Both the position numbers and the translations under genes were made by a program. Under the pieces are notes generated by a model, which made no database searches, was not told the origin of the DNA, and worked only from the letters and a program-made list of their open reading frames with translations. This document shows positions 1 to 64,000 of a stretch of DNA of 64,000 bases, in pieces. This DNA is from Burkholderiaceae bacterium (GTDB lineage: Bacteria; Pseudomonadota; Gammaproteobacteria; Burkholderiales; Burkholderiaceae_C): assembly GCA_913776825.1 (NCBI GenBank), contig CAJYPV010000027.1, forward strand, positions 124,001 to 188,000. The letters are read 5' to 3'. Within the stretch, counting starts at the first letter, position 1. Each line of letters begins with the position of its first letter.

Positions 1-8
1 TCAACGCG

Positions 9-758
9 GTGTCCGTGGCCACCTTCGACCGGCATGCCGGCCGGTATGCCGAGAAGTATTTCGGCCTGCACGACTATGACGAGCTCTACCGCTGGCTGCT
101 GCCACCTCTGCCGAGCGGCGGCCGATTTCTCGACCTCGCTTGCGGTCCCGGCAATGTGAGCGCCTTCGTGGCGCAGCAGCGGCCGGATGTGCAGATCGTC
201 GGCATCGATCGGTCGCCCAACATGGTGCGCGAAGCTCAGACGCGCGTGCCTGGCGGCCACTTTCTGGTGGCCGACTGCCGCGCGCTGGGGACATGGACGG
301 CGTGGCCGAGTACCGACCTCCAGCGGCCGGACGGCGACACCGCCACGACCTGCGGCGACGGAGGCCGGGCGCCCGGGCCCGCGTCTACTCTTGTGACCGA
401 TCACAGCGAGGCGCCAGGTTCCGTTCTGTCGTCCGGGCTTTTCGACGCGGCCGCGTTCAGCTTCGGCCTGAGCTATCTGGATGACGACGGCGCCCGGTCG
501 TGCCTGGCCGGGCTGCACCGCTGGCTGGCGCCCGGTGGCGTGCTGCTGCTGACGTCGATCACCGGAGCGACCGACGCGCATCGGATCGACCGATCCCCCA
601 GCGGCGACCGGATGTTCACTGCCTGGCGCACCCCCGCGCGCATCGTCGAGCTGATGACAGCGGCGGGCTTCGAGGTCCTGTCGCGGCGCGATCTGCCCAG
701 CCCGGCGAATGCGTCGGTCGCGTCACGCGATCTGGCTTTGCTGACCGCTCGTCGCTGA
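9..758 (+). CDS. SAM-dependent class I methyltransferase (possibly 5'-partial)
   Basis: Predicted cytoplasmic small-molecule or protein methyltransferase using S-adenosylmethionine; the methyl acceptor is unknown. The glycine-rich SAM-binding motif I (LDLACGPGN) is at residues 41-49, an acidic motif II (VGIDRSPNM) near 63-72, and a motif IV-like stretch (FDAAAFSFGL) near 145. Between the last two the protein carries about 45 extra residues rich in T, G and P that are not typical of the compact fold. The listed start is a GTG eight bases from the window edge. The frame stays open to the edge, so the true start may lie upstream. The fold is clear; the specific function is not. Confidence 0.75.
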   Translation: MSVATFDRHAGRYAEKYFGLHDYDELYRWLLPPLPSGGRFLDLACGPGNVSAFVAQQRPDVQIVGIDRSPNMVREAQTRVPGGHFLVADCRALGTWTAWPSTDLQRPDGDTATTCGDGGRAPGPASTLVTDHSEAPGSVLSSGLFDAAAFSFGLSYLDDDGARSCLAGLHRWLAPGGVLLLTSITGATDAHRIDRSPSGDRMFTAWRTPARIVELMTAAGFEVLSRRDLPSPANASVASRDLALLTARR

Positions 759-917
759 CGTGCGGATCTCGCCATGTGATGGCGACGGGCCCATGCAAAA
801 TCGCGCCCCGCAAGCGCGTCGGAGCGGTGGACGCCTGCATCTCGAAGAAGAACGACGAGTCACCGCTGCGGCCACCCGGTCGCGCGGTCATCAAGCACAT
901 CTGGGAGGACGGGCGTC

Positions 918-1511
918 ATGGACAGCTCGCTGTGGAGACCGATCATTCAATGGACCGTCTGGGCCATCGTGATGGCGCTGGTGCTGGGTTGGGTCCGGCG
1001 CAGCCGAGCGGCCGCCAACAAGCTCGGCGATAGCCGTGCACCCGGTCGCATGGTGTTGCCCAACACGATGCTGATCCTGGGCATCGTCGGCGTGGTCCTG
1101 TTCACCGGCTGCATCGTGGGCGCGTCGGTGTCGGCGCGCCGGGACGATGCGGCGACCGCCGCGCTGCCGATCTTTCTGGCCCTGGCGATGCTGTCGCTCT
1201 GGGTGCTGCTCGAGTGTCTGATGGACCGTCACGAGGTGTCGGACCGCGGCCTGACCTATCGCCGCACGGTGCGCAGTAACGGGCATGCGGCCTGGTCCGA
1301 GGTCCAGCGGGTCGAGTATTCCGACTTCATGAAGTGGTGGGTCGTGCGCCTGCGCGATGGCGAGACCATTCGGATCAGCGCGCTGCACACCGGCCAGGCA
1401 GAGTTCGCGCGGCAGGTGCTGCAGCACGCCGACGAGGCGGTCACCGATCCCCACACCGCCGAGCTGCTGGCCGACGCCTGCGACGGCCGACTGCCGCAAC
1501 TGGGCTTCTGA
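918..1511 (+). CDS. Hypothetical inner-membrane protein with C-terminal soluble domain
   Basis: The family is not recognised. The 197-residue product shows three likely membrane segments: about residues 8-26 (IIQWTVWAIVMALVLGWV), 49-71 and 80-101. A soluble C-terminal half of about 95 residues follows, with alternating beta-like stretches (YRRTVRSNG, VRLRDGETIRI) resembling a small PH-like barrel, though this is only an impression. A GGGAGGA ribosome-binding site lies upstream of the ATG. It stands alone between the methyltransferase and a convergent DJ-1-type gene, so context does not point to a function. Confidence 0.7.
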   Translation: MDSSLWRPIIQWTVWAIVMALVLGWVRRSRAAANKLGDSRAPGRMVLPNTMLILGIVGVVLFTGCIVGASVSARRDDAATAALPIFLALAMLSLWVLLECLMDRHEVSDRGLTYRRTVRSNGHAAWSEVQRVEYSDFMKWWVVRLRDGETIRISALHTGQAEFARQVLQHADEAVTDPHTAELLADACDGRLPQLGF

Positions 1512-1652
1512 GCGGGCGCTCGATCACGTCGACCCGGCATCGCTCGGCGATGTTCCGGCGCCTCACGGGCCTGGACGTCATCGTCATGATGACCAGCCGC
1601 GGCATCGCTTGAAGGCGATGTGCGCGCGTCAATGAGTCGACGGGGCGCCGGT

Positions 1653-2312
1653 TCAGCGCGTGGGCGTGTCGCTGGCGTCCGATCCGCCTGATGCCGCCGC
1701 CATCCGGGCGAACCAGGCGGACTGCCCCGTCTTGTTCAGCTGATACCAAGCGTCGAGCACCTTGTCGTCATAGATGCCCAGCGACTGAAAGATCACTCGC
1801 GCGAAGTCCAGCGACGACATCCCGCCAGCGGTGATCAGCCCGCGATCTTCGACGACCGGTTCATCCACATACCGATCGCCGCCGGCATAGCCCGTGCCCT
1901 TCAGGTAGCTGGCCGCATTGCTGGTGTGGCGGCGATCATCCAGCACGCCCAGCCTGGCCAGCCCCGCGGTGGCGCCGCAGATGGCCGCCACCCGGCCGCC
2001 CTTGTCCAGAAAGTCCTTGGCCTTGCCGGCGGCTTCCAGATGCTCGCCCTGATCCCATCCCGGACCGCCGGGAAGGATCAGCAATTCGCTGTCGTCCGGA
2101 AAGAGCGTGGCCAGCCGCTGGTCCGGCAGGATGGACAAGCCGCCCATCGATCGAACCAGGCTCGCGCCGGCCGCCGCCACGGTGCGGACCTGCCAGGTGC
2201 CCGGCTCGCGCTGGAACTCCGGACTGTTGATGCCTGCCACGGCGAAGGCGGCCTCCCAGTCGGCAAAGCCGTCGAAGAGGTACAGATGGACGGTGCGGAT
2301 GGGGTCGCTCAT
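1653..2312 (-). CDS. DJ-1/PfpI family protein
   Basis: Member of the glutamine-amidotransferase-like DJ-1/PfpI superfamily, which includes glyoxalase III-type, amidase/hydratase and stress-related proteins. The nucleophile elbow is visible as VAAICGATAGLARLG, giving Cys112, and an early acidic residue (Glu20 in DWEAAF) sits where the family places its catalytic glutamate. Its 219 residues fit the family. It is divergent from the GNAT gene with about 77 bp between them. The substrate cannot be inferred. The C-terminal 15 residues are low-complexity (A/S/G/D) and look like a tail. Confidence 0.8.
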   Translation of the reverse strand: MSDPIRTVHLYLFDGFADWEAAFAVAGINSPEFQREPGTWQVRTVAAAGASLVRSMGGLSILPDQRLATLFPDDSELLILPGGPGWDQGEHLEAAGKAKDFLDKGGRVAAICGATAGLARLGVLDDRRHTSNAASYLKGTGYAGGDRYVDEPVVEDRGLITAGGMSSLDFARVIFQSLGIYDDKVLDAWYQLNKTGQSAWFARMAAASGGSDASDTPTR

Positions 2313-2389
2313 GGCAGGGACGCGGCAAGCCCTGTGCCTGCGGGTTCCCGCTCGCGTGCCCGATCCGGGCGCTGACCTACGATGGATGC

Positions 2390-2983
2390 ATGACTGCTTC
2401 GTCCGCCGGTTCGGCGCCTTCCGCCGAGTCTCTGTCCGACCCCTCTCTCTCCGTGGCGAGGATCCCGGTCGATCTCCACGCTCCGCCGCTCGTCATGGAG
2501 GCATTGACCGCGGCGCATGCGGAGGCCATGTTCCCGGTGCTGAGCGATCCGGCCCTCTACACCTATCTGGACGACGCGCCGCCGATCTCGGTCGACGATC
2601 TGCGCGCGGTCTACCGACGGCGTGAAGCCGGGCGTTCGCCCGACGGCACCGAGCGCTGGTTCAACTGGATGCTGCGGCTGCCCGAGGAGGGCTACATCGG
2701 TTTCGTGCAGGCCTCGATGGCGCATCCGCAGGCCTGCTGGGTGGGCTATCTGCTCTGCCGTGCCGCACAAGGCCGTGGACTGGCCACGCGCGCCGTGGCC
2801 TGTGCGATCGACCATCTGCGCGCTCAGGGCGCGCAGCGGCTGCTGGCCAGCGTGGAAGCGGAAAACCGCGCCTCGATCGCCCTGCTGGAGCGGCTCGGCT
2901 TTGCGCCCGCCTCGCCAGCGCTGCACGCCGAACAGGCGCTGGCCGCTTCGGAACGTCTGTATGTGCGGGATCTCGAGCGCTGA
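2390..2983 (+). CDS. GNAT family N-acetyltransferase (RimJ/RimL-like)
   Basis: Predicted acetyl-CoA-dependent N-acetyltransferase. The acetyl-CoA binding motif appears as RAAQGRGLATRAV (about residues 124-136), preceded by the beta4 strand WVGYLL. The C-terminal signature ENRASIALLERLGF (about 158-171) is typical of RimJ/RimL and aminoglycoside-type GNATs acting on amino groups of proteins or small molecules. The first 25 residues are Ser-rich and probably disordered. The acceptor is unknown. It is divergent from the DJ-1-type gene and convergent with the MFS gene, so it is probably monocistronic. Confidence 0.8.
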   Translation: MTASSAGSAPSAESLSDPSLSVARIPVDLHAPPLVMEALTAAHAEAMFPVLSDPALYTYLDDAPPISVDDLRAVYRRREAGRSPDGTERWFNWMLRLPEEGYIGFVQASMAHPQACWVGYLLCRAAQGRGLATRAVACAIDHLRAQGAQRLLASVEAENRASIALLERLGFAPASPALHAEQALAASERLYVRDLER

Positions 2984-3001
2984 GCGCGCTCAGTCCTCCG
3001 C

Positions 3002-4249
3002 TCAGTCCTCACCACGCAGGCGCAGCAGCAGCGCTCCGAGGCTGGAGAACGTGGCCAGGGCCGTCACGGCCACCCAACCCCATTCCGCCAGCAACAGGCT
3101 GCCCAGAGCCGCGCCGCTGGCCATGCCGATGAACATGCCGGTGAACAGCAGCGCATTGAGGCGGCTGCGGGCGGCCGGATCGAGGCTGTAGACGATGGTC
3201 TGGTGAGCGACCAGCGTGGCCTGCACGCCGAAGTCGAAGATCACCGCCAGCACGACCAGCAGCACGATGGCCGGTCCCCGATCCAGCCAGGGCGTGATCG
3301 ACATCGCGACGAACGACAGCGCGGTCACCAGCGCGCCCAGCCGCGTCACCACGCCCGGACCGCGACGGTCCGCGATCCGTCCCGCCATCGGCGCGGCCAG
3401 CGCGCCCGCCGCACCGGCCAGGCCGAACGCGCCCGACACCGCGCTGCCCAGTCCGAAGCGCTGATGCAGCATCACCGCCAGCGTGGACCAGAACGCGCTG
3501 AACGCCACCGCGAGCAGGCCCTGCGCCAGCGCGGCCCGACGGAGCGCAGGCTGCTCCTTCCACAGCCGACCCAACGAACGGAGCACGGCTGGATAGGTCG
3601 TGGTGGACACCGGCGGCGACGCCGGCAGCCAGCGCCAGGCAGCCAGGCCCGCGATCGACAGCGCCAGCGCGGCGAGCCCGTAGACCCAGCGCCAGCCCAG
3701 CAGATCGGCGATGACACCGCTCATCACCCGAGACAACAGGATGCCCAGCAGCAGGCCGGTCATCACCTGACCGACGATCCGGCCGCGCTCCGCCGGCGGG
3801 CTCAGCGTGGCGGCCATCGGGACCACGTCCTGGGCCAGTGTGGCGGTCAGTCCCAGCAGGGCGCTGGCGACCAGAAACGGCACCAGACCCGGCGCCAGAC
3901 CATTCAGCAGCAAGGTGACCACCAGCAGCACGAATTTGGTCAGGATCACGCGACGGCGATCAAAGCGATCGCCCAGCGGCGTCAGCAGCAGGATGCCGGC
4001 CGCGTAGCCGAGCTGGGTCAGCATCGGCACCGCGCCGATGTGACCCGTCGAGGCCTTCAGGTCGTCAGCCAGCGGCGCCAGGATCGGCTGGCTGTAGTAG
4101 AGCGATGCTGCACCGAGTCCGGCGGAAGCCGCCAGCAGCACGATCAGCGAGGTCGACGGCGTGCTGGGCGAAGCGGGCAGGGCGGAAGCGGATGGCGACG
4201 ACGATCGGGGCGAGGACATGGCGGGGTCAGGATAAGGAAGTGCGGACAT
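3002..4249 (-). CDS. MFS transporter (sugar/drug exporter type)
   Basis: Twelve-helix major facilitator superfamily protein of the inner membrane. After a Ser/Pro-rich N-terminal tail of about 35 residues, TM1 begins at SLIVLLAASAGLGAA. The MFS signature loop between TM2 and TM3 is seen as GDRFDRRRVI, and the equivalent loop in the second half as GRIADRRGPG. YYSQPILAPLADDL resembles the group of predicted efflux transporters that lie next to LysR regulators. An AGGAG five bases before the ATG supports this start over the GTG six bases upstream. The divergent LysR gene probably regulates it. The substrate is unknown. Confidence 0.85.
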   Translation of the reverse strand: MSALPYPDPAMSSPRSSSPSASALPASPSTPSTSLIVLLAASAGLGAASLYYSQPILAPLADDLKASTGHIGAVPMLTQLGYAAGILLLTPLGDRFDRRRVILTKFVLLVVTLLLNGLAPGLVPFLVASALLGLTATLAQDVVPMAATLSPPAERGRIVGQVMTGLLLGILLSRVMSGVIADLLGWRWVYGLAALALSIAGLAAWRWLPASPPVSTTTYPAVLRSLGRLWKEQPALRRAALAQGLLAVAFSAFWSTLAVMLHQRFGLGSAVSGAFGLAGAAGALAAPMAGRIADRRGPGVVTRLGALVTALSFVAMSITPWLDRGPAIVLLVVLAVIFDFGVQATLVAHQTIVYSLDPAARSRLNALLFTGMFIGMASGAALGSLLLAEWGWVAVTALATFSSLGALLLRLRGED

Positions 4250-4423
4250 GGCCACTCCTGAATATCAAACGGGTTGTCGGGCGTCGGATGAGCGGGCTCA
4301 TCCGGCCTATGCCAGCGTGGTGGGACACGCGGCGCATGGGTCGGGATTCTTAGGGTTTGCCCGAGGCGGCGGAAGCCGGCCGGCCTGCACATCGGCCACA
4401 CGTTTCGCGTATACCCTCGGCGG

Positions 4424-5500
4424 ATGAATGAACTGCTCAGAGATGGCGGCCAGGATCGCTTCGCGCTGCTCCAGACCTTCTTGCGGGTGGCGGAGGCCGG
4501 CAGCTTCTCAGCAGCGGCGCTCCAGCTCGGCACGACGCAGCCGACCGTCAGCCGCCGGGTGCAGATGCTGGAGTCGCTGCTGGGCGCTCGCCTGGTCGAG
4601 CGGTCCACTCGCGGTCTGCGCCTGACGGAAGAAGGTCAACGCTGCGCGGCCCAGGCGCTGGATCTGCTGGAACGCTGGGAATCCCTGGCCGAGGACGTGG
4701 GCGACAAGGGCGACTCCCTCAGCGGCACCTTGCGGTTGCGGGTCCCGCATGCGTTCGGCCAGAGCCAGCTGATGGCGCCGCTCAGCACCTTCATGCGGCG
4801 CCACCCGCGGGTCACCATCGAATGGTCCTTGCAGGATCAGTTGCCCGACTTCAGCCGGGAGGCTGTGGACTGCTCGCTCATGGTCGGGCATGTGGATCAG
4901 CCCCAACTGGTCGCGGTGCAACTCGCCGAGGTGCCGCGCGTCCTGGTGGCCTCGCCCGAGCTGGCGGCGACGCTGCCACCAGGTTTCGCCGAGAAGCCGG
5001 CCGAGCGTGAGACAACGGCGGCGGCAAAGGCGACCGATGTCCGTGCGGTCGCCACCGTCGCCAAGCGGACGCGCCGATCGCTCCCTCGCGAGACCGTCGT
5101 GGCGCCTTCAGCCGACGAGGTGGTCGCGGCCCTGCGCGCGGTCCCCTGGCTGGCGCTGACGACCTTCTATCGCGATGAGATCGAGCTTCGACCGCATGCA
5201 GGCGGTGAGCCGATCGGGGTGCCGATCCATCCCCGTTTCGGCACCGACAGCCTGTTCGCGCTGATCGAGGCGACGCGCCGCGGATTGGGCGTGGCGATGG
5301 TCTCGCAATGGGCGGTGATGGAGGATCTCGCGCGGGGTCAGTTGTTGCGCCTGTTGCCGGACTGGTGTGCGGCGCCGCTGCCGATCTCGCTGGTCTATCC
5401 CACGCGGCGGCTGCAGCCGGCCCGGCTGCGCGCCTTCGTGGCGCTGATGCGTGAGGTCGTGCCCACCTTGCCAGGCATGCGACAACCGCGGCGGCCATGA
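4424..5500 (+). CDS. LysR family transcriptional regulator with extra insert
   Basis: LysR-type regulator: N-terminal winged helix-turn-helix (about residues 14-70, including AGSFSAAALQLGTTQPTVSR) and a C-terminal periplasmic-binding-like effector domain. It is transcribed divergently from the MFS gene across about 175 bp and is the likely regulator of that gene. At 358 residues it is some 50 longer than a usual LysR. The excess is a Lys/Arg/Thr/Ala-rich stretch at about residues 188-228, between the effector-domain subdomains (after VLVASPELAATLPP and before the ADEVVAALRAVPWL stretch). No stop or frameshift accompanies it. The inducer is unknown. Confidence 0.85.
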   Translation: MNELLRDGGQDRFALLQTFLRVAEAGSFSAAALQLGTTQPTVSRRVQMLESLLGARLVERSTRGLRLTEEGQRCAAQALDLLERWESLAEDVGDKGDSLSGTLRLRVPHAFGQSQLMAPLSTFMRRHPRVTIEWSLQDQLPDFSREAVDCSLMVGHVDQPQLVAVQLAEVPRVLVASPELAATLPPGFAEKPAERETTAAAKATDVRAVATVAKRTRRSLPRETVVAPSADEVVAALRAVPWLALTTFYRDEIELRPHAGGEPIGVPIHPRFGTDSLFALIEATRRGLGVAMVSQWAVMEDLARGQLLRLLPDWCAAPLPISLVYPTRRLQPARLRAFVALMREVVPTLPGMRQPRRP

Positions 5501-5645
5501 GCAGGTCGGGAGGTCGCGTTCCGGAAGAGCCGTGCACTGCCGTCGACGTGCTTGATACAGCTGCTCACGATTTCGGCTCGGATCCGGCGGCTGACAACGG
5601 ATTTGAGTAGCTGACGGGCCGGGGTGCTCGACCTAGAGTGACGTC

Positions 5646-6260
5646 ATGGACATCGACATCTACCGCGCTCTGACGAAGACGGGTGTGGCCGACCAGGACG
5701 CCCGACAGGTCGTCGTCGCGCTCGATCACGACATCGATCAGCGCATCGCGCTTCGCCAGAGCCACTTCGCCACCAAAGACGACGTCGCCGAATTGCGAGC
5801 CGAGCTCACCACGGGACTGGCAGCGGTGACATCGCAAGGGGTCCAGACGCGCAGTGAGTTGAAGGCTGAGATCGCCGCAGTGCGAAGTGAATTGAAGGTG
5901 GAGATCGGCGAACTGCGCACTGAATTGCGGACCGAATTCGCTGGACTGCGCGGTGAGACCGGGACCGAAGTCGCCGGGCTTGGCCGTGAGCTGAGGAACG
6001 AGGTCGCCGAACTGCGCGGTGAAATGAAGACCGAATTCGCGTCAGTGCGGACCGAACTGGCTGACTTTCGCTCCGATGTCAGTCAGCGCTTCAGCGAGGT
6101 CCATCAGCGATTCGGGGCGTTGGAGTCCGCCACGGTTCAAGGGCTCAGCCGTCTGGAAGCCAGCACGGCCCAGCGTTTCGCGGACATGCAGCGGTGGCTC
6201 ATCGCCACCATCTTCGGCGCCGCCGCGTTGATGGCGGCACTGGTCAAGCTCATGCCCTGA
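5646..6260 (+). CDS. Coiled-coil protein with C-terminal membrane anchor (DUF1640/CCDC90-like)
   Basis: Product of 204 residues made almost entirely of heptad-patterned helix with degenerate repeats of about 11 residues, such as ELRTELRTEFAGLRG and ELRGEMKTEFASVR. It ends in one hydrophobic segment (about 186-203, LIATIFGAAALMAALVKL). The N-terminal part, DIYRALTKTGVADQDARQV, followed by FATKDDVAELRAEL, matches the bacterial DUF1640/CCDC90-like group, tail-anchored coiled-coil proteins of unknown function. It likely forms membrane-tethered oligomers facing the cytoplasm. It is isolated between a LysR gene and a convergent transporter gene. The function is unassigned. Confidence 0.75.
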   Translation: MDIDIYRALTKTGVADQDARQVVVALDHDIDQRIALRQSHFATKDDVAELRAELTTGLAAVTSQGVQTRSELKAEIAAVRSELKVEIGELRTELRTEFAGLRGETGTEVAGLGRELRNEVAELRGEMKTEFASVRTELADFRSDVSQRFSEVHQRFGALESATVQGLSRLEASTAQRFADMQRWLIATIFGAAALMAALVKLMP

Positions 6261-6371
6261 GCGCGACCGCTGAATGCCCCGCTGGACGCGAAGCTGGGTT
6301 GATCGCCCTCCCATCGGCGGCTGCCACTCGGCGTGGCTGATCACCGCCGGATCGGGGAGGGCAGCACAGGC

Positions 6372-7955
6372 TCAGCTGCGGTAGTTGTCCTGCATCCGAT
6401 AGCCCCGCGCATACAGCGCGAACAACAGCGCGGCGACCAAGGCAAAACCGGCGAAGAAGAACATCTGGAAGGCCGTCACGCTGGTCCCAGTCGACTGGAT
6501 GTAGCGCGTCACGGCATCGCCCTTCACGCTGGCATTGGCCATCAACACCCACAGATTGCCGATCGTGACCGAGAGGTTCCAGAAGCTGGTGATCACGCCC
6601 TTCATCGCCAGAGGCGCCTGGCTGTAGGCGAATTCCAGGCCGGTTGCGGACACCAGCACCTCGCCCAGCGTCAACAACGCATAGGGCAGGATCTGCCAGG
6701 TGATGGCGATGTCATGGCCGCCATCGATCCACAACTGCAGACCGCCGACCACGATCCAGGCCAGGCCCGAGAACGCGATGCCCGCGCCCATGCGGCGCAG
6801 CGCGGTCACCCGCAGGCCCAGGCGCGCCAGCAGCGGATACAGCACCAGGTTGTTGAACGGGATCAGCAACATCACCAGCGCCGGGTTCAGCGCTTGCATC
6901 ATCGAGGACTTGAACCATTCGGGCTTGGCCATCTGGTCCGCCTGCAGCACCCAGGTCGACGCCTTCTGGTCGAACAGGGACCAGAACGGCGTCACCAGCG
7001 CAAACAGCACGAGCAGACGCAACACCGTGCGCACCCCTTCGACCGCTTCCGCCGGATGCGGACCGCGAGCGCGCTCCAGCTGCATCCAGGCGCCCGCGCC
7101 GCCAAATCCCAGCACCAGGACCAAAGCGGTGCAGAACGCGATCACGAAGCCCCACTGCGGCGACATCGCCAGCGCGCCGATCGCCAGCAGCAGGCCGAGC
7201 ACCGCGACCACCAAACCTGGCCGACCCTGGCCGGCGGCCTTCGCCGTCAAGGCGGTGCGCACCACCTTCAGGAAGCTGTGCGGGTCATCCTTGGACGTCG
7301 GGGCGATGCGCACGTACTTGCGGCGACCGCTCCAGAAGACGGCGGTGGCGATGAACATCAGCACGCCGGGAATGCCGAAGGCCACGCTCGCGCCGAACCG
7401 GTCCAGGAAGATCGGCATCAGCAGCGACGCAAAGAATGAGCCGAAATTGATGATCCAGTAGAAGGCGTCGAACACCTTCTGCGCCAGGGATCGATTCGAC
7501 TTGTCGAACTGGTCGCCGATGAAGGAGCTCACCAGCGGCTTGATGCCGCCCGAGCCCAGCGCGATCAGGAACAGGCCGGTATAGAAGCCCTGGATGTTGT
7601 TCTCGAAGATCGCCAGACAGGCATGTCCGGCGCAATAGACCAGGCTGAGCCACAGGATGGTGTGGTACTTGCCGAAGAAGCGGTCCGACAGCCAACCGCC
7701 CAGCAGCGGGAAGAAGTACACGCCGATCACGAAGGTGTGGAAGATCTCCTTCGCCTCACCCTTGCGCAGGGGTTCCGGAATCGACAGCAGCAAGCTGGTC
7801 ATCAGGAACACCGTCAGGATGTTGCGCATGCCGTAGAAGCTGAAGCGCTCGCAGCCCTCGTTGGCAATGATGTAAGGAATCTGCGGCGGCAGCTTGGGCG
7901 CCGCGGCGTGGCCGGACGCGCCCTCGGAAGGGATGGCGGTGGGGACGTGGCTCAA
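6372..7955 (-). CDS. POT/PTR family proton-dependent oligopeptide transporter
   Basis: Inner-membrane proton-coupled importer of di- and tripeptides. The POT signature of TM1 is present as NEGCERFSFYGMR (the ExxERFxYYG motif, about residues 33-45), and the PTR2 motif region FFPLLGGWLSDRFFGKYHTI follows near 80-100. The 527 residues and about 14 hydrophobic segments fit the bacterial DtpT-like branch. The start is a TTG with GGAGA six bases upstream; no ATG or GTG is available near it. The final residues are polar (RMQDNYRS). It reads alone toward the coiled-coil gene. Confidence 0.88.
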   Translation of the reverse strand: MSHVPTAIPSEGASGHAAAPKLPPQIPYIIANEGCERFSFYGMRNILTVFLMTSLLLSIPEPLRKGEAKEIFHTFVIGVYFFPLLGGWLSDRFFGKYHTILWLSLVYCAGHACLAIFENNIQGFYTGLFLIALGSGGIKPLVSSFIGDQFDKSNRSLAQKVFDAFYWIINFGSFFASLLMPIFLDRFGASVAFGIPGVLMFIATAVFWSGRRKYVRIAPTSKDDPHSFLKVVRTALTAKAAGQGRPGLVVAVLGLLLAIGALAMSPQWGFVIAFCTALVLVLGFGGAGAWMQLERARGPHPAEAVEGVRTVLRLLVLFALVTPFWSLFDQKASTWVLQADQMAKPEWFKSSMMQALNPALVMLLIPFNNLVLYPLLARLGLRVTALRRMGAGIAFSGLAWIVVGGLQLWIDGGHDIAITWQILPYALLTLGEVLVSATGLEFAYSQAPLAMKGVITSFWNLSVTIGNLWVLMANASVKGDAVTRYIQSTGTSVTAFQMFFFAGFALVAALLFALYARGYRMQDNYRS

Positions 7956-8056
7956 GGAAGGTCTCCGTCTCGACGGTCGCGGACTCCGCTCAGGCGCAAG
8001 CCGGCGGGCACGAGCGGTCGGTCATGGGTCGTGGGTCAGGGGCACGGTGGGCGCCC

Positions 8057-8096
8057 CACAAAGAAACAGCCGCCGGGCGTGTGGCCGCGGCGGCTG
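8057..8096 (-). terminator. Rho-independent terminator of rne
   Basis: Read on the minus strand, an 8-bp perfect stem (CAGCCGCC / GGCGGCTG, arms 8089-8096 and 8067-8074) is followed directly by a T-rich tract, TTTCTTTGT. It starts about 38 bases past the rne stop codon, so it most likely ends the rne transcript. Confidence 0.7.
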
Positions 8097-8133
8097 GCGC
8101 GGACGGGAAGCGCCGGTGGGCGCCCCCGTCGGA

Positions 8134-11100
8134 TCAGGCTTCGAACGGCAGCTTGATCTGGTTCAGGTCCTTGCGGGTCTCGACCAGCACCAGCGGACCT
8201 TCATCGATCGTCACCACCGGCGCCGGCTCGCGGCCCAGCGGCGCGGGAGCGGGTTCGGCAGCGATGGCGGCCTGGGCGGCGGCGATCTTGTCGGCATCGC
8301 TGTTGACCCAGACCAGGCCGGCGCCTTCCGCCACCGCATTCAAGTCGCCGATCGGCAACTCGAAGCGCGGCGCGGCCACCGGCGCGGGGGCTGCGGCCAC
8401 CACCGGCGCGGCGACCGGCGCGGCCGGGACCACCACTGCCGGCGATGCGACCACCGGGCTCACCGCCAGCGGCGCGGCTTCGGCGACCGGCGCGGCCACC
8501 TCGGCGTCCAGTGCCGTCGACTGCGGCGATTCCGCGGCGTCGGCGCCCTCAGCGCTGGTCAGCTCGCCCTCGCGGCGGTCGCGACGATAACGATCGCGTC
8601 CCCGACGACGACGGCCACCCTGGCCCTCGGCATCCTCACCCGCCGGCAGCTCCTGGCCTTGCTCCGAGCTCTCGCCCAGCGAGGCGTCGCCCGCCGTGCC
8701 GGCTTCCGACGGCAGACCGCCCTCGGCCGACAGTTCTTGAGCGTCGGAGGTGCCTTCGATGGCGCCCTCGGCACCTTCGACACCGCGATCGCGGCCACCA
8801 CGACGGCGGCGGCGACGGCCTTGGCGCTCTTCACCGGTCTCCAGATTCAGCGCGAGGCCGTCCGGCAGCGTGTCGGCGAAGGCGGTCGGCGATTCAGCAG
8901 CCGCCTGGCCCAATTCCACCGCATCGGTGCCGGCGATCGGCAGCTGTTGCTCTTGCGGCACGATGCCTGCGGCATCGGTCCGGGCCGGACGGTCGCCACG
9001 CTCTTCGCGACGACGACGGCCTTCACCGCGCTCGCCACGCTCACCGCGCTCGCCCCGCTCAGCGCGATCACCGCGCTCCGGACGCTGCTCACCGCGTGCT
9101 TCCGGACGGGCTTCACCCGCCAGTTCCGGCTTGTCGGCGCGCGGCTCCTGGCGACGGCTGCGATCACCGCGTTCGCCGCGCTCTCCACGTTCCTGACGCT
9201 CGCCGCGCTCCGGACGGTCACCCCGCTCGGTGCGCTCGCCACGGGCCTGGACGCCGTCCTGACCGGGCTTGCCTTCGCCGCGCGGCTTGCCGTCGCGGGC
9301 CTTCTGTTCACCGCGTTCGCCGCGATCATGGCGGTCGCCACGCTCGCTGCGCTCACCACGGCGCTGGCGATCGCCGCGCTCGCCACGGCCGCCGCGTTCA
9401 CCGCGTTCGCCACGCTCCTTGCGAGCCGGCTCGGCGGTCTTGGCTTCGGGCTCGGGCGCCGGGGCCGGCGCGGGCGCGCCGCCGAAGATCTTCTTGATCC
9501 AGCCGAAGAAGCCACCGCCGGCATCCACCGGTGCGGCCGGGGTCGGGGCGGGAGCCGCCACCGGCTCGGCGGCCTTGACCGGCGTCGCGGGCACCGGCAT
9601 CGGGGCCGGTTGCTCCGGCAGGATGCCCTTGATGACCGGTTCCTGCTTGTTCTTCTTCTCAGCGCCGCGGCGGGTGATGCCCACCTCGTCCTGCGGCTCT
9701 TCGATCATCGTGTAGCTGGCCTGCAGGTTTTCCAGGCGCGGATCGTCGTGGCGCAGGCGCTCGAGCTTGTAGTTCGGCGTCTCCAGGTGCTTGTTGGGCC
9801 CCAGCAGCACGGTCACGCGCTGCTTGAGCTCGATCTTGGTGATCTCGGTGCGCTTCTCGTTGAGCAGGAAGCTGGTCACTTCCACCGGCACCTGCACATG
9901 CACGGCGGCGGTGTTGTCCTTCATGGACTCTTCCTGGACCATGCGCAGGATCTGCAGCGCCGAGGATTCGGTGTCGCGGATGTGGCCGGTGCCGTTGCAG
10001 CGCGGGCAGGTGATGTGGCTGCCCTCGCTCAGCGCCGGGCGCAGGCGCTGGCGGCTGAGTTCCAGCAGGCCGAACTTGCTGATGGAGCTGAACTGCACCC
10101 GGGCGCGGTCCTGGCGCAGCGCATCGCGCAGACGCTGTTCGACCTCGCGGCGGTTCTTGGACTCCTCCATGTCGATGAAGTCCACGACGATCAGACCGCC
10201 CAGATCGCGCAGGCGCATCTGGCGGGCGATTTCGTCGGCCGCTTCCAGGTTGGTGCGGGTGGCGGTTTCCTCGATGTCGCCGCCACGGGTGGCGCGCGCG
10301 GAGTTCACGTCGACCGACACCAGCGCTTCGGTGTGGTCGATCACGATGGCGCCGCCGGACGGCAGGTTCACCGTGCGGCTGAAGGCCGTCTCGATCTGGT
10401 GTTCGATCTGGAAGCGGCTGAACAGCGGCGCATCGTCGCGGTAGCGCTTGACCTTGTGAGCCGTCTCCGGCATCACATGGGTCATGAACTGTTGGGCCTG
10501 TTCGAAGATGTCGTCGGTATCGATCAGGATTTCACCGATGTCGGCGGTGAAGTAGTCGCGGATCGCGCGGATCACCAGCGACGATTCCTGATAGATCAGG
10601 AAGGCGCCCTTGCTGCCCTGGGTCGCCTCGTCGATGGCGGTCCACAGCTTGAGCATGTAGTTCAGGTCCCACTGCAGCTCGGCGGCACTGCGGCCGATGC
10701 CGGCGGTGCGGGCGATCAGCGACATGCCCTTCGGGTATTCGAGCTGATCCAGCGCGTCCTTGAGTTCTTCCCGGTCCTCGCCCTCGATGCGGCGCGAGAC
10801 GCCGCCACCGCGCGGGTTGTTGGGCATCAGCACCAGATAGCGGCCGGCCAGCGAGACGAAGGTCGTCAGGGCGGCGCCCTTGTTGCCGCGCTCTTCCTTC
10901 TCGACCTGGACCAGCAGTTCCTGGCCTTCCTTGATCACGTCCTGGATCTTGGCCGAGCGCACATCGGCGCCTTCACGGAAGTACTGGCGGGAGATTTCCT
11001 TGAACGGGAGGAAGCCGTGACGGTCCTCGCCGTAATCCACGAAGCAGGCTTCCAGCGACGGCTCGACGCGCGTCACGACCGCCTTGTAGATGTTGCCCTT

Positions 11101-11211
11101 GCGCTGTTCGCGGCCTTCGATTTCGGTTTCGAAGTCCATCAGTTTCTGGCCATCGACGATGGCCAGGCGACGCTCTTCCTGCTGCGTCGCATTGATCAGC
11201 ATGCGTTTCAT
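8134..11211 (-). CDS. rne: Ribonuclease E
   Basis: Essential endoribonuclease and degradosome scaffold that processes mRNA, rRNA and tRNA precursors. The protein opens [20 protein letters not shown] and has an S1 domain (about residues 35-120, [20 protein letters not shown]). The DNase I-like catalytic region carries [16 protein letters not shown] with metal-binding Asp, and the zinc-link CPRCNGTG lies near 400. Beyond about residue 520 the sequence is disordered, with long Arg/Gly/Glu repeats ([10 protein letters not shown] type) typical of the RNA-binding and scaffold half, and ends in an Ala/Val/Pro-rich tail. The start at 11211 has GGAGGAGAACAG directly upstream; an in-frame ATG 39 bases earlier lacks this. 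It is divergent from rluC. Confidence 0.95.
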
Positions 11212-11861
11212 CTGTTCTCCTCCACGTCCGGACCCGGGTCTCGGACGCATACATCAGAACCGCCGCCGGAGATGGACCGGCGGGCGATTCGACCGATGCA
11301 CGAGAAACGCGAGAGAACCGTGGAAGGAATCGCCCTGGACTGCAAGCAACGGACCGATCGTCCGTTCAGCGCTGCAGCGTTGGCGCGTGCGTCGCAGGCA
11401 GCGATCCGGGTGTTCCGGCCCGCAAGCGCGTGGTCGAGGACATCGACCATGCGGCCCGCCCACGGCCGGAGCCTGACGTCCGGGTCTTACCGGGACGGGC
11501 TCGCAAGCGGCGGGGGGTGAGGGGGACTGGGGGAATCATCCGGACTGAATGCCTGGGCGCTGACGCCAGCCCGCCGATGCGACATCGGCGCTCTGGCGTC
11601 GTGAAACCTTGTTGTGCTGTCTGCGCCGCCACTTCAACAAGCGGTGGCACGGACATGGTTCTGACGACGTTGCTCTTCCATCCGGTGACCTCGACTGCCG
11701 CCTCACTTGGGGAGGAAACCCGACCAGGTCGATCGAATGTTGCACTACCTAAAACTGGTGAGCAGCCTACTAACAATTGCTACTTACCGCCACGTCGTTG
11801 TCGACGTTCCAGGCCGCTGGCCCGGGTAAAATGAGAAAAATCAAATACTTACAACGCGAAC
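11212..11861 (-). other. 650-bp rne-rluC intergenic region, probable long rne leader
   Basis: I see no convincing gene between rne and rluC. Part of it (about 11590-11860) is less GC-rich than the surroundings, as expected for regulatory DNA. Because a perfect -10 box for rne lies at its far end, most of this stretch is probably transcribed as the rne 5' untranslated region. In enterobacteria the rne leader (about 360 nt) mediates feedback control by RNase E itself; a comparable role here is inference. I could not define a specific secondary structure by eye. Confidence 0.45.
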
Positions 11862-13121
11862 GTGGCAAGCAGCATTATAGGGGCTAAAGCCCGACGGGCC
11901 GCCCCAGGGACTGCCCGGGGTCGCGGCCCTGACGCCTCGGGTGCCAAGTCCGCGTCGCGCGGTTCGATTCCAGCGTCCACGGCGGCGGCGGGCCGTCCGG
12001 CGCGCGGCGCCAAGACGGCGAAGCCGGCCCGATCCGCATCGGCGCCGCCGACCGCGGCGAACACCCGGACCGCGCGCCCCGCTCGGCCTGATTCGGGCGC
12101 GCCGACATCGCCTGTTGCGAACATCGCCCCGACTGCGCCCGCGCCCGCGTCCGCTTCCGCCGCCACGGCGCAGGTGCGTCAGTTGACGGTGGACGAAGGC
12201 TCGGCCGGCCAGCGGCTAGACAACTTCCTCATGCGCGAGCTCAAGGGCGCGCCCAAAACCTTGGTCTACCGAATCATCCGGTCCGGCGAGGTGCGCATCA
12301 ACAAGGGCCGTTGCGCCGCCGATTCGCGCCTGGCTTGCGGCGATGTCGTCCGCGTGCCGCCCTTGCGCCTGGCGGAAAAGACCGCCGACCCCACCATCCC
12401 GGCGCGCGAGTTTCCGATCGTGTTCGAGGACGAGCATCTGATCGTCGTCAACAAGCCGGCCGGTGTCGCGGTGCATGGCGGTTCGGGCGTCAGCTTCGGT
12501 GTGATCGAGCAACTGCGCCGGGCGCGTCCGGAGGCGAAGTTCCTGGAGCTGGTGCACCGGCTGGACAAGGAAACCTCCGGCCTGCTGATGATCGCCAAGA
12601 AGCGCAGCGCGCTGACCCATCTGCAGGACCAGCTGCGGGATCGGGAAACCGGCAAGACCTACGCCGCGCTGGTGGCGGGCGCCTGGCCCGCCAGTCGCAA
12701 GGTGGTGGATGTGCCGCTGCTGAAGTTCATCGGCAGCGATGGCGAGCGCTGGGTGCGCGCGGTGACCGATCCCAAGGATCCGCAGGCGGAACTGGCCAAA
12801 CGGTCCATCAGCCTGGTGCGCATCACCGAATCCTTGGCCGGCTACAGCCTGCTGGCGGTGACGATCAAGACCGGTCGCACCCATCAGATCCGGGTGCATC
12901 TGGCCCATGAAGGGCATCCGATCGTGGGCGATCCGAAATATGGTGCGTTCGAGGCCAACCGCGCGCTGGCCCGCGGGCCGCTGCGCTTTGACCGGATGTT
13001 CCTGCATGCTCGGCATCTGCGCTTCACCCATCCGGCCACGGGCGAGACCTTGACCCTGGAGGCGCCTTTGCCAGAGGACTGTGAGAAGCTCCTGGCCGCG
13101 CTGCGTCAGGCCGACCGTTGA
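11862..13121 (+). CDS. rluC: 23S rRNA pseudouridine synthase RluC (start uncertain)
   Basis: Pseudouridine synthase of the RluA family, expected to modify 23S rRNA (RluC sites 955, 2504, 2580 in E. coli). An S4 RNA-binding domain (QRLDNFLMRELKGAP, about residues 117-131) precedes the catalytic domain. The catalytic motif HRLDKETSGLL, with its Asp, is near residues 232-242, and the family motif RTHQIRVHLA near 339. The divergent position next to rne is conserved in Proteobacteria. The listed GTG start gives a 419-residue protein with about 100 Ala/Pro/Arg-rich residues before homology begins. No ribosome-binding site is evident there, and the rne -10 box overlaps. An in-frame GTG at 12174 would give the usual length of about 315 residues. 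Confidence 0.85.
   Translation: MASSIIGAKARRAAPGTARGRGPDASGAKSASRGSIPASTAAAGRPARGAKTAKPARSASAPPTAANTRTARPARPDSGAPTSPVANIAPTAPAPASASAATAQVRQLTVDEGSAGQRLDNFLMRELKGAPKTLVYRIIRSGEVRINKGRCAADSRLACGDVVRVPPLRLAEKTADPTIPAREFPIVFEDEHLIVVNKPAGVAVHGGSGVSFGVIEQLRRARPEAKFLELVHRLDKETSGLLMIAKKRSALTHLQDQLRDRETGKTYAALVAGAWPASRKVVDVPLLKFIGSDGERWVRAVTDPKDPQAELAKRSISLVRITESLAGYSLLAVTIKTGRTHQIRVHLAHEGHPIVGDPKYGAFEANRALARGPLRFDRMFLHARHLRFTHPATGETLTLEAPLPEDCEKLLAALRQADR
11874..11879 (-). promoter_or_regulatory. Perfect TATAAT -10 box, candidate rne promoter
   Basis: On the minus strand the sequence reads CCCCTATAATGCTGC, a perfect sigma70 -10 hexamer pointing toward rne about 660 bp away. No good -35 hexamer is visible at 16-18 bp, so activity may rely on other contacts. 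The box lies inside the first codons of rluC if rluC starts at the GTG at 11862. Confidence 0.45.
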
Positions 13122-13205
13122 TCCGGTCGCCGACGCCGTCCCCGTTCCCGTCGCTCCATGCCCTTTCGCCGGCCATTGACCGCCGGTTCCACCGCTCATC
13201 GCCCT

Positions 13206-13862
13206 ATGCCGCAACGTTTCGACCTGATCGTCTTCGACTGGGATGGCACCCTGTTCGACTCCACCGCCCTGATCGTCAAGTCCATGCAGGCGGCCGCGGT
13301 GGACCTCGGCCTGGACGCACCCAGCCGCGAACGCGCCAGCTATGTGATCGGCATGGGCCTGATCGAGGCCCTGGCCCATGCGCTGCCGGGCTTGCCGCAG
13401 GACCGTTATCCGGAGCTGGGCCAGCGCTACCGCCACCATTACTTCGCATCCGCGCATGAGGTCACGCTGTTCGACGGTGTGCCGGCGATGCTGCAAGCGC
13501 TCAAGGCCCGCCACCACTGGCTGGCGGTGGCCACCGGCAAGAGCCGGCGCGGTCTGGACGAGGCGCTGGCGGCGGTCGACATGGTCCGGCTGTTCGACGG
13601 CACCCGCACCGCCGACGAGACCGCCGGCAAGCCGAATCCGCAGATGCTGCTGGAGCTGATGCGTGAATTCGGCGCCGATCCCGCCCGCACGCTGATGATC
13701 GGCGACACCACGCATGACCTGCAGTTGGCCCGCAATGCGGGTTGCGAAGCGATCGCGGTGACTTACGGCGCCCATGAACACGGGCCGCTGCGCGAGTTCG
13801 ATCCCTTGCTGGTCGCGCCGGACGTGGCGACCCTGCACGCCTGGTTGCTGGACAACGCCTGA
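13206..13862 (+). CDS. HAD-IA family hydrolase (phosphoglycolate phosphatase-like)
   Basis: Haloacid dehalogenase superfamily phosphatase. Motif I is FDWDGTLFDS with the Asp nucleophile at residue 11 and the acid/base Asp at 13. Motif II (VATGKSRRGLDEAL) and motif III/IV (GDTTHDLQLARNAG) are complete. The 218-residue size and alpha-helical cap match Gph/PGP-like enzymes. It lies between rluC and a Rieske gene, as in many Burkholderiales. The start chosen is the ATG at 13206, immediately before the conserved strand; an in-frame ATG at 13158 would add 16 residues without similarity to the family. The physiological substrate is unproven. Confidence 0.85.
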   Translation: MPQRFDLIVFDWDGTLFDSTALIVKSMQAAAVDLGLDAPSRERASYVIGMGLIEALAHALPGLPQDRYPELGQRYRHHYFASAHEVTLFDGVPAMLQALKARHHWLAVATGKSRRGLDEALAAVDMVRLFDGTRTADETAGKPNPQMLLELMREFGADPARTLMIGDTTHDLQLARNAGCEAIAVTYGAHEHGPLREFDPLLVAPDVATLHAWLLDNA

Positions 13863-13866
13863 CCCC

Positions 13867-14262
13867 ATGCATCCCGAACCTCATCCCGACGGCGTGGCGC
13901 CGCAACGGCTGTGCGCGGCCCCCGAGCTGCTGGAGCGCGGCCGTGCCCACACCTTCGACGTGCTGCATTTCCGGCAGCCGGCCACCGCCTTCGCCTTGCG
14001 CTTCGACGGCCAGGTCGTTGCCTATCTGAATCGCTGCGCCCACGTGCCGACCGAAATGGACTGGCAAGAGGGCGAGTTCCTGGACGCTGACAAGCGCTAC
14101 ATCATCTGTTCCATCCACGGCGCGGTGTATCACCCCCTGGATGGCCGCTGCGTGACCGGCATGTGCGGCCGATTCGGCCTGACCAAGCTGGAGGTGCGCG
14201 AGCAGGACGGACAGGTGTATTGGTATCCTTCCCGCGACACCCGTCCCGCCTTCGAGGACTGA
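13867..14262 (+). CDS. Rieske [2Fe-2S] domain protein
   Basis: Small (131 residues) stand-alone Rieske ferredoxin-like protein. The two cluster-binding motifs are Cys57-X-His59 (CAHV) and Cys81-X2-His84 (CSIH), separated by 21 residues, and the rest matches the compact Rieske fold. It begins five bases after the HAD stop and its TGA directly abuts the sppA ATG, so these three genes probably form one operon with rluC upstream. Such proteins are usually electron carriers or of unassigned function. No partner oxygenase is nearby. Confidence 0.85.
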   Translation: MHPEPHPDGVAPQRLCAAPELLERGRAHTFDVLHFRQPATAFALRFDGQVVAYLNRCAHVPTEMDWQEGEFLDADKRYIICSIHGAVYHPLDGRCVTGMCGRFGLTKLEVREQDGQVYWYPSRDTRPAFED

Positions 14263-15306
14263 ATGACTCAAGACTTCCAAGACCCTTCTTCACTGCCGCC
14301 GCCGATTCCTGACGCCACCCGTCGGCCGGAAGACATGTTCCAGTCCCGCGCCACGGCCTCGACCAGCGCGGCTGCGGCCGGCTCGCGCCCGTATGACGCC
14401 GTCATCGAGCAACTGGCCCACGACTATCTGCGCGACCGCCGCAGCGACCGCCGCTGGCGCACCTTCTTCCGGCTGATCTGGGTGGGGCTGTTCCTGCTGC
14501 TGGTGTGGGGCTTGTTCTCGCAGCGCCATCACACGGCGACCACGACGGGACCGCACACCGCGCTGGTCGAGGTGCGTGGCGAAATCGCGTCCGACACCGA
14601 AGCCAGCGCCGAGCTGATCGTGTCCGCGCTGAAGTCCGCCTTCGAGGATCCGAACAGCGCCGCCGTCGTACTGCGGGTCAACTCGCCGGGCGGCAGCCCG
14701 GTGCAGGCGGGCATCGTCAATGACGAGCTCAAGCGGCTCAAGGCGCTGCACGGCAAGAAGGTCTATGTGGTGGTCGAGGAGATCTGCGCGTCCGGCGCCT
14801 ACTACATCGCCGCCGGCGCGGACGAGATCTATGTCGACAAGGCCTCGATCGTCGGCAGCATCGGCGTGCTGATGGATGGCTTCGGCTTCACCGAGCTGAT
14901 GAAGAAGGTCGGCGTGGAGCGCCGCCTGATGACTGCAGGTGAGAACAAAGGCATGCTCGATCCGTTCTCGCCGGTCTCGCCCAAGCAGCAGGCGTATGCG
15001 CAGGCGATGCTGGACCAGATCCATCAGCAGTTCATCGCCGTCGTGCGCGAAGGTCGCGGCACACGCCTCAAGGAAACGCCGGAGACCTTCTCCGGCCTGT
15101 TCTGGAACGGCGAGCAGGCCGTCGAGATGGGCCTGGCCGATGGCACCGGCAACCTGGACTTCGTCGCCCGTGAGGTGATCAAGGCCGAAGAGGTGGTCGA
15201 CTACACCCCGCGCGACAACGTCGCCGAGCGCCTGGCCAAACGCTTCGGCGCGGCGATGGGCGCCGGCGCGATCAAGGCGATGCGCGAGTTCGGCACGATT
15301 CGCTGA
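14263..15306 (+). CDS. sppA: S49 family signal peptide peptidase SppA
   Basis: Membrane-bound serine protease that degrades signal peptides left in the inner membrane. It has a cytoplasmic Pro/Ser-rich start, one membrane anchor (about residues 69-86, FRLIWVGLFLLLVWGLFS) and an extracytoplasmic S49 domain. The catalytic Ser is Ser177 in CASGAYYIA. A Lys lies exactly 52 residues later (Lys229 in GENKGM), the spacing of the Ser/Lys dyad in the short Bacillus-type SppA. The length (347) also fits the short single-domain form. It starts directly after the Rieske stop codon and is followed by a terminator. Confidence 0.9.
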   Translation: MTQDFQDPSSLPPPIPDATRRPEDMFQSRATASTSAAAAGSRPYDAVIEQLAHDYLRDRRSDRRWRTFFRLIWVGLFLLLVWGLFSQRHHTATTTGPHTALVEVRGEIASDTEASAELIVSALKSAFEDPNSAAVVLRVNSPGGSPVQAGIVNDELKRLKALHGKKVYVVVEEICASGAYYIAAGADEIYVDKASIVGSIGVLMDGFGFTELMKKVGVERRLMTAGENKGMLDPFSPVSPKQQAYAQAMLDQIHQQFIAVVREGRGTRLKETPETFSGLFWNGEQAVEMGLADGTGNLDFVAREVIKAEEVVDYTPRDNVAERLAKRFGAAMGAGAIKAMREFGTIR

Positions 15307-15367
15307 GATCGGCGCAACACGGCGCGATGGTTCGCGATCGGGCGGCCTCGATGACCGCCCAACCTGA

Positions 15368-15401
15368 AGGGCTCTGCAGCAACGGCAGGGCCCTTTGTTT
15401 T
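15368..15401 (+). terminator. Rho-independent terminator after sppA
   Basis: A 10-bp stem (AGGGCTCTGC / GCAGGGCCCT, one G-U type pair) with a 7-base loop is followed by TTGTTTT. It lies about 60 bases past the sppA stop and probably closes the rluC-HAD-Rieske-sppA transcription unit. Confidence 0.75.
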
Positions 15402-15516
15402 GGGGTAGTGCCACTGAGGCGCGCGGCCGAAGCGAGAATCGATGGCTGACCCAGCCTCAGCCGCTTCGCGGCGTTCGCCAGGCCCGTTCCGTCTTGTCAC
15501 TTTCAGGATCGTCCTC

Positions 15517-16473
15517 ATGAACGTTGCCCCGCTTCGCTTGCTCACGCGCGCTTCATCGCCCACGCGCGTCGCCCCGCTGACTCGGCTCGCCGCCGCCTCG
15601 CTGATGGCGGCGTCGATGTTGGGTTGTGGGTCGCCGACCTCATCGTCCGCCGCCTTGTCCGCCGAGCCGCCGGTCGTCTCGGCGAAGGAGTCAACGGCCG
15701 TGGCGGCCAGGTCCGCGCGCTCTTCCACGCTCGCGCCGTTCGTCCTGCTCGGCGAGCTCCACGACAACCCGACGCATCACCGCGCCCGCGCCGACCAACT
15801 GCGCCAGTGGCTCCAGCAGGAGCCGCGCACGGTGGTGGTCTTCGAGCAGATCAGCCGGTCACGAGATGCCGCGATCGCACAAGCGCGGCAGTCCCAGCCT
15901 GGTGACCTCGACGCCCTGCTGCAAGCCGCCCAGTTCGATCGCCAGGGCTGGCGCTGGCCCTTGCATCGGCCCTTGATCGAGGCGGTAATGCAGTCCGGCG
16001 CCGCGCTGCGCGGCGGCAATCTGGATCGGGATCAGGTTCGGCGCATCGTGCGCGAAGGCGATGCGGCCTGGCCCGGCGACCTGCTCGGGCTGCGCGAGCG
16101 CACGCCCTGGGCGGACAGCCAGCAGCAGGTGCTGCGTCAGGACATCCAGGAGGGCCATTGCGGCGCGATGCCGGATGCGATGCTGCCCGGCATGGTGCAG
16201 GCGCAGCGCGCGCGAGACGCCGCGATGGCGCAGGCGATGCTCGCGGCGCGGGCCGATGGCGCGAAGCGGGTGGTGCTGATCGCCGGCAACGGCCATGTGC
16301 GGCGGGATGTGGCGGTGCCGATCTATCTGCAGGCGGCCGGCGTGTCGGCGAAGGACATCGAAGCGATCGGCTATCTGGAGACGACCGGCAGCCCATCGGC
16401 CGTCGGATTCGATCGCGTCGAGCGCGCGCCCGCGCCGTCGCGCGAGGATCCCTGCGCGGCGTTCAAGCGCTGA
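15517..16473 (+). CDS. ChaN family lipoprotein (heme-binding type)
   Basis: Predicted lipoprotein of the ChaN family, an iron-regulated, heme-binding group described in Campylobacter. After a basic N-terminus, a hydrophobic stretch leads to a lipobox-like MAASMLGC with the lipidated Cys at residue 37. The family motifs GELHDNPTHHRARA and VLIAGNGHVRRDVAVP, at the start and end of the core domain, are clear. The start at 15517 has AGGA upstream; an in-frame ATG 75 bases earlier would spoil the signal peptide. A heme role would fit the heme operon at the other end of the window, but the two are not adjacent. Confidence 0.8.
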   Translation: MNVAPLRLLTRASSPTRVAPLTRLAAASLMAASMLGCGSPTSSSAALSAEPPVVSAKESTAVAARSARSSTLAPFVLLGELHDNPTHHRARADQLRQWLQQEPRTVVVFEQISRSRDAAIAQARQSQPGDLDALLQAAQFDRQGWRWPLHRPLIEAVMQSGAALRGGNLDRDQVRRIVREGDAAWPGDLLGLRERTPWADSQQQVLRQDIQEGHCGAMPDAMLPGMVQAQRARDAAMAQAMLAARADGAKRVVLIAGNGHVRRDVAVPIYLQAAGVSAKDIEAIGYLETTGSPSAVGFDRVERAPAPSREDPCAAFKR

Positions 16474-16512
16474 GGGTCACGCGCGGCGTGTGAGTCGGCG
16501 AGGGTGGCGCGA

Positions 16513-17328
16513 TCACGCCAGCACCACGTCCACGCCACGGCGACGCAGCTCGGCCACGATGGCCGGATCGGCGTCGCTGTCGGTGATCAGCAGATCGAGC
16601 TGTTCCACCGGCGCGATCACCGACAGATTGCGCTTGAGCAGCTTGGAGGCATCGGCGACGGCGATCACCTGGCGCGCGATCTTCATCATCTGCGCATTGA
16701 GCTGCGCTTCGAGCAGATGGGGCGTCATCAGGCCGATGTCCGGATCCAGGCTGTCGACGCCGAGGAACAGGCGGTCCGCATACAGGCTCTGCAGCGCGGT
16801 CACCGCTTGCGGGCCGGAGAGCGAATACGAGTTGGTGCGCAGCAGCCCGCCCGGCATGATCACATGCACATTCGGCACGTTGGCCAGCAGCACGGCGATG
16901 TTGAGCGCATTGGTGATCACGTTCAGCGACTGCAGCCGCAAGCCACGGATCTGCTTGGCGATCTCTTCGGTGGTGCTGCCGGAATCCAGCAGGATGGTCT
17001 CGCCGTCGCGAATCAGCCGCGCCGCCTCGGTGGCGATGCGCACCTTCTGCTCGTGATGCAGCTTCTGCTTGACGCTGATCGGCACTTCTTCCGTGTCGCG
17101 ATGCGCCAGCGCGCCGCCATGGGTGCGCAGCAGCGCGCCGCTGGAGGCCAGCGCATTCAGGTCGCTGCGAATCGTCACCACCGAGATGCCGAAGCGCTCG
17201 GCCAATTCATCCACCGTCACCCGGCCCTGGGCCTGCACCTGCTCGCGGATGAGGCGACGCCGCTCATCGATCAGCAGCGAAGCCTCATGCTTGTCGGCGT
17301 GGGAGCTGGTGGCAGAAGTGGCGCTCAT
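16513..17328 (-). CDS. DeoR/AgaR-type transcriptional repressor
   Basis: DeoR-family repressor of sugar catabolism: N-terminal winged helix (about residues 22-75, with VTVDELAERFGISVVTIRSDL and the downstream LLRTHGGA) and a C-terminal phosphosugar-sensing DeoRC domain. The latter has the typical LDSGSTTEEIAKQI and ADASKLLKRNLSVI motifs. It is the last gene of the leftward half of the galactosamine locus, which makes it the natural equivalent of AgaR. Its likely targets are the CTTTCG/CGAAAG repeats in the divergent intergenic region at 21.9-22.2 kb. The start is at the Ser/Ala-rich MSATSAT; the frame stays open 96 bases upstream but reads poorly there. Confidence 0.85.
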   Translation of the reverse strand: MSATSATSSHADKHEASLLIDERRRLIREQVQAQGRVTVDELAERFGISVVTIRSDLNALASSGALLRTHGGALAHRDTEEVPISVKQKLHHEQKVRIATEAARLIRDGETILLDSGSTTEEIAKQIRGLRLQSLNVITNALNIAVLLANVPNVHVIMPGGLLRTNSYSLSGPQAVTALQSLYADRLFLGVDSLDPDIGLMTPHLLEAQLNAQMMKIARQVIAVADASKLLKRNLSVIAPVEQLDLLITDSDADPAIVAELRRRGVDVVLA

Positions 17329-17420
17329 GGGTGGGCGAAAGGAAAGAAGTGGGCCGGCGACGGAACTTTCGAATGATATCGAGTGGCAGCGCCCTCGCGC
17401 ACGATCGGGCGCCTGCCAGA

Positions 17421-18371
17421 TCAACGACTTTCGAGTGACGACAGATCCAGCGTCACACCCGCCAGCCGTGCTGCCGCCATCGCCGCGCCCAGTTCCGGAC
17501 CGAATCGCGGCGTGCGCAGCTCAGCGCCGGGGCAGCGGCGGCTGAGCGCCTGTCGCAGCGGCGCGATCAGCCGCTCGCCGGTTTCAAACAGACCGCCGCT
17601 GTAAGACACCGGCAAGAGTGACCCTGCCGGAATCGCCAGTTGGCTCGCGACGCCGGCGGCCAGCGCGGCCAGTTCCTCGGCCGCGCGCACGATCAAGGCC
17701 TGTGCCTGATCGTCACCGTCCGCAGCGGCCGCCGTGACCAGCCGCGCCAGTTGCGCCAGTCGGCTGCGAGCAGCCTCGCCATTGACATGGGCGCACAAGT
17801 CCAGGTCGTGGCTCAGCTGGAAATGCTCGCGCACCCGATGCAGCAGCGGACCGGGCGTGGCACGGCCATCGGCCATGCGCGAGAACAACGCCAGACCTTC
17901 GCGCGCCAGCCAGTAGGCCGAGCCTTCGTCGCCGAAGACCTCGCCCCAGCCGCCGCAACGCGCGCTCGCGCCGGCCCATTCGCCATAGGCGATCGAGCCG
18001 GTGCCGGCGACCAGGCTGATGCCGTCCGCGCCGGCCAGCGAGCCGGCCCAACTGCAGATCATGTCGTTGCCGATGCGGCTGCGCGGCAGCAGGTCGATCA
18101 GCAGCGCATCGAACGCGGGCAGCAACTGGCTGTCCTCGCCGTGCGCGGGCAGGCCGGCGAAAGTCGCGGTGACCTGGTCGGCGCGCAGGCCGGCCTCGGT
18201 CAGCGTCGCCCGCACGCCGTCGTGCAGCAGGCGGCGCAGCGCGTCGAAGCCGATCTCCAGGTAGTAGCTGGTGGGGGCGAGGTGATGGGCCAGCCGCCGT
18301 CCGGATGCATCGAGCAGCAGGAAGGAGGTCTTGGTGCCGCCACCGTCGATGCCAAGGAAGACGCTGCTCAT
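17421..18371 (-). CDS. BadF/BadG-type amino-sugar kinase (probable GalN/GalNAc kinase)
   Basis: ASKHA-fold kinase of the BadF/BadG/BcrA/BcrD family, the group that includes N-acetylglucosamine kinase and the AgaK-type N-acetylgalactosamine kinase. The phosphate-1 loop is FLGIDGGGTKTS (residues 5-16), the phosphate-2 and adenosine motifs are VAGTGSIAYGE and SYSGGLFETG, and GGWGEVFGDEGSAYW is diagnostic of the family. The gene starts two bases after the AgaS-like stop codon. In context it should phosphorylate galactosamine or N-acetylgalactosamine at C6. Substrate choice is inferred only from neighbours. Confidence 0.82.
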   Translation of the reverse strand: MSSVFLGIDGGGTKTSFLLLDASGRRLAHHLAPTSYYLEIGFDALRRLLHDGVRATLTEAGLRADQVTATFAGLPAHGEDSQLLPAFDALLIDLLPRSRIGNDMICSWAGSLAGADGISLVAGTGSIAYGEWAGASARCGGWGEVFGDEGSAYWLAREGLALFSRMADGRATPGPLLHRVREHFQLSHDLDLCAHVNGEAARSRLAQLARLVTAAAADGDDQAQALIVRAAEELAALAAGVASQLAIPAGSLLPVSYSGGLFETGERLIAPLRQALSRRCPGAELRTPRFGPELGAAMAAARLAGVTLDLSSLESR

Positions 18372-18373
18372 GC

Positions 18374-19558
18374 TCACGCCTGCGACCGATCGAGGGGGTG
18401 GATGGTGACGCCGCTCACCACGCGGGTGACGGTGCCCGATGCGCTGGGATTGTCCGGCGTGATGCCCAGCTTCAGCGACGCCAGCAGCGCCAGGCATTGC
18501 CCGAAGACCAGCGCCACCGGCGCCAGGCCGAGATCGGGGGCGACGGCCGGCAAGGCCAGCGTCACATCGTCGCGTCCGGGCGTCTCCTCGCCCCAGGCGG
18601 CCTCGGTGCCCAGCGCCACCACCGTCGCGCGGCCCTCGCGGCGCAGCTCACGCAACAGGTCCAGGTCGTAGCGCCGGGTGTAGGCCTCGTTGGACAGCAG
18701 GATCAGCACCAGCGTGCGGTCATTCAGGACGGTCTTCGGGCCATGGCGAAAGCCCAGCGGCGAATCCGCCAGCGCCACCCATTGGCCGTCGGTCAGCTCC
18801 AGGATCTTCAGCGCCGCTTCACGGGCCAGACCCTGCAGACCATTGCTGCCCAGCACCACCACCCGCTCGAAGGGGCGGGCGGTCAGGGCGGTCAGCCGAT
18901 CCGTCTGACTCGCGAGCAGTTGCTCGGCGGCGGCGCTCAGTTGGGCGACGGGCGGCAGCGGCAACTGGAAAGCCCAGGCGGCCGCCAGCAGCATGCCGGT
19001 GAAGCTGGAGGTCATCGCGAAGGCGCGGTCATGGGTCTCGTCCGGCAGCAGCAGCACATGGGCATGCGGCTGGTCGATCAGACGTTGACGGAGCTGGCCC
19101 TCTGCGGCGCAGGTGACGATCAGGTGATGGCAGCGGCCGACCACCTGATCGGCCAGTGCCACCGCCGCCAGGCTCTCCGGGCTGTTGCCGGAACGGGCAA
19201 ACGACACCAGCAAGGTCGGCACACCGGCCGGCAGGCATTGCGCGGGATTGGAGACGATGTCGGTGGTGGCCACGGCCTCCACGCGCGGCGCGCGGCCGGG
19301 GGCGCGCTCGCTCAGTTGCTGCAGCAGCGAGGGGGCCAGGCATTGCCCGATGAAGGCGGAACTGCCGGCGCCGGTCAGCACGATGCGCAGGTCGGGCAGC
19401 GCCAGCAACGGCGCGAGAAAGGCGTCCAGCGCGGGACGCTGCCGCTGCACCAGGTCGTGGACCGCGGCCCAGACGGCGGGCTGCTGGGCGATCTCGCGGG
19501 CGGTGTGAGGCGCGCCGCGACGGTCCAGGTCGGTGGGGGCGAGGTGAAGCAAGGTCAT
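18374..19558 (-). CDS. agaS: AgaS-type SIS domain amino-sugar-phosphate isomerase/deaminase
   Basis: Double SIS-domain protein of 394 residues, the size of AgaS, the galactosamine-6-phosphate deaminase/isomerase that yields tagatose-6-phosphate. The first SIS module carries TGAGSSAFIGQCLAP and SFARSGNSPESLAAV; the second carries VVLGSNGLQGLAREA and GFRHGPKTVLNDRT. The N-terminus HTAREIAQQPAVW matches the AgaS/GlmS-like entry (TxxEIxxQPxxW). It lies between kbaZ (91 bp upstream) and the BadF-type kinase, so the order is the same as the steps kinase, deaminase and tagatose-phosphate handling. A GlmS-like glucosamine isomerase is the alternative but fits the context less well. Confidence 0.85.
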   Translation of the reverse strand: MTLLHLAPTDLDRRGAPHTAREIAQQPAVWAAVHDLVQRQRPALDAFLAPLLALPDLRIVLTGAGSSAFIGQCLAPSLLQQLSERAPGRAPRVEAVATTDIVSNPAQCLPAGVPTLLVSFARSGNSPESLAAVALADQVVGRCHHLIVTCAAEGQLRQRLIDQPHAHVLLLPDETHDRAFAMTSSFTGMLLAAAWAFQLPLPPVAQLSAAAEQLLASQTDRLTALTARPFERVVVLGSNGLQGLAREAALKILELTDGQWVALADSPLGFRHGPKTVLNDRTLVLILLSNEAYTRRYDLDLLRELRREGRATVVALGTEAAWGEETPGRDDVTLALPAVAPDLGLAPVALVFGQCLALLASLKLGITPDNPSASGTVTRVVSGVTIHPLDRSQA

Positions 19559-19649
19559 CGTGTCGGTCGTCTGAAAGAGGGAGGTCGGGCGCGGGGGCGC
19601 TGAGCGTGGGCAGCGATCGGGCCGGGCGTCGGGGAAGGCGGGTCGGCTT

Positions 19650-20945
19650 TCAAGCCGCGCAGGCCTCCAGATAGGGCCGCAACGACTGCGCCGTGCCGTC
19701 GCGCAGCAGCTCGACCGGACGATTGCGCAGCCGACCTTCGCGGATGGCGTCGTACTGCCGCGGCAGGTACTGGCTCAGCAAGGTCAGCGGCGGCGGCGAG
19801 CTTTCCAGCCGGTTGAGCAGACTTGCGCAGGCGCGCTGGACCGTCGGATGGGCCCAGTAATAGCGGATGCGGTCGCTCAGGCTGTAGGCCAGGTCCACTT
19901 CCAGCCGCTGGGCGTCCTGGTAATACGCGCGCCAGTGCTCGGGTTCGGCCCGCATCACGCCGAGCACGGTGTCGACCAGGCCGTCGCCCTGGCTGCGACG
20001 CTGTCCGAGCCAGTCGCGCTCCACGGCGGCCAGTGCCCACAGCGTCTCGCGCAGCGCGAAGGTCACGCCGGGGCCGACCTTCAGGATCGCGAAATGATCG
20101 CGGGCGAGCTGGGCGAGTCGTTCCGGCGTCTGGTAGTCCGTCGAATGGGCTTCGAAGACCAGCCGCGGCTCGGCGGCGATGAAGGCGCTCAGCGCGCGGG
20201 CTTTCTCGGGCCGGTAGTCGATCACCTTGTGATGGTCGAATTCCACGCCGGGCTGCACCACCATCGCGATGACGCGGTTCCAGGCATCGTCCAGTCCGGC
20301 CTGCGCGAAGCCTTCGCGGTGCAGCGCCAGCGTGTGGCCGGCCGCTTCGGGCGAGGTCACGGCCAGTTCGTCCAGATCCTCATGCGCGCCGCCCGGGACC
20401 GGCACTTCGGTGCCGATCACATACACCGGCGGCTCGCCGCGGTCCGGCGCGTCGGCCCAGGCCCGCTCGGCGGCGCGGCACAGGCGCACGGCGCGGGCGG
20501 CGATCTCCGGCTCGGGCAGGGGCACCGGGTCGTCGGCGCAGGACATCGAGCAATCCAGATGGATCTTGCGAAAGCCGGCCTGCACGTACTGCGCGACCAT
20601 GACTTCGGCCTTGGCCATCGCGACCTCGGCGGACTGCTTGCGCCACGCATTCGGGCCCAGATGGTCGCCACCCAAAATCAGCGATTCCGGCGACAGCCCT
20701 TCCTGCGCGGCGATGCCCAGCACGAAGCGACGGAAGTCGGCCGGCGTCATGCCGGTGTAGCCACCGTCCTGGTTGACCTGATTGGAGGTGGCCTCGATCA
20801 GCGCGGGGCGGCCTTGGGCCACGCATTCACGCAGGGTGGCGGCAATCACCACCGGGTGGGCGGAGCAGACCGAAGGAATGCCGACGGCGGTGGCGCCGGC
20901 GGGCGCCTGCTTGTGGCGGCGCACGAGTTCGAGCATGAGTTTCAA
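19650..20945 (-). CDS. kbaZ: KbaZ/GatZ/AgaZ-type tagatose-bisphosphate aldolase subunit
   Basis: Product of 431 residues related to KbaZ/GatZ, long called the non-catalytic subunit of D-tagatose-1,6-bisphosphate aldolase. The related AgaZ of Shewanella-type GalNAc pathways has been proposed to act as tagatose-6-phosphate kinase. Clear family motifs are GIPSVCSAHPVVI, IEATSNQVNQDGGYTGM and LGGDHLGPNAW. A TTG start at 20945 is preferred: it has AAGGAG five bases upstream, its second residue onward (KLMLELVRRHK) aligns with the family start, and it overlaps the upstream stop as TTGA. An ATG nine bases later is possible. No KbaY/GatY catalytic partner is encoded in the window. Confidence 0.85.
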   Translation of the reverse strand: MKLMLELVRRHKQAPAGATAVGIPSVCSAHPVVIAATLRECVAQGRPALIEATSNQVNQDGGYTGMTPADFRRFVLGIAAQEGLSPESLILGGDHLGPNAWRKQSAEVAMAKAEVMVAQYVQAGFRKIHLDCSMSCADDPVPLPEPEIAARAVRLCRAAERAWADAPDRGEPPVYVIGTEVPVPGGAHEDLDELAVTSPEAAGHTLALHREGFAQAGLDDAWNRVIAMVVQPGVEFDHHKVIDYRPEKARALSAFIAAEPRLVFEAHSTDYQTPERLAQLARDHFAILKVGPGVTFALRETLWALAAVERDWLGQRRSQGDGLVDTVLGVMRAEPEHWRAYYQDAQRLEVDLAYSLSDRIRYYWAHPTVQRACASLLNRLESSPPPLTLLSQYLPRQYDAIREGRLRNRPVELLRDGTAQSLRPYLEACAA

Positions 20946-21925
20946 GCGGGCTCCTTGTCCGCCGCAGTGGCGGCGTTGGCGGCGTTGGCGGCGTTGGCGG
21001 CGTTGGCGGCATGGGCGTCGTCGGCGCCGCCGGATGAATCGGTGGAAGCGGGCGAGCCGCCTTCCGGTTGAAGGGCGAGCAGCAGCGCGGCCAGCAGCGC
21101 CAGGCCCACGCCCACCAGCTTGGTGCCGCTGGGCGCGGTGCCGCTCAGGGCCATCGACATCAGCGCGGTCAGCAAGGGCGCGCCGGCATTCACCATCGGC
21201 GAGACCACCAGCGCCTTGCCGTAGCGGAAGGCATAGACCAGCGTCAGCGCGCCGATCGCATTCAGCACCTGGATCACCGCGGCCAGTCCCGGGCCGTTCC
21301 AGCCCCAGGGAATCGGGCGGCTGAAGTCGGTCATCCACAGCGCCACCGGCACACACAGCAGGGCGCTCAGGGTCATGTAGAAAAAGATGCTTTCCGCCGT
21401 GGCCGCGTTGTTGGCGGTCTTCAGGAAATACGCCTGCAGACCCCAGGCCAGCATCACCACCAGCGCCAGCACGAACCACAGGCCGAGCGGCTGGCCCTGT
21501 TGGCCGGTCTGGAAATCAAACAGCGGCAGCGAGCACAAGGCCAGCACGATGCCCGCCACGCCCAATCGCCCGGTGCGTTCGCGCAGCAGGCCGAAGGAGA
21601 GGGCGATCGTCACCGCCGGCGACAGCGACACGATCGGGAAGACCAGATAGGCCGGCCCCGATTCCACCGCCCGAAACAGCACCATCTGGCCGCCAGCGCC
21701 CAGCAGGCCCACCGCCAGGCCCAGCCCCATCGCACGCGGATCGCGCTGCAGCTTCCAGCCGGCACGGGCCAGCACCAGCAGCGCGGGCGGGATCATGGTC
21801 AGCGCCCACACCACGTAGATCAGCGTGTCGGGGAAGCCGCGCTCGGACGAGAGTCCGGTCAGCGCGCCCCAGGCACCCCAGAACAGGGTGGTGACCAGCG
21901 CATAGGTCAGCCAATGTCTTTGCAT
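20942..21925 (-). CDS. EamA/DMT superfamily permease, candidate amino-sugar importer
   Basis: Ten-helix drug/metabolite transporter with two EamA repeats: the first begins TYALVTTLFWGAWGALTG (residues 5-22) and the second LGLWFVLALVVMLAWGLQAY. WALTMIPPALLVLAR resembles the GRP/sugar-carrier branch. It is the first gene of the leftward operon and its stop overlaps the kbaZ start by four bases (TTGA), so it is translationally coupled to galactosamine catabolism. No PTS or other inner-membrane sugar carrier is present in the locus. A role as the GalN/GalNAc importer is therefore the simplest inference. The C-terminal tail contains tandem Ala-Ala-Asn repeats from a 9-bp DNA repeat. Confidence 0.82.
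   Translation of the reverse strand: MQRHWLTYALVTTLFWGAWGALTGLSSERGFPDTLIYVVWALTMIPPALLVLARAGWKLQRDPRAMGLGLAVGLLGAGGQMVLFRAVESGPAYLVFPIVSLSPAVTIALSFGLLRERTGRLGVAGIVLALCSLPLFDFQTGQQGQPLGLWFVLALVVMLAWGLQAYFLKTANNAATAESIFFYMTLSALLCVPVALWMTDFSRPIPWGWNGPGLAAVIQVLNAIGALTLVYAFRYGKALVVSPMVNAGAPLLTALMSMALSGTAPSGTKLVGVGLALLAALLLALQPEGGSPASTDSSGGADDAHAANAANAANAANAATAADKEPA
20963..21011. repeat. 9-bp tandem repeat in the EamA C-terminal coding region
   Basis: The nonanucleotide GGCGGCGTT (plus strand) is repeated about five times in tandem, with a decayed last copy, encoding Ala-Ala-Asn repeats in the cytoplasmic tail of the permease. The unit is a multiple of three, so copy-number change would alter tail length without breaking the frame. 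Confidence 0.75.
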
Positions 21926-21964
21926 GGTGGAAGCTTTCGGGAGAGGTCGTTGGGCTGGAATCAG

Positions 21965-21978
21965 CTTTCGTACGAAAG
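21965..21978. promoter_or_regulatory. Perfect 14-bp palindromic operator, probable AgaR/DeoR site
   Basis: CTTTCGTACGAAAG is a perfect inverted repeat 40 bp upstream of the EamA start. It overlaps the distal end of a predicted minus-strand -10 box, so bound repressor would block initiation of the leftward catabolic operon. The half-site CTTTCG recurs at 21934-21939. DeoR/AgaR-type operators with CTTTC-containing half-sites are known; assignment to the regulator at 16.5 kb is inferred. Confidence 0.6.
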
Positions 21979-22005
21979 AATAGAGCAGCGAAATCAGAAA
22001 CACAA
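21977..22005 (-). promoter_or_regulatory. Candidate sigma70 promoter of the leftward catabolic operon
   Basis: On the minus strand a TTGTGT -35 (22000-22005) and a TATTCT -10 (21977-21982) are separated by exactly 17 bp. They point toward the EamA-kbaZ-agaS-kinase-regulator operon, and the 14-bp palindrome begins within the -10 box and extends over the expected start site. Confidence 0.45.
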
Positions 22006-22130
22006 CGGAAGCAGCCCAATGCGCCGCAAGAAACCGGCGGTTTCGCGGGAAAACCCCAATCCATCGAGTACACCGACACGCGGGTCGGACAACCTCCTGT
22101 AAAAATCGCCATGGCTTCGCTGACACCAAT

Positions 22131-22212
22131 CTTTCGTTGAGGCTGTCATCGAAAGGTAAAACGTCGGTAAAAACCATATGCGAAATCATTCGAAAGCAAT
22201 CGTAGACTTTCG
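22131..22212. promoter_or_regulatory. Cluster of CTTTCG/CGAAAG half-sites upstream of the TonB receptor
   Basis: Four half-sites lie here: CTTTCG at 22131-22136, CGAAAG at 22150-22155, CGAAAG at 22191-22196 and CTTTCG at 22207-22212. They form one inverted and one everted pair in front of the rightward operon. With the palindrome at 21965 and the single site at 21934, there are seven copies in 280 bp, so one repressor probably controls both operons. The rest of the 408-bp intergenic region shows no gene. Confidence 0.5.
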
Positions 22213-22333
22213 GCAAGCCGGCAGGTCCAGAACGCCGGCCTTGCGCGCCTCCCTGCTGTCCCTCGGCGCGTCTTCCTTGAATGGCCTCCCCCGGCTGCCT
22301 CCCCGGCCGCCACGACAACGAAGGAATTCCGAG

Positions 22334-25243
22334 ATGAGTGCTCGACTGCATGCGCCGCAAGCGCGGTTTGCCCTCCAGCCCCTGAGCGCGGCCCTGACGG
22401 CCCTGGGCTGCTGGGCCCTGGCGCTGCCGGCCCTGGCGCAGGACGCGCCCAGGACCGAAACGCCGGCGGCGCCCGCCGCGGCCCAGGCGGCCCCGGCCGA
22501 CAAAGACGCCAAGGACGCCAAGGACGCCAAGGAAAAGAAGGAGGCGGACCAGACCCTGGACCGCGTCGAGATCACCGGCACGCGCGCCAGCCTGGAGCGC
22601 TCGCTCAATCTGAAGCGCAATGCGGCCGCGGTGCAGGACAGCATCAGCGCCACCGAGCTGGGCCGCTTTCCTGACGACAACGTCGCCGACTCGCTCAGCC
22701 ACATCACCGGCGTGTCGATCTCGCGGACGGCGGGCGGCGAAGGTCAAAAGGTCAGCGTGCGCGGCCTCGGGCCGGAATACACCCTCACGACCTTCAATGG
22801 CCGCATCCTGGCCACCGATGGCGAAGGCCGCGATTTCGCCTTCGACGTGCTGCCTTCGGACATCATCAACGGCGCCGATGTGGTGAAGTCCGCGCAGGCC
22901 TCGGTGATGGAGGGCGCGATCGGCGGCCTGGTGAACCTGCGTTCGGCCAGCCCGTTCGACCAGCCGGGGCAGCATGGCTTGTTGCGGGTCGAGGGTGACC
23001 GCAACACCATGTCCAAGCTCAATGGCGGCAAGATTTCCGGCACCTACAGCCAGACCTTCGGCAAGACGCTCGGCGTGCTGGTCGGCGTGGTCTATGCCGA
23101 TCGCAAGGTGCGCACCGACACCGCCGGCAATGACGGCGGCTGGACCCGCAATCCGATTGCCGATCCGGCGGCCAACTGGACCGGCAATGCCTGGGGCGGC
23201 AACATCGATCCGAACGGCAATGGCGTGCTGGATCCGGACGAGGAAGGCCTGATCGGACCGGGCCAGTTCCGGGTCGGCTCGATCATGGAACAGAAGAAGC
23301 GGCTGGCGCTGTCGGGCAAGGTGGAATGGCGCCCGAGCGAGCAGCTCAAGGTCACGGTGGACGGCATCAAGACCCGGCTCGATTCGCCGCAGGTCGGCTA
23401 TCAGCAATCGTTCTACACGCTGTTCGCGCCGGGGCGCTGGTCCGACATCCAGGTGCAGAACGGCGTGGTGACCGGCTTCAAGATGAACAACCCGGATCCG
23501 GAACAGCAACTGAATCCGGAGCTGCTGAACCTGACGACGCACCGCGTGGTGGACAGCGCGCTCTACGGCGCGAATGTCGAGTGGAAAGCCACCAACACCC
23601 TGAGCTTCAATGGCGACGTCTACCAGTCCAGCTCGAAGCGCCATTCGGGAGGGCAGGACACCTACACCGTCCTGCGGATGAACCAGCCGAATGTGACGTC
23701 GGTGCAGCTCACCGGCTCGCAGGTGCCGAACCTGACCACGACCTTCGCCGATGGACGCGATCTGATCGGGGGGCTGGCCAACGGCCAGTTCGGTCCGACT
23801 GATTTCAACACCCACTATCTGGGACTGAGCGGCGACAACATCGACGACAAGATTCGCGGCCTCACCCTGAACGGCACCTGGACCGTCGATCGCTTCAACA
23901 TCGACAGCCTGCGCTTCGGCATCAGCCGCACCCGGCGCGACAAGAACCGCGACCTGGTGGACAACGCCATCAACGGCGGCGAGAACTACTACTCCGGCAG
24001 CAACGCGATCAATGTCGGCGCGCTCGGCGGCAATGTGCTGGATCAGCATCTGAACCTGCCCAACTTCATGAGCGGCGTCAGCGGCAACTTCCCGCGCAGC
24101 TTCCTGGGCTTCGATGTGCCCAATTACCTGGCGGCGCTGCAGGCCTACAACGGCAAGCCGCGTCCGGATGGCGGCACCTACGACTACAGCCAGGCCGGAC
24201 CGGTGTGGAATCCGCTGCAGAGCTACCGCGTGCGGGAGACCACCACCTCGGCCTTCCTGCAGGCGGATCTCTCCGGCGACCAATGGAATGCGGATGTGGG
24301 CGTGCGGCTGGTCCGCACCAAGACGACGGCCAAGGCCTGGGATGCCAAGATCGCCAGCCTTACCGAGAACGGCCCGTTCAACTACACCGCCGTGTATGCA
24401 GACCCGACCGAGGTGGTGCAGGACGCCAGCTACACCTACGGGCTGCCGTCGGCCAACTTCGTCTGGCATTTCAATGACAAGCTGCAGCTGCGCCTGGGCG
24501 CCGCCAAGACCATGGCGCGGCCGTCGGTGGAGCAGCTCGCGCCGACCAGCACCACCGCCAGCGTGGCCTGGGGCGATTTCACCCAGGTCTACGGCGGCAA
24601 TGCCGACCTGAAGCCCTACAGCGCCAAGCAATACGACGCCTCCCTGGAGTGGTATTACGCCCGCAACTCGGCGCTGACCTTCGCGGTGTTCCAGAAGAAC
24701 ATCAAGAACCAGATCACCACCAGCTGGCAGACCGGCGTGGACATCGGCGTCCCGGGCCATCTGTTCAATGTGATGAAGCCGATCAACGGCGACACCGCCC
24801 GGGTGCGCGGCATGGAGATCGGCTTCCAGCATCTGTGGGAGAACGGCTTCGGCGTGCGGGCGCAGCACACCCGCAACCATTCGAAGAGCGTGGTGGCGGG
24901 CGTCGAAGGACCGCTCGCGGGCATCGCGCCGGCGACGTCCTCGCTGGGCGTGCTGTATGAGAAAGGACCGTGGAGCCTGAGCGCCACGGCGGACCACACC
25001 GATGAATTCGTCTCGGCGATCAATGTCATCGGTCCCGGTTTTCATGAGCGCGCCAAGGCCATCACCTGGCTCACCGCGCAGGCCTCCTACGAGGTCAATG
25101 AATGGCTGAAGCTCAGCATCGAAGGCCGCAACCTCACCGACGCCAAGCAGCAGTACACGCTGGGCAACGGCGCGATCACGCTTCCCAACGGCTACAACCG
25201 TTGGGGCCGCGCGGTCATGTTGGGTGCGAGCCTGAAGTTCTGA
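22334..25243 (+). CDS. TonB-dependent receptor for oligosaccharide uptake
   Basis: Outer-membrane TonB-dependent transporter of 969 residues. A signal peptide (about 1-36, ending ALPALAQ) is followed by an Asp/Lys/Ala-rich linker, a TonB-box-like region and plug (LDRVEITGTRASLERSLNLK). The N-terminal pattern NVADSLSHITGVSISR and the length match the large carbohydrate-type receptors of Caulobacter and Xanthomonas rather than siderophore receptors. The barrel ends in Phe (LGASLKF). The ATG at 22334 has AAGGA upstream; an ATG 156 bases earlier would hide the signal peptide. As first gene of the rightward operon it should import poly- or oligo-galactosamine fragments. Confidence 0.88.
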   Translation: MSARLHAPQARFALQPLSAALTALGCWALALPALAQDAPRTETPAAPAAAQAAPADKDAKDAKDAKEKKEADQTLDRVEITGTRASLERSLNLKRNAAAVQDSISATELGRFPDDNVADSLSHITGVSISRTAGGEGQKVSVRGLGPEYTLTTFNGRILATDGEGRDFAFDVLPSDIINGADVVKSAQASVMEGAIGGLVNLRSASPFDQPGQHGLLRVEGDRNTMSKLNGGKISGTYSQTFGKTLGVLVGVVYADRKVRTDTAGNDGGWTRNPIADPAANWTGNAWGGNIDPNGNGVLDPDEEGLIGPGQFRVGSIMEQKKRLALSGKVEWRPSEQLKVTVDGIKTRLDSPQVGYQQSFYTLFAPGRWSDIQVQNGVVTGFKMNNPDPEQQLNPELLNLTTHRVVDSALYGANVEWKATNTLSFNGDVYQSSSKRHSGGQDTYTVLRMNQPNVTSVQLTGSQVPNLTTTFADGRDLIGGLANGQFGPTDFNTHYLGLSGDNIDDKIRGLTLNGTWTVDRFNIDSLRFGISRTRRDKNRDLVDNAINGGENYYSGSNAINVGALGGNVLDQHLNLPNFMSGVSGNFPRSFLGFDVPNYLAALQAYNGKPRPDGGTYDYSQAGPVWNPLQSYRVRETTTSAFLQADLSGDQWNADVGVRLVRTKTTAKAWDAKIASLTENGPFNYTAVYADPTEVVQDASYTYGLPSANFVWHFNDKLQLRLGAAKTMARPSVEQLAPTSTTASVAWGDFTQVYGGNADLKPYSAKQYDASLEWYYARNSALTFAVFQKNIKNQITTSWQTGVDIGVPGHLFNVMKPINGDTARVRGMEIGFQHLWENGFGVRAQHTRNHSKSVVAGVEGPLAGIAPATSSLGVLYEKGPWSLSATADHTDEFVSAINVIGPGFHERAKAITWLTAQASYEVNEWLKLSIEGRNLTDAKQQYTLGNGAITLPNGYNRWGRAVMLGASLKF

Positions 25244-25400
25244 GCCTCGCCGGCGCGGCGAGCCATCGCCGCGCCACACGCCATCGCGCTCCTGGCGATG
25301 GCGACGTGCGCATCACGCTGGTGTCCCTCCCCTCGGCAGCGGCGCTTCCCTTGTCCCCTTCAACGCGGTCCTCGGGCCGCTCGTTCAATGAGGAGAACCC

Positions 25401-26213
25401 ATGAAGCGAATTTCTTCCAAGTGGATCCAGGCCGGCGCGTCGGTGCTGCTGGGCTTGACGATGGCGGCCTCTGCGCAGGCGCAGAGCTGGTGGAAGCCGG
25501 GGGTGAACACCACCTGGCAATGGCAGCTCACCGGCAACATCAACACCAGCTACAACGTCGACGTCTACGACCTGGACCTGTTCAACACCTCCACGCAGAC
25601 CATCGCCCAGCTCAAGGCGGCCGGTCGCAAGGTGGTGTGCTATTTCTCCGCCGGCAGCTCGGAGGATTGGCGCACCGACTTCAACCGCTTCCAGGCCGCC
25701 GACATGGGCAAGGCGCTGGATGGCTGGGAAGGCGAACGCTGGCTGGACACCCGTTCGGTCAATGTGCGCGCGATCATGCTGAGCCGTCTGGACCTGGCGG
25801 TGTCCAAGGGCTGTGACGGCGTGGAGCCGGACAACGTGGATGGCTATTCCAACAGCACCGGCTTCCCGCTGAGCGCCGCCACCCAGCTCGACTACAACAA
25901 GTACCTCGCCAATGCGGCCCATGCCCGCGGCCTGGCGATCGCGCTGAAGAACGATGTGGACCAGCTCTCCGCGCTGGAACCCTACTTCGACATGGCGGTC
26001 AACGAGCAGTGCAACCAGTACGCCGAATGCGGCGGCTATTCGGTCTTCACCAGCAAGGGCAAGCCGGTGTTCAACGCCGAGTACGCCAGCAAGTACCGCA
26101 AGAACACCAGCGGTGCGCGCGACAAGCTCTGCGCGGCGATGGCCACCGCCAAGATCCGCACCTTGGTGCTGGCGCTCGATCTGGACGATTCCTATCGGTT
26201 CAGCTGCTTCTGA
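25401..26213 (+). CDS. GH114 endo-alpha-1,4-polygalactosaminidase
   Basis: Predicted exported hydrolase of alpha-1,4-linked galactosamine polymers (GH114, also found as the hydrolase domain of PelA and in fungal Ega3). The signal peptide covers residues 1-28 (MAASAQAQ at its end). The (beta/alpha)8 core shows VYDLDLFNT, KVVCYFSAGSSEDWR and GCDGVEPDNVDGY (138-149). A second acidic region, AVNEQCNQY, has Glu202. Acidic residues in these last two motifs (such as Asp139, Glu142, Asp144 and Glu202) are the best candidates for catalysis. Four or more Cys suggest disulfides. A GAGGAG ribosome-binding site precedes the ATG. Position between the TonB receptor and a GH36-like gene strongly supports a role in galactosaminan degradation. 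Confidence 0.88.
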   Translation: MKRISSKWIQAGASVLLGLTMAASAQAQSWWKPGVNTTWQWQLTGNINTSYNVDVYDLDLFNTSTQTIAQLKAAGRKVVCYFSAGSSEDWRTDFNRFQAADMGKALDGWEGERWLDTRSVNVRAIMLSRLDLAVSKGCDGVEPDNVDGYSNSTGFPLSAATQLDYNKYLANAAHARGLAIALKNDVDQLSALEPYFDMAVNEQCNQYAECGGYSVFTSKGKPVFNAEYASKYRKNTSGARDKLCAAMATAKIRTLVLALDLDDSYRFSCF

Positions 26214-26382
26214 TCGGTGGTGCGTCGCGAGCTGATCGACCGATCGGTTCGTGGCGCAGGCCCGCTCACCGCCCTCGGCGCGGGTGCGTGAGCGGGCTGC
26301 TTCTCAGGCTCGCCGAGCCTCTCTTCTCTTCTCTGATCTTCTCCTCGCGCGCCGGTCCGGTCGCGCTCACCAGGTCCCGACG

Positions 26383-27543
26383 ATGAGACATTCCCTTCGC
26401 ACCGCCGCTCTGGCGACTCTTCTTACCGCGATGAGCGCGGGCCTCGCGCCCTGGGCCCATGCTGCGGATGCGGTCCAGGCCTCGGCCAAACCGGTGACCA
26501 AGCCGGCCAGCCGGGCGCCTGCGCGCTACACGATGGCCGACTTCGCCCGTGTGCCGAAGGTGGACGCGCATGTGCATCTGCACAACCCGGATCCGGCCTT
26601 CCTGAAGGGCGCGCATCGGCTCGGCTGCCGTGTGTTGACGATCAATGTCGACTATCCCGATTTCCCGCCGCTCGATGACCAGCAGCGGGTGGCGATCGCG
26701 CTGCGGCAGGCCCGTCCGACCGACCTGGCCTGGGCGACCAGTTTCTCCAGCGACACCTCGGACCAGCCCGGTTGGCTGGCGTCGACCCGACGCCGCATCG
26801 ATGACGGCCTGCGCGCCGGTGCGGTCGGGGTGAAGGTCTGGAAGAACATCGGCATGAGCCTGCGCAAGGCTGATGGCTCGCTGGTGATGATCGATGACGA
26901 GCGCTTTGCGCCGCTGTTCGAGGATCTGGCGCAGCGCGGCATTCCGCTGCTGGGTCACCAGGGCGAGCCGCACAACTGCTGGCTGCCGCTGGAGCAGATG
27001 ACGGTCAACAACGATCGCGCCTATTTCGCTGCGCATCCGCAATACCACATGGCCCTGCATCCGGAGATGCCGAGCTGGGAAGCGCAGATGGCCGCGCGCG
27101 ACCGCATGGTGGCGGCCCATCCGTCCCTGCAGTTCGTCGGCATGCACATGGCATCGCTGGAGCGCAATGTGGATGAGCTGGCGGCCTTCCTGGATCGATT
27201 CCCGAAGGCCGTCGTCGACCTGGCGGCGCGCATCGGGCAGTTGCAGTCGCAGAGCCAGCACGATCGCGAGAAGGTGCGGGCCTTCATGATCCAGTATCAG
27301 GACCGCCTGCTGTACGGCACCGACCTGTCGCAAACGCCGGAGCAATCCGGCCAGGCACTGCTGCGGGAGGTGACGCCGATCTGGCGGCAACATTGGCGCT
27401 ATTTCAATACCGAGGAGACCTTCAAGGTGGCTGATCTGGATCGACCGGTGCAGGGCCTGGGCCTGCCGCGCGAGGTGGTGGACAAGCTCTACCACCGCAA
27501 TGCCGAGCGCACCTTCCCGACCGCCTGGAAGGCGCCGCAATGA
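26383..27543 (+). CDS. Exported amidohydrolase family protein
   Basis: Amidohydrolase_2-type metal-dependent hydrolase of about 386 residues with a signal peptide (1-28, ending PWAHAADA). The metal-binding HxH is in KVDAHVHLH, a second metal site in GIPLLGHQGEPHN, then FVGMHMASLERN and the late Asp in LLYGTDLSQTPEQ. Export to the periplasm is unusual for this superfamily. Its stop overlaps the start of the following GH36-like gene (ATGA), so the two are translationally coupled. It could remove acyl or lactone groups from the imported glycan, or cleave something unrelated; the sequence alone does not decide. The listed start begins the signal peptide. Confidence 0.78.
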   Translation: MRHSLRTAALATLLTAMSAGLAPWAHAADAVQASAKPVTKPASRAPARYTMADFARVPKVDAHVHLHNPDPAFLKGAHRLGCRVLTINVDYPDFPPLDDQQRVAIALRQARPTDLAWATSFSSDTSDQPGWLASTRRRIDDGLRAGAVGVKVWKNIGMSLRKADGSLVMIDDERFAPLFEDLAQRGIPLLGHQGEPHNCWLPLEQMTVNNDRAYFAAHPQYHMALHPEMPSWEAQMAARDRMVAAHPSLQFVGMHMASLERNVDELAAFLDRFPKAVVDLAARIGQLQSQSQHDREKVRAFMIQYQDRLLYGTDLSQTPEQSGQALLREVTPIWRQHWRYFNTEETFKVADLDRPVQGLGLPREVVDKLYHRNAERTFPTAWKAPQ

Positions 27544-30305
27544 CGGCCCGCCGAGCCTTCCTCCAATGGCTGGGGGCCGCGCCGGTCGCGGGGCTGGCGC
27601 CGCGTCTGGCGTTCGCCGCCTCGGCAGGTGCCGCGGCCTCGGCCCGGGCGGCGGATGTGGGCCGCGGTCATGTGCGGCTGCAGGACGAGCGCCTGTCCCT
27701 CCAGTTCGACGACCAGATGCGCAGCCGACTCGTGCGGCTGGGTGGGCCACGTCCTCAGCCGCTGACCGGCTTCGACGCCAGTGAACAGTTGCTGCTGGCC
27801 AGTGGTCGGCCGATGCCGCGCTTCCGCCTGCTGTCCGCCACGCCCAGCAGCGGCGCCACGCCGCTCGGGCCGGGCCAGCGTCTGGCGTTGACCGGACGAA
27901 GTACCGACGGGCTGGAGAAGTCCGTTACCGTGACCTTGCTGGATGAGCATCCCGGCGTCGCACTGCTGGAGGTGGTGTTCACGAATTCATCGGATCGTCC
28001 GGTCGAGCTGGCCGGATGGACCGTCGGCGCGCATCAGTTGCTGCCGGCCCCGCGTCATGCGGGTGGCTGGTGGAGTTATTCCGGTGCCACCCATCAGGAT
28101 CGGCGCGACTGGATGCAGCCGGTCCAGCGGGGCTTCGACCAACGCAACTTCATGGGCATGAATGCGTCGGACTATGGCGGCGGCACGCCGCTGGTCGACG
28201 TGTGGCGCCGCGATCTGGGCGTGGCGATCGGTCATCTCGACAAGCTGCCTCGGCTGGTCGCGCTGCCCGTGAAGGCGGTGGGTGATCAGGTCGCGCTGTC
28301 CTTGCGCAGCGACGAGCCGCAGACGCTCGCCGCCGGCGCCCGCCTGAGGCTGCCGCTGGCCTTCATCACGGTGCATGACGGCGATTGCTTCGTGCCGCTG
28401 GACCGTTATCGGCGCCTGATGAATGCGCAGGGCCTCGCGGCGCCGGAGCCGCCGCGCAGCGCGCATGAGTCGGTCTGGTGCGCCTGGGGCTATGAACGCG
28501 ACTTCTCGCTGCAGCGGGTGCGCGACACGCTGCCCAAGGCGCAGGAGCTCGGTCTGAAATGGGCGGTGCTGGATGACGGCTGGCAGCGCCTGACCGGTGA
28601 CTGGCACACCATCGACCTGGCCAAGTTCCCGCGCGGCGAGGCCGACATGAAGGCGCTGGTGGACGACATCCATGCGCGCGGCATGAAGGCGCGGCTGTGG
28701 ATTGCGCCGCTGGCGGTGGCTCCGGGCAGCGATGAGCTGCATGACCACACCGATCTGCTGCTGCTGGACAAGGACGGCGCGGTGCAGATGGTCTCGTGGT
28801 GGAACTGCTTCTATCTCTGTCCCGCGCATGAGCAGACGCAGCAGCGCGTCGCCGCGCTCTTCAAGAAGATCATCGGCGACTGGGGCTTCGATGGCTTGAA
28901 GATCGACGGCCAGCATCTCAACGGTGTCGCGCCTTGCTTCAATCCCAAGCATCGGCATGCGCGTCCCGAGGAGTCGGTCGAGCGGATGGCCGATTTCTAC
29001 CGCGCGATGTTCGAGGCGGCCCACGCGGCCAATCCGGAAGCGGTGGTGGAGGTCTGTCCCTGCGGCACCAGCTATGCCTTCCACAACATGCCGTGGATCG
29101 ATCAGGCGCCGGCCTCGGACCCGCTGTCGAGCTGGCAGGTGCGGCACAAGGGCAAGGCGCTGAAGGCGCAGATGGGGCGCTGGTCGGCCTATGCCGGCGA
29201 TCATGTGGAGCTGTCCACCGGCGGCCAGGATTTCGCTTCCAGCGTGGGCGTGGGGGCGGTGGTCTCCACCAAGTTCACCTGGCCGGAAGATCCCAAGCCC
29301 AAGGACTCCTTCCTGCTGACGCCGGAGCGCGAGCCGCACTGGCGCCGCTGGATCGCCGCCCACAATGCCAAGGGACTGTCCGACGGCAGCTACCGCGGCG
29401 AGCTCTACGACATCGCCTTCGACAAGCCCGAGACCCATGTGGTGGAGAAGAACGGCGTCATGCATTACGCCTTCTATGCGCCGAGCTGGGACGGACCGAT
29501 CACCCTGCGTGGCCTCACGCCCGGCACCTGGCGGCTGCGGGACTATGTCAACGGCATCGACCTCGGGCGGGTCGATGCGGCCCGACCCACCGTCCCGCTG
29601 CGCTTCAAGGAGCATCTGCTGATCGAGGCGGTGTTGGAAGGCACCGCCGACCGACCGCTGGCCCGCGCGGCGCGGCTGCCGTCGCGCCTGATCGGCCGCG
29701 ATGGTTTCCCGGTGGCCTCCGCCTGGGACGATGCGCCGGCGAGCTTCTTTGCGCACGACTGGCGCGGCCAGCCGCTGTCCGGCACGCAGTCCACACGGGT
29801 GCAGATGCTGCATGCGGGCGGCGTGCTGCATCTGCGTTTCCTGAGCCGCTACAACGCGCTGCACCTGCATGAGCGCGAGGCTTCCGCCACGGCGATCTGG
29901 CCCTTGTGGGAGCGCGATGTGGTGGAGGTTTTCCTCCAGTCCCCCGCCGACGCCGGCACCGACCGCTATCGCGAGCTCGAGGTCGCCCCGAACGGCCTGG
30001 TGATGGACATCGATCTGCGCGGCCCCCAACGTCAGCGTCTGGTCGGTGCCTGCCGGGCGCGCACGTCGGTGGACGAGCGCCACCGCCTGTGGACTGCGGA
30101 GCTGTCCGTGCCGCTGTGGGGCGCCGGTCTGCCGGGCGGTGCGGCGGTGCGACCGGACCGTCTGCCGGATGGGTGGCGCATCAACCTGTTCCGCATCGAA
30201 GGCAGCGGGGAAGGGCGGCTGTTCTCGGCGTGGAATCCGACGGGGAGCGAGAAGGCCAACTTCCATGTGCCGAAGGCGTTCGGGCAGTTGCGGTTGGAGG
30301 CGTGA
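27540..30305 (+). CDS. GH36-like alpha-galactosidase/N-acetylgalactosaminidase with CBM9-like C-terminus
   Basis: Large (921 residues) exported glycosidase. The N-terminus MTARRAFLQWLGAAP resembles a Tat signal (twin Arg plus FLQW). A beta-sandwich domain (about 40-310) precedes the catalytic barrel with WAVLDDGWQRLTGDWHTID, then FDGLKIDGQHLN with the probable nucleophile Asp456, then VCPCGTSYAFHNMPW and a later ASDP that may hold the acid/base. From about residue 720 a CBM9-like domain follows (WERDVVEVFLQSPAD, LEVAPNGLVMDID). GH36/GH27 relatives cleave alpha-galactose or alpha-GalNAc, either of which suits a galactosamine-rich glycan. It is coupled by a 4-bp overlap to the amidohydrolase gene. 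Confidence 0.85.
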   Translation: MTARRAFLQWLGAAPVAGLAPRLAFAASAGAAASARAADVGRGHVRLQDERLSLQFDDQMRSRLVRLGGPRPQPLTGFDASEQLLLASGRPMPRFRLLSATPSSGATPLGPGQRLALTGRSTDGLEKSVTVTLLDEHPGVALLEVVFTNSSDRPVELAGWTVGAHQLLPAPRHAGGWWSYSGATHQDRRDWMQPVQRGFDQRNFMGMNASDYGGGTPLVDVWRRDLGVAIGHLDKLPRLVALPVKAVGDQVALSLRSDEPQTLAAGARLRLPLAFITVHDGDCFVPLDRYRRLMNAQGLAAPEPPRSAHESVWCAWGYERDFSLQRVRDTLPKAQELGLKWAVLDDGWQRLTGDWHTIDLAKFPRGEADMKALVDDIHARGMKARLWIAPLAVAPGSDELHDHTDLLLLDKDGAVQMVSWWNCFYLCPAHEQTQQRVAALFKKIIGDWGFDGLKIDGQHLNGVAPCFNPKHRHARPEESVERMADFYRAMFEAAHAANPEAVVEVCPCGTSYAFHNMPWIDQAPASDPLSSWQVRHKGKALKAQMGRWSAYAGDHVELSTGGQDFASSVGVGAVVSTKFTWPEDPKPKDSFLLTPEREPHWRRWIAAHNAKGLSDGSYRGELYDIAFDKPETHVVEKNGVMHYAFYAPSWDGPITLRGLTPGTWRLRDYVNGIDLGRVDAARPTVPLRFKEHLLIEAVLEGTADRPLARAARLPSRLIGRDGFPVASAWDDAPASFFAHDWRGQPLSGTQSTRVQMLHAGGVLHLRFLSRYNALHLHEREASATAIWPLWERDVVEVFLQSPADAGTDRYRELEVAPNGLVMDIDLRGPQRQRLVGACRARTSVDERHRLWTAELSVPLWGAGLPGGAAVRPDRLPDGWRINLFRIEGSGEGRLFSAWNPTGSEKANFHVPKAFGQLRLEA

Positions 30306-30359
30306 GCGATGGATTGGGCGGCGAGTCGGCCGCCTACGCCATCCCAGGAACTTCCCGAG

Positions 30360-31241
30360 TCAACCCGTCGACAGTACGGGTAGCGGTGGTTGGCCCATGG
30401 CCTGGGCCAGGAGGTCCAGCAAGGTCTGCATGTCTTGCGGCGATTCGTGCGCGAAGACATGGTCTGCCACGCGTTCGGCCACACGGATGGAGCGGCGCGC
30501 CTCCGGCTCATGGACACCCGCGATGACAAAGATTCGCTGGGTCTGCGGCGCGCCACTGAGTTGATCAGCCAGGCCCAGCGTGAGGGCTTTCGCCTGGACC
30601 TCGGTACGACGCTGGGCCACATGCGTGGCATGGCGGAAGTCTGCGGTTTGAAGGCAGTGCAGGGCGCCGTTCTGCAGCGCGAAGTCCAGCGACAGTCCTT
30701 CTTCCACACTCAGCGGATAGCGAGGCACGATCCGATGGTCGCCGAGGCCTTCTCCCGGTTTGGCGAGCCAGCCGTGGGCGCCAAAAACCTGTTTCATGTC
30801 GAGGAACAGCCGCGAGATGGGCATCCGCTCCCGGGTGGTCTTGGGATTCACCGGCTCTGCCGCGACGTCCAGTGCCCACTGCACAGCGCGGTCATAGCTG
30901 TCCTTCGAGTCGAAGCTGATGAAGCCTTCCGAGGGAGCCAGTCGCACCGGGCCCACGCCTGAGAGATGGAGCGGCAACAGGTCTGGTTCTCGCGACAACT
31001 CCGCAGCGAGACGTCCCACGCCTTCGCGCAAGGCCTCGATGTGGCAGGACGGGTCGACGGCGCTCACCTTCCGGAGACTCCGAGCCAGATGCGCACGGAC
31101 CTGGCCATCGGGCAGCGTCACCAACAGGCCAATGGCCACTCGCTCGTTGCGATGCGAGTAGGGGACGTATTCGACAAGGCGGGTGGTTGCTCGCGCGTCG
31201 ATCTCGTGCTCAACAAAAATGGGCGATAGGGCGGACTGCAT
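30360..31241 (-). CDS. DUF3037 domain-containing protein
   Basis: Product of 293 residues whose N-terminus, ARATTRLVEYVPYSHRNERVAIGLLV, matches the DUF3037 family (a conserved R-x-V-P-x-x-x-R-x-E-x-V-N/A-I-G pattern). There is no signal peptide or membrane segment. DUF3037 genes often sit beside a HipA-like kinase gene; none is present here, so this copy is an orphan. The function is unknown. It is convergent with the GH36-like gene, 54 bp from its stop, and is not expected to belong to that locus. Confidence 0.65.
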   Translation of the reverse strand: MQSALSPIFVEHEIDARATTRLVEYVPYSHRNERVAIGLLVTLPDGQVRAHLARSLRKVSAVDPSCHIEALREGVGRLAAELSREPDLLPLHLSGVGPVRLAPSEGFISFDSKDSYDRAVQWALDVAAEPVNPKTTRERMPISRLFLDMKQVFGAHGWLAKPGEGLGDHRIVPRYPLSVEEGLSLDFALQNGALHCLQTADFRHATHVAQRRTEVQAKALTLGLADQLSGAPQTQRIFVIAGVHEPEARRSIRVAERVADHVFAHESPQDMQTLLDLLAQAMGQPPLPVLSTG

Positions 31242-31474
31242 GGGCCTCGTTCAGACGTTGCGCGAGGCCATCAATATAGGGATTTGCCCGCCGGAGCGAG
31301 GTCGCTTGTGGGGGGATGTGTTTGCTCCGCTCCACACCAGAAAGGGGGCTGAATGGCAGGAGCTGTACCCAGCCGCTGTTACCCATCCCGCCGCACAAGT
31401 CGCGACAGCCGTCCCATGAGACTGACCGTGCGGGCGGGCTGCTCACGGCATCCGCATCTCCGCACGCCGAGCGT

Positions 31475-32365
31475 TCACGCCCCGTTGGCATCCTTCTTGG
31501 CGCCGCCAGTCCCCGCCTTCTTCACCGGCACTGGCTCCGGCAACTCCTTCGCGGCCAGCATGCGGGCCTGTACGACGAGCTGGTTGTGGGCGTCCAGGAA
31601 GGCCGCGGCGATGACCTTGCCTTCGTTGCTGTTGGACCAGCCCGCTCCGGCGGCACCGCCGAGCTTGCCGAGCACCAGGCCGCCCATGCCCAGGTCGGTG
31701 ACGCGCACCGAGCCCGTGGCGGCGGCGACCTGCTCGGTGGTTTCGTTGTCGGTCAGCAGCAGCGCCACTTGCGCTTCCTTGAGCTTGATGTGCTCGGCCG
31801 CGCCGACGAATTTGTTGAGCACCGGGATCATGCCCAGCAGCCCGCCGACCTGACGACCCGCATCCTGCTCGCTGAACGTCAGGCTCGGCACCAGCGTGTA
31901 TTGCGCTTCATAACCCTTGCCCTTGTGGACCGTGTTGCCTTCCTGACGCAACACGCCCGCGTCCTTGAGCTCCTGCTCGCGGATCGTCGCCTTCAGCCCG
32001 GAATTGCGGTCCACCACCCGGAAGCAGCCGCTTTGCTGCGCCAGCAGTCGCACCAGCGGCAGCGGCGTGTTGGGCAGCCCATTCGCACCGCTGACCGAAT
32101 AGCCGTTCGGGTTCTCCATCAAGGCGAGCGTGGCCACTGGCGCGTCGCACTTCATCAGGTCACGGTTGGCCTTGCTCGCCCCGGCCGGTCCGGCCGAGCC
32201 GCTGATCTCGGAGCTGCCCTCGCCCAGCGACGCGCCCTGCTTGCCGCAGCCGGCCAACGCCGCCACGCAGGCGAGCCACAGCACGCCGCGCGATGCCGAC
32301 CGCATCCCGCTGAAGACACCCGACACGCGGCCGCGCCGCTGAATCCTGCTGATCCCGCTCATCAT
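31475..32365 (-). CDS. CsgG/HfaB-like lipoprotein
   Basis: Predicted outer-membrane or periplasmic lipoprotein of about 296 residues. A basic N-region, a hydrophobic stretch and the lipobox LAGC (about residues 36-39) are clear. The mature part resembles CsgG/LpoB-type domains: TLALMENPNGYSVSG, LPLVRLLAQQSGCFRVVDR and repeated short strands near EAQVALLLTDNET. Such proteins act in curli/holdfast secretion or as activators of envelope enzymes, but no curli or polysaccharide secretion genes are nearby. The start at 32365 has AGGAG just upstream. The C-terminus is Lys/Gly/Ala-rich. Confidence 0.7.
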   Translation of the reverse strand: MMSGISRIQRRGRVSGVFSGMRSASRGVLWLACVAALAGCGKQGASLGEGSSEISGSAGPAGASKANRDLMKCDAPVATLALMENPNGYSVSGANGLPNTPLPLVRLLAQQSGCFRVVDRNSGLKATIREQELKDAGVLRQEGNTVHKGKGYEAQYTLVPSLTFSEQDAGRQVGGLLGMIPVLNKFVGAAEHIKLKEAQVALLLTDNETTEQVAAATGSVRVTDLGMGGLVLGKLGGAAGAGWSNSNEGKVIAAAFLDAHNQLVVQARMLAAKELPEPVPVKKAGTGGAKKDANGA

Positions 32366-32667
32366 CTGCTCCTGGCCCGAGGCCGCGCCGCGGCGGCGTT
32401 CTGTGCCGCCTGCCGTCCGCGCCGCCCTCATTCACCGATGGGGTTGAAACCGGGCGCACGTTAGCGCATCCGATCACCGTCGCGAGCCCCACCGATGGGT
32501 GGTCTGTCGCCGATTCCCGGCAGGCTACGTTTGTTGACAGATCGAGGCTTGACGACGCAGCACGCATCGCCACGAAATGCCTGGCGGACAAATCTTCCGA
32601 CACGGTCCGGCACGCAAGGGATACTGCCGCCCGCTGAAGTCCGGCCGCTCGATGGCCGCCGTGGCGC
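32366..32667. other. 302-bp intergenic stretch, no gene seen
   Basis: No reading frame here looks coding, and I see no hairpin with a T-run, no clear promoter pair and no repeat. It presumably contains the promoter of the divergent CsgG-like lipoprotein gene, but I cannot locate it. Confidence 0.4.
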
Positions 32668-33069
32668 GTGACGCTCCCCACTGACCAGCGAGGGCAGCTG
32701 GGCCGCCAGCTCGACAGCGACTTTGATCGCGTCGGTCGCGACGTCTGGTGGTTCTTGCAGGCCAGCACCCGATGGGCCCTGCCGGCACCCTATCCGTCGC
32801 TGAACGAGCGCGGCGTGCGGCTGTTGTCGGTGCTGCATCTGGACGCCAGCGAAAGCATCCGGCTGATCATTCAGGACGAGCGCAGTGCGCGCGGGGCGAC
32901 CGCGTCGCTGGCGCCGTCGCAGGACCGCAAGCGGCATCGCTCGCTGATGTGGAAGAAGCGCTTCGGCGCCCGCCATCAGGCGGCGCTGGGCGCGCAGCGG
33001 GATTCATCATCGGATCGCCCCAGCCGGAGCGAGGTGTTTTTGAAGTGGCAGATGGCGATTGACGGGTAA
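32668..33069 (+). CDS. Hypothetical protein (weakly supported)
   Basis: Possible GTG-started gene of 133 codons. The central part, FDRVGRDVWWFLQASTRWA and GVRLLSVLHLDASESI, reads like a folded protein, but the C-terminal third is basic and low in hydrophobic residues. There is no recognisable domain, no good ribosome-binding site and no operon partner. It could be a non-coding open frame favoured by high GC content. Confidence 0.3.
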   Translation: MTLPTDQRGQLGRQLDSDFDRVGRDVWWFLQASTRWALPAPYPSLNERGVRLLSVLHLDASESIRLIIQDERSARGATASLAPSQDRKRHRSLMWKKRFGARHQAALGAQRDSSSDRPSRSEVFLKWQMAIDG

Positions 33070-33128
33070 GCAGAAGCGGTGCTCGGCGTTGTCTAAATGT
33101 CTTGATTTCCTGAAGGGCCCATCCAATC

Positions 33129-33632
33129 GTGCCAATCTCCCTGAAGACGACACTCGCCGCCTCTGTGGCATTCCTCGCCGCGGGTCCGTCCTGGGCCGCC
33201 TCCGGCATTGGGACGGCGGAGGTGACCTTGCTGGCAGACGGTCGGGCGTGTTTCGCCGTGGCCGCGACGCACGCGAAACGTGATCCCGCCGCACGGCTTC
33301 TGGCGCTGTCCGTGGTGGATGTCGCCGACCCGTCGGCGCGCAAGATGTGGTCCGCGCAGCTTTGGGACATGGAGGGTGGTGGCCTCCCCGTATCGTCCTT
33401 TCCCTGCGTGGCCTACGGACAGGCGATCCAGGGCGGCACGGCCAGTCCCGCGATCGAGTTGGCGGAAGGCCGGCCGTATCACGTCAGCCTGAACGTCCGG
33501 CCGTCCGACCGCTCGGATCCGATGCGAGGCTACTACGCGAAGTTTTGCATCCTGGGTCGTGGCGCCGAACGGCGCATCCAGTTGATCGCGGAGGGCTCGC
33601 CTGACTGGTCGACCGGCAAGTGCCCGTCATAA
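33129..33632 (+). CDS. Hypothetical secreted protein
   Basis: GTG-started gene for a 167-residue product with a typical signal peptide (about 1-23, LAASVAFLAAGPSWAA). The mature part has four cysteines (CFAV, FPCVAY, FCILG and the penultimate-region CPS), spaced for two disulfides, and is rich in beta-type segments. No family is recognised. It lies ahead of dbpA with about 118 bp between, so it is probably independent. Confidence 0.55.
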   Translation: MPISLKTTLAASVAFLAAGPSWAASGIGTAEVTLLADGRACFAVAATHAKRDPAARLLALSVVDVADPSARKMWSAQLWDMEGGGLPVSSFPCVAYGQAIQGGTASPAIELAEGRPYHVSLNVRPSDRSDPMRGYYAKFCILGRGAERRIQLIAEGSPDWSTGKCPS

Positions 33633-33750
33633 CGACGCCGAAGCACTCCGCCGCCAAGGGCTGCGACCCAACCGAGGCGTCCGTCACATCGCCTGACCGT
33701 CTGGATCGTGCGGATTTGGGCCTCGGTCCAATTGCAGCGGACAATCGCGT

Positions 33751-35205
33751 ATGACCCGACCTGATCTTTCCGGCGCCGCTGAGCCGACGCCGACGCCGAA
33801 CGCGGCCCCCGCACCTTCCGCCGACAGCGCGTCGTCCTTCGCCAGCCTGCCGCTGCCGCCCACCGTGCTGGCCAATCTCCAGCAACTGGGCTATTTGTCG
33901 ATGACGCCCATCCAGGCCGCGAGCCTGCCGCTGACGCTGGCAGGGCGCGACCTGATCGCGCAGGCCAAGACCGGCAGCGGCAAGACCGCCGCCTTCAGCC
34001 TGCCGCTGCTGGCCAATCTGAATCCCCGCCGCTTCGCCGTGCAGGCCCTGGTGCTGTGCCCGACGCGCGAGTTGGCCGATCAGGTCACCCAGGAGATCCG
34101 GCGCCTGGCCCGCGCCGAGGACAACATCAAGACCCTCACCCTGTGCGGCGGCGCGCCGATTCGCAACCAGCTCGCCAGCCTGGAGCACGGCGCGCACATC
34201 GTGGTGGGTACGCCGGGCCGCATCCTGGATCACCTGGCGCGCGGCACGCTGGACCTGCAGGCCCTGAACACGCTGGTGCTGGACGAAGCCGATCGCATGC
34301 TGGACATGGGCTTCGCCGAAGACATCGCCCAGGTGGTGCAGGCCTGTCCCAAGGCGCGCCAGACGCTGCTGTTCTCGGCCACCTATCCCGACGGGGTGGC
34401 CTCGCTGGCCGCGCGCTTCATGCGCGATCCGAAGGAGATCACGCTCACCGAACGGCATGCCGCCAACAAGATCCGCCAACGCTTCTATGAAGTCGAGGAC
34501 AGCGAGCGGCTGCATGCCGTCGGCCTGCTGCTGAATCACTTCCGGCCGGCCAGCACGCTGGCCTTCTGCAACACCAAGCAGCAATGTCGCGATCTGGTCG
34601 CGGTGCTGCAGGCGCAGGGCATCGTGGCGCTCGAATTGCACGGCGACCTGGACCAGCGCGAGCGCGACCAGGTGCTGGTGCAATTCGCCAACCGCAGTTG
34701 CAGCGTGCTGGTGGCCACCGATGTGGCCGCACGCGGCCTGGACATCGCGCAGCTGGAAGCCGTCATCAATGTGGACATCACGCCCGATGCGGAAGTCCAT
34801 GTGCACCGCGTCGGCCGCACCGGTCGCGCGGATGGCGAGGGCTGGGCCTTCAGCCTGGCCAGCATGGACGAGATGGGCCGGGTGGGCCGCATCGAGCAGA
34901 TCCAGGGCGGCGCCAGCGTCTGGCATCCGTTGAGCGAGCTGACGGTGCCTGCCGGTGCCGAGCCGCTGCGCCCGCCGATGGTGACGCTGCAGATCCTCGG
35001 TGGCCGCAAGGAAAAGATCCGCCCGGGCGACGTGCTGGGCGCGCTGACCAAGGACCTGGGCTTCGACGGCAGCCTGATCGGCAAGATCAATGTGAATGAG
35101 TTCTCCACCTATGTCGCGGTGGACCGCAGCATCGCGGCCCAGGCGCTGCGCGGCCTGAATGCGGGCAAGGTGAAGGGCAAGTCGGTGAAGGTGAGACAGC
35201 TGTGA
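33751..35205 (+). CDS. dbpA: ATP-dependent RNA helicase DbpA
   Basis: DEAD-box helicase for 23S rRNA hairpin 92 during 50S assembly. Q motif MTPIQAASLPL (51-61), Walker A AKTGSGKTA (72-80), DEAD motif VLDEADRML (near 180), SAT motif and the C-terminal helicase motifs VGRTGRA are all present. The final 75 residues (PPMVTLQILGGRKEKIRPGD onward) are the DbpA RNA-binding domain that separates it from RhlE-type helicases. The first 30 residues are Pro/Ala-rich and disordered. Its stop overlaps the next gene's start (GTGA), so two DEAD-box helicases are co-translated. Confidence 0.93.
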   Translation: MTRPDLSGAAEPTPTPNAAPAPSADSASSFASLPLPPTVLANLQQLGYLSMTPIQAASLPLTLAGRDLIAQAKTGSGKTAAFSLPLLANLNPRRFAVQALVLCPTRELADQVTQEIRRLARAEDNIKTLTLCGGAPIRNQLASLEHGAHIVVGTPGRILDHLARGTLDLQALNTLVLDEADRMLDMGFAEDIAQVVQACPKARQTLLFSATYPDGVASLAARFMRDPKEITLTERHAANKIRQRFYEVEDSERLHAVGLLLNHFRPASTLAFCNTKQQCRDLVAVLQAQGIVALELHGDLDQRERDQVLVQFANRSCSVLVATDVAARGLDIAQLEAVINVDITPDAEVHVHRVGRTGRADGEGWAFSLASMDEMGRVGRIEQIQGGASVWHPLSELTVPAGAEPLRPPMVTLQILGGRKEKIRPGDVLGALTKDLGFDGSLIGKINVNEFSTYVAVDRSIAAQALRGLNAGKVKGKSVKVRQL

Positions 35206-36443
35206 GTGCCTTCGCCGCCCTCGGCCTGGCCGAGTCGCTGGTCCGCGCGACCGAGACGCTCGGTTATGACGAGCCCACCCCCATCCAGCTCGCGGCCATC
35301 CCGGCCGCGCTGAGCGGTCGCGACCTGATCGCTTCCGCGCAGACCGGTTCCGGCAAGACGGCCGCTTATGCGCTGGCGGTGCTGCAGCAGATCCATGCGC
35401 GGCTGCGTCCGGCGCTGCGCCGTACCCAGGCGCTGGTGCTGGTGCCTACCCGCGAGCTCGCGGTGCAGGTCGGCGAGACGCTCCGCCAACTGGCGCAGTT
35501 CTTCGACGAGCCGGTCAAGATCTCGGTGCTGTTCGGCGGCGTGTCGATCAATCCGCAGATGATGGCGCTGCGGGGTGGCGCCGAGGTGGTCGTGGCCACG
35601 CCCGGCCGGCTGCTGGACATCGTCGCGCAGAACGCCTTGAAGCTGGCGGACCTGAACTGCCTGGTGCTGGATGAAGCCGATCGGCTGCTCGACGGCGGTT
35701 TCGCCGATGAGCTGTCGCAGGTGCTGGCCCTGTTGCCGAAGCGCCGGCAGCATCTGCTGTTCTCGGCGACCTTCCCGCCCGAATTGCAGCAACTGACCGC
35801 GCAGATGCTGCGCGATCCGGTGCGGGTGGAGATCGCCTCAGCACCGGTGGTGGAAGGGCGCATCGACGAGCGCGCCATCGAGGTCGACGAAGCCAAGCGC
35901 ACGCCGCTGCTGCGCCATCTGATCAAAGAAGGCGCCTGGACGCGGGTGCTGGTGTTCGTCGCCACCCGCTATGCCTGCGACCATGTGGCCGACAAGCTGC
36001 GCAAGGCCGGCCTGGAGGCGGCGGCCTTTCATGGCGATGCCAGCCAGGGCGCGCGCACGCGTCTGCTGGCGGACTTCAAGGCGGGTCGGCTGCAGGTGCT
36101 GGTCGCCACCGACCTGGGCGGCCGCGGCATCGACATCGCCAAGCTGCCGGTGGTGGTGAACTACGACCTGCCGCGCTCGGCCACCGACTATGTGCACCGC
36201 ATCGGCCGCACCGCGCGTGCGGGGGAGGATGGCCTGGCGGTGAGCTTCATCCCCGCCGCCGCCGAGGCGCATTTCCGACTCATCGAAAAGCGCGAAGGCC
36301 GTCGCGTGCCGCGTGAGCGCATCGCCGGCTTCGAGCCGACCGAGACCGTCACGCCGGACACCGCCGCCGGGGGCATCAAGGGCCGGCGGCCCAGCAAGAA
36401 GGACAAGCTGCGCGCCGCTGCCGCCGCACAACGCGGCGACTGA
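35202..36443 (+). CDS. DEAD-box RNA helicase (RhlE-like)
   Basis: DEAD-box helicase of 413 residues with Q motif PTPIQLAAIPA, Walker A AQTGSGKTA, DEAD motif VLDEADRLL, SAT and HRIGRTARA. It lacks the DbpA-specific C-terminal domain and ends in a short Lys/Arg-rich tail (GRRPSKKDKLRAAA), as in RhlE-like helicases of RNA turnover or ribosome assembly. It begins with GTG overlapping the dbpA stop. The paired arrangement suggests coordinated expression, possibly for ribosome biogenesis or cold adaptation. Confidence 0.88.
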   Translation: MSAFAALGLAESLVRATETLGYDEPTPIQLAAIPAALSGRDLIASAQTGSGKTAAYALAVLQQIHARLRPALRRTQALVLVPTRELAVQVGETLRQLAQFFDEPVKISVLFGGVSINPQMMALRGGAEVVVATPGRLLDIVAQNALKLADLNCLVLDEADRLLDGGFADELSQVLALLPKRRQHLLFSATFPPELQQLTAQMLRDPVRVEIASAPVVEGRIDERAIEVDEAKRTPLLRHLIKEGAWTRVLVFVATRYACDHVADKLRKAGLEAAAFHGDASQGARTRLLADFKAGRLQVLVATDLGGRGIDIAKLPVVVNYDLPRSATDYVHRIGRTARAGEDGLAVSFIPAAAEAHFRLIEKREGRRVPRERIAGFEPTETVTPDTAAGGIKGRRPSKKDKLRAAAAAQRGD

Positions 36444-36508
36444 AACCGCCGCTCGCCGTTCGCAGCCCACCGCTCGCCGACCGACAGGTCGTGGCCGTAT
36501 GCTTGGCG

Positions 36509-36531
36509 CGCCCGCCGTTACTCGGCGGGCG
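36509..36531. repeat. 9-bp inverted repeat between helicase and VOC genes
   Basis: CGCCCGCCG and CGGCGGGCG form a perfect stem with a 5-base loop between the helicase stop and the next gene. No T-run follows on either strand, so it is a weak or factor-dependent terminator at best. Confidence 0.35.
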
Positions 36532-36552
36532 ACCTCATTCACGGGAGCCTGC

Positions 36553-36927
36553 ATGTTCGATCACGTCAAGTTCGGAGTCCGCGACTATCCGGCCGCGCGG
36601 GCCTTCTATGTCGCTGCGCTGGCGCCGCTGGGCGTGAAGGTGGGGTCGGAGGGCGAGCCGTCGTATGGCATCGAGCTGTGCGGCGAGGGCGAACCCTCGC
36701 TGTGTCTGTTCCAGACCCAGCAGCCAACCGCCGCGCTGCACATCGCGTTCTCTGCCAAGAGCCGCGCGCAGGTCGACGCGTTCTATCGGGCGGCGCTGGC
36801 CGCCGGCGCGCGGGACAACGGCCCGCCCGGGCTGCGTCCGAAGTACCACGCGAACTACTACGCCGCCTTCGTCATCGATCCGGAAGGCCACAACATCGAA
36901 GCGGTGTGCCATCGGCCGGAGGCCTGA
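36553..36927 (+). CDS. VOC/glyoxalase family protein
   Basis: Compact (124 residues) vicinal-oxygen-chelate fold protein. It begins MFDHVKFGVRDYPAARAFY with the first metal-ligand His, has the second module near ALHIAFSAKSRAQV, and ends DPEGHNIEAVCH with the typical final Glu. The family includes glyoxalase I, dioxygenases and resistance proteins; the substrate is unknown. It starts at the ATG with GGGAG upstream. The downstream LysR gene follows in the same direction after about 50 bp. Confidence 0.85.
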   Translation: MFDHVKFGVRDYPAARAFYVAALAPLGVKVGSEGEPSYGIELCGEGEPSLCLFQTQQPTAALHIAFSAKSRAQVDAFYRAALAAGARDNGPPGLRPKYHANYYAAFVIDPEGHNIEAVCHRPEA

Positions 36928-36976
36928 GCCGCCTGACCTGAGCCGCCTGACCTGAGCCGTCTTTGCAAGGACCGAC

Positions 36977-37876
36977 GTGGATCGACTTCAAGCCATGGCC
37001 ACCTTTCTCGCGGTGGTCGACAGCGGCGGCTTCGCGAGTGCCGCCCGCCAGCTCAACCAGAGCCCACCGGCCGTCACGCGCGCGGTCGCGGACCTGGAAG
37101 AGCGGCTCGGGCTGCGGCTGCTGACCCGCACCACCCGCGTCGTGCGGGTCACCGAGGCCGGCGCCCGATACGCCGAAGACTGTCGGCGCATCCTGGCCGA
37201 CATCGACGAGGCCGAGGCCGCTGCGGCCGGCAGCCATGCCACGCCGCGCGGCACGCTGCATCTCACCGCGCCGGCGATGTTCGGCCGGCTGCATGTCACG
37301 CCGATCGTGGTGAGCTATCTCCAGGCCTTTCCCGAAGTCGATGTGGAATGCCTGTTCGTCGACCGCGTGGTCAATGTGGTGGAAGAGGGCCTCGACATCG
37401 CTGTGCGCATCGGCGAGCTGCCGGATTCATCGCTGCAGGCGGTGCGCGTCGGCGGCGTGCGGCGGGTCTTGGTGGCGGCGCCGTCCTACCTCTCGGCTCA
37501 CGGCGTGCCGCAGCGCCCGGAGGATCTCTCGCAGCATCTGCTGATTTCCGCCTCCGGCATCAGTCCGGTCGCCGACTGGCGCTTCAACGACCACGGCAAG
37601 CCGCTGATGATCCGCACCCAGCCGCGGCTGCGCACCACCACGAACGACTCGGCCATCGCCGCCGCAGTGGCCGGTCTGGGCATCACGCGGCTGATGAGCT
37701 ACCAGGCCGCCGATGCGGTGCGCAGCGGCGCGCTCCAGCTCCTGCTGGAAGACTACGAGACCGCGCCGCTGCCGGTGCACCTGGTGCACCACGAGGGACG
37801 CCGCGTGACGCAGAAGGTCCGCGCGTTCATCGACCTCGCCGTGGAGCGCCTGCGCGCGAATCCGGCAGTGCAGTGA
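36977..37876 (+). CDS. LysR family transcriptional regulator
   Basis: LysR regulator of usual length (299 residues). The N-terminal helix-turn-helix is in residues 1-60 (SGGFASAARQLNQSPPAVTRAV), followed by the linker helix and the effector-binding domain with VEEGLDIAVRIGELPDSSL, typical of the subgroup that regulates neighbouring oxidoreductase, GST or MFS genes. It is convergent with the large fused oxidoreductase gene, so the target is uncertain; the GST and reductase are candidates. The start is a GTG with AAGGA upstream. Confidence 0.88.
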   Translation: MDRLQAMATFLAVVDSGGFASAARQLNQSPPAVTRAVADLEERLGLRLLTRTTRVVRVTEAGARYAEDCRRILADIDEAEAAAAGSHATPRGTLHLTAPAMFGRLHVTPIVVSYLQAFPEVDVECLFVDRVVNVVEEGLDIAVRIGELPDSSLQAVRVGGVRRVLVAAPSYLSAHGVPQRPEDLSQHLLISASGISPVADWRFNDHGKPLMIRTQPRLRTTTNDSAIAAAVAGLGITRLMSYQAADAVRSGALQLLLEDYETAPLPVHLVHHEGRRVTQKVRAFIDLAVERLRANPAVQ

Positions 37877-37925
37877 GACGCCGGTCCTCCTGAAGCGCTG
37901 AGACCGACGATCGGCCGGCGCCGCC

Positions 37926-40022
37926 TCACAAAGCCAGTTCGAGGCGCTCTTCCGTGCCGGCTGCCGGCACAGCGCAGCACAGCAAGACCTCGCCGGCAGC
38001 GGGCTCGAAGGCTGGCTTCACGGGATAGCTCACGTCGCCGGCCAGGAGTCGCGTCGCGCAGGACCCGCAATGGCCGGCGCGGCAGGAGAACGGCGGCGCC
38101 AAGCCCTCGCTTTCCGCCAAGGCCAGCAGCGTGCCGCGGTCTGCGGTCCATTCGGTGGATCGATTCGAATCCTTGAAGATCACGCGCGCTTGCGTGGCCA
38201 CGGGACGCGTCGGAGCGGGCGACAGGGACGCCGCGGGCGACGAGGCCTGATGCACGTCCGCGTCGGCTGAAGCCGATGACGACGCATCCAGCCGCCGCTT
38301 CAAAGACGACGGTCCAAACGCTTCCGCGCGGATGCGGACATCCCGCACGCCTAGCTCGCGCAGTCCGTCGTACAGGGCCTGCATGAACCCGGCGGGCCCG
38401 CACAGGAAGAACTCATGATCATCGAACGGCAGCCATTGTTTGAGCTGCGCGATCGTGAGCGGACCGGCATGCGCATGCGCAGGCGCACCTTGGCGATCGC
38501 CCATCACGAGATGCCAGCGCAGCCGCCCTTGGGACCGTTCGACCAGGGCTTGCAGCTCGTCGCCGAACGCGCGCGAGGACTCATCCCGCGCCACCTGGAT
38601 GAGATGGATCGGGCGACCCGATGCGGCCGACTGGCCCTCGGCGAGCAGATGCCGCGCGAACGCCACCATCGGCGTGATGCCGACGCCAGCACCGATCAGC
38701 ACGGCGGGACGTGGCACCGCCGCATCGATCACGAAGTCGCCGCGCGGACTGAGCGCCTCGATCACATCACCGACACGCACGTGGTCGTGCAGATAGCTCG
38801 ACGCCACGCCGTCCCGCTTCACGCTCAGCCGCAGACCCGCATCGCTCGGCGCGTGAGAGATGGTGTAGGTGCGGCGCAGCGGGGTGCCGTCGGGCATCGT
38901 CAGCCGGATCGGCAGATGTTGACCCGCGCGGTAGGTCGGCATGCCCGCGCCATCGGCCGGCGCGAGATGGAAGGAGCGAATGACGCTGCTTTCATCGACG
39001 ATCCGGGTCACACGCCACGGCCGCCAGCTCGGCGCCAGAGACGCGCTCTCGGCAGACTCCGCCGCCTGGATCGGCCATTGACCGGTCGCCAGCGTCTGCG
39101 GTGACCAGTCTCGAAAGCTCCAGCGCATCGGCAGCGCGGCGCGCCAGCGCCAGCCGCTCTCGATGTGGAAGCGCCAGCTGCGTTCGGCGCCCTCCATGCC
39201 CGCCACCGAGGCGGCGTCCCACAGCACCTCCGCGCGACCGGTGAAGCTGAGCAGGTCACCGGTCTCGAAATCGATGAACAACACGCCGGCGCGCGGATCG
39301 AGCTGGAGATTGCCCAGCGTCATGAAGAAGGCATTGCCGGCGAAGTCGGGCACGACGAAGGTGCGGTCGTCTTCGATCTTGACGAAGCCCGGCCGGCCGC
39401 CGCGATGCGACACATCGGCGCCGCCGGCCGGTCCCGGTGCGCGGGTGGCGATGAATAGCGTGTCGGCACGCGCCACCGCCTGGCGAGCCTCCGCGTCCAG
39501 GGCCCGGAGCGCGATAGTTTCTCGCGGCCGAAGGTCGTCGGGCGCGCGTGTCCATTCGAAGGCGCGGCCCTGGATGTATTGCGGGCAGTTGCCCAGCGAT
39601 TGATCGACATCGATGTCGAAGCCGGTCTCGCTCACGGCCACCACATGCCCATTCACCCGATTGCGCCGTCGGGTGTGCAGCTCGATGCCGAGGAAGCCGA
39701 GCGGCGCTCCCGCCACCAGACCCTCGGCCAGCGGATCGCCGACGATGGGCCGCGCGTGGAAGTCCAGTCGGGTGGCGCTGGTCGCCTGCACGAAGCCCGG
39801 TGGGCCGACCAGCATCGAGGCCCACGGCCGGCCATGCGCATCGGCGGATCCCACCAGCATGAAGGGCAGTTGCTCGAAGAAGCGCTGGTGCTGGTCCGGC
39901 ATGAAGCGGCGAATGGCGCGTTGGCCGATGCCATGCATCTGCTCACGCAGGCCGAGTCGCGCCTGCACCGCCTGTTCGCCGGCATGAAAGGCACTCGGCG
40001 ATGAAGAGGAAGGGGTCGTCAT
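37926..40022 (-). CDS. Three-domain fusion: PNPOx-like, FAD/NAD(P) reductase, 2Fe-2S ferredoxin
   Basis: Product of 698 residues. The N-terminal half (about 30-330) is a split-barrel pyridoxamine-phosphate-oxidase-like flavin domain ([19 protein letters not shown]). The middle is a ferredoxin-reductase module with the FAD motif RTYTIS (about 395-400) and the NAD(P) motifs [12 protein letters not shown] and [10 protein letters not shown]. The C-terminus is a plant-type [2Fe-2S] domain with Cys-X4-Cys-X2-Cys in CRAGHCGSC and a fourth Cys near LLCCAV. It is likely a soluble electron-transfer enzyme passing electrons from NAD(P)H to an unknown acceptor. The ATG at 40022 has GGAG upstream and gives the Ser-rich MTTPSSSS start. 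Confidence 0.85.
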
Positions 40023-40097
40023 GTCGGGCTCCAGCGAGAGGTGAGAGGCGAAGAGCGAGAGGGGCATGCGCGAGGCGCGAGGCGCGAGGCGATTCGG

Positions 40098-40724
40098 TCA
40101 GGCCAGGAGGCCCGCTGCGGTCCTGGGCATCGGCAGGTAGCCGGGCAGGCCTTCGATGCGCGCCAGCCAACGCCGCACCTGCGGATACGGCGCGAGGTCC
40201 ACGCCGCCTTCCGGCGCAGCCGCGAGGTAGCTGTAGCAGGCGATGTCCGCCAGCGTCTCGCGGTCGCCGACCAGCACGTCGCGATCGGTCAGATGCGACT
40301 CCATCACTTTCAACAGGCCGTGCGCGCGGGCAATGACTTCCTCGGCATTGAAGCCGGCGCCGAACACCGTGATCAGCCGCGCCGCACAAGCGCCATAAGC
40401 GATCAGCCCGGCGGCGACGGAGAGCCAGGACTGGACCTCCGATTGCGCCTTGGGATCACGCGGCAGCCAGCGCCCCTCGGCGTCGTGCTTCAGTGCCAGG
40501 TAGACCAGGATGGCATTGGAGTCGTAGACGGTGACCCCGTCATCTCGCAGGACGGGCACCTGACCGAACGGATTCAGCTGCAGAAATTCAGGCGTTTTGT
40601 GGGCGCCGCCCGGCAGGTCGATCTCGATGAATTCATGCGGAACGCCCATCAGGGACAGCGCCAGCTGAGCGCGATGGGAATGGCCGGACAAAGGCAAACC
40701 GAGCAATTGGGTGGGCATGGACAT
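40098..40724 (-). CDS. Glutathione S-transferase
   Basis: GST of 208 residues: a thioredoxin-like N-domain ([17 protein letters not shown], with the active-site Ser region near 14) and the [21 protein letters not shown] segment for glutathione binding. The all-helical C-domain carries [21 protein letters not shown]. The substrate is unknown; detoxification or stress is usual. Together with the reductase downstream and the DUF1348 protein upstream it forms a probable detoxification cluster. Its start region faces two TetR-type operators at 40863-40917, so it is a likely target of the TetR gene at 41.6 kb. Confidence 0.88.
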
Positions 40725-40862
40725 CTCCGCAAGCAGGTGGGACAGAACGCCAGAAGGGCGGGTGTCGAGACTGTGGCGTCAAGGCGGAGAAGAGGGAATG
40801 CCCGCAGGTCACAAGACAGTGTTTCGCGCCGCGGAACAATGAAAACGACCTCCCAAAAATAT

Positions 40863-40880
40863 GTAGACAGGTCTGTCTGC
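40863..40880. promoter_or_regulatory. TetR-type operator 1
   Basis: GTAGACAG-GT-CTGTCTGC is an 18-bp imperfect palindrome (one mismatch). It lies between the divergent GST and NTF2-like genes and has the same half-site and spacing as the site 37 bp further on. Confidence 0.55.
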
Positions 40881-40899
40881 TCTGCGCAGAATTCGGCAC

Positions 40900-40917
40900 G
40901 TAGACAGATCGGTCTAC
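40900..40917. promoter_or_regulatory. TetR-type operator 2
   Basis: GTAGACAG-AT-CGGTCTAC is an 18-bp imperfect palindrome with one mismatch, sharing its left half exactly with operator 1. The pair sits in the divergent promoter region of the GST and DUF1348/NTF2-like genes and probably binds the TetR protein encoded at 41570-42157. Confidence 0.6.
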
Positions 40918-41021
40918 ATGGTCTGTTCGATGCATCTCAGCCATCGACGGCCGCCCCCTGGATCGCCAGGGGTCACCCAGCCATCACTCAGCCTTCACTC
41001 AGCCATTACCAAGGAATCGCC

Positions 41022-41489
41022 ATGGAACAACGTGCCCCTCTGCCGCCTTTCACTCACGACACCGCCGTCCAGAAGGTCCGCCTCGCCGAGGACGGCTGGA
41101 ACAGCCGCGATCCGGCGCGCATCGTGCTGGCCTACAGCCCGGACACGATCTGGCGCAACCGCGCCGAATTCCCTCGTGGCCGCGCCGAGGCGCAGGCACT
41201 GCTGGAACGCAAATGGGCGCGCGAGCTGGATTACCGGCTGATCAAGGAGCTGTGGGCCCATGACGGCAATCGCATCGCGGTGCGTTTCGTCTATGAATGG
41301 CATGACGACGCCGGCAACTGGTTCCGCAGCCACGGCAATGAAAACTGGGAGTTCGACGAGAACGGCCTGATGACGCATCGCCACGCCAGCATCAACGATC
41401 GACCGATCCGGGCGGAGGACCGCCTGTTCAATTGGCCGCTTGGTCGTCGGCCGGATGACCATCCTGGGCTGACCGAGCTGGGGCTCTGA
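41022..41489 (+). CDS. NTF2-like DUF1348 family protein
   Basis: Product of 155 residues of the DUF1348 family, a nuclear-transport-factor-2-like cone fold. Characteristic stretches are [29 protein letters not shown] and [12 protein letters not shown]. Enzymatic activity is unproven for the family. An AAGGAATCGCC ribosome-binding region precedes the ATG. It is divergent from the GST, shares the two palindromic operators, and is convergent with the tetR gene, so the three probably form one regulon induced by an unknown toxic compound. Confidence 0.85.
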
Positions 41490-41569
41490 TCGCCGCGCCT
41501 CCCGGTGACGGCTGGGCGCCGCGCATCACGCGCAGATCGCTGACGTCGCGGACGCGCCGTCTGCGGCCA

Positions 41570-42157
41570 TCAAGCGCGCGGCGTCACCTGATCCACGATG
41601 AACTGAAGCGCGCGCAAGGCCGGCGCCGGATCGCCGCTGTACTGCGCTTGCACGATGGCGCCATCCACAGCGGTGGCCAGGGCCTCCGCCGTGCGTTTGC
41701 GCGGGCCGGACGCGGGCAGCAGGGCCTCGATGGCGTCCGTCATCTCCTGCTTGTGCTGGCGGGTGGCCGCCACCACGTCCGGCATCGCCGGGCCCATCTC
41801 GCTGACCCCATTGAGGAAGGCGCAGCCGCGGAAGTCGCCCAGCGCCTTGCCGCGAAACCATTCCTTCATCGCGGGCGGCAAGGCCTGGGCGCCTTTGTCC
41901 GCGCCGCCGTGACGGGTCAGCGCGTCGGTGAACCAGGCCATCCATTGCGCATGCCGCAGCTCAAGATAGGTCAGGATGAGATCGTTCTTGCTCGGGAAGT
42001 GCCGGTAGAAGGTGACCTTGGTGACGCCCGCCTCCGCGATGATGCGGTCGATGCCGGTGGCCCGCAGGCCCTCGGCATAGAAGAGGTCATGCGCGGTGTG
42101 CAGGATGCGGTCGCGCGCGGACAGTTCACTGAAATCGACGGCCGTGGGCTTGCTCAT
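41570..42157 (-). CDS. TetR family transcriptional regulator
   Basis: TetR-type repressor of 195 residues. The N-terminal helix-turn-helix spans about residues 12-58 (ARDRILHTAHDLFYAEGLRA then IIAEAGVTKVTFYRHFPSK), followed by the ligand-binding domain with GCAFLNGVSEM, as in the subgroup that regulates GST and oxidoreductase genes. It probably represses the GST and DUF1348 genes through the two operators at 40.87-40.92 kb, and itself through a related site. A strong -10 box lies only seven bases before the ATG, so the mRNA may be leaderless. Confidence 0.88.
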   Translation of the reverse strand: MSKPTAVDFSELSARDRILHTAHDLFYAEGLRATGIDRIIAEAGVTKVTFYRHFPSKNDLILTYLELRHAQWMAWFTDALTRHGGADKGAQALPPAMKEWFRGKALGDFRGCAFLNGVSEMGPAMPDVVAATRQHKQEMTDAIEALLPASGPRKRTAEALATAVDGAIVQAQYSGDPAPALRALQFIVDQVTPRA

Positions 42158-42163
42158 GCCGGC

Positions 42164-42184
42164 ACTATAGAACGACTTGTCTAC
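42164..42184 (-). promoter_or_regulatory. tetR promoter with degenerate autoregulatory operator
   Basis: On the minus strand TATAGT (42164-42169) is a 5/6 match to the -10 consensus and ends seven bases before the tetR ATG, which places transcription start at or next to the start codon. Plus-strand ATAGAACG-AC-TTGTCTAC (42167-42184) resembles the two operators near the GST gene: the right half matches well and the left half in 5 of 8 positions. Confidence 0.45.
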
Positions 42185-42310
42185 CTTGGCGAACCGACCG
42201 GCGCCACGGCGGTCGGCCCACGGCGCCGACGGCGTTCGACCGTGCGCGCATCGGCATCGCACCGCGTCACGCATGGTGTCGTCGAAGGCCGGCGTGATAC
42301 CTTCTCCCGC

Positions 42311-42802
42311 ATGAGCACGAATATCCCCGACGACGAGGTCACCATCATCCAGGAGCCGCGGCTGTGGCGCGACGAGCGCTGGACGGCGCAGGTCATCAAG
42401 AATGAGGACGACGAGGGCTGGGCGGTCGCGATGACCCTGGCCGGCGAGTCCGAGCCCGCGCTGGTCGGCCCCTGGACCATGGGCCGCGACAAGAAGAATC
42501 CCAAACCGCTGGATGCGGCGGCGTTTCACACCCTGGTCAAGACCGCGTCCGAAGTGCTGCGTCGCCATGAGCAGCAACTGCATGCGACGCTGCACAAGAA
42601 CCTGAAGGTGGACACGGCGGACGGTCGCGTGCTGGTGCTGCTCGACATCGTGCCGGACGAGGACAACCCCTACGCCACTCTCACCGCCCGCGACGAGCTC
42701 GGCGAGACGCTGGCGCAAGTCCGCGTGGCGCCGAACTTCCGACTGACCGACGCCAGCGCCTCGGCCTGGGTGGCCTCCGGCTTCGAAACGCCCTCGCGTT
42801 GA
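42311..42802 (+). CDS. Hypothetical protein
   Basis: Product of 163 residues with no signal peptide or membrane segment. The N-terminal half is polar (IPDDEVTIIQEPRLWRDERW) and a patch WTMGRDKKNPKPLDAAAF is basic. The C-terminal half alternates strands (VLVLLDIVPDEDNPYATL), giving the look of a small alpha/beta protein. I do not recognise the family. It stands between the tetR gene (divergent) and the cobalamin riboswitch. Start codon choice rests only on the ATG; no clear ribosome-binding site is visible. Confidence 0.6.
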   Translation: MSTNIPDDEVTIIQEPRLWRDERWTAQVIKNEDDEGWAVAMTLAGESEPALVGPWTMGRDKKNPKPLDAAAFHTLVKTASEVLRRHEQQLHATLHKNLKVDTADGRVLVLLDIVPDEDNPYATLTARDELGETLAQVRVAPNFRLTDASASAWVASGFETPSR

Positions 42803-42845
42803 GCCGCGCAAGAGGCCTCCAGGCAAGGCCTGTCACCACCTGGCC

Positions 42846-42851
42846 TAGAAT
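42846..42851 (+). promoter_or_regulatory. -10-like element upstream of the riboswitch
   Basis: TAGAAT is a 5/6 match to the sigma70 -10 hexamer and would start transcription about 40 bases ahead of the cobalamin riboswitch. No convincing -35 box is visible. Confidence 0.35.
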
Positions 42852-42900
42852 CGCGCCCGATCGCCAGCCGCTGTCCAGCGCTGCGCGGTTCCTCACAGTC

Positions 42901-43120
42901 GAAGGTGCCCGGTCGTTCGCGACCGGGTTAAACGGGAAACAGGTGCGCGTCTCTCGGCGCAAAACCTGTGCTGCCCCCGCAACGGTGAGCGGTCGAAAGC
43001 GTGTTCAGGTCGGCGTGGAGGCCGGCAGTCACTGTGCTCTTGCGGGCATGGGAAGGCGAACACGTTGTGCGCAGGGTCCCTAGCCCGCGCAGGCGCCGCG
43101 AGCCCGGATACCGGCCTTGG
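42901..43120 (+). ncRNA. Cobalamin riboswitch
   Basis: The leader of the following TonB receptor contains the conserved AdoCbl-riboswitch parts in order: AAACGGGAAACAGGTG (from about 42930), GCTGCCCCCGCAACGGT (about 42970), CAGTCACTG (about 43025), GGGCATGGGAAGGCG (about 43044) and the B12 box AGCCCGGATACCGGCC (43101-43116). AAGG near 42902 and CCTT near 43115 can close the P1 stem. The gap to the start codon (43255) leaves room for an expression platform. High B12 should switch the receptor off. Confidence 0.92.
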
Positions 43121-43254
43121 ACTGCCTCGGAAGCCGCGGGGTGCGGCGCGCCGTCGAAGCGGCGCGTGCGCGCGGCTTCGCCTCCGCGCGTCATGTCCCC
43201 TGGCTTTCTCCACCCAACTGGCCTGCGGGGACGCAGGCCGATGGAGCGCCTGTC

Positions 43255-45408
43255 ATGACCCATTCCTTCCCGCCGTCGCTGTCGGCATTCAACCGTCTTG
43301 GAGCGCGCCCGCGCTGTCCCGCGCTGCGCTGGCGCCGCTGTGCCGCCGCCGCTGCGCTGCTGGCCTGCGGCGCGAATGCCATCGCGGCCTCGGACCCTGC
43401 TGACGCCGCGCCGGATGCCCGCAGCGCGCCGCCACAACAAACGCTCGACACCGTCCAGGTGCAGGGCCGCCATTACGACAACGGCATCGGCAGCTCGGAA
43501 GCCGCCTCGCAAGGCAGCATTCGCGCGGAATTGCTCAAGAGCCGTCCCGCGCTGCGACCCGGCGAAGTGCTGGAGTTCGTGCCCGGATTGATCGTCACCC
43601 AGCACAGCGGCGACGGCAAGGCCAATCAGTATTTCCTGCGCGGCTTCAATCTGGATCACGGCACCGACTTCGCCACCAGCGTCGACGGCATTCCGGTGAA
43701 CATCCCCAGCCATGCGCATGGCCAGGGCTATGCGGACTTGAACTTCCTGATCCCCGAGCTGGTCGATCGCATCGATTACCGCAAGGGTCCGTACTTCGCG
43801 CCGAACGGCAACTTCTCGGCCGCCGGCTCGGCGGACATCGTCTATCGCCGCCAACTGGAGGCGCCGTTCGTTGCGCTCACGCTGGGCGAAGGCGCTTATC
43901 GGCGCGGCGTGGTGGCCGGATCGACGGCACTGAATGACGATCTGCATCTGCTCGGCGCGGCCGAGCTGATGCGCAACGACGGGCCGTGGACGGTGCCCGA
44001 AGGCCTGGACCGGCGCAACTTGCTGCTGAGCCTGTCCGACACCCGAGGCGCAGATCGCTGGCGCCTGAGCCTGGTCGACTATCACGCCGACTGGACCTCC
44101 ACCGACCAGATCCCGCAGCGCCTCATCGATGCGGGCACCTGGCAGGGCCGGCCCTTTGGCCGCTTCGATGCGATCGATCCGAGTGATGGGGGCCACACCC
44201 GCCGCACCAGCCTGTCCGGCGAATGGACCCGTGACACCGACCATGCCCACACCCGCGTGGCCGCCTATGCGATGGCTTATGAGGTGGCGCTGTTCTCCAA
44301 CTTCACCTATGCGATGGATCGGCCGGACACCGGCGATCAGTTCGCGCAGAAGGACGATCGACGCGCCTACGGCTTGAGCGCCAGCCACGCGGTGGAGCAC
44401 CTGTGGGGCGAGATGCCGGCGCGCAGCGAAGTGGGCGTGCAACTGCGGCAGGACCGCGCCAAGGTTGGGCTGTTCGCGACGCAGGGTCGGGAGGTCATCA
44501 GCACCACGCGCGAAGACCGCATCCGCGAAACGCTGGCCAGCCTGTATGGCCAAAGCAGCGTCGAGCTAACGCCGTGGGCGCGCGCGGTCGTCGGTCTGCG
44601 GGCGGATCAGGGACGCTTCCAGGTCACGGCACTCGATGGCGACGGCACGACGCGGCGCGCGCGTCAGACCTTGACCTCACCGAAGCTCTCGCTGGTGCTC
44701 GGGCCCTGGGCTCGCACCGAGCTGTTCCTGAATGCCGGCCGCGGCTTTCACAGCAACGATGCGCGCGGCGTGACCTCGGAGATCGATGCCGCGCCGGGAC
44801 TGGTCAAGGCCAAGGGCCATGAGATCGGCGTGCGCAGCGAGTGGGTGCCTGGGCTGCAGAGCTCGCTGGCGGTGTGGCAGCTGGATTTCGATTCCGAGCT
44901 GGTCTATGTGGGCGATGCGGGCGCCACCGAAGCCAATCGACCGAGCCAACGTCGAGGCATCGAATGGAACAACCGTTACGTGCCGCTGCCCTGGCTGCTG
45001 ATCGATGCGGACTTCGCCTGGACCCATGCCCGCTTCGCTGATGCCGACCCGGCCGGCGATCGCATTCCCAATGCGGTCGACAAGGTCGCGTCGGTGGGCG
45101 TGACGCTGCGGGAACTCGGCCCCTGGTCGGCGGGCGTGAACTGGCGCTATCTGGGCAGCAGTGCGCTGGTGGAGGACAACAGCGCCCGCTCGCGATCGTC
45201 GCTGACCGCCAACTTGCGCGTGAGTCGGCGTTTCGGTGCCAAGACCGAGCTGACGCTGGATGTGTTCAATCTCTTCGATCGCCGCGTCAACGACATTGAA
45301 TACCTCTACGAATCGCAGCTCCCGGGCGAGGCCGCGCCAGTGCTGGACCGCCATCTGCATCCCGCAGAGCCGCGGACCTGGCGGGTGACCCTGCGCCGCA
45401 GCTTCTGA
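43255..45408 (+). CDS. TonB-dependent receptor under cobalamin riboswitch control
   Basis: Outer-membrane receptor of 717 residues. A signal peptide with a hydrophobic core (AAAAALLACGANAIAA, ending near residue 46) precedes the plug (LDTVQVQGRHYDNGIG, SRPALRPGEVLEFVPGLIV, RGFNLDHGTDFATSVDGIP). The barrel ends in Phe (TLRRSF). The riboswitch makes vitamin B12 or a corrinoid the probable substrate, but the plug resembles general TonB receptors more than classical BtuB. Cobalt or another B12-linked ligand remains possible. No BtuCDF genes are in the window. The ATG with GGAG upstream is preferred to the TTG right after the riboswitch. Confidence 0.88.
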   Translation: MTHSFPPSLSAFNRLGARPRCPALRWRRCAAAAALLACGANAIAASDPADAAPDARSAPPQQTLDTVQVQGRHYDNGIGSSEAASQGSIRAELLKSRPALRPGEVLEFVPGLIVTQHSGDGKANQYFLRGFNLDHGTDFATSVDGIPVNIPSHAHGQGYADLNFLIPELVDRIDYRKGPYFAPNGNFSAAGSADIVYRRQLEAPFVALTLGEGAYRRGVVAGSTALNDDLHLLGAAELMRNDGPWTVPEGLDRRNLLLSLSDTRGADRWRLSLVDYHADWTSTDQIPQRLIDAGTWQGRPFGRFDAIDPSDGGHTRRTSLSGEWTRDTDHAHTRVAAYAMAYEVALFSNFTYAMDRPDTGDQFAQKDDRRAYGLSASHAVEHLWGEMPARSEVGVQLRQDRAKVGLFATQGREVISTTREDRIRETLASLYGQSSVELTPWARAVVGLRADQGRFQVTALDGDGTTRRARQTLTSPKLSLVLGPWARTELFLNAGRGFHSNDARGVTSEIDAAPGLVKAKGHEIGVRSEWVPGLQSSLAVWQLDFDSELVYVGDAGATEANRPSQRRGIEWNNRYVPLPWLLIDADFAWTHARFADADPAGDRIPNAVDKVASVGVTLRELGPWSAGVNWRYLGSSALVEDNSARSRSSLTANLRVSRRFGAKTELTLDVFNLFDRRVNDIEYLYESQLPGEAAPVLDRHLHPAEPRTWRVTLRRSF

Positions 45409-45444
45409 CGGCGACCGCCGCAAGGGCTCCGCGCGCTTGCGGCG

Positions 45445-45485
45445 GCGGCGGCGGACGTCACTCGAGGGTGGACGTCCGCCGCCGC
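45445..45485. terminator. Long hairpin between convergent TonB receptor genes
   Basis: Two 15-bp arms (45445-45459 and 45471-45485) pair perfectly around an 11-base loop, midway between two convergent genes. There is no T-run, so it may act as a bidirectional block to transcription or as an mRNA 3' end stabiliser rather than a classical intrinsic terminator. Confidence 0.5.
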
Positions 45486-45494
45486 GCGCATCGC

Positions 45495-47624
45495 TCAGAA
45501 GCGATAACTCGCGGTCACGGACAGATGGCGGCCTTCCGCCGGCGTGATCCAGCGCGAGACATGCAGATGGCTGGAGACGAAGTAGCCGTTGTCGAACAGG
45601 TTCTTTACGGCCAGTTGCAGCGACAGCGACTGGTCGGCCGACAGCCGCGTGGTCCAACCTTGCAGCAGGTCCAGCCGCGCATAGCCGGGCAGCACGGTGG
45701 TGTTGGCTTCGTCGGCGAAGCGGCGGCTCTGCACCGCCAGCGTCGCGGCGGAGGTCCAGCCCTGGCCCCAGTCGTACTCTCCCCAGAGGTTGAAGGCGTG
45801 CCGCGCGGCATTGGGCACCTGCTTGCCGCCGTAGACCGCGTTGTGTCCGTAGCGGGCATCGGTATAGGCATAGGTCAGGCTGGCGGTCCACTGCGCGGTC
45901 AGTGATCCCTTCAACGCAGCCTCCAGGCCTTGCGAGCGGGCCTCGCCGGCCAGGTTGAAATCGAAGGCATTGGCGGTGCTCAGGTCCGACGAAATCAAGT
46001 GGTCCTGCGCCAGTCGGTAGACCGACAGCTCGGTGCTGACGCGGCCCTCTCGCCATTCGGATTTCCAACCCAACTCCACCTGCCGCGAGCGCCGGCTCGG
46101 CAAGGATTGATTGCTGGACGAGGCCACCTGATTCGGCGCGGTGCCGGTGGCGACATTCGCATAGAGGCTGTCCGCCGCGCCAAGTCGCCGCAGCAGCGCC
46201 AGCTTGGGGGACCAGCGCGACTCCTTCACCGGCAGCACCGTCACCGCGCCATAGCGGAAATTCTGGTGATCCAGCCGCAGGCCTGCGACCACCGTCCAGT
46301 CGCCCAGGTCGATCTGGTCCTGCAGCGACACGCCATAGGCAACCAGCGATTGCGTGGTGAGCGAGCGCGGCAGCGTGGCCGGATCCGCAGGTCCGGTGAC
46401 TTGGCCATAGACCGGCTGATAGACATTGATCGGCGGACTGGTGGCCGCCGGCAGCGACAGCGTCGGTTGATCGAGCGCCTCCTCGTAGTAGTCCACACCG
46501 GCATACAGCTGATGCCGAAGGCCCGCCCAATCGGCGTCCGCGGTCAATGACGTCGTCACCGAATCGATGCGCCGTGACGTGCCGGGCTCCCAGCTCGACA
46601 CGCGGGCCCAGGTGCCCGCTGGTTGATTCGCCAGCGGAGCGCCGTTGAGCAGGTTCTTGATCGACGTGGATTGCGCTTCCAGATGCGTCCACTGGGCGGC
46701 GACGCGGGTGCGCGCAGTCAAGGCCACATCGCCCTGCAGGTCCACGAGGCGATTGCGGGTCGTGGAGTCACCGAACGGCTCGCCCAGCTGCCGGTCCAGG
46801 GGCACCGCCACCGGGCGACCGTTCAGTGCGGGCAGGCCGTAGTCGGGCTGATAGGTCTGATCGGTCGCCTCGACATTGGCGCGCAGGTGGTAACGGGCGC
46901 CGTCGCTGGTCGATACGCCCAGCTTCACGCCGTCCAGTCGGTCGGGCACATGGCGCCACTCGCTCGACTGCGATCGTGTCGCGATGACGCGGGCCGCGAG
47001 TTCGTGATCGGCTGAAAGCACTCGATTCAGGTCAATGGAGAACTCTCGGGCCTTCGCGCTGCCCGCGCTGATCAGCACCTGGCCGAAGTCGGACAACTGC
47101 GGCTGCCGCGTGCTGAGGTTGACCGTGCCGCCCGGTTCGCTGCGAACACCCAGCGCCGCGCCCGGGCCGCGCAGCACGTCGACGCTGTCGATGAACGCCG
47201 GGGTGTAGGGATAGTTGGACAGCCGCACACCATCGCGCAGCAGGCGATTGGCGCCGGTGCCGTTGTCGCTCAGCGCGCCGCGCAGCAGGAAGAACTGGGT
47301 GTGCGAGCCATTGAAGCCGGAATCGGCTTGCGCGCCGGGCACGCCTCGCAGCGCGTCCTGCAGCGAGGTGACCGATTGCGCTCGCAGCTCGTCGGCCGAC
47401 AGCTGGCTGACCGAGAACGGCGTGTTCAACGGCGTGGCGGCGGTGCCGAGCACCAGACGGCTGGCGGCCGCACCGTCGCGGCGACCGCGCACGCGGACCT
47501 CGGGCAGCACGGAATTGGGCGTGTCGACGGAGGATGTCGCTTCATCGTTCAATGCCGCAGAGGACTGCGCCTGAGCGAATGCGGGCAGGGCGCCGAGGAT
47601 CAGGAGGAGAGGGAAACGTGTCAT
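45495..47624 (-). CDS. TonB-dependent siderophore receptor
   Basis: Outer-membrane receptor of 709 residues with signal peptide (MTRFPLLLILGALPAFAQAQ). The plug is of the ferric-siderophore type (TPFSVSQLSADELRAQSVTSL, RGALSDNGTGANRLLRDGV, VDVLRGPGAALGVRSEPGG), and the barrel ends in Phe (VTASYRF). The plug motifs resemble hydroxamate/ferrichrome-type receptors (FhuA/FhuE-like group); the exact ligand is unknown. Downstream of the PepSY gene and in the same direction, with a 218-bp gap. I could not see an AT-rich Fur box in that gap. Confidence 0.87.
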   Translation of the reverse strand: MTRFPLLLILGALPAFAQAQSSAALNDEATSSVDTPNSVLPEVRVRGRRDGAAASRLVLGTAATPLNTPFSVSQLSADELRAQSVTSLQDALRGVPGAQADSGFNGSHTQFFLLRGALSDNGTGANRLLRDGVRLSNYPYTPAFIDSVDVLRGPGAALGVRSEPGGTVNLSTRQPQLSDFGQVLISAGSAKAREFSIDLNRVLSADHELAARVIATRSQSSEWRHVPDRLDGVKLGVSTSDGARYHLRANVEATDQTYQPDYGLPALNGRPVAVPLDRQLGEPFGDSTTRNRLVDLQGDVALTARTRVAAQWTHLEAQSTSIKNLLNGAPLANQPAGTWARVSSWEPGTSRRIDSVTTSLTADADWAGLRHQLYAGVDYYEEALDQPTLSLPAATSPPINVYQPVYGQVTGPADPATLPRSLTTQSLVAYGVSLQDQIDLGDWTVVAGLRLDHQNFRYGAVTVLPVKESRWSPKLALLRRLGAADSLYANVATGTAPNQVASSSNQSLPSRRSRQVELGWKSEWREGRVSTELSVYRLAQDHLISSDLSTANAFDFNLAGEARSQGLEAALKGSLTAQWTASLTYAYTDARYGHNAVYGGKQVPNAARHAFNLWGEYDWGQGWTSAATLAVQSRRFADEANTTVLPGYARLDLLQGWTTRLSADQSLSLQLAVKNLFDNGYFVSSHLHVSRWITPAEGRHLSVTASYRF

Positions 47625-47842
47625 GGTGAGACGGGCCGCGCGGGGCGGCAGTCGAAAGTGCGGGATGGCGTTCGTCGTGCCCGTGCGCGGGAAGTCGACG
47701 ACGCCGTGAATCGAGCGATGGGCGCCGCTCGCGGCGGCGCATGGATGGCGTGGATCGCATCGATCGAATCGATTGGCGGTGCGCCGAAAGCAGTCGTTCC
47801 ATCGCCATGAGCGCGCCGTGTCCAGCGAGCGACCTGCTGCCA

Positions 47843-48973
47843 TCACGCGTGGCGCGAGTGCGGCTCGCGGGCCGCGCGTCGGAGGCAGCGCCAGCGCCAC
47901 CAGCCGGTGACGAACAGCACCAGCGGAATCACCCCGCAGAGCACCAACAGCACGCGCAGACCAACGCCGCCGATGGAGCCGTCATGCAGCGGGTGCAGCC
48001 AGTTGTTGATCCGGTCGGCGGTGCCGAAGCGTTCGCGGTCGCGCGTGGCGATCAAGGCGCCGGTCGTCGGATCGACATAGGCATAGCTGTGCGGGAATCG
48101 GTGGCTCGGATCGCTCGGCTGCTGGACCCGGACAAGGATCACGCCGCCGCCCGCTCCCGGCGCTTCCACCCACGCCAGCCGAGCGAGGGGAAAGGCCGCT
48201 CGCGCGGTGCTGAGGGCCTGGGCCAGTGATACCGACGGTCCACTCGCCGCCGAAGCCCGCACTGGCGGCGGCTTCGTCGGCGGACCGACCAGTCGCCCCA
48301 GCACGGCATTGCTCTCCTGCGGCAGCGCGAGCATCGCGCCGGTCAGGGCCAGCATCAGCAGCAGCGGCAATCCCGCGAGGCCGGCGAGCTTGTGGATGTC
48401 CCGCAGTCGTCGGGACCGCACGGCATCCCGCTTGAAATTCAGCGCGCGCCTCCAACTGCCTCGCGGCCACCAGGCCCACAGGCCCGACAACAGCAAACCC
48501 GCCATCGCGAGCGCCCCCCAGCCATTGAGCGCGAGGCCGGTGTCGCCGAGCAGCAGGGCCATGTGCAGCTCATACAGCCAGGTCATCGCATAGCGGCCCC
48601 ATGCCGCCTCGCGCAGCACGGTGCGGCCGTCGGGCGACAGCCACACCATCACGCGCGGGCCATGGTGAGCGCCGCCCGGCGGCTGATAGCGACCCGCGAT
48701 GGGGCCGGGCTCGCCGCTGGCCTCGAAGCGCCACGCGCCCTGGCGTTCCGGCCAGGTGGCGCGCACGGTGGCCAGGGCCTGGTCCCACAGTGCGGAATCC
48801 CAGTCGGGCGCCGGCGTGGCGCTGGTGAGGCGGATCTCCGGATTCAAGGCCGCATCCAGCCCTTGATAGAACACCAGCGCGGAGCCGGTGATGCCCAGCA
48901 TCGCGAACCACGCGCCGAGGCTCAGTCCCAGCCACAGATGCAGCCGCCGGATGAAGGTCGTCATCCTCGACAT
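47843..48973 (-). CDS. PepSY-associated TM protein (iron-regulated, PiuB-like)
   Basis: Inner-membrane protein of 376 residues with four membrane helices: near 8-37 (RLHLWLGLSLGAWFAMLGITGSAL, of which the first part follows the typical RRLHLWLG motif), about 150-170, 195-217 and 345-365. Two periplasmic PepSY-type loops lie between them. PiuB-like proteins accompany ferric-siderophore receptors and may reduce or release iron. Its ATG begins two bases after the stop of the upstream receptor gene, so the two are one operon. Confidence 0.87.
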   Translation of the reverse strand: MSRMTTFIRRLHLWLGLSLGAWFAMLGITGSALVFYQGLDAALNPEIRLTSATPAPDWDSALWDQALATVRATWPERQGAWRFEASGEPGPIAGRYQPPGGAHHGPRVMVWLSPDGRTVLREAAWGRYAMTWLYELHMALLLGDTGLALNGWGALAMAGLLLSGLWAWWPRGSWRRALNFKRDAVRSRRLRDIHKLAGLAGLPLLLMLALTGAMLALPQESNAVLGRLVGPPTKPPPVRASAASGPSVSLAQALSTARAAFPLARLAWVEAPGAGGGVILVRVQQPSDPSHRFPHSYAYVDPTTGALIATRDRERFGTADRINNWLHPLHDGSIGGVGLRVLLVLCGVIPLVLFVTGWWRWRCLRRAAREPHSRHA

Positions 48974-48975
48974 GC

Positions 48976-51198
48976 TCAGAACCTCGCCAGCAAGGACAGC
49001 TCGACGCTGCGTGGTGCGCCGAGGTAGATGTTGGTGGTCGGGTATCCCGAGTACTCGCCATAGAAGGCATTCGTCAGGTTGCGGCCACGCAGCGTGAGGG
49101 TGGTCGCGCTGGAGAGCTTCCAGGCGACGGCAGCGTCCATCGTGGTGTGCCCGGCGACGCGGATGCTGTTGGCGGTGTCGGTATAGAAGCCGGACACATG
49201 ATGGACGAAGGCGCTCACCGAGACCGGCACGCCCGGCACCGCATAGGTCACGAAGCCATTGCCCGCGGTCACCGGCGTGTTGATCGGCCGATTGCCGGTG
49301 CGCACCGCGCCGCCGGCTTCGATCAGGCGGTCATACACCGCATCGACCATGCCGACGCCCAGCCCCACCGTCCACGCCGGCGAGAGCGTCGCTACCGCGT
49401 TCAATTCCCCGCCGCGCGAGGACTGGCTGCCGCCTTGCACCGTCTGCGACGGGTTGGCAGGGTCGCGGGTGAGGATGTCGTCCTGGCGGATGTAGAAGAG
49501 TGCGCCGGTCAATGACAGGCGGTGATCGGCGCTGGTCAGCTTCACACCGGTTTCCGCCGACCGGCCACGGGTGAGCTTGAAGCCGGCATTGGTGATGGAC
49601 TGCACCAGCAGGGTCGAGACCGGCACCGCGCCCGAGGTCACCTGGGCATAGACCGTGGTGCTGGGCGCGAGCGCATAGGTGCTGCCCAGTCGCCAGGACA
49701 GCGGTCGATAGCGCGGGCGCGCCGTCTGCACCGTGTTCGGCGTGGCATTGAAGTTGGTGACTCGGCGCTCCAGATCGATGTCGTCGTGGCGCAGGCCCGC
49801 GACGAGCAGCCAGTCGGGCGTGAGGTTCAGCGCGTCCTCGACGAACAGCGAGGTGGTCTTCAGCCGCGAGTCGAAATTCACGTTGCCGGCGGTGTAGCTG
49901 CTGTCCGCCGTCGGAAAGCTGCCGACGATCGGCGCATACGGGTCGACCGCCGCCAGCGCGCTGGTGGCGCTGCTCTGACGCAGGCTGGCGAAGTCGGTGT
50001 GATTGACCTCGGCGCCTGCGGTGAATCGGTGGCGGAGCCCGCCCAGCTCGCCGTGGTGAACGGCGGCCGCGCGCGCATTCCAGAACTGGTGGTCGTGATA
50101 GAAGCGCTGCACCGTGCGGGCCAGGCTGCCGTTGGGGAACGCGGTGGTGGGCGCGACGAAGGTTTGGGTGTCGCTCAGCACGAAGGCGCGTTCCGCGGTG
50201 TAGGCCGTCAGGTCGGCGGACAGCGCCCAGCCCGCATTCAGTTGCCAATCGATGCGGCTGCGCCAGGTCGTGTCGTCCGCGCTCGAGTAGGCGCCGTCCG
50301 GGTTGTAGTTGCGGTGACGCAGGGCTTTGTCGATCACCAGACCATTGGCGCTGCGCAGGATGCTGCTGGGGTCCTTCGCCACGGCGGCCTGCACCAGGGG
50401 CACGCCCTGGTAGGTGCCGTCGTAGCGGTCGGCATAGTGATCGACGGCCAGCAGCACGCGAAGATCGGCGTGGGGCTTGAACAGCGCGCTCGCGGTGAGG
50501 CCGCGGGATCGGGTGCGATTGCGCTCGACGTCATAGAGGCTGTCCGACGTCAGCTCGCTCGCATCGACCCGCACCGCCCATTGATCGGACATCGGCAGGT
50601 TCGCGCCGACGGCGAGGGTGCGGGTGCCGAAGCTGCCGGCGCTCAGCAGCGCATCGACATGCCGATCATCGAAGCTCGGCTTGCGGGTCACCTTGTTGAT
50701 GGCGCCGGCCAGGGCGCCTTCCCCGAACAGCACCGAAGCCGGCCCTTTGATCACGTCGATGCGATCGAAGTGCCAGCTGTTGGTGTCGCGCTGCACGATG
50801 GTGGAGGTGGACACCCGCACGCCGTCCTGCAGGATGGACACGGCATTGCCCGAGAAGCCGCGCATCATCACCGCGGCCGGGTTGCCCGGCACATTGCCGG
50901 CGATGGCGCCCGGAATCTCGGCAAAGGTCTCGCGTGCCGTGCGCAGACCGCGAACCTGCAGATCGTCTTGCGTGAGGGTCTGCACCGTGGCCGGGGTTTC
51001 GCGAGTCGTGAGACCCAGGCGGCTGGCCGTGGTGGCGGTGTCGTCCAGTCGGAGACGGTCGCGCTGGCCGGAGATCTCGACGCGGTCGAGCGACGCGGCG
51101 TTGGAGGTGGCGTTGGGTGAGGCGTCGTCGGCGAGGGCGCCCGTGCTGAGCAGCAGCAGGGTGACGGCGAAGGCGATGGGGGTCAATGGCATGGTCAA
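48976..51198 (-). CDS. TonB-dependent siderophore receptor
   Basis: Outer-membrane receptor of about 740 residues. The signal peptide ends near TGALADD. The plug has the siderophore-receptor pattern TRETPATVQTLTQDDLQ, ETFAEIPGAIAGNVPG, MMRGFSGNAVSILQDGV and IDVIKGPASVLFGEGALAG. The barrel ends in Phe (LSLLARF). It is immediately upstream of the PepSY gene (2-bp gap), the usual receptor/PepSY couple of ferric-siderophore uptake. An in-frame ATG six bases inside the listed start is equally possible. The ligand is unknown. Confidence 0.88.
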   Translation of the reverse strand: MTMPLTPIAFAVTLLLLSTGALADDASPNATSNAASLDRVEISGQRDRLRLDDTATTASRLGLTTRETPATVQTLTQDDLQVRGLRTARETFAEIPGAIAGNVPGNPAAVMMRGFSGNAVSILQDGVRVSTSTIVQRDTNSWHFDRIDVIKGPASVLFGEGALAGAINKVTRKPSFDDRHVDALLSAGSFGTRTLAVGANLPMSDQWAVRVDASELTSDSLYDVERNRTRSRGLTASALFKPHADLRVLLAVDHYADRYDGTYQGVPLVQAAVAKDPSSILRSANGLVIDKALRHRNYNPDGAYSSADDTTWRSRIDWQLNAGWALSADLTAYTAERAFVLSDTQTFVAPTTAFPNGSLARTVQRFYHDHQFWNARAAAVHHGELGGLRHRFTAGAEVNHTDFASLRQSSATSALAAVDPYAPIVGSFPTADSSYTAGNVNFDSRLKTTSLFVEDALNLTPDWLLVAGLRHDDIDLERRVTNFNATPNTVQTARPRYRPLSWRLGSTYALAPSTTVYAQVTSGAVPVSTLLVQSITNAGFKLTRGRSAETGVKLTSADHRLSLTGALFYIRQDDILTRDPANPSQTVQGGSQSSRGGELNAVATLSPAWTVGLGVGMVDAVYDRLIEAGGAVRTGNRPINTPVTAGNGFVTYAVPGVPVSVSAFVHHVSGFYTDTANSIRVAGHTTMDAAVAWKLSSATTLTLRGRNLTNAFYGEYSGYPTTNIYLGAPRSVELSLLARF

Positions 51199-51373
51199 CA
51201 GTCAATGGCCAGGACCGGCGGCGTGAGGCCGCGCGGTGATCCCGGCGGGAATCGGGGAAGCGACGGTCGGGCCGCCTGCCAGGCATTGCTTGGCATGGCT
51301 TGATGGCGGCAAGACGTCGTCGATCGATGCGCAATGGCGCGCGGCACGCCGGAGCGCGCCTGCGGACACGTCG

Positions 51374-51670
51374 CTATCGGATGGACGGCGGGCAGAGGGG
51401 CGCGGCACCCGCGCGGATGTCGAGACACTCGGCATCGGCGCGCTGTCGTGGATCGTTCGCGGGCATGAGCGGGCGTGAGACCCAGCGCGTTCCGTCGACC
51501 CCGCACCGTTGGGGTACGGCGTGGATCGACGACGCCGCGTTGGCGCCGGTCAGCGTCAAGGCCGCCGCACAGGCGGCAAGCGCGACGGCGCCGGGGCCGA
51601 CCAGCGTGCGCAGCGCGCGGGACAGCTCGTGGCGATAGAGCGTCTCCACATCGGTCGTCCAGCGGCTCAT
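51374..51670 (-). CDS. Small hypothetical membrane protein
   Basis: Short gene of 98 codons with an excellent ribosome-binding site (GGAGG six bases before the ATG). The product has a basic amphipathic start (VETLYRHELSRALRTL) and one hydrophobic segment (about 27-46, PGAVALAACAAALTLTGANA), which may be a membrane anchor or a late signal peptide, then a short Cys/Pro-containing tail. No family recognised. It lies between the DUF2946 gene and the siderophore receptor in the same direction, so it may belong to that iron/metal unit. Confidence 0.5.
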   Translation of the reverse strand: MSRWTTDVETLYRHELSRALRTLVGPGAVALAACAAALTLTGANAASSIHAVPQRCGVDGTRWVSRPLMPANDPRQRADAECLDIRAGAAPLCPPSIR

Positions 51671-51863
51671 GCGGAACCTCCGCCGAGGCGCGACCAGGCC
51701 TCGCTGGGCGCGCGAGGCGCAGCGAGTCGAACGTGCGCAGCGGCACGTGGCATCGAAATCATGGAGAGGCTCCTGAAGCCCGTCCGGCGCCGGGCCGGAC
51801 TGTGGCGATCAACGACGGGGCCGGCGACCGGTGCTCAGGCACGGTCGCGGCGCAGCGCGAGGA

Positions 51864-52307
51864 TCAGGCGTTCAGGGGCGGGCCGCGTGGCTGGGCAGAG
51901 GCCCAGGCGAACAGCGGACGAGGCGCGTGCAGGAACAGCGCCGGCACGGCGTGACCGAGCGACAGCAACACCACGCCGGACGGCGCGGCGGGCGGCAGCC
52001 CGAGCGAGCCGGCGTGCGAGGCGCAATAGGGACAGTGCTTGACCGCATGATCGGAGGCGCCGTCGCTGTCACTGTCAGCGGGCGTGCTGGCGTCGGTGGG
52101 GGAGGCCTGCGCATCGCTCACGCGCTTGAGGCCGAGGCCGTCGTCCGCGCGGATCAGCTTGGGGCCGGTGGCGGAGCAGATCTCGATCCAGCCGGCGGGC
52201 GTGTCGGCGCGGAAGGCGTGCGCGAGCGTCGGGCCGAGCGCGCTCATCAGGATCGCGAGACACGCGATCCAGGAGGCGAAGGCTCTGAGGCGACGGCCGA
52301 TCAGCAT
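51864..52307 (-). CDS. DUF2946 family protein
   Basis: Exported protein of 147 residues: signal peptide or N-terminal anchor (about 1-30, ASWIACLAILMSALGPTLAHA) and the DUF2946 hallmark HCPYC (residues about 91-95). A hydrophobic middle (PSGVVLLSLGHAVPALFL) and a Pro-rich tail follow. DUF2946 proteins are common next to TonB receptors or copper genes in Proteobacteria and are suspected to handle metals through the His/Cys motif. This copy heads the leftward run that ends with the siderophore receptors. Confidence 0.75.
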   Translation of the reverse strand: MLIGRRLRAFASWIACLAILMSALGPTLAHAFRADTPAGWIEICSATGPKLIRADDGLGLKRVSDAQASPTDASTPADSDSDGASDHAVKHCPYCASHAGSLGLPPAAPSGVVLLSLGHAVPALFLHAPRPLFAWASAQPRGPPLNA

Positions 52308-52391
52308 GCGCGGATTCTAGACGTGGGTCGGTGATCCAGACCGACCGCGTCGCGCCGTTGTTGCGGCAGGCGGACGCGTCCGCTGGTGGGC

Positions 52392-53309
52392 TCAGGCGAT
52401 CATGTCGATGACGATCTTGCCGCGGGTGCGGCCGGCTTCGGACAGCGCCAAGGCCTCGCGGATCGAGGACAAGGGCAAGACCGTCGAGACCTGCGGCTTC
52501 AACTGACCCGACTCGACCAGGTCGCGAATCGCGGTCAACTGGGTCGCATCGGAATGGCAGAAGACCCGAGCGGTGCGCACGCCATATCGATCGGCCTCGT
52601 CCGTCGGAAATTCGACCGCCGTGACCAGCATGCCGCCGCGCCGAAGCGTGTGGAAGGCGCGATGGAAGGTGTCGCCGCCGACGGTGTCGAAGACCAGATC
52701 CATGGGCTGCACGACCTGCTCGAAGGCTTGCGCGGTGTAGTCGATGGCGACATCGGCACCCAGCGCGCGGAGGAAGTCCTGATTCCGCGCCGACGCCAGG
52801 GCGGTCACATGAGCGCCGCGCGCCTTGGCGATCTGGATGGCCAGCGAGCCCACGCCGCCCGCACCGCCGGTCACGAGCACGTGCTGTCCGGCCTGGAGTC
52901 CGCCGAGTTCGACCATCGCTTGCCACGCGGTGAGCGCGCCGAGCGGGATGGCGGCCGCCTGGATGGGATCGAGGCGGTCGGGTGTGCGGACCAGGTGCTG
53001 GGTCGTGACGGCGGCGTACTCGGCGAAGCCGCCGCTGCCGATGATGCCGAAGACGTTCTGGCCGATGTGAAAGCCCTCGACGTCTGGCCCGAGCGCCTCG
53101 ATGGTGCCGGCGATCTCTCCGCCCAGCACGATGGGCAGCGACAGGCCGAGTCGCTGTCCGAGCCCGCCGCGGATCTTCCAATCGACCGGATTCACGCCGG
53201 CCGCGTGAATCTTCACCAGCACCTCGCCGGCCTGCGGCTCGGGGCGTGGGCGCTCGACGTGTTGCACCACGTTCTGGTCGCCATACTCATTGACAATCAC
53301 TGCCTTCAT
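52392..53309 (-). CDS. NADP-dependent zinc-free alcohol dehydrogenase/quinone oxidoreductase
   Basis: Medium-chain dehydrogenase/reductase of 305 residues. It has the GroES-like N-domain (MKAVIVNEYGDQNVVQHVER and AGVNPVDWKIRGG), the Rossmann motif LVTGGAGGVGSLAIQIAKARG (about 139-159) and lacks the structural zinc cysteines, placing it with quinone oxidoreductase (QOR)-like NADPH enzymes. It probably reduces quinones or reactive carbonyls. The divergent AraC-type gene 104 bp away is the likely regulator. Confidence 0.88.
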   Translation of the reverse strand: MKAVIVNEYGDQNVVQHVERPRPEPQAGEVLVKIHAAGVNPVDWKIRGGLGQRLGLSLPIVLGGEIAGTIEALGPDVEGFHIGQNVFGIIGSGGFAEYAAVTTQHLVRTPDRLDPIQAAAIPLGALTAWQAMVELGGLQAGQHVLVTGGAGGVGSLAIQIAKARGAHVTALASARNQDFLRALGADVAIDYTAQAFEQVVQPMDLVFDTVGGDTFHRAFHTLRRGGMLVTAVEFPTDEADRYGVRTARVFCHSDATQLTAIRDLVESGQLKPQVSTVLPLSSIREALALSEAGRTRGKIVIDMIA

Positions 53310-53413
53310 TCCGGGGCTCCTGGGCCTGTTGTAGCGGCCTGCTGATCAGGCGCTCACGATAGGGAAAAGGTCGGGGGATGTGATGCCAGCTTGCATCGCG
53401 GAGATGCCAATCG

Positions 53414-54166
53414 ATGTCTGAGAGCCTGTTCACCGTGCACCGCGCCATCAAGCCGCGCGGGACCGAATTGCCGATGCATGCGCATGACGAGGCGCAACTG
53501 ACCTTCGCCGCTGCGGGCATGGTGCAGGTCTACACCGATGCCGGACGATGGCTGGTGCCGCCGCAACTCGCGGTCTGGGTGCCGCCCGGCGTGACGCATC
53601 GCGTGGAGGCGCTGACGGACACGGAGCTGTGGCTGGTGCATTGGCAGCGCGAGGCGATCGCCGCGTGGGCGCCGCCTTCGCTGCTGACGAGAAACGCGTT
53701 TGCGCTGCGCATCGGGCCGCTGTTGCGCGCGCTGCTGGATGCGGCCTTCGCAACCTCACTCGAGGCCGAGAAGACGGCCCTGGTGGTGCGGCTGATGCTG
53801 CATGAGCTGATGGACACCACGGATGCGCCGACCTTCCTGCCCTGGCCGACCAGTCCGGTCGGACGGCGGGTGGCCGAACTGGCCTTCGCGGATCACCGCC
53901 AGCGCTTGAGCTTCAGTGAGCTGGCCTCGCGGGCCGCGACCTCGGTGCGCAGTGCCAGTCGGGTGTTCCCGTTGGAGACGGGATTGACCTTCAAGACCTG
54001 GCGCCAACGGGCGCGCATCGTGCGGGCGATTGACCGTCTGGCCCGTGGCGAAGCGATCGCGCAAGTGGCTCGGGAATCGGGCTTCGGCAGCACGGCGGCG
54101 TTCTCGTTTGCGTTTCGGCAGGTGACCGCGATGGCGCCGTCGGAGTTTGTGAGCGGGGCGCGGTGA
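53414..54166 (+). CDS. AraC family transcriptional regulator
   Basis: Regulator of 250 residues: an N-terminal cupin-type sensing domain (LPMHAHDEAQLTFAAAG, GRWLVPPQLAVWVPPGVTH) and two C-terminal helix-turn-helix units (about 150-248, LSFSELASRAATSVRSASRV and AIAQVARESGFGSTAAFSF). The cupin and HTH types match AraC regulators that control adjacent efflux or oxidoreductase genes. It is divergent from the quinone oxidoreductase-like gene, its probable target. Confidence 0.88.
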   Translation: MSESLFTVHRAIKPRGTELPMHAHDEAQLTFAAAGMVQVYTDAGRWLVPPQLAVWVPPGVTHRVEALTDTELWLVHWQREAIAAWAPPSLLTRNAFALRIGPLLRALLDAAFATSLEAEKTALVVRLMLHELMDTTDAPTFLPWPTSPVGRRVAELAFADHRQRLSFSELASRAATSVRSASRVFPLETGLTFKTWRQRARIVRAIDRLARGEAIAQVARESGFGSTAAFSFAFRQVTAMAPSEFVSGAR

Positions 54167-54238
54167 CGCCTGCGGCGCGACGTCGGGTAAGCCCAATGAC
54201 TGCGAGGCATGAGCGCGGTTCGGGGCCGGCAGCGCCTC

Positions 54239-54628
54239 TCACCAAACCTCGGCCGCAGCCGTGCCCTGATGAAAGCGCATCTGCCACTGCTCGCCGACCC
54301 GCACCCAGATCGACGACCGCAAGGTATGGCGCGTCAGCGATTGATCTGCCTGCCGATGGGCGGCCCGATAGGTGAGCAGGGCCACGCCAGGTTGCAGCTC
54401 GGTGGCGACGTATCGGTCCGCCACCACCTGGACGTCGCTGCTGTCGCTGAGCAGCATCTCGATGATCGCGGCGCGGTGCCAGGACTTGCCTGATCGGCCG
54501 ATTTCTTCGAAGTCGGCGTGGAGCAGGGTGTTGATCTGAGCTTCGTTGCGGCGAATCCGGGGATCGTGCAGGGAGGACTCGAGCTCGGCGAGTGTGGCGG
54601 TGAGGTCAGGGGGCGGCAGGCTCGACAT
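54239..54628 (-). CDS. NTF2-like (DUF4440-type) protein
   Basis: Small protein of 129 residues with the SnoaL/DUF4440-like pattern: helix LAELESSLHDPRIRRNEAQI, the typical LHADFEEIGRSGKSWHRAAI strand-turn, then a beta sheet ending STIWVRVGEQWQMRFHQG-like (here SSIWVRVGEQWQMRFHQGT). Members occur as enzymes, or as immunity and stress proteins, and the role is unassigned. It is convergent with the AraC gene and starts a leftward group of small accessory genes. Confidence 0.75.
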   Translation of the reverse strand: MSSLPPPDLTATLAELESSLHDPRIRRNEAQINTLLHADFEEIGRSGKSWHRAAIIEMLLSDSSDVQVVADRYVATELQPGVALLTYRAAHRQADQSLTRHTLRSSIWVRVGEQWQMRFHQGTAAAEVW

Positions 54629-54695
54629 GACGGCGGGCGGGATGTTGGGGAATCGACGAGGGTACTGCCGTTTGATGCGGCGGCCGAGGCGGTCG

Positions 54696-55115
54696 TCAGA
54701 CTCCCGGGCCGGTCCAACCCCTCAGACCGAACAGCCCCTCTACGGGCGCAGTCGCGGCCAATGCACGCAGATCATCCGGACTCCAAAACGCTCCGAAGTC
54801 GTCATCGATCACGCACACGGGAAATTTCTCAATCAAGCGCAGCAATGCGGTGAGGGAGGCCATGGCTGCTGAACCGCGGCGACTGAAGATCGAAGCCGCT
54901 GCGGAAGGTGGCTCACCCAGCCGCTGGACCAGATCATCCAGCTCGGCCGTCTCCAATTCTTGTCTCCAATCCCCCTCGCCATACATGAAGAAGACGAACG
55001 ACTCGCGCCCCATGCTCCGTTGCAGGGCCTGAAGTTCGCTTTCGAGTTGTGCCGGGGAAACCCCGCGGAAGAACGCGATGACTCCGTCCATGATCAGCTT
55101 CTTGGGCGTCCGCAT
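54696..55115 (-). CDS. Hypothetical protein, immunity-like
   Basis: Cytoplasmic protein of 139 residues, family not recognised. It is acidic, with the stretches LQALQRSMGRESFVFFMYGEG and KFPVCVIDDDFGAFWSPDD, predicted alpha/beta. The size, acidity and lone position among other small accessory genes resemble orphan immunity proteins of polymorphic toxins, but there is no adjacent toxin and no sequence motif that proves this. Its GC content is slightly lower than that of its neighbours. Confidence 0.55.
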   Translation of the reverse strand: MRTPKKLIMDGVIAFFRGVSPAQLESELQALQRSMGRESFVFFMYGEGDWRQELETAELDDLVQRLGEPPSAAASIFSRRGSAAMASLTALLRLIEKFPVCVIDDDFGAFWSPDDLRALAATAPVEGLFGLRGWTGPGV

Positions 55116-55219
55116 CTAAGGGGCCGCAACGTGGCGATGGGCTCAGTCTAATGTCCGCTTCCACCACACGGCGCGGCGTGAAAGCCGCAGCCCAAGTGCC
55201 AGAAGCGTCTCATGAGTCC

Positions 55220-55888
55220 TCACGGCTGCGCCTTCGTCGCCCAACTCAAATCCACACACAACCCATCGCACGGCGTCCCTGGCAATGACAAGACCACGTT
55301 CTGCTCGTATTGCCAGATCGATGCACCCGCAACGCCACAGCCGGCCGGATCACGGGGCTGCAGTTGGCGGATGTCGCCGATGAAGGGATGCACACCCGCC
55401 TGATCCACCCGCCAGGCCCAGATCTCGGCGGGCGCTACGGCGGCCGCCAGCCCGTCGGCAAGGACGTGCGAGCAGTACAAACCCGGCGCATAGCCGGCCG
55501 CATCGACGACGGCGATCCATGCCCCGATGTAGCCCAATGCGGGCGGCTGCGGGACGCTGCCGTCCTCCCAGTCCAGCACCACGGTCGATCCGGAGGGGAA
55601 GCCTTCTGCTTGCGCGAGCTGAACGGCCAGGGCGCCATCCGCAGCGCCCTGTGCCGCCGTCACCGTGCTTGCGCCGCGGCCGGTCGTCTGTTGGCCCACG
55701 AAGACAGGCAGCACACCCCAGCCGGCCGCCACCAGCGCCGCGCGACGGCCGGACCAGCTCGTGTCGCCGTGATTGGGCGCCGGCGCGAGATAGCTGGCGC
55801 ACCAGACCAGCGGCGTGTTGGCCTTGAGCCAGGCCATGGCGGCATCACCGGGGTAGTGATCGATGTCGAAACCGGCGTGGAAGGTCAT
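55220..55888 (-). CDS. DUF1906 (glycoside-hydrolase-like) domain protein
   Basis: Protein of 222 residues with the DUF1906/Rv2525c-like TIM-barrel fold, related to GH25-type lysozymes. FHAGFDIDHYPGDAAMAW opens the barrel with the Asp pair, then VVLDWEDGSVP, APGLYCSHVLAD and IWAWRVDQAG follow. It ends near ASIWQYEQNVVL, the place of the conserved Trp/Gln. No signal peptide is visible, so it is either cytosolic or exported with another system. The start at 55888 has AAGGA upstream. It is 26 bp downstream of the membrane-protein gene and co-directional, so the two are probably one operon. The substrate may be peptidoglycan but is unproven. Confidence 0.75.
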   Translation of the reverse strand: MTFHAGFDIDHYPGDAAMAWLKANTPLVWCASYLAPAPNHGDTSWSGRRAALVAAGWGVLPVFVGQQTTGRGASTVTAAQGAADGALAVQLAQAEGFPSGSTVVLDWEDGSVPQPPALGYIGAWIAVVDAAGYAPGLYCSHVLADGLAAAVAPAEIWAWRVDQAGVHPFIGDIRQLQPRDPAGCGVAGASIWQYEQNVVLSLPGTPCDGLCVDLSWATKAQP

Positions 55889-55914
55889 GAGCGTTCCTTG
55901 AAGAGCGGGAGGAG

Positions 55915-56724
55915 TCAGTCGCCGCCCTGGCGCGGCACGGCTTTGTTGGCGAGATAGCCCACATGGCTGATCCCCAGCAGCGTCACCGCGCTGCCATCGA
56001 TCGTCGGCAGCTGCGTGAAGCCACCCGATGGCGGCGCGGAGAACATCCGCCACAGCGCCGCGGCATACGCCGCCGCAATCGCCAGCGTGACGAAGGCCAT
56101 CTGCAGCTTGGCCAGGTCGACGTGAAACCAGTTGCTCGCTTCTTCGCCGGTGAGCAGATCGGTCCAGTCGGCCAGCGCCGGTCGGGTATTGGTCATCAAA
56201 TGGCCATGAGCCTCGACATCCTCGGGATCGCCACCCTGCGCATCCACTTGCTCACGCACCTTCTCGACGGTCGCCGCTTGCGGACCCTTGCCGGCCTTCT
56301 GCGACAGCAGCAATGGCGTGCCGATCAGCGAGGTGGTGCTCAGCCCCATCAACACCCACAACTCCGCAGGCACCGCGACGGCGAGAGGATCCGCCACGCG
56401 GGTGAAGACGTTGTGCAAGGCGGCGGCGACATAGCCGGAGAGCACCAACACCGTCCACAGCAGCAACTGCGATCGGGACAGGCTCATCACATTGCGCGCA
56501 TCGATCAAGGCGCCGAGCCAGAAGCCCACGGTTGCTCGCCCGACGATGGCCGCCAGCGCCACGAATCCGACCAGCAGGGTCAGCCACGCGAGGATCGACC
56601 GCTGGTGTTCGGTGGCCCAGCCGCTGCCCATCGGGGCCGCGATGACCACGACCACGGCCAGCAGACCGAGCAGGGTCTTCAATGCGGCGGAGATCGGCGG
56701 CATCGCCGGTGTGCTGTCGGGCAT
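55915..56724 (-). CDS. Hypothetical multi-pass membrane protein
   Basis: Membrane protein of 269 residues with about six hydrophobic segments: 15-31 (LKTLLGLLAVVVVIAA), 46-65, 85-105 (LLLWTVLVLSGYVAAAL), 121-141, 205-226 and a final weak one. The loop between the fourth and fifth (about 145-200) is polar and soluble. No domain recognised. An GGGAG five bases before the ATG favours this start over an upstream in-frame GTG. It pairs with the DUF1906 gene, suggesting an envelope-associated two-gene module. Confidence 0.7.
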   Translation of the reverse strand: MPDSTPAMPPISAALKTLLGLLAVVVVIAAPMGSGWATEHQRSILAWLTLLVGFVALAAIVGRATVGFWLGALIDARNVMSLSRSQLLLWTVLVLSGYVAAALHNVFTRVADPLAVAVPAELWVLMGLSTTSLIGTPLLLSQKAGKGPQAATVEKVREQVDAQGGDPEDVEAHGHLMTNTRPALADWTDLLTGEEASNWFHVDLAKLQMAFVTLAIAAAYAAALWRMFSAPPSGGFTQLPTIDGSAVTLLGISHVGYLANKAVPRQGGD

Positions 56725-56906
56725 GGGCACTCCCTGGTGATGTCGGTCGACGGCGCCGTTCGAAGACGGGCGTGAGGTCGATGACGTTCAGGGAATGCTA
56801 GGCAGCGCGCTTGATCCGGGAACGGCGGGAGTGATGGGAAAAGCGGACGGGATGGGCAGAGATGCAGCGGATCTGATGATCGTGGTGACGGCCGCTCCGC
56901 GGCATC

Positions 56907-57026
56907 TCAGTCCGCCTCGCCGGTCGACACCGCGCCCGGCTCCACGCCGCCCGCCTCCTTCAACGTGAACAGCGCCCGCCTCAGCCCACTCGCGCTCGGC
57001 TTGTCGACAAACACGCACTGCTTGTT
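56907..57026 (-). pseudogene. Displaced 3' end of a DUF2325 gene
   Basis: The minus strand encodes NKQCVFVDKPSASGLRRAL before a stop. It closely matches the last part of the intact DUF2325 protein at 57.7-59.1 kb (GKRCVFVASPSASSLKMAL): 12 of 19 residues identical, with the same distance to the stop within a few residues. The reading frame upstream of this match bears no similarity to DUF2325. Base composition is host-like (GC-rich). It looks like an original C-terminal coding end cut off from its gene. A chance match is unlikely but a separate short gene cannot be fully excluded. Confidence 0.6.
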
Positions 57027-57116
57027 GTAGCTGACTGGATCTATACCCTGTACCGATAGCGCAACCGGCACTCCGTTCTGTCGCAAGTAGGCGGGGCCGA
57101 AGCCTATGATCCAGGC

Positions 57117-57716
57117 ATGACAGCGCAAGTACCCGACACGGTCATTTACCAAGGTGAGCAACACGTCGTCGCGGCATTCAGCAGCGGCGAGCCGTTCGTG
57201 CCAAGCGATGCGGGCTACATGCCTGTGGCAGCGACGACAGCTTGTTGGCGCGGTTACGTATGCGGATACGAGGTAAGGGACGCTTCCTTGCTGCTGGACG
57301 AACTCTGGGTGAACCATCAGCCGCAAGTGGCGCCAATATCACGACGCCTACAACCGCCGAATCTGAACGGAGTCGTCGCTCAACGCGATGAGAAGTCATA
57401 TTTTGGCGAATGGCACTTCAGCCGAGTAGATATGCCTCTCTCCTATACCGGAGGCCTTCTCATAGGCCAAGGCCTCATACGAGGTCTCTACGTGCACATG
57501 GGGTTTCATCCCGCATGGAAATACGAGAGCGTTTACGAGTTGGAGTTTGAATCGGGGCAGCTTACGGCAGCGTGCGACAAGAGCGCCGAAATGGCGAAGT
57601 TGCGGGCGCAATTGGTCGATGAGTTGAAGCCGTCCGGCGCAGCAGATCGGGAGCAAATCAAGAGGTGGATCGCGGGTTGCTTCAGTCGCGACTACAGCCG
57701 GCCGATTGATCGATGA
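57117..57716 (+). CDS. Hypothetical protein, probable acquired cargo (immunity-like family)
   Basis: Protein of 199 residues, cytoplasmic. The opening PDTVIYQGEQHVVA, followed by TTACWRGYVCGYEVRDASLLL, resembles a scattered family of small proteins of unknown function (pattern P-D-x-x-I/L-Y-x-G and W-R-G-Y-x-x-x-W/Y-E-I/V) often seen in polymorphic-toxin immunity neighbourhoods. That placement is from memory and uncertain. Codon use and GC are visibly lower than in the flanking genes, which suggests horizontal transfer. It is convergent with the DUF2325 gene, only three bases apart, and sits between that gene and its displaced 3' end. Confidence 0.65.
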   Translation: MTAQVPDTVIYQGEQHVVAAFSSGEPFVPSDAGYMPVAATTACWRGYVCGYEVRDASLLLDELWVNHQPQVAPISRRLQPPNLNGVVAQRDEKSYFGEWHFSRVDMPLSYTGGLLIGQGLIRGLYVHMGFHPAWKYESVYELEFESGQLTAACDKSAEMAKLRAQLVDELKPSGAADREQIKRWIAGCFSRDYSRPIDR

Positions 57717-57719
57717 CCT

Positions 57720-59147
57720 TTAGACGCTCTTGTCGTCGTCTTTCGCTTCGACCAAGTCCAGGGATCCCAAAGCCATTTTGAGGCTGCTTGCGCTCGGCGA
57801 AGCAACGAAGACACACCTCTTGCCATGCCGCTTGCAGTGGTCCTTCACCCGCCAGTACGCGTCATGGCTGATGCAGCCGGTCTGGCAGATCACCAGATCC
57901 GCGGCGGCCAGGCTGGCGTCCAGCTTGGTCACGGCATCCTCGTCGCCGCCGTCATGGTGCAGAAAGCGTCCCCCCGTGCGCTCGATCAACTGCCGATAGA
58001 TCGGCACCACTGCCGGACGGCCGCCCACACACAGCACCGCCCGCTCGTCCAGCGATGGCAGCACCGGCTCGGAGGATTCGTCCTCCGCGGTCGGCTGCTG
58101 ACCTGACGGCGCTTGCAGCATCGCGACGGTCTGCTGCAACTCCGCAGCGCGACGCTGCTCGCGCTCGGCGAGTTGCTGCGCGGCCAGCAAGGCGCGCTCC
58201 AGTTGATGGATGCGCGCCTGCTGCGCCTCCAGATGCCGCGCCTGCTCATGGCGATGGCGCAAGCCGGGCACGCTGTCTTCCAACTGCTGCAGCTCCTGCC
58301 GGAGCCCGGCCGCCAAGGTGTCGCGCGCCATCAGCTCACCGCGCAGGCGCAGACACTCCGCCTGCGATTGCTCCAGTTGCCGGGCCCGTTCCGCGAGCAA
58401 TCGGGTGCTGCGCGACTGCGCCTGCGCCAGTTCCCGGCCCAGGACCGCGTTCTCATCCTGCAGCGCGTCCAGACGCTCCAGGTCCGCACGGTTCGCGGAG
58501 CCGACCTGGTGCTGCAGCATGTGAATGTCCCGCAGCACCTGCTCCTGCAAGGCCGCATCACAGCGCGCATGGGTGAGCGCGCCCCACAACGCGCCCGCGA
58601 CATCATTGCCGTGCTGCGCCGCCTCCCACCAGCGGGCCAGCGCCTCGGCCGTCTTGTGTTGCGAGGACTGACGCAAGGCGATCGCATAGCGCTGATCCAG
58701 CTCCCGCTGCAGCATGTCCGAGATCGGCCCCCGTCGCCCGCATTCGTTGATGGCGCCGCAATGCAGTTCATAGTCGTTGCCCTGCGTCTGTCCGCCGAGC
58801 AGCTTGCCCAAGCGCCGCCGCAACAAGGGCATCGGCAGGCACACCCCGATCACCGGGCACAGGGCCTGGGACGGCAGCTCCCACAACCGGCGCCGACGCG
58901 AGCCCCGCGCCACGGGCGTGGCCTCGCTCGCCTTGAGATCACGTGTGAGCGTTTGGGACGTCGGACGGCCGGTTGCCGCGGGGCCATCGATCGCGGAGAT
59001 CTCTGGACCGGCAGCCGGCAGGCTGGATGCGCTCTGGCCACTCTGGCCGATCTGGCTGAGCGCGCCTGCCCATCCGGGCGGCGTCGCCGAGTCACCGTCC
59101 GCGGACGGTTGAAGCAGCACATTGAACAGGGAGGTCTTGTCACACAT
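57720..59147 (-). CDS. DUF2325 domain-containing protein
   Basis: Product of 475 residues. Residues about 1-95 are Ser/Pro/Gly-rich; a region with paired Cys (NDYELHCGAINECG) follows. A long coiled coil with Gln/Glu/Arg-rich heptads covers about 230-350, and the C-terminal DUF2325 domain (about 375-465) carries AVLCVGGRPAVVPIYRQLI, the motif VICQTGCISHDAYWRVK and the end CVFVASPSASSLKMAL. The Cys/His set suggests metal or heme contacts. It is the last gene of the heme-uptake operon, 32 bp after tonB, with AGGAG upstream. Its final 120 bp have lower GC than the rest of the gene. Confidence 0.85.
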   Translation of the reverse strand: MCDKTSLFNVLLQPSADGDSATPPGWAGALSQIGQSGQSASSLPAAGPEISAIDGPAATGRPTSQTLTRDLKASEATPVARGSRRRRLWELPSQALCPVIGVCLPMPLLRRRLGKLLGGQTQGNDYELHCGAINECGRRGPISDMLQRELDQRYAIALRQSSQHKTAEALARWWEAAQHGNDVAGALWGALTHARCDAALQEQVLRDIHMLQHQVGSANRADLERLDALQDENAVLGRELAQAQSRSTRLLAERARQLEQSQAECLRLRGELMARDTLAAGLRQELQQLEDSVPGLRHRHEQARHLEAQQARIHQLERALLAAQQLAEREQRRAAELQQTVAMLQAPSGQQPTAEDESSEPVLPSLDERAVLCVGGRPAVVPIYRQLIERTGGRFLHHDGGDEDAVTKLDASLAAADLVICQTGCISHDAYWRVKDHCKRHGKRCVFVASPSASSLKMALGSLDLVEAKDDDKSV

Positions 59148-59179
59148 GGCGGAAGGCTCCTGAGGAAGGTCGGGATGGA

Positions 59180-59953
59180 CTACTGGAAGGCGCCGGCCGG
59201 CAGCGGCTGAAGCGCGAAGCGCACCGGGTACTCGACCCAGCTCGCCATCCGCTGATCGCCACGCCGCGCCGGCAGATAGGGACAGGACGCCGCGACCCGC
59301 CGCGCTGCTTCATCCAGCAGGCGCCAGCCGCTGCCGCCCGCGATCAGCACTTCGGCGGCCTGGCCGTTCTCGTCGACCTTCACCCGCAATCGCACCAGGC
59401 CCTGAATGCCGCGCTCACGCAGCATCGCGGGGTAATGGCGCGCGGTTTGTCGCTCACTGCATTGACGGTGCTCCGCCGGCAGCGAGGCAGGCGACTCATT
59501 GGCCGAGGCGACTGCCTGCATGGCGGACGGCGGCGGCGCATTCGCGATCGCCGTGGCGACCGCCGTGGTGGGCAGCGTGGTGGGCAGCGCGGGCGTTGTC
59601 TCCGATCGCGCGTCCGTCGCGATCAGGCTGGAGGCGGCGAGGGAGACGTCCCTGCGCGGCTGATCGGCCGTCCGCGGGGGAGGCGGGTCCGAGGCGTCGA
59701 TGGTGACTGTGGGAATTGGCAATGGGACGACCGCGACGGTGGGCCACCGCGCCGCTGCGGGCGGTTGCGGCGGCGACGGCGACTCAGCCACGGGCGTCGA
59801 CGTGGCGCCTGCCAGCACACGTGCAGCGATCAATGGAGACGATGTCGGCAGCGCGGCGCGCGGCATGGGCTTGAGCCAGGCGGTCGCGACAGCCCATCCC
59901 AGCGCGAGATGCGCCGCCGCGGTGAGCATCGCGGCGGTCCAGCGCGGCGTCAT
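59180..59953 (-). CDS. TonB energy transducer
   Basis: Periplasmic-spanning TonB-like protein of 257 residues: N-terminal membrane anchor (about 6-26, AAMLTAAAHLALGWAVATAW), a Pro/Ala/Thr-rich spacer, and a C-terminal TonB domain (about 170-250). The latter has YPAMLRERGIQGLVRLRVKV and SGWRLLDEAARRVAASCPYLPA. It carries energy from the inner membrane to outer-membrane receptors, here most likely the heme receptor of the same operon. It starts inside the HmuV stop (ATGA overlap). ExbB/ExbD genes are not in the window. Confidence 0.85.
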   Translation of the reverse strand: MTPRWTAAMLTAAAHLALGWAVATAWLKPMPRAALPTSSPLIAARVLAGATSTPVAESPSPPQPPAAARWPTVAVVPLPIPTVTIDASDPPPPRTADQPRRDVSLAASSLIATDARSETTPALPTTLPTTAVATAIANAPPPSAMQAVASANESPASLPAEHRQCSERQTARHYPAMLRERGIQGLVRLRVKVDENGQAAEVLIAGGSGWRLLDEAARRVAASCPYLPARRGDQRMASWVEYPVRFALQPLPAGAFQ

Positions 59954-60738
59954 GCCCGTCGCTCCATGGGCGAGTCGCGCAGCGGCAGCACGGCCATCCC
60001 GTGGTCGTCACTGAGCAGCCGCAGGCGCGTGTCATAGAGCTGCTCCAGCAGGGGCAGGGTGGCCGGCAGCGCATCGCAGTCGGCCAGCAAGCGGCCTTGC
60101 TTCACCAGCCAGAGCCGATCGAAATGATTGAGCGCCAGGTTGAGGTCGTGCAAGACCGCGATCAGCGCATGACCGCGCTGCGCAGCGAAGTCGCTCATCG
60201 CGTCCATCAAGGATTGGCTCAGGCCTGGGTCGAGGGCCGCCAGCGGCTCGTCGACCAGCAACAGCCCTTCGCGTTCATCCCACGCCTGCGCGAACACGCG
60301 CGCGAGTTGAACCCGCGCCTGCTCGCCACCGGACAAGGTGTCGAAGCGGCGGCCGATCAGATGTGCCGCCTGCGCCTGATCCAATGCTTGCTGCACGATG
60401 CCGGCCTGCTGCGCATCGCCATCGCGGGCGACCCGTCCCAACGCGACCACCAGCGCCACCGGCAGACCGAAGGCGACGCCATGCTGCTGAGGCAGCACGG
60501 CACGGCGGCGCGCCAGCGCGGCGGACGGCCATTGGTCCAGCGGACGCTGGTCGAGCGTGATGACGCCGGTGGCAGGTCGGGTCTCGCGGGCGATCAGCCG
60601 CAGCAGGCTGGACTTGCCCGCACCGCTGGGGCCCAACACTGCCACCCGTTCACCGGCATGGACGCGCACGCTCAGCGGCCCGAGGGTCAGGTCACCCACC
60701 CGCTGGCGCACGTCCTGCAAGGACAGCAGCGGCGGCAT
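59950..60738 (-). CDS. hmuV: Heme ABC transporter ATP-binding protein HmuV
   Basis: ABC ATPase of 262 residues: Walker A GPSGAGKSSL (about 34-43), Q-loop PQQHG, signature LSGGEQARVQLARV (about 135-148), Walker B LLLVDEPLAALDP and the H-loop His in AVLHDLNLAL. The signature and position match HmuV/FecE-type iron-siderophore or heme importers. It overlaps the permease stop (TGATG) and the tonB start (ATGA). It is part of a heme import complex HmuTUV at the inner membrane. Confidence 0.92.
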   Translation of the reverse strand: MPPLLSLQDVRQRVGDLTLGPLSVRVHAGERVAVLGPSGAGKSSLLRLIARETRPATGVITLDQRPLDQWPSAALARRRAVLPQQHGVAFGLPVALVVALGRVARDGDAQQAGIVQQALDQAQAAHLIGRRFDTLSGGEQARVQLARVFAQAWDEREGLLLVDEPLAALDPGLSQSLMDAMSDFAAQRGHALIAVLHDLNLALNHFDRLWLVKQGRLLADCDALPATLPLLEQLYDTRLRLLSDDHGMAVLPLRDSPMERRA

Positions 60739-61805
60739 CAGGCGCTCCCCATGCGACGCACCGCGCCGCGCAGCAGGACCAGGAACCAAGGCGCGCCGAT
60801 CAGCGCGCTGAACACGCCGACGGGAATCTCGGCCGGCACCGCCAGCGTCCGGGCCAGCGTGTCCGCCGCCAGCAGCAGCAAGGCGCCCGACAGCATCGCG
60901 CAGGGCAGCATGCGACGCACATCCGCCCCGACCAGTTGGCGCGCCAGATGCGGCGCCATCAGGCCGATGAATCCGATGCTGCCGCACCAGGCCACCGACA
61001 AGGCCGACAGCACCGCCACCACCACCACGCTGTGCCAGCGCAGCCGATCGACATCGATGCCCACATGCGCCGCGGCGGCTTCGCCCAGCGCCAACGCATT
61101 CAAGCGGCCCGCCAGACGGGCAGCCCAGGCGCCGAGCAGCGTCAGCGCGGCCAGCATGATCAAGGCCATCGTCCAGTTCGCGCCGGCCAGGGAGCCGAGC
61201 GTCCAGAAATTGATGGCGCGCAGCTGTTCATCATTCGCCAGGAAGCTGCACAGGCCCACCACGGCGAAGGTCATCGCCTGCAGCGCCAGACCGCAGAGCA
61301 GCAGCGCGGCGATCGATCCCGGCGCCAGCCAACGGGAGAGGCGCTGCAGCAGCAGACACACCATCAAAGCGCCGATGAAGCCCACCAGCGGCAGCAGCCA
61401 CAGCCGCGCGCTCGGCGGCACCGCGAACTGCAAGCCGGCGAAGACCGTGAGGGTGAGCGCGACCGCCGCCGCAGCGCCGCTGGTGACGCCCAGCAGGCTG
61501 GGTTCCGCCATCGGATTGCGAAACAGCGCCTGGCTGATGGCGCCGGCCAATCCCAGCGAGGCGCCTACCGCCAGCGTGAGCAGGATGCGCGGCAGTCGCA
61601 ACTGCCACAGCACATGCGCGCCGCCGGACTTCGGGCCGTCGCGCCACGGCGCATTCAGCCAGTCCGCGCCGGTGATCGGCACAGCGCCCAGATGCAGGCC
61701 CAGCAGCACCGCCGCGAGCAACAGCAGCGCGAGTCCGGTCGATCGTCCGATCGGGGGACGAGTCGGCGTCATCGCCGGCGGCCAGGCGGATCCGAGCGCG
61801 CTCAT
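60738..61805 (-). CDS. hmuU: Heme ABC transporter permease HmuU
   Basis: FecCD-family permease of about 355 residues with eight to ten hydrophobic helices. LRLPRILLTLAVGASLGLAGAISQALFRNPMAEPSLLG carries the family signature in its parts (RLPRIL, GAISQALFRNP), and GFIGLMAPHLARQLVGADVRR is the cytoplasmic EAA-like loop that contacts HmuV. The ATG at 61805 begins MSALGSAW and has GAGGA upstream; an upstream extension in frame would run through a repeated GATGCC tract and overlap HmuT. It works with HmuT and HmuV. Confidence 0.9.
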   Translation of the reverse strand: MSALGSAWPPAMTPTRPPIGRSTGLALLLLAAVLLGLHLGAVPITGADWLNAPWRDGPKSGGAHVLWQLRLPRILLTLAVGASLGLAGAISQALFRNPMAEPSLLGVTSGAAAAVALTLTVFAGLQFAVPPSARLWLLPLVGFIGALMVCLLLQRLSRWLAPGSIAALLLCGLALQAMTFAVVGLCSFLANDEQLRAINFWTLGSLAGANWTMALIMLAALTLLGAWAARLAGRLNALALGEAAAAHVGIDVDRLRWHSVVVVAVLSALSVAWCGSIGFIGLMAPHLARQLVGADVRRMLPCAMLSGALLLLAADTLARTLAVPAEIPVGVFSALIGAPWFLVLLRGAVRRMGSA

Positions 61806-61841
61806 CGCGTCCTCGCCCTCGCACCCGGCGGCTGGGCGTCG

Positions 61842-61868
61842 CGCGATGCCGATGCCGATGCCGATGCC
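61842..61868. repeat. GATGCC hexanucleotide tandem repeat
   Basis: The hexamer CGATGC is repeated four times in tandem at the junction of hmuT and hmuU, upstream of the hmuU start. Length variation here could alter spacing before hmuU translation. It is short and may be neutral. Confidence 0.6.
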
Positions 61869-61911
61869 GCGCGGCGATCGGTCGTCGCGGCCATGCCGTG
61901 TCGGGACGTCA

Positions 61912-62805
61912 TCACGCCGTCCTGCCGGCGCCGGCATGCAGCGCCGTCGCCAGCTTCTGCAGCGCCTGTGGCAGGCGCGGGCCGAAGCCGAGCATCTCCA
62001 TGGTTTCCAGCGCCACCACGCGCCGCCGCTGGCCGGCGGGCGTCTGCGCGAGGCCGGGCAGGCGCAGCAGTCCGTCGAGGCCGCCGGAGGCCTCCAGCCC
62101 CTGGGTCGTGGCGAGGATCACCTCCGGAGCGGCCGCGATGGCGGCTTCAGGCGAGAGCATCTTGTAGCCCTGCACCCCTTGCAGCGCATTGACGGCGCCG
62201 GCGTAGGTCAGCATCGCATCGGCGGCGGTGTCGGCACCGGCGATGCGCGCCTGATTCGCGGCGTTGGATAGCACGAACAGCACCCGCGGCGCGCGATGGC
62301 CCGCCGCGACGCGGGCCACCGTTTGCTGGCTGAAGGCCCAGTCCTTCTGCAGGCGCTGGATGAGCGCGGTCGCCTGCGTCGGTCGCCCCAGCAACTCGCC
62401 CAGCCGACGGGTGCGGTCCACGATGCCGTCGAAGCGATGGTCCGCGCGCAGCACGTGCAGCGGGACCTTGGCGGTCTCCAGCTGGCGCAGCACGGTCGGT
62501 GGGCCGGCCTCCTCGGTCGCGACGATCAAGGTCGGCGCGAGCGACAGCAAACCCTCCGCCGCGAGCGTGCGCGCATAGCCCACGTTGGGCAGGCGGGTCG
62601 CGGCCTGAGGAAACAGCGAGGTGCTGTCCACGCCGACCAGTTCGGACTCGGCGCCGAGCTCATAGATCAGCTCGGTCAATGCACCGCCCACGCTGACGAT
62701 GCGAGCGCTGCCCGCCATCGCTTGTCGCGGCAGCATCGCCATCGGCAGCGTCGCCATGAGGCCGAGCGACGGGCCGAGCACCATCAGACGACGACGGCTC
62801 AGCAT
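61912..62805 (-). CDS. hmuT: Heme ABC transporter substrate-binding protein HmuT
   Basis: Periplasmic binding protein of the BtuF/HmuT type, 297 residues. A signal peptide with twin Arg (MLSRRRLMVLGPSLGLMATL, ending near AMA) precedes a two-lobed domain with SARIVSVGGALTELIYELG, VGYARTLAAEGLLSLAPTLI and the C-terminal LPGLAQTPAGQRRRVV. The conserved Tyr in VGYARTL is where HmuT proteins bind heme iron. GGAGG is seven bases before the ATG. The upstream hmuS stop overlaps its first codons. Confidence 0.9.
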   Translation of the reverse strand: MLSRRRLMVLGPSLGLMATLPMAMLPRQAMAGSARIVSVGGALTELIYELGAESELVGVDSTSLFPQAATRLPNVGYARTLAAEGLLSLAPTLIVATEEAGPPTVLRQLETAKVPLHVLRADHRFDGIVDRTRRLGELLGRPTQATALIQRLQKDWAFSQQTVARVAAGHRAPRVLFVLSNAANQARIAGADTAADAMLTYAGAVNALQGVQGYKMLSPEAAIAAAPEVILATTQGLEASGGLDGLLRLPGLAQTPAGQRRRVVALETMEMLGFGPRLPQALQKLATALHAGAGRTA

Positions 62806-63893
62806 GGCAACGCCTCCGGCGCGCCCTCGACCAGGCTTTCCAGCAGTTGGCGCCACTCGCAGCGCTCGGCCTGCCCGGGCTTGCGCTCGCCGAAGCACAT
62901 CGCGAGCGTGCGACCTTGCGCATCGAACAGCTCCAGCGAGCAGACCAGTCCATCGACCGTCGGCTTGCGGACCAGCCAGGCGCTGGCGATCAGGTCTTCG
63001 CGCAGATGCAGGTTGAAGCCCGGATCCAGCACATTGATCCACGGGCCCATCATCGCGACCTGATGGATCGGGCCGCTGTGGATCTGGATCATCCCGGCAT
63101 TGCCGACGAAGACCATGATCGACACGCCTTGCTGCGCCGCGCGGCTCAGCAATTCCTGCGCGCTGGACAGCGGCACCGGTTGCGCAAAGCGCGGATCCGC
63201 GAGCCGCAGGGCTTGGGTCCGACTCAATTGATGGCGACGCAGCAGACCGAAGAAGTCATGCGTGTCGCGCAGCGAGGCCCATTCCTCACGGAAGCGGGCC
63301 ACATCGATGCGCTCATCGGGCTGTTCGGTGGGCTCTTCCCATGCGGCTTCGGCGGCGAGGCCGGGCGATTGATTCTCGGCGAGGAAGCGGCTCACCAGGG
63401 ACTCATACGCCGGCTGATCACTGTCAGGCCGCAGGAAGACCTTGTGGATCGCGTGGCCGGCCGCATCGAAGAACTGCAGGCTGCGTTGCAGCGCGCCATC
63501 GGCCAGTCGCTCGGTCAGGGCGAAGCCGTGGCGCCAGTGGCTGTAGAAGATGCGCAGGTCGATGTCGCCGCCGAGCACCAGGCCGACCTGACGCTGCGGA
63601 CCCTGCGCGCTGACCTCGCGGTAGACACCGACCTTCTCGTGGACGCAGGCTTCATTGCGGGTGAGGGCCATCACCGGACCGAGCGGCTCCAGCGCGGCGA
63701 TCAGGTCCTGCCAGGACGATCGCAGCCGGCGCGCGCGCAGCGGTGATTCGAGATCCGAGAAATCGCCGACGTGCGCGGCCAGCAGCTCGCCCTCGGAGAT
63801 GTGAAGGTCCTTCGCGATGTCGCGGTGACGGGCCTTGCGGGCTTCTCGGGCCGCGGCGAAGGCTTGGCGCAGTTGGGTGTAGCTGGCTTGCAT
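62799..63893 (-). CDS. hmuS: Hemin-degrading factor HmuS/ChuS
   Basis: Cytoplasmic heme-handling protein of 364 residues built of two related repeats. Matching motifs are RDIAKDLHISEGELLAAHVG (about 24-43), ALTRNEACVHEKVGVY (93-108), IFYSHWRHGFALTE and, in the second half, ALRLADPRFAQPV and GNAGMIQIHSGPIHQV. The His in MIQIHSGPIHQ corresponds to the heme ligand of ChuS/HemS. It releases iron from imported heme or passes heme on. First complete gene of the operon in the window, after the receptor. Confidence 0.9.
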   Translation of the reverse strand: MQASYTQLRQAFAAAREARKARHRDIAKDLHISEGELLAAHVGDFSDLESPLRARRLRSSWQDLIAALEPLGPVMALTRNEACVHEKVGVYREVSAQGPQRQVGLVLGGDIDLRIFYSHWRHGFALTERLADGALQRSLQFFDAAGHAIHKVFLRPDSDQPAYESLVSRFLAENQSPGLAAEAAWEEPTEQPDERIDVARFREEWASLRDTHDFFGLLRRHQLSRTQALRLADPRFAQPVPLSSAQELLSRAAQQGVSIMVFVGNAGMIQIHSGPIHQVAMMGPWINVLDPGFNLHLREDLIASAWLVRKPTVDGLVCSLELFDAQGRTLAMCFGERKPGQAERCEWRQLLESLVEGAPEALPC

Positions 63894-63925
63894 GGGGGCA
63901 CTCCTGACGGGATGGAAAGACGGGG

Positions 63926-64000
63926 TCAGAACTCGGCACGCAGGGAGACCTGCAGCGCGCGGCCCGGCGCGGTGTAGCCGTCCAGCACGGGGCTGTTGGC
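63926..64000 (-). CDS. TonB-dependent heme receptor, C-terminal end (partial)
   Basis: The last 24 codons of a leftward gene run off the window edge. They end VSLRAEF and a stop; a terminal Phe preceded by alternating residues is the signature of an outer-membrane barrel. Position ahead of hmuS makes it the HmuR-type heme receptor. The remainder is outside the window. Confidence 0.75.
   Translation of the reverse strand, partial: ANSPVLDGYTAPGRALQVSLRAEF

Follow-up and report, generated by a model that had tools for sequence, protein, structure and literature searches.

We identify in the window (the whole 64,000-nt stretch of Burkholderiaceae DNA analysed here) a divergent nine-gene locus that is probably an AgaR-controlled, TonB-dependent system for alpha-1,4-linked galactosamine (GalN) and N-acetylgalactosamine (GalNAc) polymers. 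The most likely substrate is fungal galactosaminogalactan (GAG); Pel is possible. The locus would probably allow the cell to cut, import and catabolise polymers rich in galactosamine, for example the sticky layer that covers moulds. This reading is based on gene content, on catalytic residues and linkage that are conserved, and on a shared putative operator, from which we infer every activity, every transport direction and the polymer itself. Moulds make GAG, which is adhesive and shields them from immunity; Pel is among the main glues of biofilms. Their consumption by bacteria is little described, and no bacterial utilisation locus for either polymer was found in the titles and abstracts returned by searches of the open-licence PMC literature.

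Gene content of the locus

The original prediction had described leftward genes for AgaR, a BadF kinase, AgaS, a KbaZ-like protein and EamA, and rightward genes for a TonB receptor, GH114, an amidohydrolase and a GH36-like enzyme. Profile searches found all nine, at or near the limits originally given (Table 1).

Table 1. Genes and putative regulatory sites of the locus, in window coordinates.
Feature	Coordinates	Strand	Evidence or remark
AgaR-like DeoR-family regulator	16513..17328	-	NF040755 AgaR 242 bits, slightly below cut-off 260; DeoRC E 4e-46
Two CTTTCG/CGAAAG half-sites, agaK-agaR gap	17336..17371		Putative autoregulation
BadF/BcrA-type sugar kinase, putative GalN kinase, AgaK-like	17421..18371	-	PF01869 E 1.7e-36
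AgaS-family GalN-6-P deaminase/isomerase (predicted)	18374..19558	-	TIGR02815 453 bits, below cut-off 529, yet best family by far
KbaZ/GatZ (AgaZ)-like protein	19650..20936	-	TIGR02810 592 bits, above cut-off 569
EamA inner-membrane transporter, putative GalN importer	20942..21925	-	PF00892 E 3.6e-23
Putative AgaR operator, palindrome CTTTCGTACGAAAG	21965..21978		Before EamA
Putative AgaR operator, CTTTCG-N13-CGAAAG	22131..22155		Before TonB receptor
TonB-dependent receptor, putative oligosaccharide importer	22334..25243	+	TIGR01782 575 bits, E 2.5e-172, above cut-off
GH114 endo-alpha-1,4-polygalactosaminidase (predicted), signal-like N-terminus	25401..26213	+	PF03537 E 1.4e-88
Exported PF04909 (Amidohydro_2) amidohydrolase, candidate GalNAc deacetylase	26251..27543	+	PF04909 E 1.7e-15
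FpGalNase-like GH36 alpha-galactosaminidase (predicted)	27540..30305	+	Melibiase E 3.4e-12; 9awt, 8x1b matches

The probable start of the amidohydrolase gene lies at position 26383, and the GH36-like gene downstream overlaps it by 4 bp and encodes a Tat-like RRAFL close to the N-terminus. The BadF kinase scored 89 bits with the NagK_SO3507 model, far below its cut-off of 370.

Conservation of the locus

Bacteria that are only distantly related carry the same set of genes. Using bit-score thresholds chosen in this analysis, 35 named loci with the GH36 gene were compared from Burkholderiales and Sphingomonas, corresponding to 33 assemblies (L061 and L067 share one contig, L077 and L079 one MAG). 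The kinase, AgaS, AgaZ and EamA genes were each present in 32 of them, the TonB receptor in 29 and the amidohydrolase in 28, and seven loci (L047-L051, L055 and L134) end near the locus edge, which lowers the AgaR and AgaS counts. The original prediction was to fall if related genomes showed no conserved co-occurrence, and it did not fall: the kinase, AgaS, KbaZ and EamA genes are next to GH36 in 32 of these 35 loci and also in random samples of the phylum. GH114 was found in 13/35 loci, in three arrangements, and is an accessory of the locus. In random samples of the phylum, three of the four genomes other than the window's own that encode the amidohydrolase have it in this locus, and both of those encoding the GH36 enzyme also carry the amidohydrolase. 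EamA was ruled out as a locus marker, as six distant homologues within the taxonomic order (55-57% identical) occur in unrelated surroundings.

The GH36-like enzyme

The GH36-like protein, originally assigned a role in trimming alpha-Gal or GalNAc, is better read as an exo-alpha-galactosaminidase. FpGalNase removes alpha-GalN after deacetylation (PMC11762096, in the accessible text), and its structures match the window protein at E 6e-70 (9awt) and E 1e-69 (9ayu), versus E 2e-10 or worse for the alpha-galactosidases in the PDB. The one exception, 8x1b (E 5e-72), is labelled an alpha-galactosidase, yet it and FpGalNase align to the same residues. With the FpGalNase numbering offset inferred from the structure-match alignment, eight of the nine published active-site residues (W317, D346, D347, W387, K461, D463, C513 and D532) are retained in the window enzyme, and all eight are kept in 35 of 36 aligned rows, each position having one gap (L033 and L053 represent a single gene). 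The ninth, Y464, is replaced by Gly in the window enzyme and in all 35 rows that cover the position.

These observations bear on whether this could be a plain alpha-galactoside locus, of the melibiose or raffinose type, with GH36 as an alpha-galactosidase. The Pfam Melibiase match would fit such a locus, but the distance to PDB alpha-galactosidases, the retention of the FpGalNase-specific C and D, and the presence of AgaS and KbaZ, which have no place in galactoside use, make it very improbable, and a generic alpha-galactoside locus was ruled out on the GH36 residues and the neighbouring genes. The CBM9-like tail of the original description amounts to a weak match, with both Pfam models below cut-off (PF16011, E 0.0089, 16 bits against 25; PF06452, E 0.12, 13 bits against 23.4). 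The GH36 homologues of Burkholderia, Duganella and Sphingomonas are, as called, 624-731 aa long, too short for such a tail.

GH114 and other endo-enzymes

The GH114 protein scored 296 bits with PF03537 (cut-off 27) and matched the fungal Ega3 structure 6oj1 at E 1.5e-67. In a residue mapping counted by hand on the alignment, D144 and E202 correspond to the Ega3 nucleophile and acid/base (D189/E247) and W109 to the loop tryptophan W154; the catalytic pair and the loop W are kept in 22/22 aligned rows. The claim of a dedicated alpha-GalN polymer locus is supported by these predicted Ega3-like catalytic residues, together with the FpGalNase-type GH36 and the linked catabolic genes. Its centring on GH114 did not survive: GH114 was ruled out as the locus core, being missing from 22/35 loci and standing alone at seven other places in the family (L034-L040), where no further locus gene was found nearby. 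The hydrolase of PelA, previously taken to be of the GH114 type, belongs to GH166 (PMC12054363), and bacterial GH114 proteins are hard to obtain in soluble form (PMC12054363).

Because GH114 is absent from 22 of the GH36 loci, the polymer cannot be read from the conserved core alone. The same absence would suit a locus taking alpha-GalNAc or GalN from other glycans (lipopolysaccharide, teichoic acids or glycoproteins) with GH114 as a bystander, as would the activity of FpGalNase itself on blood-group A glycans described in the available text of PMC11762096. We regard this as improbable, given that GH114 is linked to the locus in three arrangements, that an unlinked GH114 gene is tied to it by the putative operator, and that strong GH114 matches (above 280 bits) occur in only 9/250 genomes of the family. 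Loci without GH114 often contain GH27, DUF4832 or Spherulin4 (Sph3/GH135 family) genes. The Spherulin4 protein matched Sph3 structures only at E 0.25. For DUF4832, the best matches were GH5-like barrels (TM-scores up to about 0.35), and a fold assignment was dropped, the model being too weak (mean pLDDT 64).

The exported amidohydrolase

The amidohydrolase is among the most constant parts of the locus, and the original prediction had given it no role. Its H-x-H, H191, H254 and D313, which we take to be the metal-ligand His/Asp set of the superfamily, are invariant in 17/17 aligned homologues. No relative was detectable in the PDB; the structural model (mean pLDDT 78, loops around the active site below 50) has decarboxylases and other COG2159-type proteins as closest folds, with low TM-scores of up to about 0.5.

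Profile searches found no GalNAc-6-P deacetylase (NagA/AgaA-like) gene among the locus genes of the window, and for this reason deacetylation may be the task of the exported amidohydrolase and take place outside the cytoplasm. We tentatively suggest that this PF04909 protein could represent a new GalNAc deacetylase family acting ahead of the GH36 alpha-galactosaminidase, with acetate removed extracytoplasmically and GalN imported. Such a family would make a GalNAc-6-P deacetylase unnecessary, and the arrangement would parallel the FpGalNAcDeAc/FpGalNase pair of the gut without being related to it. A nagA-like gene adjoins the locus in one of the 35 relatives (L068), and the genome's single full nagA is located with NagK- and NagB-like genes. 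A nagA elsewhere in the genome could substitute, as in E. coli (PMC3668189, in the portion available). A homologue at L135 (38% over 225 aa) was not scored as this amidohydrolase, since it has no signal-like N-terminus; its neighbours encode AgaR, AgaS, two PfkB kinases and a LacD-like aldolase.

Putative AgaR operators

A search of the 5.74-Mb genome with the pattern CTTTCG-N0-20-CGAAAG returned seven places, of which two lie in the locus and two precede unlinked genes, one for a lectin-GH114 protein and one for Spherulin4. The reversed pattern occurs 14 times in the same genome; the pattern is therefore not over-represented, and only its places count. Half-site spacing is variable (2, 12, 13, 14 and 16). 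Further half-sites lie at 17428, inside the 3' end of the kinase gene, and at 22191 and 22207, near the putative TonB-receptor operator. The search among relatives covered 14 of them, and the pattern was absent from seven sampled GH114 loci of genomes without the GH36 locus. The putative operator is a regulatory prediction that joins three unlinked places of the genome, and control by AgaR through it forms part of the reading that we consider probable.

The polymer and its proposed use

In the proposed pathway, endo-enzymes (GH114 here, lectin-GH114 and Spherulin4/GH135 elsewhere in the genome) would cut the polymer and the TonB receptor would take oligomers into the periplasm. The exported amidohydrolase would act on them, perhaps by deacetylation, and the FpGalNase-like GH36 enzyme would free GalN. 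EamA would import GalN, the BadF kinase would convert it to GalN-6-P and AgaS would convert this to tagatose-6-P, with AgaZ and a class II aldolase of the housekeeping type completing the route.

The use of Pel or fungal GAG had been proposed originally; the GalN polymer stands, Pel and GAG being inseparable for this genome itself. Of the two, bacterial Pel, which consists of GalN and GalNAc and lacks Gal, is the less likely substrate, although it deserves consideration; it could come from neighbouring cells or from the biofilm that the cell itself makes. Nothing in this genome's locus is galactose-specific. GH114-like enzymes attack alpha-1,4-GalN where it is deacetylated, and Pel is a substrate of the related GH191 enzyme (PMC12054363). 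Against Pel, relatives carry GH27 (Melibiase_2, 13/35) and Spherulin4 (4/35) genes in the same operon, and the unlinked Spherulin4 gene has the same putative operator. GH27 also includes alpha-GalNAc-ases, so this evidence is only a lean; a loop distinguishes these from alpha-galactosidases and was not readable here, and GH27 was dropped as proof of galactose. The GH27 and Spherulin4 genes of relatives nevertheless lean towards fungal GAG as the more likely substrate. The locus also points to a set of enzymes worth studying: a putative deacetylase family, the DUF4832 and GH27 partners, GH114 proteins of bacterial origin, and a relative of FpGalNase whose host is an environmental bacterium.

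Comparison with known systems

The E. coli aga/gam cluster uses a PTS and agaA and, to our knowledge, contains no polymer-degrading enzymes, whereas the window locus carries genes for predicted enzymes of this kind. The two share AgaR, AgaS (GalN-6-P deaminase/isomerase) and KbaZ, as given in the accessible part of PMC3668189. The Shewanella Aga (GalNAc) set, listed in the available text of PMC2996990 as agaK, agaS, agaP, omp-Aga, agaA-II and agaO, is similar in having a kinase and permease instead of a PTS, AgaS and a TonB-type outer-membrane protein; unlike it, the window locus is without a GalNAc-6-P deacetylase gene, has an EamA transporter, and adds the exported amidohydrolase, the FpGalNase-like GH36 and GH114.

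The fungal GAG cluster contains the same two hydrolase families, Ega3 (GH114) and Sph3 (GH135; the Spherulin4 Pfam family), which there serve synthesis and remodelling (PMC12054363), whereas here the hydrolases accompany import and catabolism genes. As in the FpGalNAcDeAc/FpGalNase pair of Flavonifractor plautii, which according to the accessible text of PMC11762096 releases alpha-GalN after deacetylation, an FpGalNase-like GH36 is predicted here. It differs from that pair in the Y464 to Gly change, in its partner, a PF04909 amidohydrolase without a detectable PDB relative, and in its setting, a proteobacterial GalN catabolic locus.

Organization and conservation of the locus

The nine genes of the original prediction were present in the window in the order described, arranged as a leftward agaR-agaK-agaS-agaZ-eamA unit, in which eamA is transcribed first, and a rightward unit encoding a TonB receptor, a GH114 enzyme, an exported PF04909 amidohydrolase and a GH36-like enzyme. 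The genes for the BadF-type kinase (agaK) and AgaS almost abut and those for the amidohydrolase and GH36 overlap by four bases, both in operon-like fashion.

A search covering a single genome for each species identified 35 loci encoding a relative of the window GH36 protein, in Roseateles, Mitsuaria, Pelomonas, Rubrivivax MAGs, Massilia, Pseudoduganella, Duganella, the Burkholderia cepacia complex and Sphingomonas. Within ~10 kb of GH36 (less at contig ends), the kinase, AgaS, AgaZ and EamA were each encoded at 32 of these loci, the TonB receptor at 29, AgaR and the amidohydrolase at 28 each, GH114 and GH27 at 13 each, DUF4832 at 10, Spherulin4 at four and a NagA-like protein at one. Catabolic genes are missing from three loci: L061 and L067, which share a contig, and L079, one of two halves of a MAG locus. 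Co-occurrence held for the catabolic genes and GH36, and extended to GH114 at 13 loci.

In L047-L051, L055 and the window, GH114 lies between the TonB receptor and amidohydrolase genes. L052-L054 have it at the distal end of the locus on the opposite strand, and in Burkholderia (L064-L066, L080) it directly follows GH36 and is itself followed by a porin gene. TonB receptor and amidohydrolase genes are absent at these four B. cepacia complex loci, a compact form whose catabolic unit ends with a GNAT acetyltransferase gene. Loci of Pelomonas, Massilia and Pseudoduganella without GH114 carry GH27-NPCBM and DUF4874/DUF4832 genes instead, with Spherulin4 genes as well in Pelomonas and the MAG. The DUF4874/DUF4832 proteins, accompanied by a ricin-type lectin in Pelomonas, could be new glycosidases directed at the polymer that the locus targets. 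In L047, a neighboring gene matches CsgG.

In less biased samples, searched for the amidohydrolase at E up to 1e-40, the source genome was the sole positive among 369 from the class, and five of 398 phylum genomes, source genome included, were positive. Three of the phylum homologs (L132-L134, 48-54% identical) lie beside GH36, AgaZ, EamA, TonB receptor and AgaR genes, with the kinase and a full AgaS in L132 and L133; the L134 sequence ends inside AgaS. GH36 was detected in 3/313 phylum genomes, both non-source instances belonging to this set. The L135 amidohydrolase is a distant homolog in another tagatose-type locus, which also encodes an exported 652-aa protein without Pfam match. No NagA match was found in L132-L135.

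The main line of the original prediction, a dedicated galactosamine-polymer locus, is upheld in sharper form, with its core redefined and GH114 as an accessory. Judged from sequence, the putative core is galactosamine (GalN) catabolism together with the TonB receptor, the amidohydrolase and a GH36 resembling FpGalNase, the Flavonifractor plautii alpha-galactosaminidase; the predicted endo-enzymes are its interchangeable accessories.

Coordinates of features in the window, its source genome and related loci
Feature	Location	Remarks
Putative AgaR operators	window 21965-21978, 22131-22155	
Amidohydrolase/GH36 gene overlap	window 27540-27543	
DUF3037-like protein (just below cut-off), lipoprotein-like ORF	window 30360-32431	3' of locus
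Second GH114 gene	L032:9540-11357(-)	source genome, C17; unlinked; ricin-B-type lectin domain ahead; putative AgaR site upstream
Operator pattern	C17:66542	227 bp ahead of first possible start of unlinked ricin-lectin-GH114 gene
Spherulin4 (GH135-type) gene	L102:9478-10317(+)	source genome, C31; four half-sites upstream; ~3.5 kb further up, TonB receptor-like, cupin/JmjC-looking and tryptophan-halogenase-looking genes (last two named by eye)
Operator pattern	C31:231219	~260 bp ahead of called start of unlinked Spherulin4 gene
NagA gene	C19:116336-117421	sole full copy in source genome
NagA-like gene	L068:1-726(-)	sole one adjoining a locus among 35; L068 also has amidohydrolase
DUF4874/DUF4832 proteins	L059:12709-14115; L056:14710-16638	and relatives
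GalN/tagatose-type locus	L135:5217-11302	AgaR, AgaS, two PfkB kinases, LacD-like aldolase, distant amidohydrolase, TonB receptor-sized protein

A putative AgaR operator

The intergenic region separating eamA from the TonB receptor gene contains the palindrome CTTTCGTACGAAAG and a CTTTCG-N13-CGAAAG element, with at least one such site at the same position in each of 14 loci examined from Roseateles, Mitsuaria and Pelomonas. CTTTCG-N0-20-CGAAAG occurs at seven places in the source genome (5.74 Mb), which sets its chance in a given 300-bp promoter at ~4 in 10,000. Two lie in the window locus, two precede the unlinked GH114 and Spherulin4 genes, and three are near genes without visible link; the Spherulin4 gene shares 82% identity with one from a Pelomonas locus. 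The reversed control pattern occurs 14 times, so the overall count is not raised; the 14 relatives have 2-9 further sites per genome versus 7-20 for the control. In 134 kb of source DNA, comprising two stretches picked for the unlinked enzymes and, as background, the rest of the window, L094 and L103, clusters of three half-sites (within 120 bp) occur solely at the agaR, eamA and TonB receptor promoters and before the Spherulin4 gene. At L052-L054, the convergent GH114 genes also carry a CTTTCG/CGAAAG site; the pattern was absent from seven GH114 loci in genomes where the GH36 search gave nothing.

Predicted enzymatic activities

The window GH114 matches fungal Ega3 (6oj1, E 1.5e-67) and a Fusarium GH114 (9ep6, E 3.4e-23). 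PMC12054363 describes Ega3 D189 and E247 as verified nucleophile and acid/base and W154 as a loop residue; these map to D144, E202 and W109 (counted by hand on the alignment), with equivalents kept in 22/22 GH114 rows. Strong GH114 matches (>280 bits) occur in 9/250 genomes of the bacterial family and GH36 relatives in 3/250; the majority of the remaining GH114 matches, at 52-90 bits, lie in PelA-sized frames (~900-1,200 aa). Fungal galactosaminogalactan is the most likely target polymer, with Pel as the alternative.

Residues 103-698 of the GH36-like protein match FpGalNase and 8x1b (E 5e-72 to 1e-69), versus 2e-10 at best for other alpha-galactosidases. For FpGalNase, PMC11762096 lists conserved (W317, D346, D347, W387, K461, D463) and specific (Y464, C513, D532) residues, corresponding to W316, D345, D346, W387, K454, D456, G457, C508 and D527 in the window protein. 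Apart from Y464, each is retained across 35 of the 36 rows, a single row being gapped at every position; L033 and L053 represent one gene. Since these active-site residues are retained, the enzyme is presumed to release alpha-GalN with a free amine, an activity to which its sequence points. Close to its N-terminus, the window protein carries a Tat-like RRAFL, as do 13/36 rows; start choice may mask others.

The amidohydrolase returned no PDB relative by sequence, with a single query or a 17-homolog profile. Its structure model resembles PF04909-type decarboxylases and hydrolases with modest TM-scores, and an H-x-H, two more His and one Asp are invariant in 17/17 homologs. Its near-constant pairing with an enzyme requiring a free amine, and the lack of a cytoplasmic deacetylase at the locus, suggest a candidate periplasmic deacetylase of GalNAc residues; other reactions are possible.

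Comparison with known catabolic pathways

No GalNAc-6-P-type deacetylase gene lies within the window locus. The source genome encodes a class II aldolase elsewhere, and its NagA gene sits among NagK-like and NagB-II-like genes. AgaZ is reportedly a tagatose-6-P kinase (Leyn et al. 2012). In E. coli, as PMC3668189 describes, AgaS is a GalN-6-P deaminase/isomerase and agaA and nagA can substitute for one another, so that, by analogy, this NagA could act on GalNAc-6-P. In Shewanella, according to PMC2996990, kinase and permease genes accompany agaA-II, whereas the window locus has no deacetylase gene. On this reading, the locus joins a variant form of TonB-dependent glycan utilization to known GalN catabolism.
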